Source: Muribaculaceae bacterium (lineage in GTDB: Bacteria > Bacteroidota > Bacteroidia > Bacteroidales > Muribaculaceae). Taken from it: a DNA stretch of 37,002 bases. The stretch is from positions 1 through 37,002 of the forward strand of contig JAIDDJ010000008.1 in assembly GCA_029055345.1 (NCBI GenBank), read 5' to 3'. The notes under the pieces were generated by a model, which did no database searches, was not told the origin of the DNA, and saw only the letters and a program-made list of their open reading frames with translations. The position numbers and the translations under genes are program-made. Below, in pieces: positions 1-37,002 of this stretch. Each line of letters starts with the position of its first letter. Within the stretch, counting starts at the first letter, position 1.

Positions 1-101
1 TTTTGATTCAGTCACATAGCCCGCTATGCTCCTGAATCTGCAAAGCGATATCCGAGGCACATCTGCGACTCTGGCATGAACAGATTTTATTGAATGAGGT
101 C
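1..101. other. Intergenic stretch at window edge with a hairpin
   Basis: This non-coding stretch lies downstream of the minus-strand glycosidase. Positions 5-11 pair with 32-38 (7 bp) and inside them 15-19 pair with 24-28 (5 bp) around a CCCG loop. Neither strand shows a clear T-tract after the stem, so it is not a convincing intrinsic terminator. The window edge cuts the context. I saw no gene here. Confidence 0.4.
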
Positions 102-2372
102 TTACTTCTTCTCAAGGATTATTCTGTCGAGCAAGGCATGGTTGGTCGAGATGTTCATGTTCTCGTCTTCGGGGAGATAACTTATCGTCAAGGTATGTTT
201 ACCCGGCGTCAGCTCTACTGCCACACTGTTGCTGAGGCCCCAGTCGTTCCAATTGGCAACACCCCTCTGGGGCATTACTACCGTCCCCGCCTTCTGACCG
301 TCAACTATAAGACTGCGGATAGCCGCCTTATTTTCAGTATTCACCGGCCCGTTGCCATTGGCATACCGCACCGTTACCGAGTAGGATCCTCCCTCCGGAA
401 CATCAACCGTAACCTCTCGCGAGGGGCTCGTCCGATCGGTCTCAACAAATCCGGGGCCATAATAACCTTCAACTTTTGATGCCGGCTGATAAGAAATTTC
501 AGGTGATGACACCCCGGTCTTTTCCTCTTCAAACTCTGTTACGATACGCGCACGGTTACTCCTCGGTTCTGATGCAAAGCTCTGGGTCCCTTCTCCCGAC
601 ACGCCTATTACCTGCCATTCGCCCGGCTCCTTTAATGAATACTGGGTCTGATGCGTACGAGCCACTTCCCTGCCATCTCTAAGCACTATGTATTCCCCTA
701 TATATTCTATGGGATTCCAACGCAGCATCGCTTCATTGCCCGACTCCTCTATCCATGCGATAGGAGTCAACGGAGCCTTAATATTTGCTACACGGTTCAA
801 CTTCATCGTGGATATAGGCTCGTTTGCCATTTCGACTACTATCTTGCCCCCTTTTGCCAATGACTTGGCCGGTATTGTCTTTGCGGCATCAAGAGATTTC
901 CCGTTGAGTGTGAGCGATTTCACCTTGTCGCCATATCCTTTCACCGTAATGTCAAGGCGTGCTCCCCTGTATGGGAAATTATCAAGCGTGCGCTCGGCGC
1001 CAAGAACTTCCGGCACAAACGGCGCTATCCGCAAGCCATCCTTCTCGAAATGAATCCCGAATAGCACCTGCTGGGTCAACGCTATATTACCCGCAAGACA
1101 CCATAACATATTCGAGGAGTTCAGCTCAGTAAAGATATCACCGTTATCAAGATTCAGATTTTCCTTATTGGTCGTAAAGAGTGCTGCCGGACGGAAAATT
1201 GAACCTATTCCTTCAAGCACACCGTCCTCATTGCCGGCCTTCGCCTGAGCAAGCGTCCAGTAGGCCGCGACCCATGGCCATAACGCATTATTATGATAAT
1301 TCGGCATATCCGATATCTGGGGATAGAACACCGGGGCTCCGAACGGGGTCTGAGGAGCATTCTGCGAAATCTCCTTCTGACGCCCCTCCGGCGCGATATC
1401 ATACAATATTGCAAGTGCCTCACCGAGTGTCTCCGCTCGCGGATTCAGTATCTTGGAATCCCGCCCGTATGTATACATCCCATAATATCTCTTGTCGGGC
1501 ATATAGAATGTCCTGTCGATCGCTGCCGATAATTCTGCCGACTTCGATGCATATTCCTCCGCCACTTTCTTATGTCCGAGTGTCGATGCCATCTCCGATA
1601 CGGCATTCAGGGCAGCCGCATACATCACGTTCGTCCCCATTGCCTCGCTCTGAGATATATCCGCCGTCTGCATCCACTTCGGATAACTCTGCTCCCGCCA
1701 GTCGATGAATGAGGTCTCTCCTTTGACCAGACCAGCGTCGCTCCAGATAGTTTTTTCATCCTTCTCCATGCTCCGGAGGGCTATTGGATACACTTTCTCA
1801 AGCCAGCTCCGGTCGCCGGTTACCTTATATACCTCCCACGCGGCCAGAACCCATACCATCCGATCGGTCGATATTGGCCAGGCTCCCCCCGAACCTGTAT
1901 CCTGAATAATCTGGCCGGACGGATTCACCTTCTTCATCAAAGATATCATCGACGCCTCCGGCTGAAGTGCCGCCATCGACAATATTATTGAATAACTGAC
2001 ATCGCGGGTCCATACCCCTGCCCATTCCTTACCGGTACGTAAGGTTGTATCAGGCTCTACGGCATTCACCATCTCGTCAAGGGCCATATTATATATAGCC
2101 TGATGAAGCATATTCGGAGTGGTAAGCACCGGATAGCTCCCAAGGTCATTCTTGCGCGTCCATTCTTGCCCGATAGGCATAAAATATCCGGGTCGCCCCT
2201 TATATGTACTCTTCAACTTATACGGCCCTTCGGCCCACGCCTTAAACTCATTTTGATATATCGTGTCCCCCTGCCAGCGATAAGCATCTGTCTGAACTAT
2301 TACCCCATCTTCGGCATTTATTCCAAACGCAAAGGCTGAAAGCCCCGTCAGTGCCATTAGGATTCTCTTCAT
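102..2372 (-). CDS. Secreted six-hairpin glycosidase with C-terminal carbohydrate-binding module
   Basis: The 756-residue protein begins with a signal peptide (MKRILMALTG..., probable cleavage near residue 20, after INA). Residues about 60-440 look like an (alpha/alpha)6-barrel glycosidase of the amylo-alpha-1,6-glucosidase/GH15/GH63-like superfamily: the region carries WAGVWTRDVSYS and a following Trp-rich helical repeat pattern (ISTDRMVWVLAAWE, NALWPWVAAYW). A small beta domain follows (about 440-520), then an FN3-like segment (about 525-615) and a C-terminal beta-sandwich resembling CBM6/CBM35 (about 625-756; GYYGPGF, ANWNDWG, LLDRIIL). It probably acts in the periplasm or outside the cell on an oligosaccharide, but I cannot assign a GH family or substrate. 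It lies 57 bases downstream of rnr on the same strand and has no SusC/SusD partner in the window. The start ATG at 2372 is the only one giving the signal peptide. Confidence 0.75.
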   Translation of the reverse strand: MKRILMALTGLSAFAFGINAEDGVIVQTDAYRWQGDTIYQNEFKAWAEGPYKLKSTYKGRPGYFMPIGQEWTRKNDLGSYPVLTTPNMLHQAIYNMALDEMVNAVEPDTTLRTGKEWAGVWTRDVSYSIILSMAALQPEASMISLMKKVNPSGQIIQDTGSGGAWPISTDRMVWVLAAWEVYKVTGDRSWLEKVYPIALRSMEKDEKTIWSDAGLVKGETSFIDWREQSYPKWMQTADISQSEAMGTNVMYAAALNAVSEMASTLGHKKVAEEYASKSAELSAAIDRTFYMPDKRYYGMYTYGRDSKILNPRAETLGEALAILYDIAPEGRQKEISQNAPQTPFGAPVFYPQISDMPNYHNNALWPWVAAYWTLAQAKAGNEDGVLEGIGSIFRPAALFTTNKENLNLDNGDIFTELNSSNMLWCLAGNIALTQQVLFGIHFEKDGLRIAPFVPEVLGAERTLDNFPYRGARLDITVKGYGDKVKSLTLNGKSLDAAKTIPAKSLAKGGKIVVEMANEPISTMKLNRVANIKAPLTPIAWIEESGNEAMLRWNPIEYIGEYIVLRDGREVARTHQTQYSLKEPGEWQVIGVSGEGTQSFASEPRSNRARIVTEFEEEKTGVSSPEISYQPASKVEGYYGPGFVETDRTSPSREVTVDVPEGGSYSVTVRYANGNGPVNTENKAAIRSLIVDGQKAGTVVMPQRGVANWNDWGLSNSVAVELTPGKHTLTISYLPEDENMNISTNHALLDRIILEKK

Positions 2373-2429
2373 AATGGTAGTATTTCTATGGTTGGATTTT
2401 TTGGTTTTGAATTTTCACTCAAGTGTTTT

Positions 2430-4664
2430 TCATTTCTTCCCTTTTCGTCCCGAGGCGCGCTGCTTTTTGTTCGGCTCGTGACGCTTGCCCGGTTTTTTTG
2501 CCTCCAATGGCTTGTTAGGATTCCCTTTATCGTCAATCAGAGCGAAATCAAGCTGCTTGCGCTCAAGATCGGCCCGGGCCACTTGTACTCGCACACGATC
2601 CCCAAGAGTATACCGCGCTCCATGCTTCCGACCTATCAGACAATAATTCTTGTCATCAAAATCATAATAGTCATCCGCAAGATCGCGTATCGGAACAAGA
2701 CCCTCGCACATACTCTCGTCAAGCTCCACATAGAAACCCCATTCGGTCACTCCCGATATGACTCCCTCATATATCTCGCCAAGACGATCCTTCATGAATT
2801 CTACCTGCTTGTAGCGGATCGAAGCCCGCTCCGCATTCGCCGCAAGCTGCTCCATCTCGGAATCATGCTTACATTCATCTTCAAGCTTCAACTTGTCGAC
2901 GCTCCGGCCTCCCGTCGCATACTTCGCCAGTAGCCGGTGTACCAGCATGTCAGGATACCTGCGAATGGGCGACGTGAAATGAGTGTAATAGGGCATAGCC
3001 AAGCCATAGTGACCTATATTGTCGGTGGTATACGTGGCTTTGGCCATCGACCGGATGGCAAGAATCGACAGCATATTGGCTTCTCCTTTTCCTTTCACAT
3101 CCCGTAGCAACCGGTTAACACTCTTGTTTACTTCCCGGCTGTTACCGTCGGTTACCAATTTATAGCCGAACCGTGATGCTATTATCGAAAGATTACCGAT
3201 TTTCTCCGGATCAGGATTATCATGCACTCGATACACGAACGATTTCGCCTTCTTGTTCTTTCCTACCTTCCCCACTGATTCTGCCACGGTGAGATTGGCC
3301 AGCAACATGAATTCTTCTATCAGTTTGTTGGCATCTTTCGACTCTTTGAAATAGACGCTTATCGGCTTGCCTGTATCATCTATCTCGAATCTCACTTCAG
3401 CCCGGTCAAACTCAAGGGCGCCCTGCTGATACCTGCGGCGTCGCAGCTCTTTGGCCAGCGTATTGAGCACCTCAAGTTCACGTGCATAATCTCCCTTGCC
3501 GCTCTCTATGATTTCCTGAGCCTCTTCATAGGTGAACCGGCGGTCGGATTTGATTACTGTCCTCCCGATGCGACTGTTCAGCACATTGGCCTTAGAATCC
3601 AATTCAAAAATAGCCGAGAAGGTCAGTTTCTCCTCGTTAGGCCGCAATGAGCATATTCCGTTCGACAATCGCTCCGGAAGCATCGGAATCGTGCGGTCCA
3701 CCAGATAGACGCTCGTAGCCCGCTTCTGTGCCTCTTTGTCGATTATCGAGCCCGGACGCACGTAATGGGTCACATCAGCTATATGAACTCCCACCTCCCA
3801 GTTGCCGTTAGCAAGCTGACGGATGGATAGCGCGTCATCAAAATCCTTCGCATCGCGCGGATCTATCGTAAATGTTGTGACGCCGCGGAAATCCTCGCGC
3901 TTCGACACCTCTTCAGCCGTGATGCCGGCATCAATCCTATCCGCTGCCTTCTCCACGCTGTCGGGATATTTATATGGAAGACCGAACTCTGCGAGAATGG
4001 CATGCATCTCGGCATTGTTCTCTCCCTTCGAGCCCAATATGTCGATTATCTCGCCGCGAGGATTCATCTCATCATCCTTCCACTGCACGATCCGGGCCAC
4101 TGCCTTGTCGCCATCCTTACCACCTTTCAGCTTCGAACGCGGGATTATGATATCGGCCGCCAGAAACTTCGAATCGCTCACAAGCGCCGCATAATTCTTG
4201 TCTATCTTCAGAGTGCCCACGAATTGCTGATCTTTTGCTTCGGTGATTTCTATCACCCGGGCTTCCGGATCAGCCCCCCTGCGGGCCGCCGAAACCACTA
4301 CCCGGACTTTATCCCCGTTCAGGGCATGCATCGAATTGCGCTCAGCAACCATGATCATCTCATCATCGACCATCACGGCATTCTTGCCGTTACTCCGCCT
4401 GATGAAGGTGCCGATGTTCTCTACTCCCCGGTTTGCCTTGGCCTTGTATTTCCCGAGGTCTACCTCCAGGATATCATCCGCCGCCACAAGTTCATCCAGA
4501 GCATTTAGCACATCAAGCCGTTCCGACTGCTTGTCAACTCCGATGCCGAATGCTATCTGCTTGTAATTGAAACTCTGCTTGCTCTGACTCTGCAGAAATT
4601 CCACTATCTTGTCCAGAAGCTCCTGCTTGCGCATGCGCTTCCCTATATTCTTCCTGTTTTTCAT
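2430..4664 (-). CDS. rnr: Ribonuclease R (RNB-family 3'-5' exoribonuclease)
   Basis: RNase R degrades structured RNA processively from the 3' end in the cytoplasm. The 744-residue protein has the full family order: N-terminal winged-helix domain (about 12-75), cold-shock-like OB domains (about 80-230), RNB catalytic domain (about 255-585) with the acidic catalytic cluster in TIDPRDAKDFDDALS, and an S1 domain (about 635-720; YEGVISGVTEWGFYVEL). It ends in a Lys/Arg-rich tail typical of RNase R. Length is close to the family norm. The start at 4664 (MKNRKN) is used here; an internal ATG 10 codons later (MRKQELL) is also possible, and neither has a convincing ribosome binding site. The gene diverges from acpP. 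Confidence 0.96.
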   Translation of the reverse strand: MKNRKNIGKRMRKQELLDKIVEFLQSQSKQSFNYKQIAFGIGVDKQSERLDVLNALDELVAADDILEVDLGKYKAKANRGVENIGTFIRRSNGKNAVMVDDEMIMVAERNSMHALNGDKVRVVVSAARRGADPEARVIEITEAKDQQFVGTLKIDKNYAALVSDSKFLAADIIIPRSKLKGGKDGDKAVARIVQWKDDEMNPRGEIIDILGSKGENNAEMHAILAEFGLPYKYPDSVEKAADRIDAGITAEEVSKREDFRGVTTFTIDPRDAKDFDDALSIRQLANGNWEVGVHIADVTHYVRPGSIIDKEAQKRATSVYLVDRTIPMLPERLSNGICSLRPNEEKLTFSAIFELDSKANVLNSRIGRTVIKSDRRFTYEEAQEIIESGKGDYARELEVLNTLAKELRRRRYQQGALEFDRAEVRFEIDDTGKPISVYFKESKDANKLIEEFMLLANLTVAESVGKVGKNKKAKSFVYRVHDNPDPEKIGNLSIIASRFGYKLVTDGNSREVNKSVNRLLRDVKGKGEANMLSILAIRSMAKATYTTDNIGHYGLAMPYYTHFTSPIRRYPDMLVHRLLAKYATGGRSVDKLKLEDECKHDSEMEQLAANAERASIRYKQVEFMKDRLGEIYEGVISGVTEWGFYVELDESMCEGLVPIRDLADDYYDFDDKNYCLIGRKHGARYTLGDRVRVQVARADLERKQLDFALIDDKGNPNKPLEAKKPGKRHEPNKKQRASGRKGKK

Positions 4665-4964
4665 CTTTAATTATATATTAATATTATAACGCCCCAGAAT
4701 GCCCTTTTGTCAGATTTATGTTAAAAAATAAAACATCCTGCCCGTCAACTTGCACATTAATTATTTTTGTGTGCAAAAATTAACCGAAAAATTTCATAGT
4801 TTGGAAAAAATTGTTTTACTTTGCATTCTGAATTGACCGCCGGGACCGGCCATAAATCAGCCATTGGGCGTTCAATTCTCTCTTTACTAATGTTTTGACC
4901 ATTTGTTAAACTTAGATAAAGAGTCATGAAAAATGTAATATTAACAATTTAAAACGTATAAATC
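4665..4964. promoter_or_regulatory. Divergent rnr/acpP intergenic region with candidate acpP promoter
   Basis: This AT-rich region of 300 bases separates divergent rnr and acpP and holds no credible gene. On the plus strand TACTTTG at 4817-4823 resembles the Bacteroidetes -7 element TAnnTTTG but is one base short, and a TTTG at 4800-4803 is only 13 bases upstream instead of 19-21, so the match is imperfect. If transcription starts there, acpP has a leader of roughly 130-140 bases. I found no clear minus-strand CAAAnnTA element for rnr. Confidence 0.3.
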
Positions 4965-5201
4965 ATGTCTGACATCGAACAGAAAGTAAAAGAAATCATC
5001 GTAGACAAACTGACAGTTGACGAGAACGAAGTAACTCCTCAGGCTGAATTCAACAAAGACCTCGGCGCTGACTCTCTCGACACCGTAGAGCTCATCATGG
5101 AATTCGAGAAGGCTTTCGACCTCACTATTCCCGATGCAGACGCTGAGAATATCAAGACTGTTGGTGACGCTATAGCTTATATCGAATCCCACAAGGCATA
5201 A
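4965..5201 (+). CDS. acpP: Acyl carrier protein
   Basis: Acyl carrier protein carries growing acyl chains on a 4'-phosphopantetheine arm during type II fatty acid synthesis in the cytoplasm. The 78-residue acidic protein has the standard size and the [14 protein letters not shown] motif, where Ser37 is the phosphopantetheine attachment site. It lies 13 bases upstream of fabF in the usual acpP-fabF arrangement and is almost certainly cotranscribed with it. The ATG at 4965 gives the canonical N-terminus ([11 protein letters not shown]). Confidence 0.98.
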
Positions 5202-5214
5202 ATTCCCGCACCTG

Positions 5215-6480
5215 ATGGAATTAAAAAGAGTAGTAGTTACCGGCTTAGGTGCCATCAGTCCGCTCGGCAACGATGTGGCCTCCACTTGGGAAGCCGCAAA
5301 GAACGGTGTCAGCGGCGCTGCTCCCATCACTCACTTCGATGCCTCGCAGTTCAAGACTCAGTTCGCCTGCGAGGTGAAGGGATTTGACCCCGCTGACCAC
5401 TTCGACCGTCGCCAGATGCGACAGCTCGACCTCTATGCTATGTATGCCCTCACGGCTGCTGATGAAGCTATCGCTGACGCCGGCATAGATGCTGAAGGTA
5501 TCGACAAAAACCGCGTTGGAGTCATTTTCGCTGCCGGTATCGGCGGCCTCCACACTTTCGAGGAGGAAGCCGGTTATTACGCAGTCCATGGTGAGACACA
5601 GGGCCCTAAATACAATCCCTTCTTCATCCCGAAGATGATTGCTGACATCGCTGCCGGTCACATCTCCATCGCTCACGAATTCCGAGGACCCAACTACGCT
5701 ACGGTTTCTGCCTGCGCTTCTTCCAACAACGCGCTTATCGACGCCTTCAACATGATTCGCCTTGGCTTCGCCGATGCAATCGTTGCCGGAGGTGCAGAAG
5801 CTGCTGTGTTCCCCGCAGGTGTGGGAGGCTTCAACTCCATGAAAGCCCTCTCAACCCGTAACGATGACCCCGCCGGCGCTTCCCGCCCGTTCAGCGGTTC
5901 TCGCGACGGTTTCGTTATCGGCGAAGGAGCCGCAGCTCTCGTCCTTGAGGAACTTGAACACGCTAAAGCACGCGGAGCAAAAATTTACGCCGAAGTCGCC
6001 GGTGGCGGTATGAGCGCCGATGCTTTCCATATTACCGCAACTCACCCCGAAGGTCTCGGCGCGAAACTCGTCATGGAAAATGCCCTGCGTGACGCCGGTA
6101 TGAAACCCGAAGATATCGACTACATCAACCTCCACGGAACCTCTACCCCTGTAGGCGACCGTTCCGAAGCTAAGGCCGTTGTCGATGTGTTCGGCGATCA
6201 CGCTTACGAAATTAACCTCAGTAGCACCAAATCAATGACCGGTCACCTCCTCGGGGCTGCCGGAGCGCTCGAGGCTCTTTTCTGCGTAAAAGCTATTACC
6301 GACGGAATTATTCCTCCGACCATCAACCACGAGGAAGGTGACGATGATCCCGAAGTTGACCCCAAACTCAACTTCACATTCAACAAGGCTGTGGAAAAAG
6401 AAGTCAACGCTGTCCTTTCGAACACATTCGGTTTCGGAGGCCATAACGCTGCGCTTATCCTCAAAAAATACAAAGACTGA
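5215..6480 (+). CDS. fabF: Beta-ketoacyl-ACP synthase II
   Basis: FabF condenses malonyl-ACP with acyl-ACP in the elongation cycle of fatty acid synthesis. The 421-residue thiolase-fold protein has the Cys-His-His triad expected of KAS II: Cys167 in TVSACASS, His308 in LHGTSTPVGD and His344 in STKSMTGHLLGAAG. It also has the C-terminal glycine-rich NTFGFGGHNA segment. It follows acpP after 13 bases and ends just before a strong palindromic terminator. Length is typical for FabF (about 410-420). Confidence 0.97.
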   Translation: MELKRVVVTGLGAISPLGNDVASTWEAAKNGVSGAAPITHFDASQFKTQFACEVKGFDPADHFDRRQMRQLDLYAMYALTAADEAIADAGIDAEGIDKNRVGVIFAAGIGGLHTFEEEAGYYAVHGETQGPKYNPFFIPKMIADIAAGHISIAHEFRGPNYATVSACASSNNALIDAFNMIRLGFADAIVAGGAEAAVFPAGVGGFNSMKALSTRNDDPAGASRPFSGSRDGFVIGEGAAALVLEELEHAKARGAKIYAEVAGGGMSADAFHITATHPEGLGAKLVMENALRDAGMKPEDIDYINLHGTSTPVGDRSEAKAVVDVFGDHAYEINLSSTKSMTGHLLGAAGALEALFCVKAITDGIIPPTINHEEGDDDPEVDPKLNFTFNKAVEKEVNAVLSNTFGFGGHNAALILKKYKD

Positions 6481-6498
6481 TATCCCGGTCTTTCCGAC

Positions 6499-6539
6499 AA
6501 AAAGAGGCTGAGTCAAAAAAATTGACTCAGCCTCTTTTT
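6499..6539. terminator. Perfect 18-bp palindromic terminator after fabF
   Basis: Positions 6499-6516 are the exact reverse complement of 6522-6539, with a five-A loop. The stem begins with an A-run and ends with a T-run (CCTCTTTTT), the form of an intrinsic terminator able to work on both strands. It lies 19 bases after the fabF stop and separates acpP-fabF from gyrB. Confidence 0.93.
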
Positions 6540-6588
6540 GATATGTCAATTTTCGAAGATTTTTAATCTTGCCGTCAGATTTTTTGTG

Positions 6589-6620
6589 GTTGCATATCTC
6601 AAGGATTTTTTGTAAATTTG
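6589..6620 (+). promoter_or_regulatory. Candidate gyrB promoter
   Basis: TAAATTTG at 6613-6620 is a full match to the Bacteroidetes -7 element TAnnTTTG. Twenty bases upstream, GTTG (6589-6592) is a partial match to the -33 TTTG. The predicted start of transcription is near 6627, giving a leader of about 20 bases before the gyrB ATG. Confidence 0.6.
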
Positions 6621-6647
6621 TAAGCTGATTTGAAGTAGAATATTGCA

Positions 6648-8639
6648 ATGGAAGAGAATTACGAAGATACCATTAAGGCTGATGAAATCCAGCCCGTAAA
6701 TAAGAAATATCAAGCTGAAAACATCCAGGTCCTCGAAGGCCTTGAGGCCGTGAGAAAGCGCCCGTCGATGTATATCGGCGACACCGGCATGCGTGGCCTC
6801 CACCATCTCGTTTATGAGGTGGTCGACAACTCTATCGATGAAGCCCTCGCCGGTTACGCAAACAAAATCAATGTCACTATCAACGAGGACAATTCCATCC
6901 GCGTCGAGGATAACGGCCGTGGAATCCCGGTTGATATGCACGAAAAAATGCATAAGCCCGCCCTCGAAGTGGTCCTCACCGTCCTCCACGCCGGTGGTAA
7001 GTTCGACAAAGGTTCATACAAAGTTTCCGGCGGTCTTCACGGCGTCGGGGTCAGCTGTGTCAACGCCCTCTCCGATTATCTTCGCGCCGAAATCCATAGA
7101 GATGGCAAAATCCACATGCAGGAATACGCTTTCGGAAAGCCTACCTGCCCGCTTACTGTCATCGGCCAGTCCGACCACACAGGAACCACTGTGATTTTCC
7201 ATCCCGACGCATCCATCTTCAGCGAGACTGTCTATGACTACGAAACTCTTGCTAACCGTCTCCGAGACCTCTCTTTCCTTAACGCAGGAATAACTCTTTC
7301 TCTTACCGACATGCGGGAAAGAGACTCCGATGGCAACCCCAGAAAAGAAATCTTCCATAGCAACGAAGGCCTCAAAGAATTCGTCAAATACATCGACGAA
7401 GGTAAAGATCCACTGATCGAGGATATAATCCACCTCAACACCAAGAAGAACGATATTCCAATCGAGGTGGCTATGACATATAATACAGGGTTCACCGAGA
7501 ATATTTATTCCTACGTCAACAACATCAACACCATCGAAGGAGGCACGCACCTCACCGGGTTCCGCCGTGGACTCACGATGACTCTCAAAAAATATGCAGA
7601 AGACAATAAGCTCCTCGAAAAGCTCAAGATTGAGCTCTCCAAGGAAGACTTCCGCGATGGACTGACCGCTGTCGTTTCTGTGAAAGTCGCCGAGCCTCAA
7701 TTTGAAGGCCAGACCAAAACAAAACTCGGCAACAATGAGGTCATGGGCGTGGTCCAGACTGCAGTCAGCGAAGCTCTCCGAAATTATCTCGAAGAGCACC
7801 CGAAGCAGGCGCGGGTCATCGTTGACAAGGTTGTGCTCGCCGCTCAGGCCCGTCACGCCGCACAGAGCGCCCGACTCCGTATTCAGAATAAATCCCCATT
7901 CTCCGGAGCCGGACTCCCCGGAAAACTCGCCCCTTGCAAAAGCCGTGACGCTGTCGAATGCGAATTGTTCCTCGTCGAGGGTGATTCCGCCGGTGGTTCC
8001 GCAAAGCAAGGACGTAATCCTCACTATCAGGCCATTCTCCCGCTCCGAGGTAAAATCCTGAACGTCGAGAAGGCTCAAGACAACAAGGTCCTCGCAAGCG
8101 AGGAAATTGTAAATATATATAAAGCCCTCGGCGTCACAATCGGAACTGAAGAAGATTCAAAGGAGCCCAACATGACAAAGCTCCGCTATCATAAAATCGT
8201 TATCATGACAGATGCCGATGTCGACGGAGCCCACATCGCTACCCTCCTCATGACTTTCTTCTATCGCCGGATGAGGCAGATTATCGACAACGGCTACCTC
8301 TACATCGCCACCCCTCCGCTCTATAAATGCTCCATGAAGGGTAAGAATAAAGTTGAGGAATATGCATGGACTGACCAGCAGGTGCAGAGATTCGTCGATG
8401 ACCGTTGTGGAGGCGACCGTAACAAACTTATCCTCCAGCGTTACAAAGGTCTCGGTGAAATGAATCCCGAACAGCTGTGGGAAACAACAATGGATCCCGA
8501 AAACCGTATGCTGAAGCAGGTCACCCTTACTAATGCCGCTGAAGCCGACCGCACATTCTCTATCCTCATGGGCGAGGATGTGGCCCCGCGTAAGGAATTC
8601 ATTGAAACCCACGCCACCTACGCCAACATCGACGCCTGA
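6648..8639 (+). CDS. gyrB: DNA gyrase subunit B
   Basis: GyrB is the ATPase subunit of DNA gyrase, which introduces negative supercoils. The 663-residue protein has the GHKL ATPase domain (Glu57 in YEVVDNSIDEA, EDNGRGIPVD, GGLHGVGVSCVNALS), the transducer domain (about 235-400) and the TOPRIM domain (Glu445 in LVEGDSAGGS; DADVD at 522-526). The C-terminal QRYKGLGEMNPEQLW segment is typical of type IIA topoisomerases; wording around it (ETTMDP) favours GyrB over ParE. Length fits short Bacteroidetes GyrB. It has its own promoter and faces the minus-strand S66 peptidase gene. Confidence 0.95.
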   Translation: MEENYEDTIKADEIQPVNKKYQAENIQVLEGLEAVRKRPSMYIGDTGMRGLHHLVYEVVDNSIDEALAGYANKINVTINEDNSIRVEDNGRGIPVDMHEKMHKPALEVVLTVLHAGGKFDKGSYKVSGGLHGVGVSCVNALSDYLRAEIHRDGKIHMQEYAFGKPTCPLTVIGQSDHTGTTVIFHPDASIFSETVYDYETLANRLRDLSFLNAGITLSLTDMRERDSDGNPRKEIFHSNEGLKEFVKYIDEGKDPLIEDIIHLNTKKNDIPIEVAMTYNTGFTENIYSYVNNINTIEGGTHLTGFRRGLTMTLKKYAEDNKLLEKLKIELSKEDFRDGLTAVVSVKVAEPQFEGQTKTKLGNNEVMGVVQTAVSEALRNYLEEHPKQARVIVDKVVLAAQARHAAQSARLRIQNKSPFSGAGLPGKLAPCKSRDAVECELFLVEGDSAGGSAKQGRNPHYQAILPLRGKILNVEKAQDNKVLASEEIVNIYKALGVTIGTEEDSKEPNMTKLRYHKIVIMTDADVDGAHIATLLMTFFYRRMRQIIDNGYLYIATPPLYKCSMKGKNKVEEYAWTDQQVQRFVDDRCGGDRNKLILQRYKGLGEMNPEQLWETTMDPENRMLKQVTLTNAAEADRTFSILMGEDVAPRKEFIETHATYANIDA

Positions 8640-8655
8640 TATAATACGCGTTCGA

Positions 8656-8685
8656 AAAATTTCGGGGTCTATGGATCCCGAATTT
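8656..8685. terminator. Candidate terminator hairpin after gyrB
   Basis: Positions about 8661-8669 pair with 8674-8682 (nine pairs with one G-T wobble) around a TATG loop, and the stem extends with flanking AAATT/AATTT after one bulged base. It sits 20-45 bases after the gyrB stop, between convergent genes. The trailing T-run is short, so termination is likely but not certain. Confidence 0.5.
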
Positions 8686-8693
8686 GATATCCC

Positions 8694-8730
8694 GGAGGGC
8701 ACCGCTCAGAATGTGAGCGTCGTGCCCTCC
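8694..8730. repeat. Inverted repeat spanning the 3' end of the S66 peptidase gene
   Basis: Positions 8694-8702 pair exactly with 8722-8730, and 8703-8708 pair with 8714-8719, giving a 15-pair stem with a two-base bulge and a GAATG loop. The TGA stop of the minus-strand peptidase gene (8706-8708) lies inside the stem. There is no clear T-tract on either side, so it may stabilise the 3' end or contribute to termination. Confidence 0.5.
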
Positions 8731-9644
8731 GCTGTTACTGATAATCTTGCAGTGGCCCCCATCGGCAAGGGCAAATTGTCATCTGTATGTCCCGCCGGGA
8801 AACCGAACGCCGTTGGAAACTCGTAGCCGTATCGGTCAAGCAGGGCTGAAATCATGCTTTCCATGTCGGCATGATTACGGTCTGCCCTGTATTCGGTGAA
8901 GGCTCCTACAACCATTCCCCCTAAGGATTTGAGATGTCCTCCTAAATGTAACCGGATCAGCATCCTTTCCACTGCATAAATCGCTTCCGATATATCCTCG
9001 ATGAATAGAATCGGGTGTGTCTCCCCGGCTTCTCTTGCAATTCTGAACGGGTCATATGGTGTGTCGGCCAATCCGTTGATCACAGCTAAATTGCCCCCTA
9101 TCAGCATTCCCTCCGATTCCCCTTCACGGTTAAAGGGATGTGGCGGCGCAATATACTCTATCGGTAATCCTTCGGTCAGTATGCGCATTAGTGCCCGTGT
9201 GCAATACTGATCGCAGGGCAACGTTGCAAGATGCTTGGCCATAGGTGCATGAAGCGAAACTACTCCGGCCCTGCCCGAAAGGGCATGTAGCGCCGACACA
9301 TCCGAAAAGCCTATCAACCATTTCGGATGCTCGCGCACCAATTCCTCTCCAACTCCCTCGAGCAGATGATTGCACCCGTAGCCTCCCCGCGCGCATAATA
9401 TAGCTTTTACATCGGAATCCTGAAAGGCCTCTCGCAGGTCTGCCAATCTATCTTCGTCCGAGGCCGCGTAACTGCCGGAACTCGCTCCCTTTGCGTGTGG
9501 CATCACGCGCGGAGTAAAACCTTCCGACCTCAGAAATTCACTCGCCCCGTCGATATATTCTTCTTTTACTATCGTCGCTGGCGAAACTATCGCCACTACA
9601 TCTCCTGACTGCAAGGATGGCGGTACTATCATTTCTCTTTTCAT
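8706..9644 (-). CDS. Peptidase S66 (LD-carboxypeptidase family)
   Basis: S66 enzymes cleave the L,D bond before the terminal D-Ala of the murein tetrapeptide during peptidoglycan recycling. The 312-residue protein has all parts of the Ser-Glu-His triad: Ser114 in IGFSDVSALH, Glu216 in LFIEDISE and His286 in FPAGHTDDNLPLPMGA, plus the CARGGYG motif near residue 84. No signal peptide is visible, consistent with a cytoplasmic LdcA-like enzyme. It lies 11 bases downstream of the radical SAM gene and is probably cotranscribed with it. Substrate is inferred from the family. Confidence 0.9.
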   Translation of the reverse strand: MKREMIVPPSLQSGDVVAIVSPATIVKEEYIDGASEFLRSEGFTPRVMPHAKGASSGSYAASDEDRLADLREAFQDSDVKAILCARGGYGCNHLLEGVGEELVREHPKWLIGFSDVSALHALSGRAGVVSLHAPMAKHLATLPCDQYCTRALMRILTEGLPIEYIAPPHPFNREGESEGMLIGGNLAVINGLADTPYDPFRIAREAGETHPILFIEDISEAIYAVERMLIRLHLGGHLKSLGGMVVGAFTEYRADRNHADMESMISALLDRYGYEFPTAFGFPAGHTDDNLPLPMGATARLSVTAEGTTLTF

Positions 9645-9655
9645 CCCGCTTTCTA

Positions 9656-10441
9656 TCAGAAGGGTTGCACTTTGATGCCCGCTGCTGATATCCTCTCTGC
9701 GATCCTCTCCATCTCCTCGTGCTCCACCTTTTCAAGTTGCTCTTCGGGTGTCGAACGGTCAAGACTGTAAATCATCACCTCACGCGGATTTATCTTCTTA
9801 TAGGCAGCTATCAGCGCATCGAGCTCTTGATCGGTAGTGTTGTCTATCCTTTGCCCATCGTGGGTCCCACGGAGTAGCATGGTCTGTATGATGGCCTGCC
9901 CATCGAATTGACGAAGTGCCTCAACCACTCTTTCCACCGTAAAAGCCGGGTCATTCGGTCGATCCAGAACCCTCATCGTCGATTCTACCGCGGAGTCCAA
10001 TTTCAATATATTATTGTCTACGTTACGCAACGCTGCTGCGACTCCCCCATCGAATATTCGCGTGGAATTGGAAAGCACTGAAATTTTCGCCTCCGGATAA
10101 TACCGGTCCCTCAACTTTATTACATTATCAATAATTTCTTCGAAGCGGGGATGCAACGTAGGCTCTCCGTTGCCCGAAAAGGTGATCACATCAAGTTTCT
10201 CCCCCGAATCCCGCATCGCTTTAAGCTTAGCTTCGAGGTCCTTGCTCACTTTTTCTACAGTCGGCAGCCCGCTCTTGCCGGCCCCCTGACTGTTATAGCC
10301 GGCCTCGCAATAAAGGCAGTCGAATGAACATATCTTGCCATCGCTCGGCATGAGATTTATTCCCAGCGAAACTCCCAGCCTGCGCGAATGTATCGGCCCG
10401 AAGATGGTGGAATGAAACAATATTGTCTGGTCTGAAGCCAT
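9656..10441 (-). CDS. Radical SAM protein (COG0731-like)
   Basis: The 261-residue protein has a CxxxCxxC iron-sulfur motif (Cys38, Cys42, Cys45 in CSFDCLYC) for a SAM-cleaving [4Fe-4S] cluster, followed by the family's FSGNGEPTLHP segment. The sequence resembles the stand-alone COG0731 group, related to wybutosine-type radical SAM enzymes but lacking their extra domains. The reaction is unknown. It sits between mutS (125 bases upstream) and the S66 peptidase (11 bases downstream), a context that gives no clear hint of function. Confidence 0.8.
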   Translation of the reverse strand: MASDQTILFHSTIFGPIHSRRLGVSLGINLMPSDGKICSFDCLYCEAGYNSQGAGKSGLPTVEKVSKDLEAKLKAMRDSGEKLDVITFSGNGEPTLHPRFEEIIDNVIKLRDRYYPEAKISVLSNSTRIFDGGVAAALRNVDNNILKLDSAVESTMRVLDRPNDPAFTVERVVEALRQFDGQAIIQTMLLRGTHDGQRIDNTTDQELDALIAAYKKINPREVMIYSLDRSTPEEQLEKVEHEEMERIAERISAAGIKVQPF

Positions 10442-10566
10442 TTCCTTTTCCTTTAATTTTCAATTTAAATCAATCCCCTCTCCCGCTCTCCTCCCTTTTC
10501 CTCATCCCGCGGAACCCGTGCCCCGACCAAAGGAAGGGGCTATTCTGCTAAAGCGCTCCCCAAAGT

Positions 10567-13194
10567 TCATCGCGTCTTCCCGGTCAGAAGCCCCTGCAGA
10601 TCATGAAGCTTCGTAAGGGCCTCCAATGGTGTCAGATTGTCTATATTCAGATCAAGAAGTCTATCTCGGATTTGCGATAGCAATGGGTCATCAAGCTGGA
10701 ACAGCGACAGCTGATAGCCCTCCCGTCCCTGACTCAGTGTCTGTCCGAGTGGCTGAACACCCTTGCCATCCCCTTCAGTGCCGGCCTTCTGCTCCAATTG
10801 GGAAAGCACCTGATCTGCTCGCTTCACTATCGAGGGTGGCATACCGGCCAGTTTCGCTACATGGATACCGAAACTATGCGCCGATCCTCCCCGCGCAAGC
10901 TTACGCATAAACATTACCTTGCCGTTGATTTCTTTCACCGTTACATTGAAATTGGCTATGCGCTTGAAATTACCCTCCATTTCGTTCAGCTCATGATAAT
11001 GAGTGGCGAAAAGAGTCCGCGGTCGAGCATACGCATTCTCATGGATATGCTCCACAACCGCCCACGCTATGGAGATGCCGTCATAGGTCGAAGTCCCCCG
11101 ACCCAATTCATCGAACAATATCAGCGATCGTTTGCTCATATTATTGATGATTGCTGCCGCCTCGTTCATCTCTATCATGAACGTAGACTCCCCCGATGAA
11201 ATATTATCTGAAGCTCCGACGCGGGTGAAGATCTTATCCACATATCCTATCGATGCACTTTCGGCCGGCACAAACGAGCCTATCTGGGCCATAAGCGTGA
11301 TCAGGGCCGTCTGCCGCAACAACGCCGACTTTCCGGCCATGTTCGGCCCCGTTATCATCATTATCTGCGTCTTGTCGCAGTCCAGACAAACGGAATTTGA
11401 AATATACGGCTCGCTCGGAGGTAGGCGGCGCTCTATCACCGGATGCCGCCCATCCCGGATATCTATCACATAACTGTCATTTACTTCCGGCCTTACATAA
11501 CCATACTCGTATGCCGAATCCGCCAACGATAGAAGACAGTCTACATACTCGGCCTGCGTAGCGCAACTCTGCATGTCGGGTATCAGACGCTCCAATCCTG
11601 CGCATAGCTGACCGAACAGTCGTGCTTCTATGGCCTGGATGCGCTCTTCCGCTCCCATTATCTTCTCCTCATATTCTTTGAGCTCGGGGGTGATATATCT
11701 CTCGGCGCTTACAAGTGTCTGCTTGCGTATCCAATCCGACGGAACTTTATCTTTGTGGGTGTTCCGAACCTCTATATAATACCCGAATACATTGTTGAAG
11801 CCGATTTTGAGCGATGGGATACCGGTAGCTTCCGATTCGCGCTGCTGAATTTCCTCAAGGGCCCGCTTGCCCCCTGAATGCAGCTCCCGAAGCTCGTCAA
11901 GTTCCGCATCCACGCCCGGGGCGATGGAATTTCCTCTCCCTATCTGCGCCGGGGCCTCAGGATGCAACGTCCTTGACAATGTGTCGGTGATAGGCGAGCA
12001 GTCCGACATCCTCCCGCTTAAGGAGCGGAGTGCCTCCGACTCGCTCCGGGCCAGTATGGCTCGTAACGAAGCGGCCGCCAAAAGCGAATTTTTCAATGCG
12101 ACACCTTCCCTGGGTGTGAGCCTGTGCGCCCCTACCTTGGTGATTAGACGCTGGAGATCTCCCACACATCGCAACGCCTCCCGCGACTGGTCTCTTGTTT
12201 CTGGATCCTTGAAAAAATATTCCACTACGTCCTGACGCTTACTGATTTCTCCAATATCAAGAAGCGGGAATAATATCCAATGCCGCAACCGACGCGCTCC
12301 CATCGGTGTCGAGGTCTTGTTGAGCACTTCGTAGAGCGACATCCCCTCCGGTGTCAATGAATCCACAAGCTCAAGATTGCGCACGGTGAAGCGGTCCAAC
12401 GACACATATCTGTCAGAATCTATCCGGCCCAAGGAAGTGATATGCCGTAAATCCGTATGATGTGTAAGATCAAGATAATGAAGTATGGCCCCGGCTGCTA
12501 TCACGGCCTCCGGCATACGCTCCAAGCCGAAGCCTTTCAGTCCGAGCGTCCCGAAATGACTGCGCAATCGTTCCTCCGCCGCATCGGTCGTAAATATCCA
12601 GTCATCCAGATCAAACGATGCGCCGCTATGGCTGATATTGTCTGCCATCCATTGACGCATTCCTGTCATCCGGAGCAGTTCCTTGGGCCTTATATTGCTT
12701 ATCAGCTTGTCTATTTCTCTCGGAGTCCCCTGAGCACATAGAAATTCTCCCGTCGATATGTCAAGAAAGGCAACCCCGACGCTCTGACGGTTCACATGGA
12801 TCGCCGCCAGATAATTGTTCTCTCGCGCCGACAGCGAACTGTCGCTGAGGTTCACGCCCGGCGTCACGAGTTCGGTGATGCCCCGCTTCACGAGTTTCTT
12901 CGTAAGCTTCGGATCCTCGAGCTGCTCGCATATCGCTACGCGTTTCCCGGCCCTTACCAGTTTCGGCAGGTAAGTGTCCAGTGCATGATGTGGAAATCCC
13001 GCAAGCTCCACGTACGCTGCCTTGCCGTTCGCCCTCCGAGTCAACGTTATTCCCAATATCTCCGATGCGGCCACGGCATCTTCGCTGAATGTCTCATAGA
13101 AATCCCCTACCCGGAACAATAATATTGCATCCGGATGCTTCTTCTTCATCTCGACATACTGAGTCATCAAGGGCGTCTCGGCTATCTTTGCCAT
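10567..13194 (-). CDS. mutS: DNA mismatch repair protein MutS
   Basis: MutS recognises base mismatches and small loops and starts mismatch repair. The 875-residue protein has the mismatch-reading motif (Phe32 and Glu34 in GDFYETF), connector, lever/clamp and the ABC-type ATPase with Walker A GPNMAGKS at 616-623 and Walker [14 protein letters not shown] at 691-703, then [11 protein letters not shown]. The FxE motif and length mark it as MutS1, not MutS2. The ATG at 13194 has GAAAAGAG just upstream, a weak Shine-Dalgarno-like stretch. The leader contains an exact tandem 25-bp duplication (13201-13250). Confidence 0.97.
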
Positions 13195-13200
13195 CTCTTT

Positions 13201-13250
13201 TCAGTTTGTAATGATTTTTTACCGGTCAGTTTGTAATGATTTTTTACCGG
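13201..13250. repeat. Exact 25-bp tandem duplication in mutS leader
   Basis: Positions 13201-13225 and 13226-13250 are identical, head to tail. The unit contains TTTTTTACCGG. It begins seven bases from the mutS start codon, between mgtE and mutS, so changes in copy number would change the mutS 5' leader. Confidence 0.95.
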
Positions 13251-13326
13251 ATTTTTCTCCCGTCATGCTTCCCATCTCCCCCGCGCATTGCAATCCGGGC
13301 AAAGCAACGGGATTCCTCTTTATTTT

Positions 13327-14691
13327 TTAATGCGGGAATATCCGCAGCATCCATATCGACATCCCGACATATATCAACAGTCCGACAACATCATTCGTAA
13401 TCTGAATGAACGGCCCGGTTGCCAATGCGGGATTCACCTTCAGCTTCTCCAATGTCAGCGGAACGAGCGTCCCGAAAACAGTCGCGAATATCACCACCGC
13501 GAAAAGCGACACCGATACCGCCATCACAAGAGCGTAATCTCCGGGCTGCGTCACGGCTATGTAGGCGAACACAACGCCCGATATCACTATCGCGTTAAGC
13601 AACGCTATCCGGACCGCGCGCCATATCTGATTCCAGAAATCATTAAGTTCGAGACGCCCGTTAGCCAGACCCTGTACTACTATCGCCGATGCCTGAACTC
13701 CCACGTTTCCTCCAGTGCCCCCTATCAGCGGAATGAAGAAAGCAAGCGCTGTCACCGTGGCGAGCTGTGCCTCGAAGCCCCCCAATATCAATGAATTCAC
13801 TATCCCCCCTATAATTCCTATCAAAAGCCAGGGAAGCCGTGCCTTCGTCTGCGCGAATATCGAATCGTCTGCATCGATATCCGATGATATACCCGACGCC
13901 AGCTGATAATCTCGCTCCGATTGCTCTCGCACCTGGTCCATCACGTCATCGACTGTGATCTGGCCTACAAGCCGCCCTATCGAATCTATCACCGGCATCG
14001 CCACAAGGTCATATTTCTCGAAATCTATCGCCACTTCCTCTATCGGCATATCTGCCTTTATCGATACGGGATCGGCCTCCATCACATGCTTGATCTTTGA
14101 TACCGACGGATGGGTGATCATCTTCTTCAATGGCAACACTCCCTTCAGCCGGTTCTCATCATCAACCACATATACATAATATATATCGTCAAGATCTTCG
14201 GCCTGATGACGCATCTCCCGCAGACAGTCGGGCATCGACAGGTTCTCGTTGACGGCGATATATTCTGTGCCCATCAGCGCCCCGGCAGTGTCCTCGTCAT
14301 ATTGAAGAAGATCCACAATATCACCGGCCTGCTCTACATCCTCGATGTTCTGGATAACCTCTTCCCGGTCCTCTTCATCAAGCTCCTGGATAAGGTCAAC
14401 GGCATCGTCCGTGTCAAGAAGATCAATGAAGTGACCTATCTGTTCGGGATCCATCCCTTCGAGAAGCTTCTTCCGATCCTCTTCGTCAAGCTCCATCAGG
14501 ACATCTGCCTTCTTCTCCTTGTCCGGAATCAGCTCAAAAAACCATTCCGCCTGACGTAGGTTAAGGTCCTGGAACAACTCGGCGATATCGGCCGGATGCA
14601 TCTCGTCTATATCGTGTAGTACGGCCGTCTTCTCGTCTTCGTCTATCAGCCGCTTCAGGCGTTCGATGTCTTCGTTCGTTAACTCTTTCAT
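13327..14691 (-). CDS. mgtE: Magnesium transporter MgtE
   Basis: MgtE is a magnesium-gated Mg2+ channel of the inner membrane. The 454-residue protein has the acidic N-terminal superhelical domain (about 1-130; repeated ELDEEDR-type helices), a pair of CBS domains (about 135-255) and a C-terminal membrane domain with five predicted helices (about 285-454). The pore-region signatures FIPLIGGTGGNVGVQAS and ATGPFIQITND are present. Length matches the family. It lies 53 bases downstream of the nucleoside kinase gene. I saw no M-box-like leader. Confidence 0.95.
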   Translation of the reverse strand: MKELTNEDIERLKRLIDEDEKTAVLHDIDEMHPADIAELFQDLNLRQAEWFFELIPDKEKKADVLMELDEEDRKKLLEGMDPEQIGHFIDLLDTDDAVDLIQELDEEDREEVIQNIEDVEQAGDIVDLLQYDEDTAGALMGTEYIAVNENLSMPDCLREMRHQAEDLDDIYYVYVVDDENRLKGVLPLKKMITHPSVSKIKHVMEADPVSIKADMPIEEVAIDFEKYDLVAMPVIDSIGRLVGQITVDDVMDQVREQSERDYQLASGISSDIDADDSIFAQTKARLPWLLIGIIGGIVNSLILGGFEAQLATVTALAFFIPLIGGTGGNVGVQASAIVVQGLANGRLELNDFWNQIWRAVRIALLNAIVISGVVFAYIAVTQPGDYALVMAVSVSLFAVVIFATVFGTLVPLTLEKLKVNPALATGPFIQITNDVVGLLIYVGMSIWMLRIFPH

Positions 14692-14744
14692 ATTCTATGG
14701 TGTCGGCTTCTGTGCAGCTTCTGCTTCTGTGTATTTTTCGGTTT

Positions 14745-16505
14745 TTAATACCTGAATGATGACCCTCCTAAAAATTCCCGTAACAGCGATGTCGGCGGAA
14801 CCTCCGTTTCCGGTATCCGCTGGAAATAATGAAGGAATCGCTGAAGACGGTAGGCGGTCGTGTATTCCGGCTCATTATGAGCCACCTGACTTAGCAACGG
14901 CTCTACATATGGTTTCATTACAGCTATCTCGAACAGCAGACTCGAGTTGAACGTTGCATCCGCATTCTCCTGAAACGGAAATATCCATTTCTCCTCGCCC
15001 CGGCGCACACTCGGCCATCGCCGTATCGTTTCTGTCGGCGACGTCCCCCGGTACTTGTAATCACGCACAAGCCGACGCAAGAGCCGGTTGTCGGACGTCG
15101 ATATCCAGTTATGATTGTCTATCCGCAGTGAGGTCAGTGCCGATACATACATCTTGAATATCCGTTCTGTAGGGAGATTTGCTGTCAACTCCGGGTTCAA
15201 TCCATGTATTCCCTCTATTATCAGAACCTCATCGGATGCAAGACTCAAGGGCCTCTCCCGCTCTACCCGCTGACCCAACTCAAAACTATAGGTCGGCAGA
15301 TTTATGGTTTCTCCCCGAAGAAGTGCCCGCAAATCGCTCTGCAACCGCTCCAGATCAAGCGCATACAGCGACTCATAATCATATTGCCCGTATTCGTCAA
15401 GAGGCGTATCCGTCCGGTTCACAAAATAATCATCCAATGATATCAGTTTCGGACGCATTAAGTTCGTCATCAATTGGATTGCGAGTCGCTTGGAGGTAGT
15501 GGTTTTCCCTGATGAAGAAGGCCCTGCTATCATAACTATCATCCCTCCGCCATCGCGCCTGCGGCTCACTATTTCATCCGAGATTCGCCCTATCAGCTTG
15601 TCATGCATCGCCTCGGCCACGTTTATCAGATCCGATGCCTCACCTCGAAGCACGGCCTCATTCAGCTCCCCTACCGAATCTACCCTTATCACCCTATTGA
15701 ACTTCAAATGCTCCCGGAAGGCTGCGAACATCTTCTCCTGCGTCAGCGGTTGCTGAGGCATATCCGGATTCGAAAGGTCCGGACCCAACAAGAGCATACC
15801 GTCTTGCCATGCCTGCAAATCAAATACTTCAAGCATGTCCGTCGAGGGCGCCAGCGGACCATAAAAGGAATCTGCAAGCCCGTCAAGCTCGTAATAGGAA
15901 GTGTATAGATCCGGAACTGTCTCAAGCAGGCGCACCTTGTTCCTCAACTTCTGACCCCGGAAAATTTCTACCACATCTTTCGTCAGTTTCTCATGACGCA
16001 CGAACGGCAGTTTCCTCTCAACGAGTTTCTTCATCTCCGCCTTTATCGTCCCGGTCATCGCTGCTCCGGGCTCTACCGACTCTCCTTCTGAATCAAACAA
16101 TCGGCAGAAAAGCCCTCGTGAAATGGAATGCTCTATGCGAAGTGTGAAATCCGAATACAAATCATGGACAGCTTTGTATAGCAACATACACATCGACCGG
16201 ACATAAACCTCTCGCCCCACTGAGCTCCACATATCCAGATATTCTATCTCTTTCGGACTGAAAACCCTGAAACCAAGATGCTCCGCCTTATTGTTAACCA
16301 ACGCACATATCGGCTCTTTATGCCACGCAATCACTGAAACCACCCGCTCCGTAGCCCGTGATTCACCACTATCTTCTTTCAGACTCAATTGTTGCTTTTG
16401 AAATTCTTCCGAACGATAAATCTCGCTGAGCGTCGAGCCCCCCTCAACCTGCAGATAGCGTTTCAGATTCTTGCTGTATATCTCTATGCCCGTATCCTTC
16501 TTCAT
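14745..16505 (-). CDS. Nucleoside kinase with threonyl-tRNA-synthetase-like N-terminus and uridine-kinase domain
   Basis: The C-terminal half is a P-loop uridine kinase/phosphoribulokinase-type domain with Walker A GPSSSGKTT (about residues 330-338), LISLDDYFVNR and LIIEGIHGLNP. The N-terminal half resembles TGS and threonyl-tRNA synthetase second additional domain sequences (IEHSISRGLFCRL), an architecture annotated as nucleoside kinase in Bacteroidetes and Firmicutes. The reading frame is open from a GTG at 16559, but the ATG at 16505 (MKKDTGIEIYS, 586 residues) is preceded by GAGGAG five bases upstream, a rare clear Shine-Dalgarno here, so I chose it. Substrate is not established. It is the first gene of the minus-strand run and diverges from the thioredoxin lipoprotein gene. 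Confidence 0.85.
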   Translation of the reverse strand: MKKDTGIEIYSKNLKRYLQVEGGSTLSEIYRSEEFQKQQLSLKEDSGESRATERVVSVIAWHKEPICALVNNKAEHLGFRVFSPKEIEYLDMWSSVGREVYVRSMCMLLYKAVHDLYSDFTLRIEHSISRGLFCRLFDSEGESVEPGAAMTGTIKAEMKKLVERKLPFVRHEKLTKDVVEIFRGQKLRNKVRLLETVPDLYTSYYELDGLADSFYGPLAPSTDMLEVFDLQAWQDGMLLLGPDLSNPDMPQQPLTQEKMFAAFREHLKFNRVIRVDSVGELNEAVLRGEASDLINVAEAMHDKLIGRISDEIVSRRRDGGGMIVMIAGPSSSGKTTTSKRLAIQLMTNLMRPKLISLDDYFVNRTDTPLDEYGQYDYESLYALDLERLQSDLRALLRGETINLPTYSFELGQRVERERPLSLASDEVLIIEGIHGLNPELTANLPTERIFKMYVSALTSLRIDNHNWISTSDNRLLRRLVRDYKYRGTSPTETIRRWPSVRRGEEKWIFPFQENADATFNSSLLFEIAVMKPYVEPLLSQVAHNEPEYTTAYRLQRFLHYFQRIPETEVPPTSLLREFLGGSSFRY

Positions 16506-16623
16506 TACTCTCCTCTTTTTCGATTCAACCCCGATATTCCCCGTTTTTTCTCTCCCCACTCATGTTGACCATTATTCCTATACCAATTCTAACCCCTACC
16601 CATTTTCCAATAATGGCCACCTA

Positions 16624-16631
16624 CAAAATTA
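16624..16631 (-). promoter_or_regulatory. Possible -7 element for the nucleoside kinase
   Basis: Read on the minus strand this is TAATTTTG, a full match to TAnnTTTG. A -33 TTTG at the proper distance is not present, so support is partial. It would give a leader of about 110 bases. Confidence 0.35.
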
Positions 16632-16776
16632 CAATATTTTTCTGAATTAAAGGAGTCTGTTTATCGCTTTTCTAATATCCCCAATTATATTTTCCATTTT
16701 CCATTATACCTCTTCTCAAAAAGTTGCAAGACCTGGCCTACTAATTCTCTATTCTTTAACAATATTTAACAGATTG

Positions 16777-16810
16777 ATTGTTACAATTCTTTAAAGTCTG
16801 CATAACTTTG
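16777..16810 (+). promoter_or_regulatory. Candidate promoter of the thioredoxin lipoprotein gene
   Basis: TAACTTTG at 16803-16810 matches the -7 consensus TAnnTTTG. ATTG at 16777-16780 is a partial -33 element at a spacing of 22, one longer than usual. The predicted transcript would start near 16817. Confidence 0.55.
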
Positions 16811-16884
16811 CAGTTTAGCTGCTCATTCTTTAAGGCCTAATGTGTTATTGAATGAAGCGCTATTGATATTTGATTATTGAATTT

Positions 16885-18006
16885 ATGAAGAAAACTTTCT
16901 TGTTCTCCGTCGTAGCGCTTATCCTCGCTTCGTGCGCGCATGACGATGGCTCCGTTTCCATCAAACTTCCCGATGGATTTAAGGATAAAACTCTCGTTGT
17001 CAGCCATGTGACTATAAAGAATATCTTTGAGGCCAAAAAGCAGGAAGACCTCAAGATAGTCTATGACACACTGACCGTAAATAATGGTGTGGCTACTCTC
17101 GCCCTTGACCCCGCAGGTCCGGCCAGATACGACATCATTCCGCCGGCGCCCGCTATGGCCGACCCCGATTTTTATGCCGCGCCCGACGACAATCTCGAAG
17201 TCGTTATCAAAAACTTCGACCCTCTCGATTTCACCGTGACCGGATCGGAACTTATGGACGACATGACGGAGTTCCTCGCTGTCACCCGGCCTATCCAACA
17301 GCAATACATCGTGAAAGTCAATGAAAACGAAAACATATCGGAAGACGAACTGAAATCTCTTATGGACAGCTACGACTCGGCTGTCAAGAAATTTGTCGCC
17401 GATCATCCCGAAAGCCCTGTTGTCCCGTTCGCTATCCTCGAATTGAGCGGTGATGACTTCAAAGTCGCTTTCGATAACCTTACTCCCGAAGCCCGTAAAT
17501 CAATGCTGATGCCTTACGCCGAACTTTACAATGACCAGGTTGTTCAGATGCAGGATGACCGGAAGGCCGAACAGGCTCGCAAGGACGAAGTGGCCTCCGG
17601 AACTATTTCTGCTCCTGATTTTTCACTGCCCGACCTCAATGGCAAAATGGTAAGCCTATCAGACTTCCGCGGCAAATGGGTTGTCCTCGACTTCTGGGGT
17701 AGCTGGTGCGGTTGGTGCATCAAGGGATTCCCGGCCCTCAAAGAAGCTTATAAGCAATATGGCGACCGGATTGTCGTCATCGGCATTGACTGTAACGAGT
17801 CGGAAGAGGAATGGAAAGCCGGAGTCAAAAAACACGACCTCCCATGGATAAACCTTTACAACGGAAATAACCGCGCTCTCTATGATGACTACCGTATCGA
17901 AGGCTTCCCTACAAAGGCGATTATTAATCCGGAAGGAAAACTCGTGGACCTAACCACCGGCGAAGACCCATCTTTCTTCACCCGCCTCAAATCGTTTGTT
18001 GAATAA
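16885..18006 (+). CDS. TlpA-like thioredoxin-fold lipoprotein with N-terminal DUF4369-like domain
   Basis: The 373-residue protein starts with a lipoprotein signal (LILASC, lipidated Cys17). Residues about 24-120 resemble DUF4369, common in Bacteroidetes periplasmic thiol oxidoreductases. The C-terminal domain (about 240-373) is thioredoxin-like with a CGWC active site (Cys275, Cys278) and the cis-Pro loop GFPTKAIIN. It is likely a membrane-anchored periplasmic disulfide reductase. An upstream in-frame TTG at 16870 adds five residues, but the ATG at 16885 starts the signal peptide properly. It is transcribed alone: a nested inverted repeat follows and separates it from deoC. Confidence 0.9.
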   Translation: MKKTFLFSVVALILASCAHDDGSVSIKLPDGFKDKTLVVSHVTIKNIFEAKKQEDLKIVYDTLTVNNGVATLALDPAGPARYDIIPPAPAMADPDFYAAPDDNLEVVIKNFDPLDFTVTGSELMDDMTEFLAVTRPIQQQYIVKVNENENISEDELKSLMDSYDSAVKKFVADHPESPVVPFAILELSGDDFKVAFDNLTPEARKSMLMPYAELYNDQVVQMQDDRKAEQARKDEVASGTISAPDFSLPDLNGKMVSLSDFRGKWVVLDFWGSWCGWCIKGFPALKEAYKQYGDRIVVIGIDCNESEEEWKAGVKKHDLPWINLYNGNNRALYDDYRIEGFPTKAIINPEGKLVDLTTGEDPSFFTRLKSFVE

Positions 18007-18008
18007 TC

Positions 18009-18109
18009 GCCCGTTAGTTAATATCTAAGATTAATCCCCTTTTTGTCAGCTTTGTTTGCTTACATGAAGGGGATTAATCTTCTTTTCACCTATTTTTCAC
18101 CTAACGGGC
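18009..18109 (+). terminator. Nested inverted repeats after the thioredoxin gene
   Basis: An inner perfect 15-bp inverted repeat (18027-18041 with 18067-18081) lies within an outer perfect 9-bp repeat (18009-18017 with 18101-18109). The inner stem is followed by CTTTTCACCTATTTTTC and the outer by TTTTAC. Either could terminate transcription; together they can form one long hairpin with a 25-base apical loop. It starts two bases after the stop codon. Confidence 0.7.
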
Positions 18110-18184
18110 TTTTACGAAGAGCCGAATACGGCATTGCTTAAAAATTCAATTTTTATATGCCTTAGTTGAAATTTTTACCAATTA

Positions 18185-18216
18185 TTTTCGTATTTAATTA
18201 TTTTTAAATATATTTG
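18185..18216 (+). promoter_or_regulatory. Candidate promoter of the deoC/DNA-scavenging operon
   Basis: TATATTTG at 18209-18216 matches the -7 consensus TAnnTTTG. At a spacing of 20, TTTT (18185-18188) partly matches the -33 TTTG. Predicted start near 18223 gives a leader of about 60 bases. A small palindrome of A/T runs around 18140-18154 lies upstream, but I cannot assign it as an operator. Confidence 0.55.
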
Positions 18217-18285
18217 TAGTTCTTTAGACCTCTTACACAATTTTTGAAATCTAAATTATTAATCTCTAATATATAAAGCTATACC

Positions 18286-19164
18286 ATGGACAGATACCAG
18301 GACGCTGTCGCGCGTAGCCGCGTTGCTGTCGACGAAAACATCGTTAAGGCAGAAATCGCTAAAATCCTTGAAAAAACTTCCGAAAACGATAACCCTGAAG
18401 TCTATAAGAAAATCCTCGGCTCTATCGACCTTACTACCCTCAGCACCGAGGATAGCGAACTCAGCGTGGCCGCTTTCACCCGCCGCGTCAACGATTTCGA
18501 AAACGAATTCCCCCAGTATCCCCACGTCGCTGCTATCTGCGTTTACAGCAATTTCGCCGAAGTGGTGGATACAAACCTCGATGTCGAGGGAGTCGATGTC
18601 TGCGTAGTGGCTGCCGGATTCCCTTCAAGCCAGACTTTCCAGGCAGTTAAGGTCGCTGACGTCGCTATGGCTGTCGCAAGCGGCGCCGATGAAGTCGATA
18701 TCGTGCTTAATATCGGTATGTTCAACGATGGCAATTATGAAGACCTCTGCGATGAAATTATCGAGCTGAAACACACCGCAAAGGATGCCCGACTGAAAGT
18801 AATTCTCGAAACCGGAGCGCTCAAAACCCCCGAACGTATCCGCGCAGCTTCTATCCTGGCGATGTACAGCGATGCCGACTTCATAAAGACTTCTACCGGT
18901 AAAATTTATGAGGGAGCTTCTGTCGAGGCAGCCTACATTATGTGCCGGTGCATCAAGGAATATTATGAGGTGTCAGGCCGCAAGGTTGGCTTCAAGGCTG
19001 CCGGCGGAGTCCGCACCACACAGGAAGCTATCCAATATTATACTATCGTCAAGGAAATCCTCGGTGAGGATTGGCTCAATCCCGACTTATTCCGTATCGG
19101 CGCAAGCTCCCTTGCCAACAATATTCTGTCAAGCCTCGAAGGCAAATCTGTCAAATTCTTCTAA
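18286..19164 (+). CDS. deoC: Deoxyribose-phosphate aldolase
   Basis: DeoC cleaves 2-deoxyribose 5-phosphate to glyceraldehyde 3-phosphate and acetaldehyde, the last step of deoxynucleoside catabolism. The 292-residue protein shows the Schiff-base lysine (Lys201 in FIKTSTGK), the second conserved lysine (Lys237 in GFKAAGG) and the aspartate of DEVDIVLNIG (Asp138). It is about 30-40 residues longer than E. coli DeoC by an N-terminal extension, like other Bacteroidetes copies. Only 11 bases separate it from the secreted EEP nuclease/phosphatase gene, so the two are probably cotranscribed. That linkage is the main clue that the downstream locus handles DNA or deoxynucleotides. Confidence 0.96.
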   Translation: MDRYQDAVARSRVAVDENIVKAEIAKILEKTSENDNPEVYKKILGSIDLTTLSTEDSELSVAAFTRRVNDFENEFPQYPHVAAICVYSNFAEVVDTNLDVEGVDVCVVAAGFPSSQTFQAVKVADVAMAVASGADEVDIVLNIGMFNDGNYEDLCDEIIELKHTAKDARLKVILETGALKTPERIRAASILAMYSDADFIKTSTGKIYEGASVEAAYIMCRCIKEYYEVSGRKVGFKAAGGVRTTQEAIQYYTIVKEILGEDWLNPDLFRIGASSLANNILSSLEGKSVKFF

Positions 19165-19175
19165 CTCCTGCGGTT

Positions 19176-20267
19176 ATGAAAACAAAAAGATTGGCTCCCT
19201 TCGCGCTCTTTCTTCTTATTATTTTCGGCTTCATTCCCAAAGCGGCTGCCGATGATAACAAGAAGATAGCGACCTTCGGCGTAGCTTTCTACAACCTTGA
19301 GAACCTCTTCGACACCATCAACAACAATGGTAAATACGACTTGGAGTTCTCTCCTCAAGGATCTCACAAATGGGACGGCAAGAAATATTGGTCCAAAATC
19401 AAGAATCTTGCATACGCTATTTCTCAGATGACCACCAAGACTACTCCTTTCGGCCCCGCCGTTATCGGTGTCAGCGAAGTGGAAAACCGGTCGGTCCTCG
19501 AAGATCTCGTCAAGCACGAATTTATCGCCGACAGAAAGTATGAGATCGTTCACCACGACTCCCCCGATGCCCGCGGTGTCGATGTGAGCCTCCTCTATAA
19601 CCCCGACCTTTTCCGTGTGCTTAAAGTAGAAAACTATCCCCTCGAAATTCCCGAACTTCCCCGCTTCCGCACCCGCGACCAGATGTGTGTCATCGGCCTC
19701 CTCGGCAATAAGCAGACCGGTTATTCGAGAGTCGCCATTATTGTTAACCACTGGCCTTCTCGCAGGGGTGGTGAGCAAGAAAGCAGCTGGCTCCGTGAAG
19801 CGGCCGCCGCCCTTAATGCCAAAATAGCCGCCGAACTCCTCGAAAAATACCCCGATATTGGTATTATCACTATGGGGGATATGAACGATGACCCTTACAA
19901 TAAATCCGTTTCCCAAGTCCTGGGCGCCGTCAAGAACATTAAGGATGTTAAGGAGGGCGGTTTCTACAACCCTTTCTGGGAAAAACTCGATAAGGGCATT
20001 GGCTCTTACATATACCGCGGTGGCTGGAATCTCTTCGACCAGATTATTCTAAACTCAAACCTCGTCGACGGAAAGTCAGGCCTTAAATTCCTTACCGCCG
20101 AAGTCCTCAACAAACCGTTCCTTCTCCAGCAGGATGGTCAGTATAAAGGATATCCCCTCCGCACATTCTCTTCCGGAGCTTGGTCTAACGGATATTCAGA
20201 CCATCTCCCCACTGAAATATTCCTCGTAAGGGAAGTTACTCTTAAAGATTCCAACGAACAACAATAA
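19176..20267 (+). CDS. Secreted endonuclease/exonuclease/phosphatase (EEP) family enzyme
   Basis: The 363-residue protein begins with a signal peptide (FALFLLIIFGFIPKAAA) and has every catalytic block of the DNase I/EEP fold: FYNLENLFD (Asn40), GVSEVENR (Glu101), PDARGVDVS (Asp131, Arg133), VNHWPSR (Asn191, His192), MGDMNDDP (Asp235, Asn237) and a terminal SDHLP (Asp342, His343). It is expected to hydrolyse phosphodiesters or phosphomonoesters with a divalent metal in the periplasm. The exact substrate is not determined. The frame is open further upstream to 19071 inside deoC, but the ATG at 19176 gives the signal peptide. It is 11 bases from deoC and 7 bases from the TonB receptor gene. Confidence 0.92.
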   Translation: MKTKRLAPFALFLLIIFGFIPKAAADDNKKIATFGVAFYNLENLFDTINNNGKYDLEFSPQGSHKWDGKKYWSKIKNLAYAISQMTTKTTPFGPAVIGVSEVENRSVLEDLVKHEFIADRKYEIVHHDSPDARGVDVSLLYNPDLFRVLKVENYPLEIPELPRFRTRDQMCVIGLLGNKQTGYSRVAIIVNHWPSRRGGEQESSWLREAAAALNAKIAAELLEKYPDIGIITMGDMNDDPYNKSVSQVLGAVKNIKDVKEGGFYNPFWEKLDKGIGSYIYRGGWNLFDQIILNSNLVDGKSGLKFLTAEVLNKPFLLQQDGQYKGYPLRTFSSGAWSNGYSDHLPTEIFLVREVTLKDSNEQQ

Positions 20268-20274
20268 CCTTCAT

Positions 20275-23091
20275 ATGAAAAAACTTGCAACCATTCTCTT
20301 CTCCCTGATCGGTTTCTCTGTGGCGGCTCTCGCTCAGACCGGCATCAAAGGCACTGTCGTCGACGCTGCAACAGGTCGGCCTATCGCTGATGCCAATATT
20401 ATCCTTAAAGATCAGGCCATTTTTGTCGTAACCGGCACCGATGGCGTTTTCACAATCTCTAATGCTGCCCCCGGCTCTGACGTTATCGAAATTATCGCAT
20501 CCGGATTCGATGATAATTATACCGATATCGAACTGAAACGCGACTTGATGGTCAACATCGGCGAAATTCGACTCACTCCCTCGGGTTTCGTCGCTTCTGA
20601 ACTAAACTCCGATAATTTCCTCTTCGATGAGGAGGATATCCTCGAAGACGAAGGTCTCGGCCAATCTGTCGGCACGATCCAGGGTGCTACTGATGATATT
20701 TTCTATCAGGCTGCTAATTACAACTTCTCTGTGGTCCGATTCCGTATGAGGGGTCTCGACCAGAACTGGCAGACCGGATATGTCAACGGGTTCAACATGA
20801 ACGACGCTATGCGCGGCCGTTTCAATTTCTCCATGTTCGGAGGAATGACATCAAGCGCCTTCCGCAACCGAACCACTGAAATCGGTATGGCCGCCGCGCC
20901 TTACGGTTACGGCTCTATCGGGGGCTCCAACAATATCACCACTTACGCTTCAGAATATGCCCCCGGTTGGAAAGGCAACATCTCATATACGAATTCGAAC
21001 TATATGCTCCGCGCTATGCTCCAGTATTCTACCGGAGTCACTAAAAATGGATGGGCTTTCAGCGCCTCCATCATTGGCAGGTATGCTCCCGAAGGTGTAA
21101 TCGAAGGAACTTTCTACAACTCTTTCGGCTACTCTCTCTCGCTGGAAAAAATATTCAACGACCAACATTCGCTTAACCTGTCAACCTGGGGTGCACCCAC
21201 GCAGCGCGCCACCAATGCCGCTACTACTCAACAGGCTTACGACCTCGCCGGCTCTAACCTCTACAATCCGTCCTGGGGCTACCTCGACGGTAAGAAGAAA
21301 TCAAGCCGTATCGTCGAATCTTTCGACCCTTCGGTGATGCTCAACTGGATATGGAAACCCAAAATGGGCACCAAGCTCAACACCGGTATCGCTTTCCGTT
21401 CTAACAATTACAGCTCTTCTGCTCTGAACTGGTATCAGGCTGCCGACCCCAGACCCGATTATTACCGTAACCTCCCTTACTACTATACTCCTACTGCTGA
21501 CCCCGACCTGAATCCGGATCTTTTTGAAGCTCAGCTCGCTCAGCAGCAATTCGTCGCTGACTGGTGGAGCGGCGATCAGGCTCACCGCCAGATCGACTGG
21601 AACTCAATCTATCAGGTCAACCTCCTCAACCGTAACCAATACGACCGCGACCCGGAACTTGTCGGCCAGTCTACTTACATCCTCGAAAACCGTCATTCTA
21701 ACTTCAACGCCTATATGCTCAATTCATATCTTGACCATAGGCTCAACGATAAAATGACTCTTCAGGGTGGACTTAGCGTGAATTTTACCGACGCCCATTA
21801 TTATAAAACCATTCGCGATCTCCTCGGAGGCGAATTCTGGCGAGATATCGATAACTTCTCCGAACGCGACTTCGCCGGTGACGTCAATATAATGCAGAAC
21901 GACCTCGACAACCCCAACCGCAAGGTTTATGAAGGCGATAAGTTCGGTTATGACTATTTCATCCGCGACATCAACGGGCGCCTTTGGCTGCAGAACCAGA
22001 TCGTTACCCGCCATTGGAATGTTGACTACGCCGCTGAATTCAGTTATACTTCTTTCTGGCGTGACGGACAGATGCGCAACGGTCGCGCCCCGGGTGGCGT
22101 AGATGAGAGCGGAAATCCTCTCCCCATTTCTAAAGGCAAAGGTGATACTCACTCTTTCGCAAACTTCGGCCTCAAAGCAGGTGCCACATATAAACTCGAC
22201 GGACGAAACTATTTCACCGCTCATGTCGGTTACGGCACCCGCGCTCCGCTGCCTAACGATGCCTACGTTTCCCCGCGCACAAAGGACAACGCTGTCGGCG
22301 ACCTCAAATCGGAAAAATATCTCTCGGCCGATCTAAGCTATACTTGGAACTATCGTAATTTCCGTGGCTCAGTTACCGGCTTCTATACCCGCATATGGGA
22401 CGGCATGAAGCGCTCTGCTTTCTATGACTACGAACTCAACTCGTTCATGAACTACGCTATGAGTGGAATTTCTACTGAATTCAAGGGTATCGAACTCGGT
22501 TTGCAGTATAAAATACTCAGCAACCTCTCCGTTTCAGCTGTTGGAACAATCTCCAAATATCAGTATAAGAACGACCCCTGGGGTGTCAGAAGTATCGAAA
22601 ACGGTTCTAAGGATGATGTGGTCCGCAGAGTCTACCTCAAGAATTATTATGTCGGCGGCACACCCCAGCAGGCTGTGTCTTTTGCCGTTAACTACAACGT
22701 GTCAAGATGGTTCTTCGAAGTGAACGCGCAGTGGTTCGGCGACAACTACTACGAACTCTCACCGACTCGCCACGAAGAAATGCCCGGCCTCTGGAAGTAT
22801 TGCTTCACTGAGGAAGAATACGAACAGCGCCGCGATGAAATTACCCGCCAGGATCGCCTTAACAATGAATGGGTCGTCAACCTGTCTATCGGTAAGGTTA
22901 TCTATACGAAGTTTGGCTCGCTCAACTTCAATCTCTCAGTCAACAACCTCCTCAATAACCGTAACATCCAGACCTCCGGCTGGCAGGAAGGTAAGTTCGA
23001 CTATACAAACTATGACGTCAATAAATTCCAGAACAAAGTATGGTATGCTCAGGGCATCCGTGTTTTCCTGAATTGTGGAATCAGATTCTAA
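20275..23091 (+). CDS. TonB-dependent receptor with CarboxypepD_reg-like N-terminal domain
   Basis: The 938-residue protein has a signal peptide (cleavage after ALA near residue 20), then a CarboxypepD_reg-like beta-sandwich (about 22-105; GIKGTVVDAATGRPI), a plug region (about 125-235; RFRMRGLDQN, GGSNN) and a long beta-barrel rich in aromatic alternation ending in ...FLNCGIRF with a terminal Phe, as in outer membrane proteins. It is SusC-related, but no SusD-like gene follows: two other lipoproteins occupy that place. It is 7 bases after the EEP gene and 19 bases before the first lipoprotein. I infer that it imports DNA-derived products; the sequence alone does not show the ligand. Confidence 0.9.
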   Translation: MKKLATILFSLIGFSVAALAQTGIKGTVVDAATGRPIADANIILKDQAIFVVTGTDGVFTISNAAPGSDVIEIIASGFDDNYTDIELKRDLMVNIGEIRLTPSGFVASELNSDNFLFDEEDILEDEGLGQSVGTIQGATDDIFYQAANYNFSVVRFRMRGLDQNWQTGYVNGFNMNDAMRGRFNFSMFGGMTSSAFRNRTTEIGMAAAPYGYGSIGGSNNITTYASEYAPGWKGNISYTNSNYMLRAMLQYSTGVTKNGWAFSASIIGRYAPEGVIEGTFYNSFGYSLSLEKIFNDQHSLNLSTWGAPTQRATNAATTQQAYDLAGSNLYNPSWGYLDGKKKSSRIVESFDPSVMLNWIWKPKMGTKLNTGIAFRSNNYSSSALNWYQAADPRPDYYRNLPYYYTPTADPDLNPDLFEAQLAQQQFVADWWSGDQAHRQIDWNSIYQVNLLNRNQYDRDPELVGQSTYILENRHSNFNAYMLNSYLDHRLNDKMTLQGGLSVNFTDAHYYKTIRDLLGGEFWRDIDNFSERDFAGDVNIMQNDLDNPNRKVYEGDKFGYDYFIRDINGRLWLQNQIVTRHWNVDYAAEFSYTSFWRDGQMRNGRAPGGVDESGNPLPISKGKGDTHSFANFGLKAGATYKLDGRNYFTAHVGYGTRAPLPNDAYVSPRTKDNAVGDLKSEKYLSADLSYTWNYRNFRGSVTGFYTRIWDGMKRSAFYDYELNSFMNYAMSGISTEFKGIELGLQYKILSNLSVSAVGTISKYQYKNDPWGVRSIENGSKDDVVRRVYLKNYYVGGTPQQAVSFAVNYNVSRWFFEVNAQWFGDNYYELSPTRHEEMPGLWKYCFTEEEYEQRRDEITRQDRLNNEWVVNLSIGKVIYTKFGSLNFNLSVNNLLNNRNIQTSGWQEGKFDYTNYDVNKFQNKVWYAQGIRVFLNCGIRF

Positions 23092-23110
23092 CCCTTTCAA
23101 GCATTTGGCA

Positions 23111-24679
23111 ATGAAAAAGAATTTTTTATATATCGTGGCTCTGCTTGCAGGGTGCCTCGTCTCTCTATCATCTTGTAATGATGAATTTTCCCAGCCCCCG
23201 GTAATAATCCCTGAAGGCGGTATCGGAACCGGCGAATGGGACTCTCCTATGACCGCTTACCAATGTCTCATCGGTTCGGTCAATGAGAATATTGCTCAAC
23301 CTTGGGTCAAAGGCTATATCGTCGGCGTTATAAATACTTCCGTCGGTAATGTCCTGAATGCCCGCTCCGCCCAATTCGAAGGCCCGTTCAATATTAACAC
23401 CAACATTCTTCTGGCTATGGATCCCAATGAAACCGATTGGGAAAAATGCGCTTCCGTCCAGCTCCCGAGTGGTAGTGTCCGCGATGCTATAAATCTTTCC
23501 CAGAATCCCGGAAACCTCGGTAAATTGGTCTGCCTCAAAGGCACTCTCGGTGAAAAATATTGTGGTGTCTATGGCCTCAAAGCTGTCAATGATTTCAATT
23601 GGGGTGAACTGGGAAATAAGCCTCTTGAGCTCAACCCCATTGACGGACCGTTCCTCGAAACTTTCGATGCCACTACCGACTTCGCTCCATATGAAAAGCA
23701 AGGATGGAAACGTGTCATGATTCTCGGTGGCCTCGACGGATGGTATATTAAGAGCTTTGACAAGGAGAACAACAATTATGTCTCCTGTAGCGCTTACCTC
23801 GGCTCTGAAACCGGAGGCCCCTATGAAAACTGGCTGATTACTCCTGCTATTGACCTGAATAAACTCACCGACAAAACCCTCCAGTTCCTCTCGCAGGCTG
23901 CTTATGCCACAGACTCTGAATGCTCGCTTGAAGTATTCGTGATGACTACCGATAATCCGGCAACTTCTCAGAATGTCAAGATTGACCCGATTCTGGCTAT
24001 TCCTCCGCAAAGCGGCTACAGCACTTGGGTTGACTCCGGTATCATCGATCTTTCTCAATTCAACGGCACAATCTATATCGGCTGGAGATATTACTCTGAA
24101 AAGGGCGGCAAAAACAATTCCGCAACTTACTGTATTGATGACATCAATGTCGGAAATGCTTCTGAACCCCTTAATCCCCCTGTAATCCCGGAGGATACTT
24201 CCATTTATTCCGGCCTCGAGGAGGATGCTGCTTCTATCGACTGGAAATTCGACAATATTCTCCTCCCCGCAGGTCTCAACGAAATTTGGTCCTGGAAGTC
24301 TTACAACGACAAGCATTATCTCAACGCCTCTGCTTTTCCCAAGAAGGAAAATTCTGAAGCTATCGCTTACTCTCCGGTTATTTCTCTTGCTGGAGTCTCT
24401 AAAGCCACAGTTTCTTTCATGCATGCTGCAAGTTTCCAGACTACTATCCTGCAGCTCGGAAAATTCGTGGTTAGAGAGGCCGGCAATGCCGAATGGACGG
24501 AATTCGATATTCCTGTATGGCCGCCGGCCGGAAAGTGGACTTTCACTTCTTCCGGCAACATAGACCTGTCAGCTTTCGATGGTAAGGATATTGAAATCGG
24601 TTTCAAATATGCTTCTTCACCCGAAGGTGCGGACACTTGGGAAATAAGAAACGTCAAAGTGGAAGGCAACCGCGATTGA
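23111..24679 (+). CDS. Predicted surface lipoprotein with OB-like (DUF6359-type) domain and two jelly-roll modules
   Basis: The 522-residue protein has a lipoprotein signal (LSLSSC, Cys22) followed by NDEF, acidic residues that fit the Bacteroidetes lipoprotein surface-export signal. Residues about 40-155 match a compact OB-like pattern (WVKGYIVG, NILLAMDPNE, SVQLPSGSVRDAIN, LVCLKGTLGEKYCG) that I associate with DUF6359. A choice-of-anchor-J-like jelly roll follows (about 165-350; ENWLITPAIDL, IYIGWRYYSE, YCIDDI). The last 150 residues form a module nearly duplicated at the end of the second endonuclease I (GADTWEIRNV). The frame opens at 23075 within the receptor gene, but the signal peptide starts at 23111. 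It may bind substrate for the receptor; that is inference. Confidence 0.8.
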   Translation: MKKNFLYIVALLAGCLVSLSSCNDEFSQPPVIIPEGGIGTGEWDSPMTAYQCLIGSVNENIAQPWVKGYIVGVINTSVGNVLNARSAQFEGPFNINTNILLAMDPNETDWEKCASVQLPSGSVRDAINLSQNPGNLGKLVCLKGTLGEKYCGVYGLKAVNDFNWGELGNKPLELNPIDGPFLETFDATTDFAPYEKQGWKRVMILGGLDGWYIKSFDKENNNYVSCSAYLGSETGGPYENWLITPAIDLNKLTDKTLQFLSQAAYATDSECSLEVFVMTTDNPATSQNVKIDPILAIPPQSGYSTWVDSGIIDLSQFNGTIYIGWRYYSEKGGKNNSATYCIDDINVGNASEPLNPPVIPEDTSIYSGLEEDAASIDWKFDNILLPAGLNEIWSWKSYNDKHYLNASAFPKKENSEAIAYSPVISLAGVSKATVSFMHAASFQTTILQLGKFVVREAGNAEWTEFDIPVWPPAGKWTFTSSGNIDLSAFDGKDIEIGFKYASSPEGADTWEIRNVKVEGNRD

Positions 24680-24728
24680 TGTTGGCAATCCTATAAAGTT
24701 GCTCTAATCTTTTAAATAATTGAATCTT

Positions 24729-26405
24729 ATGAAATTTTCAGCATATTCTTATCTGGCCGCGGCTTTGCTCATTATTCCCGCTGTAACTGCTTGCCAGGCC
24801 GACATGGATAATCCCGGACTCCAGACACCCGTAGCCTCGATTAATCCTAATACTACTATTCTCGAACTCAAACAGAAGTTCGAGAATACCACCGAACTTA
24901 TCGGCACCAAGGATAATGGCGAACACTATATCATCCATGGCCGCGTGGTCTCAAGCGATGCCTCCGGAAATATCTATAATTCGCTCGTTATTCAGGACGA
25001 AACCGCTGCGCTCACTTTCTCGATCCGTCAGGGAAGTATGTACAATGAATATCGACTCGGACAGGATATGGTCGTGGATATGACCGGCCTCAATATCGGT
25101 TACTATCGAGGGCTGCAGCAGGTGGGCACACCCGACAAGCCATATAATGGTGAACCTCAGCTCGGTTTCATGGCTTACGACTACTGGCTCGCTCACGCTC
25201 AATGCAATGGCCTCCCGAAACCTGAATATAAGAACGTTACCCTCAATTCACAATATCCCGATGATGAATACTACTGCATCGTATTCAACAGTTTCGATGA
25301 ATTGACTCAAGGCACTCTCCCCGAACTCCAGAGCCAGTTCGTGGAATTCCGCAACGTCTCTTTCCAAATTAAGGAAGGCGAGGAAACCTACGCTCCTTAT
25401 CAGGAAAGCGTCAACCGCACCCTCGTTGACGCTAACGGCCAGACTCTCACTGTCCGTAATTCCGGATATTCTAACTTCTATAATACTCCCCTCCCCAAGG
25501 GTCGTGGTAATGTCCGCGGTATTCTCCAATATTACTCCGGAGACAATCCCTGGCAGATTATTCTCCGTGACCTCAGCGACGTCATGATCACCACCAAGGG
25601 CGAAGAAGACGACCCGTTCTCTGTGACCGACCTCTCAAACCCCGACTTCTCCGGTCTCTCCGGCTGGACAAAGGGCTACGTAGTGGGCTCGGTTAAGGCC
25701 GGTGTCGCTGAAGTGACTTCTCCGGAGGATGTGATTTTCGGCCCGGATGCAGAAATGGATAATAATGTCCTTATTGCCGATAATCCCGATGAAACCGACC
25801 TCGCTAAGTGCGCCCTCGTCCAGCTCCCGCAGATGACTCAGCTGCGCTTCTGGATCAATCTCCTCGATAATCCCGAAGTTTATAAGAAAGAACTCCTTGT
25901 AAAGGGTGAAATCGGCACAGACCTCGGCATACCGGCTGTTCTGGATTCACGCGGAGGATTCGATGATTTCAAACTCGATGGAAAAACGCTGAGCGGTGGT
26001 AGCGATGCCCCCGACCCCGCCGGAACCGGTACTGAAGCTGACCCATATAACGTGGCCTATGTAATGCAGTCCACAGCCGATCAGTCCGATGTGTGGGTTA
26101 TCGGTTACGTCGCCGGTTATGTCGCTGATGGTAACTTCGCTGATGGCGCCGAGTTCTCAGCCAACGAGGTCCCCAATTCGACCAATTACCTTAACTCTAC
26201 CAATATCATCCTCTCTGCGGTCGCTCCTATGAAGTGCGGTGTCGCAAATTCTGTGCCCGCCCAGCTCACTGCCGCTTCAAGACCAACTCTCGGACTTCGC
26301 ATTAACCCCGCTGTTTATGGTAAGCAGGTTAAGGTGAAATGCCGTATCGCCGATTACCTCGGCTCACGCGGTATTCGCCAGATTTCCGAAGTTGTGGTGC
26401 TCTAA
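24729..26405 (+). CDS. Predicted surface lipoprotein with DUF5689-like and two DUF6359-like OB-type domains
   Basis: The 558-residue protein has a lipoprotein signal (PAVTAC, Cys22) followed by QADMD, again acidic. Residues about 35-285 resemble DUF5689 (IHGRVVSSDASGNIYN, LVIQDETAAL), an OB-fold-like unit. Two further OB-like repeats of the type seen in the preceding lipoprotein follow (about 295-425, with WTKGYVVGSV and VQLPQMTQLRFWINL; about 430-558, with VWVIGYVAGYV and NIILSA). OB folds commonly bind nucleic acid or sugar, so a DNA-holding role beside the receptor is plausible but unproven. A TTG at 24720 could start three residues earlier; ATG at 24729 is preferred. Gap to the previous gene is 49 bases. 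Confidence 0.78.
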   Translation: MKFSAYSYLAAALLIIPAVTACQADMDNPGLQTPVASINPNTTILELKQKFENTTELIGTKDNGEHYIIHGRVVSSDASGNIYNSLVIQDETAALTFSIRQGSMYNEYRLGQDMVVDMTGLNIGYYRGLQQVGTPDKPYNGEPQLGFMAYDYWLAHAQCNGLPKPEYKNVTLNSQYPDDEYYCIVFNSFDELTQGTLPELQSQFVEFRNVSFQIKEGEETYAPYQESVNRTLVDANGQTLTVRNSGYSNFYNTPLPKGRGNVRGILQYYSGDNPWQIILRDLSDVMITTKGEEDDPFSVTDLSNPDFSGLSGWTKGYVVGSVKAGVAEVTSPEDVIFGPDAEMDNNVLIADNPDETDLAKCALVQLPQMTQLRFWINLLDNPEVYKKELLVKGEIGTDLGIPAVLDSRGGFDDFKLDGKTLSGGSDAPDPAGTGTEADPYNVAYVMQSTADQSDVWVIGYVAGYVADGNFADGAEFSANEVPNSTNYLNSTNIILSAVAPMKCGVANSVPAQLTAASRPTLGLRINPAVYGKQVKVKCRIADYLGSRGIRQISEVVVL

Positions 26406-26442
26406 GACTTTATTTCACTCCTCGTTATTCTGACTTTTTCTG

Positions 26443-28152
26443 ATGTTGAAAAGATTCTTTATATCTATATTGATGATGGCCGCCGCGCATTCGGCGGCCA
26501 TCTCAGCCTTTCCCGAAGGCTATTACGACTGTATGGACGGCCTAAAAAAAGAAGACCTGAAGGCCGCTGCCGGTCAATGCGTTCGCGCCCACTCTCAGTT
26601 GGTTTACTATGATCTCCCTAATTACTGGATTTACTCAGATGTTTACCCCGAACTGGTCAACGGGTGCAAGCGGTGGTGGGATATGTATTCCGACAATCTG
26701 TATCTTATTCAGCCCGGATTGACCGGTAAGCAAAGCTTCTCCGCTAATAGGATGCAACGCGAACATGCGGTCCCTAAATCTTGGTGGAAGGCTAACGGTA
26801 GTGTCGAATACACCCCGGCTTACTCCGATATGTGGAATCTTTACCCCAGCGATGCCGATGCGAATCAGGCTAAACTCAATTATCCCTTTGGCGAGACAAG
26901 ATCAATTTCGTTCGACAACGGAATCTCTAAAGTCGGTCTCCCGAAATCCGGATATGGCGGTGGCGCTTCTCACGTGTTCGAACCGGCTGATGAATACAAA
27001 GGCGACTTCGCCCGCGCAATTTTCTATATGGCGACGGTTTATGACGAACTCCCCTGGGCTTATACATATATGTTCGTCAGGAATTCTTATCCATCCCTCC
27101 TTCCTTGGGCTTACAATATGCTTCTCCAATGGGCCAGACTCGACCCCGTCAGTCAAAAGGAAATTGACCGCAACGATTATGTCCAACAGTTTCAGGGAAA
27201 CCGAAATCCTTTCATAGATTTCCCGGAACTCGCAGAATATATCTGGGGACAACGCACCTCGCAGGTGTTCAAATTATCCGAACAAGGTGGCTCCGGTGTA
27301 AATCCTCCTATCACCGGGGATCCGGAAATCTCTGCCCCCGTCAATGGCGAAGCTCTCGATTTCGGACCTGTCGCTGCCGGTTATTCGGTCAACCGCGCTC
27401 TCCAGATCAAGGGTAAAAACATGACAAGCCCCCTCTCGCTCCGTGTAGTGGGTGCCGACAAAAACTTATTTACTCCGGAAGTAACTTCCATTCCGGCCGA
27501 TATAATTAACCAGAACGGGGGATTCCTCCTGAATATCAAATATAATCCCCTTTCTACCGGAAACCACGAAGCCAAGCTAACCCTCTACGATGGAGGCATT
27601 GACGGAAGCATCGCCGTTACTCTCACCGGGCAGTCGGTTGATGTTCCCGCTCTCGGTTCGGTCCTCGCATTGCCGGCTACCGATATCACCGATAATTCCT
27701 ATACAGCAAATTGGAAAGCTGCTCCGACGCAGGCTGACTACTATACGCTGACGCGCGTGAGATATAACCCCGATGCCGAGGAAATCGATACTTACGAGAC
27801 AAGCGAGTTGTATTACAATATTTCCGACCGTAATCCGCTCATTCCCGAAAGCTACTACGTCACCTATAATTATCTCGGTGTCGAATCCCCCCTCTCCAAT
27901 TCTATTTACATTGCCGCTTCCGGTATTAATGACCCCCGATCTGATTCCCCGTTCCATGTATTTCCTTCAGTTGGCGGCGTTATCATCAGCAGGGCGCCCG
28001 CCGAAGCAGGTACGCTGTTCATTATGGACATATGCGGTCGGATTATCGATGTGATCATTGACCCGGAGGATAACTCTCTGATTCCTCTTTCCCCCGGAAT
28101 TTATATTATGCGTATCGACAACTCCGCTCCCCTCAAGGTTATTGTCCGATGA
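26443..28152 (+). CDS. Secreted endonuclease I (first of three), with Ig-like, FN3-like and sorting modules
   Basis: Endonuclease I (EndA/Vvn/Bsn family) is a secreted non-specific DNase. The 569-residue protein has a signal peptide (cleavage near ISA-F23). Its core has the catalytic pair Glu107-His108 in REHAVPKSWW and the metal-ligand Asn141 in PSDADAN. In the family's DLHHL-type segment this copy reads DMWNL, unlike its two neighbours. After the nuclease (to about residue 285) come an Ig-like choice-of-anchor-D/ASPM-type domain (about 295-400), an FN3-like domain (about 405-490) and a C-terminal module ending in PGIYIMRIDN...KVIVR that resembles a type A T9SS sorting domain. It lies 37 bases after the second lipoprotein. 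Confidence 0.88.
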   Translation: MLKRFFISILMMAAAHSAAISAFPEGYYDCMDGLKKEDLKAAAGQCVRAHSQLVYYDLPNYWIYSDVYPELVNGCKRWWDMYSDNLYLIQPGLTGKQSFSANRMQREHAVPKSWWKANGSVEYTPAYSDMWNLYPSDADANQAKLNYPFGETRSISFDNGISKVGLPKSGYGGGASHVFEPADEYKGDFARAIFYMATVYDELPWAYTYMFVRNSYPSLLPWAYNMLLQWARLDPVSQKEIDRNDYVQQFQGNRNPFIDFPELAEYIWGQRTSQVFKLSEQGGSGVNPPITGDPEISAPVNGEALDFGPVAAGYSVNRALQIKGKNMTSPLSLRVVGADKNLFTPEVTSIPADIINQNGGFLLNIKYNPLSTGNHEAKLTLYDGGIDGSIAVTLTGQSVDVPALGSVLALPATDITDNSYTANWKAAPTQADYYTLTRVRYNPDAEEIDTYETSELYYNISDRNPLIPESYYVTYNYLGVESPLSNSIYIAASGINDPRSDSPFHVFPSVGGVIISRAPAEAGTLFIMDICGRIIDVIIDPEDNSLIPLSPGIYIMRIDNSAPLKVIVR

Positions 28153-28190
28153 CACTATGACCCGCTCTTTCCATTATTTTTAAATATTCT

Positions 28191-28221
28191 TTTGTCGGAT
28201 AGAAATTAATTACTAATTTTG
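28191..28221 (+). promoter_or_regulatory. Internal promoter of the second endonuclease I gene
   Basis: TTTG at 28191-28194, 19 bases, then TAATTTTG at 28214-28221 is a complete match to the Bacteroidetes housekeeping promoter. Predicted start near 28228, about 25 bases before the ATG. It lies in the longest gap within the locus (99 bases). Confidence 0.8.
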
Positions 28222-28251
28222 CCGACAACGATTGAATCAAACCGAACATCT

Positions 28252-29832
28252 ATGAAATCTTTTTTCTGCTCTTTTTATACTTACTGTGCAGCAATTACCG
28301 GATTGCTCTCATTTTCTTCGGGAGCCTATGCATCTTATCCGGATGGATATTATGATTCTTTGAACGGTAAATGCGGCCGCCAGCTGATGCTCGCAATAAA
28401 GGCCGCCGTCGGCAACCATCATGTTATCTCTTATGGAACCGACACATGGAACGCCTTTAAAGATACGGATGTCCGCCGAATAAATGGTACCGACTACTGG
28501 TGGGATATGTATAGCAACGAACTCGTTCAGGTTTCTTCCGGTCATCCCGGCCTTAATATCGAGCATTCCGTAGCTAACTCCTGGTGGGGCAAAACCAAAA
28601 ATGACGCCTACAAGGATATTGTCCACTTGAACCCGAGTAACGCCGATGCTAATAGCCGTAAAGGAAACTATCCTCTCGCCGAACTCGCTTCCGTGACCTG
28701 GACCAACGGCGTCACTTCCATCGGTAAGGCTAAGTCCGGTCAGGGTGGAAATGCTTCCGTATGTTACGAACCTTGTGATGAATACAAAGGCGATTTTGCC
28801 CGCGTTTTCATGTATATGTTCACTATTTATGATGACATCTCATGGAAAGACAATACCGCTTGGATGTACGACACTTCTTCTTCACTCATGTTCAAACCCT
28901 GGGCAAGCTCCCTGCTACTCCGTTGGAGCGCGGATGATCCGGTGAGTGATAAGGAGCGCAACCGAAACGACGGTATTTACCGTAACCAGAACAACCGGAA
29001 TCCTTTCATCGACCTCCCTGACCTCGCCGAACATATCTGGGGAGCAAAAGCATCTGTGCCTTACAGCGTCAACGGCGGTGGCTCTGACCCCGGTACCGAT
29101 CCCGGAACAGACCCCGGAACAGACCCCGACACGCAGCAACTTTCTTACAGATGGCTTAAGGAATCAGACTCCAACCAGGGTGACTGGACGTTCGAGAATA
29201 TCGTTATGCCTTCTGCCGCCTCTTATATTTGGAGCTGGAAACAGTATAATGGCCTCGGCTATCTCAACAGTAGCGCATACATCAACAACACCCCATATCA
29301 GGCGGAAGCTTACGCTTGGAGCCCTACAGTTTCTTTTGCAAACGTCAAGACGGCTACTCTTTCTTTCTCGCATGCCGCAAAGTTCCAGACAACGCTGCGC
29401 GATAAGTGTAAACTCGTTGTGAAGGACGCTGACTCCGGCAATATCTCTGAAATCGATTTGCCCTCTTGGCCCACCGCAGGCTCTTGGACTTTTGCCGATT
29501 GTAAGAATATCGACCTTTCACGCTTCGCAGGTAAAAACGTTAAAATTGGATTCAAATATGCTTCTTCTTCGCAAGGAGCCGATACTTGGGAAATACGCAA
29601 CGTCAACCTCGACCTGACTCGTGTCACTTCTTCTATTTTCATGCCTCTTTCTCCTGAAGAAGAAGACGACAGTTTCCTCGTTGAAGTATGGGGCCGTAAT
29701 ATTATCGTTCCCGACGGTGCTGATATCTTTGACCTCAATGGCCGCAAATTTGACGGTAATGACCTGAATCCGGGCATCTACATCGTGGTAAAACCCTCGT
29801 TCCGCAAAGCCGTCAAAGTAATCATCAAATAA
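28252..29832 (+). CDS. Secreted endonuclease I (second), with PGTD linker, jelly-roll and sorting modules
   Basis: The 526-residue protein has a signal peptide (cleavage near AYA-S28) and the endonuclease I core with Glu104-His105 in IEHSVANSWW, His125 in DIVHLNPS and Asn134 in NADAN. A short linker made of PGTD repeats (encoded at 29086-29133) leads to a beta-sandwich (about 300-460) that closely matches the C-terminus of the first lipoprotein (EIWSW/YIWSW, HAA.FQTT, IGFKYASS, GADTWEIRN). The C-terminal 60 residues (VWGRNIIVPDGADIFDLNG, PGIYIVV, KVIIK) look like a T9SS type A sorting domain. The frame opens 11 codons earlier at 28219, but 28252 gives the signal peptide and follows the promoter. 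Confidence 0.9.
   Translation: MKSFFCSFYTYCAAITGLLSFSSGAYASYPDGYYDSLNGKCGRQLMLAIKAAVGNHHVISYGTDTWNAFKDTDVRRINGTDYWWDMYSNELVQVSSGHPGLNIEHSVANSWWGKTKNDAYKDIVHLNPSNADANSRKGNYPLAELASVTWTNGVTSIGKAKSGQGGNASVCYEPCDEYKGDFARVFMYMFTIYDDISWKDNTAWMYDTSSSLMFKPWASSLLLRWSADDPVSDKERNRNDGIYRNQNNRNPFIDLPDLAEHIWGAKASVPYSVNGGGSDPGTDPGTDPGTDPDTQQLSYRWLKESDSNQGDWTFENIVMPSAASYIWSWKQYNGLGYLNSSAYINNTPYQAEAYAWSPTVSFANVKTATLSFSHAAKFQTTLRDKCKLVVKDADSGNISEIDLPSWPTAGSWTFADCKNIDLSRFAGKNVKIGFKYASSSQGADTWEIRNVNLDLTRVTSSIFMPLSPEEEDDSFLVEVWGRNIIVPDGADIFDLNGRKFDGNDLNPGIYIVVKPSFRKAVKVIIK
29086..29133 (+). repeat. 12-bp coding tandem repeat (PGTD linker)
   Basis: Four adjacent 12-base units (starting at 29086, 29098, 29110 and 29122) encode Asp-Pro-Gly-Thr three times and a diverged Asp-Pro-Asp-Thr. 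The units differ by a few bases; the second and third are nearly identical. They form a flexible interdomain linker and could expand or contract by slippage without a frameshift. Confidence 0.85.
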
Positions 29833-29846
29833 TCAAATCCACCAGG

Positions 29847-29907
29847 TTTCCCAAGATTCCCAAAAATCCCAAAATTCCCAAGATTCCCAAATCTCCAAGA
29901 ATTTCCC
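29847..29907. repeat. Short imperfect tandem array between endonucleases 2 and 3
   Basis: About six to seven imperfect copies of an 8-10-base unit based on TTCCCAAGA fill most of the 85-base gap after the second endonuclease gene. The purine/pyrimidine strand asymmetry is strong (C/T with A on plus). No promoter match or T-tract terminator is seen in the gap. Confidence 0.8.
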
Positions 29908-29917
29908 TTTTACTCCT

Positions 29918-31702
29918 ATGAAAATTCTATTATCTTCCATAACTATCTTGTGCGCCTGCGCTCTGGCTTTCGCCGATATCCCCGATGGATATTACCAATC
30001 TCTCGACGGAAAGCAGGGTGCGCAGCTCAAGCAGGCTGTCCGACAACTCGCCGATGGCCACTCTGTCATTACGTACAGCACTAAAACTTGGCCCGCTTTC
30101 GAAAAAACCGATGTCCGAACAATTCGCGGCAAACAGGTGTGGTGGGATATGTATAGCAATAATATTGTCTATCTTCCCGAACACGCGGCCCTGAATATCG
30201 AGCATTCAGTAGCTAACTCATGGTGGGGTGGCAAAAAAGGCAGCACTGAGGCTTATGCCGACCTGTTTCACCTCAATCCGAGCGACCAGAACGCCAATAA
30301 TAAGAAAGGAAACAACCCTCCCGGCGATGTGACCGACCCCAGGATCCTGAATAACGGTATCCTGAAAATCGGAACCCCCGCTGACGGACAAGGCGGTGGT
30401 GCCTCTTCTGTTTTCGAACCCGCCGATGAATATAAAGGCGATTTCGCAAGAGCCTACTTCTACGTTTTTTCCACTTACGATAACCTAAGCTGGAAATCGG
30501 AATATGCCTACGTGTATCAGGACAATGGCGATCTTCAGCCATGGGCTGTGGAATTGCTTCTCCGCTGGAATAGTCTCGACCCGGTCGATTCAAAGGAAAT
30601 GGCTCGTAATGAAGCTGTCTTCGATCTCCAGAACAACCGTAACCCTTTCATCGACTATCCGCAACTTGCCGATTACATATGGGGACAAAAAGCCTCTTCC
30701 GTATTCTCTCTCTCCGATGAATCTCCCTCTCAGCCTGCCGACCGTCCCGCTCCCCCGGAATTCGATGATGTCCGCCTTACCGGGGTTAATACATATGCCG
30801 GCAGATGGTGGGACGGCACCGAAATCCCGGTGGCTCACTCTGACGGAAATCTGTTCATAAGCATAGATGGAGCCCCTTACGCCCCGGGCGATAAAATTAC
30901 CCTTGACCCCGCTGCTGATGCCGACGAGTCTCACTCGTTCGCTGCTTATACGGAAGCGGATGTCAATGGCGCGACTCTCCGAAGCCCTATCGCCCGACTC
31001 ACTATGACCGCCCGCGACCCGCTAATTGCCGATTACTCGGCCGCCCGTTGGCAATGCGTCACTAAAGCTGAACCTCTGAACCTTTCCGAAGGCCCGTTCA
31101 TTATCCTTGCCGCCCCGACGCTCCAGATTATGAGCACCGAAGGAGGAACTGCTTCTAACGCTTTCATGGAATGCGCCGGTTTTGTCGAATTCGATGATGA
31201 ACGCGTTGTCGAACTCCCTATTGACGCCGCTCTCGTGAGATTCGAACCTGTGTCAAACGGTAAATACCGCCTCATTGTCCGCGATATCTACGATCGATTC
31301 ATCGGTTCATGGAATGCTACCGCTAAAAATAAAATGAAACTCGAGCAGACCGCATACACTCCGGGAATCGGTGCTATCGCCGATGATGGCACTTTCTCTT
31401 TCACCTTCGATCAGTTCGGTTCGCTTCAATATAATGCTTCTCAACCCAGATTCCTTAATTATGAGACCAACCAGAAGCCTGTATATCTCTACCGGTTTAA
31501 GGACCTCAATGGGGGCTGGTCAGGGATTGATTCCGTTTACTCCGACTCCGAATGGGGTGTCGGTATAGATGGCAATAACATTATCGTTGACTCCGAAACC
31601 CGAGTCTTCGACCTTTCGGGGCGCATGGTCAATGGTAATCATCTCCCCAAGGGCGTATATATTGTCGTCAGCCCCAAGGGTTCTTATAAGGTCGCTCTCT
31701 GA
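29918..31702 (+). CDS. Secreted endonuclease I (third), with distinct beta-rich C-terminal region and sorting module
   Basis: The 594-residue protein has a signal peptide (cleavage after AFA near residue 19) and the endonuclease I core with Glu95-His96 in IEHSVANSWW, His118 in DLFHLNPSD and Asn127 in QNAN. Its core is closest to the second copy. After about residue 270 it carries a chitobiase-like beta segment (about 280-370) and a further beta-rich region (about 380-530; YRLIVRDIYDRF, SLQYNASQPRF, KPVYLYRF) not shared with the other two. The last 55 residues (IDGNNIIVDSETRVFDLSG, KGVYIVVSPKGSYKVAL) resemble a T9SS type A sorting domain. The gene follows the short tandem array and precedes korA by 56 bases. 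Confidence 0.88.
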   Translation: MKILLSSITILCACALAFADIPDGYYQSLDGKQGAQLKQAVRQLADGHSVITYSTKTWPAFEKTDVRTIRGKQVWWDMYSNNIVYLPEHAALNIEHSVANSWWGGKKGSTEAYADLFHLNPSDQNANNKKGNNPPGDVTDPRILNNGILKIGTPADGQGGGASSVFEPADEYKGDFARAYFYVFSTYDNLSWKSEYAYVYQDNGDLQPWAVELLLRWNSLDPVDSKEMARNEAVFDLQNNRNPFIDYPQLADYIWGQKASSVFSLSDESPSQPADRPAPPEFDDVRLTGVNTYAGRWWDGTEIPVAHSDGNLFISIDGAPYAPGDKITLDPAADADESHSFAAYTEADVNGATLRSPIARLTMTARDPLIADYSAARWQCVTKAEPLNLSEGPFIILAAPTLQIMSTEGGTASNAFMECAGFVEFDDERVVELPIDAALVRFEPVSNGKYRLIVRDIYDRFIGSWNATAKNKMKLEQTAYTPGIGAIADDGTFSFTFDQFGSLQYNASQPRFLNYETNQKPVYLYRFKDLNGGWSGIDSVYSDSEWGVGIDGNNIIVDSETRVFDLSGRMVNGNHLPKGVYIVVSPKGSYKVAL

Positions 31703-31758
31703 TTTAATTAATGAATACCAATTTTATAATACCATAAATAACACAAAAACATTGCGTT

Positions 31759-33609
31759 ATGTTACAAGAGACGAATGTGAAGGCCATTGATAAGGTCGTG
31801 GTCAGGTTCGCCGGTGACAGCGGCGACGGTATGCAGCTCGCTGGTAACTTATTCTCCAACATCTCCGCAGAGATTGGTGATGAAATCTCTACCTTCCCCG
31901 ACTATCCGGCCGAAATCCGAGCCCCGCAAGGCTCTCTTAGCGGTGTCTCCGGATATCAGGTGTCTGTCGGTAGAGGCGTCCATACTCCCGGTGATGAAGC
32001 GGATGTACTCGTTGCCATGAACCCCGCTGCTCTCAAAACCAACCTCCGTTATCTTAAACGCGACGGTATCGTTATCTGCGATGTCGATTCTTTCACTCCG
32101 GCCAACCTTAAGAAGGCCGAATATAAAACCGACGATCCCGTTAAGGAACTCGGTATCGACCCCCGAAGGATACTGCTCGTCCCGATGACCACTCTTCTGA
32201 AAAACACTCTCGCTGATTCGGGGCTCGACCAGAAGGCCATGATGAAGAGCAAGAATATGCTCGCCCTCGGTATCATTTGCTGGCTATTCGGCCGTCCCGT
32301 TGAAAACGTGCTCCGTAAACTCAAAACCAAATTCGCCAAGAAACCCGCTGTTTACGAAGCTAATGCGAAAGTGCTTCATGCCGGATGGGACTATGGTCAC
32401 AACACTCACAGCTCTCTCCCGGTATATCGAATTGATACTGCCGCTTCTAAACCCGGTATTTATACGGATGTCACCGGTAATACCGCCACTGCTTGGGGTC
32501 TTATTCTCGCTTCCGAAAAATCCGGTCGTCCCCTTTTCCTCGGGTCGTATCCTATCACCCCGGCTACTGATATTCTTCACGAACTCGCCAAGCGTAAGGA
32601 TCTCGGCGTTAAGGCCCTCCAGATGGAAGACGAAATTGCCGGTATTTGCTCCGCTATCGGCGCAAGTTATGCCGGCCATCTCGCTGTCACTTCCACTTCC
32701 GGCCCGGGGCTCGCCCTTAAATCGGAGGCTCTCGGCCTCGCTGTTATGGCCGAACTCCCTCTCGTCGCTGTCGATGTCCAGAGAGGTGGTCCCTCAACCG
32801 GTCTCCCCACAAAGACAGAGCAGACTGACCTGATGCAGGCTCTATATGGCAGAAACGGTGAATCTCCTTTATGCGTGCTCGCTGCCGTCAGCCCCACTGA
32901 CTGCTTCCATATGGCCTTCGAAGCTGCTCGTATCGCTATGGAATATATGACTCCCGTCATTCTCCTTACTGATGCATATATCGCCAACGGTTCTTCCGCT
33001 TGGAGAATACCGGAACCCGGCGACTATCCCGAAATCCATCCCCACGTCCTTCCCAAAGACCGACTCGAAGCCGGATGGAAACCTTACGATCGGGATGAAG
33101 ATACCTTGGCCCGTTTCTGGGCTATCCCGGGCACCGAAGGTGCAATGCACCGCGTTGGTGGTCTCGAAAAGGATAACGTCACTTCTGTCATTTCCACCGA
33201 TGGAGCCAATCATGAACTGATGGTCAAAAAACGTCGTGAGAAAATTGCCCGTATCGCCGATACGGTCCCGGAAGTCGTCCCGATGTGCAATGCCGATGCC
33301 GACACGATTCTCATCGGTTGGGGCGGCACTTACGGCCATCTGCTCACTGCCGCAACACAGCTCAACGAGATGGGACACCCCGTGGCTTTCTGGCAGTTCA
33401 GATACATTAACCCTATGCCTAAAAATGCAATCGAGGTCCTGAGCCGATATAAACGCATTATTGTTGCCGAACTAAACACCGGTATGTTTGCCGATTATCT
33501 GCAGATGCATATGCCCGGAAAGGAAATCTTGCGTATCAATAAGATTGAAGGCCAGCCCTTCCTCGTTAAGGAAATTGTAGATGGTGTAATCAAATTTATG
33601 GAGGACTGA
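31759..33609 (+). CDS. korA: 2-oxoacid:ferredoxin oxidoreductase, fused gamma-alpha subunit
   Basis: With KorB this enzyme oxidatively decarboxylates a 2-oxoacid (probably 2-oxoglutarate) to acyl-CoA with ferredoxin, or runs in reverse. The 616-residue protein has the gamma domain first (about 10-195; FAGDSGDGMQLAG) and the alpha (pyrimidine-binding) domain after (about 215-600; YPITPATD, RGGPSTGLPTKTEQ at 342-355). This gamma-alpha order and the GGPSTGLPTKTEQ signature fit KorA better than pyruvate enzymes. It is followed after 4 bases by korB. No strong promoter is visible in the 56-base gap upstream. Confidence 0.93.
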   Translation: MLQETNVKAIDKVVVRFAGDSGDGMQLAGNLFSNISAEIGDEISTFPDYPAEIRAPQGSLSGVSGYQVSVGRGVHTPGDEADVLVAMNPAALKTNLRYLKRDGIVICDVDSFTPANLKKAEYKTDDPVKELGIDPRRILLVPMTTLLKNTLADSGLDQKAMMKSKNMLALGIICWLFGRPVENVLRKLKTKFAKKPAVYEANAKVLHAGWDYGHNTHSSLPVYRIDTAASKPGIYTDVTGNTATAWGLILASEKSGRPLFLGSYPITPATDILHELAKRKDLGVKALQMEDEIAGICSAIGASYAGHLAVTSTSGPGLALKSEALGLAVMAELPLVAVDVQRGGPSTGLPTKTEQTDLMQALYGRNGESPLCVLAAVSPTDCFHMAFEAARIAMEYMTPVILLTDAYIANGSSAWRIPEPGDYPEIHPHVLPKDRLEAGWKPYDRDEDTLARFWAIPGTEGAMHRVGGLEKDNVTSVISTDGANHELMVKKRREKIARIADTVPEVVPMCNADADTILIGWGGTYGHLLTAATQLNEMGHPVAFWQFRYINPMPKNAIEVLSRYKRIIVAELNTGMFADYLQMHMPGKEILRINKIEGQPFLVKEIVDGVIKFMED

Positions 33610-33613
33610 TATC

Positions 33614-34639
33614 ATGGAAAACACTGAAAAGAAAGCTTTCATTCCAAGCGACTTCAAAAATAGTCAGAACGCTCGCTGGTGCCCCGGTTGCGGTGATCAC
33701 GCCATCCTCAACGTGCTCCATAAGGCTATGGCCGAACTCGGTGTGCCCCCTCACATGACCGCCGTAATTTCCGGTATCGGGTGCAGCTCAAGGCTTCCTT
33801 ACTATATGAACACTTACGGGATGCATACCATTCATGGCCGTGCGGCTGCTATCGCTACTGGCGTTAAGACTGCGAATCCCGAACTCACCGTCTGGCAAAT
33901 CTCAGGCGACGGCGACGGCCTCGCTATCGGGGGTAATCACTTCATCCACTCCGTCCGCCGTAATGTAAATATTAATATCCTTATCCTCAACAATAAAATC
34001 TATGGTCTGACCAAGGGACAGTACTCACCGACTTCCGAACGCGGCACTGTCTCCAAATCAAGCCCTTACGGCACTGTCGAGGACCCATTCATCCCCGCTG
34101 AACTCTGCTTCGGCGCCCGTGGAAATTTCTTCGCCCGAAGCTTCGACATGGCTCTCGATATCACTAAAGAGGTGATGGTCGCCGCCGCCCGTCATCAGGG
34201 GGCATCTGTCGTGGAAATCCTCCAGAACTGCGTGATCTTCAACGATGGAATCCACGCATATTTCGCTGATAAGGAAAAACGCGCCGACCATACGATTTTC
34301 CTTCGCCATGGCGAAAAAATGCTCTTCGGAAAAAACAAGGAGAAAGGTCTTGTCCAGGATGGTTTCGGCCTTAAGGCTGTTACTGTCGGTGAAGATGGAT
34401 ATACCATCGATGATGTCCTCGTCCATGACGCTCACGCGAAGGAAATTTATCTCCAGCAGCAACTCGCACTCATGGATGGCCACGACCTCCCACTCGCACT
34501 CGGAGTTATCCGCGATTACGACACTCTCGTCTATGATCAGGAAGTGCAGCGCCAGACAGATGATATCCATCAGAAGAAAGGATTCACCTCTTTACGCGAC
34601 ATGATTCTCCGCACTCACGAAACCTGGGAAATAAAATAA
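33614..34639 (+). CDS. korB: 2-oxoacid:ferredoxin oxidoreductase beta subunit
   Basis: The beta subunit binds thiamine diphosphate. The 341-residue protein has the WCPGCGDH motif near the N-terminus (Cys23, Cys26), GIGCSSR (about 54-60) and the ThDP/Mg motif GDGDGLAIGGN (98-108), followed by NNKIYGLTKGQYSPTS. This subunit type pairs with the gamma-alpha fused KorA immediately upstream (gap 4 bases). Length is typical of KorB (about 280-340). Substrate choice of 2-oxoglutarate is from family resemblance. Confidence 0.94.
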   Translation: MENTEKKAFIPSDFKNSQNARWCPGCGDHAILNVLHKAMAELGVPPHMTAVISGIGCSSRLPYYMNTYGMHTIHGRAAAIATGVKTANPELTVWQISGDGDGLAIGGNHFIHSVRRNVNINILILNNKIYGLTKGQYSPTSERGTVSKSSPYGTVEDPFIPAELCFGARGNFFARSFDMALDITKEVMVAAARHQGASVVEILQNCVIFNDGIHAYFADKEKRADHTIFLRHGEKMLFGKNKEKGLVQDGFGLKAVTVGEDGYTIDDVLVHDAHAKEIYLQQQLALMDGHDLPLALGVIRDYDTLVYDQEVQRQTDDIHQKKGFTSLRDMILRTHETWEIK

Positions 34640-34649
34640 TCCCAAAATA

Positions 34650-34681
34650 TTTGCTCATCCCGCAAAAAATGATTACCTTTG
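34650..34681 (+). promoter_or_regulatory. Promoter of tRNA-Pro
   Basis: TTTG at 34650-34653, 20 bases, then TACCTTTG at 34674-34681 is a complete match to the Bacteroidetes promoter consensus. The predicted start near 34688 lies 10 bases before the mature tRNA. It begins 11 bases after the korB stop. Confidence 0.85.
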
Positions 34682-34697
34682 CACTCGCAAACGAAAT

Positions 34698-34771
34698 CGG
34701 GGTGTAGCACAGTTGGTTAGCGCGCTACGTTCGGGACGTAGAGGTCGGGCGTTCGAGTCGCCTCACCCCGA
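34698..34771 (+). tRNA. tRNA-Pro (anticodon CGG)
   Basis: A 74-base cloverleaf with a perfect seven-pair acceptor stem (34698-34704 with 34764-34770) and discriminator A at 34771. The anticodon stem CTACG/CGTAG encloses the loop TTCGGGA, with anticodon CGG at 34732-34734. The T-loop TTCGAGT sits on a five-pair stem. The D-stem has one A-C mismatch. CCA is not encoded (CTG follows), as is usual in Bacteroidetes. Confidence 0.96.
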
Positions 34772-34774
34772 CTG

Positions 34775-34806
34775 GAAGCCGGTGAGCCGCAAGGCTTCCC
34801 GGCTTC
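34775..34806 (+). terminator. Hairpin with GCAA tetraloop after tRNA-Pro
   Basis: Eight pairs (34775-34782 with 34799-34806), one mismatch, then five pairs including a G-T wobble close a GCAA tetraloop. The T-rich stretch TTGAATTTTATTCT follows. It starts three bases after the tRNA and fits a terminator for it, also usable as a processing landmark. Confidence 0.75.
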
Positions 34807-34900
34807 TTGAATTTTATTCTAAATCAGGCAATTCTTCCCCTTTATTTTTTGGACCTAAGCATTGCCCTAAGCTTTTTTAACTCCTAAATTTCTCATCAAA

Positions 34901-36937
34901 ATGGATTTCAAACGCACCCTTATCACAACCGCCCTTCCATATGCCAATGGGCCGGTTCATATCGGTCACCTTGCCGGTGTATATGTCCCTGCTGATATAT
35001 ATGCCAGATATATGAGGCTCCGAGGTCAGGAGATTCTTCTTATCGGAGGTAGCGATGAGCATGGAGTCCCTATCACTATCAAAGCCCGTAAGGAAGGTGT
35101 GACACCGCAGGATATTGTCGACAGATACCATAAAATTATTAAGGACTCTTTCGAAGAATTCGGTATCTCTTTCGATGTCTACGGACGCACCACCTCCGAT
35201 ACTCACCGCCGCGTGGCTTCCGACTTCTTCCGCCGCCTTTACGACAAGGGAGAATTCGTGGAAAAAACTTCGCTCCAACTTTACGATGAGGAGGCAGGCC
35301 AGTTCCTTGCCGACAGATATGTCACCGGAACTTGTCCGCATTGCGGTAAAGAAGGCGCCTACGGCGATCAATGCGAATCTTGCGGAACTTCTCTTAATGC
35401 CACTGACCTTATCAATCCCCGTTCCACAATCACCGGTTCGGTGCCCGTGATGAGGGAGACTACTCACTATTACCTCCCTCTTGATAAGTGGCAGCCGAAA
35501 CTCGAAAAATGGATTCTCGACGACCATAAGGAATGGAAATCAAATGTCTACGGCCAATGCAAATCATGGCTCGACATGGGACTCCAGCCCCGCGCTGTCA
35601 GCCGCGACCTCGACTGGGGTATCCCCGTGCCCGTCGAAGGTGCCGACGGAAAGGTCCTTTACGTCTGGTTTGACGCCCCTATAGGGTATATCTCCAACAC
35701 CATCGACCTCGTCGGTGACGACTACACCAAGTGGTGGAAAGACCCCGAGACTCGTATGCTCCATTTTATAGGCAAGGACAATATCGTGTTCCACTGCATT
35801 GTATTCCCTTCCATGCTGATGGCTGAAGGATCTTTCAACCTTCCCGACAACGTCCCGGCTAACGAATTCCTTAATCTTGAGGATGATAAGATTTCGACTT
35901 CCCGAAACTGGGCCGTTTGGCTCCATGAATACCTCCGCGACTTCCCCGGGAAGCAGGATGTCCTCAGATATGTCCTCACTGCAAATGCCCCCGAAACTAA
36001 GGATAACAACTTCACATGGAAAGATTTCCAGGCGCGTAATAACTCCGAACTCGTCGCTATCCTCGGTAATTTCGTAAACCGCGCCGTAGTCCTTACACAC
36101 AAGTATTTCGATGGCGTTCTCCCGGCTCCGGGTGAGTTGCAGGAGGAAGACCGGAACCTTATTGACGAGTTCCGTCACCTTAAGGAGGAAATGACCACTG
36201 CTCTCGACAATTTCCACTTCCGCGAGGCCCTGCGCCTCGCCATGGATATGGCTCGCGCAGGAAACAAGTATCTTCAGGAAACTGAACCCTGGAAGATGGC
36301 CAAGTCTGATATGACGCGCACTGCAACAATTCTCTATATGGCTATCCAGACGTGTGCAAATCTTTCCATCGCTTTCGAGCCTTTCCTCCCCTTCATGTCT
36401 GAAAAGCTCCTGAAAATGCTCAACGGCGACAAAATTTCTTGGGATATGCTCGGTTGCTTCGACCTCGTCCCCGCTGGTGCGAAAATCGGCGAACCGGTCC
36501 TCCTGTTTGAAAAAATTGAGGATGACGTTATTGAGGCGCAGGTCCAAAAGCTCCTTGACACCAAGAAAGCTAACGAACTTTCGGCGTGGAAACCCGAACC
36601 CGTGAAAGCCGACTGCTCTTTCGATGATTTCGAAAAGTTGGATATCCGTGTCGGGAAAGTGCTTGAATGCTCCAACGTGAAGAAATCAAAAAAACTCCTC
36701 CAATTCCTTATTGAGGACGGAATGGAGAAGCGCACGATTCTCAGCGGTATTGCAGCAAGCTATCCCGACCCATCCGTACTTGTCGGAAAAGAGATATGCT
36801 TCATTGCCAATTTCCCCCCGCGAAAAATGATGGGTATCGAGTCTCAGGGAATGATTCTCTCCGCCGTTAATCCCGACGGAACCCTGACGGTCATCGCCCC
36901 CTCAGCCGATGTCGCGCCAGGCGCTCAAGTAGGATAA
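34901..36937 (+). CDS. metG: Methionyl-tRNA synthetase with C-terminal tRNA-binding domain
   Basis: MetG charges tRNA-Met. The 678-residue protein has the HIGH motif (HIGH at 20-23 in [10 protein letters not shown]), the four zinc cysteines in the connective-peptide region (Cys145, Cys148, Cys158, Cys161), KISTS at 330-334 in place of KMSKS, the anticodon-binding helical domain (about 390-545) and a C-terminal EMAP-II/Arc1p-like OB domain (about 575-678; [16 protein letters not shown]). This is the E. coli-like long form. It lies 94 bases after the tRNA hairpin. I saw no convincing TAnnTTTG element in that gap. Confidence 0.97.
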
Positions 36938-36946
36938 CTCCCATAC

Positions 36947-36976
36947 AGCGGGGAGAGCCAAAAGGCTCTCCCCGCT
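36947..36976 (+). terminator. Intrinsic terminator after metG
   Basis: A perfect 13-bp GC-rich stem (36947-36959 with 36964-36976) closes an AAAA loop, ten bases after the metG stop. It is followed by CATTTCCCCCC, so the T-tract is short, but the stem is very stable. Confidence 0.8.
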
Positions 36977-37002
36977 CATTTCCCCCCAATCCCCCTCCAC
37001 CC

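What the first reader, a model, noticed from the sequence alone, without database searches (positions are those of the whole stretch)
18286..31702. Candidate extracellular-DNA scavenging locus (nuclease, receptor, OB-lipoproteins, deoC)
Seen: eight consecutive plus-strand genes encode DeoC, a secreted EEP-family phosphodiesterase/phosphatase, a TonB-dependent receptor, two lipoproteins with OB-like domains, and three secreted endonuclease I proteins; the first six are spaced 7-49 bases apart. Known: endonuclease I proteins are secreted DNases, EEP enzymes cut phosphodiesters or remove phosphates, and DeoC is specific to deoxyribose 5-phosphate. Inferred: this is a polysaccharide-utilisation-locus-like system whose polymer is DNA, giving carbon, phosphate or nucleosides. 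I know of scattered co-occurrence of some of these families in Bacteroidetes, but not of a described complete system of this form.
Basis: partly seen in the sequence, partly recalled or inferred. Interest (0 to 1): 0.85.

Follow-up and report, generated by a model that had tools for sequence, protein, structure and literature searches.

The report
DNA-uptake receptor block with nucleases
A bacterium, probably of the family Muribaculaceae, carries relatives of two proteins that a duck bacterium needs to be transformed by outside DNA, set beside three predicted secreted DNA-cutting enzymes, and it likely uses them to feed on DNA rather than to swap genes.

Summary
The eight plus-strand genes are real. 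Seven (19176-31702) form one block; deoC is only its neighbour: it occurs with or without the block, and in two closely related same-genus genomes it nearly abuts porA where the block is missing. The core is EEP enzyme, TonB-type receptor, DUF5689 lipoprotein. Receptor and lipoprotein are homologous to RA0C_RS04915/RS04920 of Riemerella anatipestifer, adjacent genes whose deletion abolishes natural transformation; the order from RecA through ComEC to the receptor matches. The EEP gene beside them (RS04910 by position) is a conserved third part in the Bacteroidia loci examined. The receptor models as a plug-and-barrel TonB transporter; the lipoprotein models as tandem OB folds whose first structural hits are DNA-binding proteins. 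In this genus (named relative: Candidatus Amulumruptor) EEP goes with the receptor (22/23 against 0/14) and so mostly does endonuclease I (23/23 against 3/14). A three-repeat helix-hairpin-helix protein of the type essential for Riemerella transformation was not found in any of the 37 genus genomes. I read the block as an outer-membrane DNA-uptake module, probably detached from transformation and used with nucleases for DNA scavenging. Function is untested.

The parts
19176..20267 (+). EEP-family enzyme with signal-peptide-like start (PF19580), predicted nuclease; homologue of the Riemerella gene next to the receptor (RA0C_RS04910 by position)
   Evidence: (37% over 302 columns, E 8e-60); motifs EVENR, NHWPSRRGG, GDMNDDP, SDHLP present
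20275..23091 (+). outer-membrane protein with predicted TonB-dependent-transporter fold, homologue of RA0C_RS04915
23111..24679 (+). lipoprotein with one DUF6359 domain and choice-of-anchor J domains (accessory)
   Evidence: lipobox LSSC followed by acidic residues
24729..26405 (+). lipoprotein with DUF5689 and two DUF6359 domains, modelled as tandem OB folds; DUF5689 part homologous to RA0C_RS04920
   Evidence: 31% over 300 columns, E 1e-25; pLDDT 91; lipobox VTAC
26443..28152 (+). endonuclease I family protein 1, signal-peptide-like start, C-terminal tail resembling a T9SS sorting signal (below cut-off)
28252..29832 (+). endonuclease I family protein 2 with choice-of-anchor J domain
29918..31702 (+). 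endonuclease I family protein 3
18286..19164 (+). deoC, flanking gene, judged not a member of the block

Best explanation
[quoted passage not shown] Proposed steps: (1) the predicted surface lipoprotein with tandem OB folds binds DNA (inferred from fold matches and the Riemerella knock-out); (2) secreted endonuclease I proteins cut long DNA and the EEP enzyme processes it further (inferred from family); (3) the TonB-type receptor passes DNA or large fragments across the outer membrane with TonB energy (inferred from Riemerella mutants of RA0C_RS04915 and of tonB genes); (4) with no helix-hairpin-helix protein of the Riemerella type to hold DNA in the periplasm (not found in any of 37 genus genomes), the DNA is probably degraded there and used for phosphate, nitrogen or nucleosides (inferred).
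Against: ComEC is in 52 of 61 and DprA in 57 of 61 relatives including the window genome, so transformation is not excluded. Identities of 27% and 31% are distant. Nuclease genes lie within 12 kb of the receptor only in same-genus loci among those examined, and in three genus members with room on the contig (G016, G017, G027) they lie elsewhere. EndoI persists in 3 of 14 receptor-negative genomes. Those genomes are also larger (median 2.95 against 2.3 Mb), so other differences may be involved; supported independent pairs are few, 3 of 3 for EEP and 2 of 3 for EndoI, not significant. Flavobacterium johnsoniae has all the homologues but was not transformable in the authors' hands. OB folds bind other things too: single-domain matches include aminoacyl-tRNA synthetases, and whole-chain TM-scores are low. 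No expression, growth or binding data.
Confidence: 0.6

Rival explanations
1. The block is the outer-membrane part of a working natural transformation system in this genus: DNA is taken up for recombination, as in Riemerella, and the nucleases trim it.
For: Receptor and DUF5689 homologues are essential for transformation in Riemerella; ComEC and DprA are in the window genome.
Against: A helix-hairpin-helix protein of the type essential in Riemerella was not found in any of 37 genus genomes (0 of 37 in 200-450 aa frames by PF12836). ComEC and DprA do not track the receptor (18/23 against 11/14; 21/23 against 14/14). Three secreted nucleases would tend to destroy transforming DNA (inference).
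Confidence: 0.2
2. The nucleases clear extracellular DNA around the cell (biofilm or host DNA nets), like the B. thetaiotaomicron extracellular DNase BT3563, and the receptor only salvages breakdown products such as oligonucleotides or nucleotides.
For: Nuclease families with secretion-type starts in the block; BT3563 degrades eDNA and affects biofilm (passages of PMC11078008).
Against: The EEP-receptor-DUF5689 core occurs without endonuclease I within 12 kb downstream in the 20 class loci and 64 named loci examined (whether those genomes have it elsewhere was not searched), so clearance is unlikely to be the core's reason. Family and neighbours of BT3563 were not compared here.
Confidence: 0.15
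3. The receptor imports something unrelated to DNA (metal, vitamin), and the nucleases are neighbours by chance.
For: The predicted fold matches siderophore and B12 transporters; no solved relative by sequence.
Against: Conserved company of EEP and DUF5689, shared presence with EEP and EndoI, and the transformation phenotype of the homologues.
Confidence: 0.05

Closest known systems
Riemerella anatipestifer transformation genes RA0C_RS04915/RS04920 (Huang et al. 2021, PMC8459023)
   Same: Same receptor family over full length, same DUF5689 lipoprotein family, neighbouring genes, EEP gene next to them
   Different: There EEP is divergent, the lipoprotein ends in DUF5017, no endonuclease I within 12 kb in the named locus, a helix-hairpin-helix protein is present and two genes separate ComEC from EEP; here EEP is in line, a second lipoprotein lies between receptor and DUF5689 gene, three nucleases follow, no such helix-hairpin-helix protein was found and ComEC is on another contig
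Vibrio cholerae Dns/Xds extracellular nucleases (recalled; PMC3212620 seen only as search listing with start of abstract)
   Same: An endonuclease I family and an EEP-type extracellular nuclease acting on eDNA (recalled)
   Different: No TonB-type receptor or DUF5689 lipoprotein belongs to that pair, as recalled
SusC/SusD polysaccharide utilisation loci (recalled)
   Same: TonB-type receptor with carboxypeptidase-like N domain plus lipoproteins plus secreted depolymerases
   Different: No SusD family protein and no carbohydrate enzyme in the block
B. thetaiotaomicron extracellular DNase BT3563 (passages of PMC11078008)
   Same: Extracellular DNase in Bacteroidales
   Different: Reported as a biofilm factor; relation to this block not tested

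Membership tests
Riemerella-type outer-membrane DNA-uptake module | Receptor homologous to RA0C_RS04915 over its full length | tested here: met
   in the tree the window genome's paralogue pairs with another paralogue on a supported long branch, but the fork joining it to the rest is open
Riemerella-type outer-membrane DNA-uptake module | DUF5689 lipoprotein homologous to RA0C_RS04920 next to the receptor | tested here: met
   here a second lipoprotein lies between them
Riemerella-type outer-membrane DNA-uptake module | EEP gene beside the receptor (proposed here as third part) | tested here: met
Complete Riemerella-type transformation machinery | Helix-hairpin-helix protein of the RA0C_RS02645 type | tested here: not met
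   0 of 37 genus genomes; present in G268, G282, G218 of the Riemerella genus; window genome only about 83% complete, but none of the 37 has it
Complete Riemerella-type transformation machinery | ComEC and DprA in the genome | tested here: met
   (G000 C38, C56)
Complete Riemerella-type transformation machinery | ComF, RecA and DUF1343 protein in the genome | not tested
Complete Riemerella-type transformation machinery | Transformation phenotype | not testable with these tools
   needs a cultured strain
SusC/SusD utilisation locus | SusD-family lipoprotein next to the receptor | tested here: not met
   and, for the two lipoproteins at E up to 1: DUF6359, DUF5689 and weak unrelated hits only
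TonB-dependent transporter | Plug-and-barrel fold | tested here: met
   (predicted model)
Type IX secretion cargo (three nucleases) | C-terminal sorting domain above cut-off and T9SS in the genome | tested here: inconclusive
   TIGR04183 in 3 of 9 members scanned at E up to 5, best E 9.2e-4; EndoI1 14.9 bits against a cut-off of 23 (one of the nine, L056, is not an endonuclease I); SprA present in G000

The most novel reading that the evidence does not exclude
Bacteroidia share a pilus-free outer-membrane DNA importer made of a TonB-type receptor, an OB-fold surface lipoprotein and a dedicated EEP nuclease; in this Muribaculaceae genus it has been cut loose from transformation by loss of the periplasmic DNA-holding protein and joined to secreted endonucleases, becoming a DNA-eating system.
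Probability: 0.45. Interest if true: 0.82.

Novelty: new variant of a known kind. Interest (0 to 1): 0.66.

Why it matters
Whether bacteria take up DNA for genes or for food is an old open question. Here the outer-membrane part needed for transformation in one order occurs in a genus where the periplasmic part was not found and nucleases were added, a natural experiment on that question. It documents the receptor family in Bacteroidales (the Riemerella paper says in one sentence that the four novel genes are spread through the Bacteroidetes phylum and in another that RS04915 homologues were found only in Flavobacteriaceae), names the EEP gene as a conserved candidate for the unidentified DNA-processing protein of the published model, and suggests TonB-energised passage of DNA without pili.

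Tried and rejected
deoC as a member: rejected. ComEC and DprA as markers: present nearly everywhere, uninformative. EndoI-like hits in L056, L095 and L111 were not counted: the L056 protein lacks the catalytic part in the alignment, and a catalytic-domain profile found none within 12 kb downstream of the receptor in the 20 class loci. The EEP miss in L035 is due to my overlap limit; one search finds the gene. Sequence search of solved structures gave nothing for EEP and receptor and only weak endonuclease I matches. Sigma-70 promoters 26 against 18.8 and terminators 18 against 17.2 in shuffles: no clear signal. A Bacteroidetes-type promoter pattern (recalled) gave 2 matches against 0.63 expected, reached by 12 of 100 shuffles. 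Fisher p-values ignore kinship; the kinship-aware test has only 3 supported independent pairs. Rows left out: I fetched flanks for 30 of 31 strong receptor genomes other than the window's (not G045) and for 20 of 23 such class genomes (not G085, G202, G214). In one search I gave 56 of the handles held: 37 of the genus, 7 other-order (chosen partly for having or lacking short-frame PF12836 hits) and 12 class. In one search I took the deoC surroundings of 10 of 14 receptor-negative genus genomes; in two of them (G008, G022) the ORF picker hid deoC, found by tblastn. Literature searches. None of the rows listed showed a Bacteroidales version, but the lists are capped (for example 20 of 788 and 20 of 1,544) and subscription papers are mostly not held.
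Full report
1. What is there. The window lies in a 2.03 Mb, 78-contig genome estimated 83% complete. Eight plus-strand genes from 18286 to 31702 are as described: deoC; an EEP enzyme (PF19580); a CarboxypepD_reg receptor; a lipoprotein with DUF6359 and choice-of-anchor J; a lipoprotein with DUF5689 and two DUF6359; three PF04231 proteins, the only three found in the genome. Gaps run 11, 7, 19, 49, 37, 99 and 85 bases. porA and porB follow at 31759. Of the homologues that bear names, some are called Candidatus Amulumruptor caecigallinarius or Muribaculaceae bacterium (most of the 240 rows have no name), so the family is inferred.

2. Conservation. I read flanks in 30 loci from 30 related genomes. 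EEP is immediately upstream of the receptor in 26 by script; one more (L035) has it, two are contig ends, L062 lacks it. DUF5689 follows in 28 of 30 (one contig end, L062 lacks it). In 20 loci from other families of the class, EEP is upstream and divergent in 15 of 20 and DUF5689 follows in 19 of 20; in 64 named loci found with the Riemerella receptor, 61 of 64 each, two misses for EEP being contig ends. deoC is within 3 kb upstream in 19 of 30 and endonuclease I within 12 kb downstream in 15 of 30, all of them same-genus loci (22 of the 30); both are 0 of 20 and 0 of 64 in the wider sets. In 158 genomes of the phylum, 60 have some match at E up to 1e-20, but only 23, the window genome included, have one of 600 bits or more, plus one (G167) in two pieces; all 24 are own or same-class genomes. 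191 of 197 genomes of the family that holds Chryseobacterium and Riemerella have the receptor at E up to 1e-100 (the family's name is inferred).

3. The block is a unit and deoC is not in it. Within the genus, 23 of 37 genomes have the receptor (G019 only in part, at a contig end) and 14 have at most weak, paralogue-like matches. EEP: 22/23 against 0/14. Endonuclease I: 23/23 against 3/14. deoC: 21/23 against 11/14, one of the 11 being a partial gene in G003. ComEC: 18/23 against 11/14. DprA: 21/23 against 14/14. The receptor-negative genomes are larger (median 2.95 against 2.3 Mb). In two of them (G011, G005), out of ten whose deoC surroundings I read, porA begins about 310 and 185 bases after deoC; in the window the two are 12.6 kb apart with the block between. 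These two are sister rows in the deoC tree, so this is probably one event; in their near kin G013 deoC is followed by something else, and in the other seven the surroundings are rearranged. In G008 and G003 endonuclease I genes remain beside porA without the receptor. On a deoC tree of 31 genomes the receptor needs 6 changes of state, 3 of them forced by supported branches; it is a gene tree, not a genome tree. On supported branches 3 of 3 independent pairs agree for EEP and 2 of 3 for endonuclease I, too few for significance. In 24 genomes of other families of the order, endonuclease I is in 7/9 with and 3/15 without the receptor (G037, G044 and G045 have it in part or in pieces).

4. Link to DNA uptake. 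A transposon screen and unmarked deletions in Riemerella anatipestifer made RA0C_RS04915 (pfam13620, predicted outer membrane) and RA0C_RS04920 (DUF5689, DUF5017) essential for natural transformation (PMC8459023; Results and Discussion read, other passages). That they carry DNA across the outer membrane is the authors' model, not a measurement. The paper says both that the four novel genes are spread through the Bacteroidetes phylum and that RS04915 homologues were found only in Flavobacteriaceae; I first wrote only the second and lowered interest from 0.68 to 0.66 for it. I found the locus as L126: RecA, DinB, three succinate dehydrogenase genes, ComEC, a 145-aa protein, a carboxyl transferase, EEP, then receptor and DUF5689 in the opposite direction. 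This reproduces the spacing of tags RS04870 (RecA), RS04895 (ComEC), RS04915 and RS04920 and makes the EEP gene RS04910 by position (my inference). The EEP gene was not among the mutants listed in that paper's tables. A named R. anatipestifer record (L133) has the receptor at 93% identity to L126; L129, on a contig of the same length, has the same EEP, receptor and DUF5689 domains. Window against L126: receptor 27% over 978 columns, E 3e-99; DUF5689 lipoprotein 31% over 300, E 1e-25; EEP 37% over 302, E 8e-60. In a tree of 31 rows the window genome's own paralogue pairs with another paralogue on a long supported branch, but the deep fork is open. TonB: tonBA and tonBB mutants of Riemerella transform less (PMC8383284, abstract and one section read; the authors tie tonBB, not tonBA, to iron).

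6. Genes or food. A helix-hairpin-helix protein with an N-terminal hydrophobic segment, the type of RA0C_RS02645 (essential in Riemerella), is found by profile in the Riemerella genomes G268, G282 and G218 (E 1.7e-38, 3.9e-39, 1.6e-40), in 11 of the 12 class genomes given in all, and in 3 of 7 other-order genomes given. In the 37 genus genomes the hits at E up to 0.01 lie in frames of 546-754 aa (like Tex, recalled), with one weak hit (0.0027) in G021 mostly outside the repeats. By PF12836 alone, 20 of 24 other-order genomes have it in frames of 200-450 aa and 0 of 37 genus genomes do. That the profile protein is RS02645 itself rests on description and genome position, not on a tag. G057 (only a 113-aa fragment-like hit) and G241 keep the receptor without it. 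Twenty-three genus members thus keep the outer-membrane module without a protein needed for transformation elsewhere, and all have endonuclease I. This favours DNA scavenging but does not prove it: another protein could stand in, and ComEC and DprA remain.

7. Verdict. Core: a Riemerella-type outer-membrane DNA-uptake module with an EEP nuclease as a conserved third part. It is not filed as a complete transformation machine, since a defining feature was tested and not met. Here it is expanded with a second lipoprotein and three endonuclease I proteins, and likely nutritional. Bacteroidota with secreted nucleases as DNA degraders are described for sediments and sludge (passages of PMC8289736 and PMC11495043); the passages seen do not describe this receptor system.

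Noticed in passing
28191-28221 and 34650-34681: The only two exact matches to a Bacteroidetes-type promoter pattern (recalled) in the window lie just upstream of the second endonuclease I gene and of tRNA-Pro; the last two nuclease genes may have their own promoter.
   Followed up: partly
L130 (G241) and L057 (G057): Two further genomes keep the receptor although no full helix-hairpin-helix protein was found; G241 also shows no EEP gene in the stretch read. Possible independent cases of detachment from transformation.
   Followed up: no
L132 (G000 C52:15000-30000), 4667-7405: The window genome has a 913-aa paralogue of the receptor that pairs in the tree with a paralogue from another class genome (L095), followed by a 679-aa protein with a lipoprotein-like start.
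   Followed up: partly
16870-18006: Thioredoxin/TlpA-like protein with a lipoprotein-type start upstream of deoC on the same strand.
   Followed up: no
14745-16559: Long uridine-kinase-like protein (PRK domain in its C-terminal half) near deoC, possibly nucleoside metabolism.
   Followed up: no
L199 (G008), L211 (G003): Receptor-negative genomes that still carry endonuclease I genes beside porA, as if left from a partial loss of the block.
   Followed up: partly
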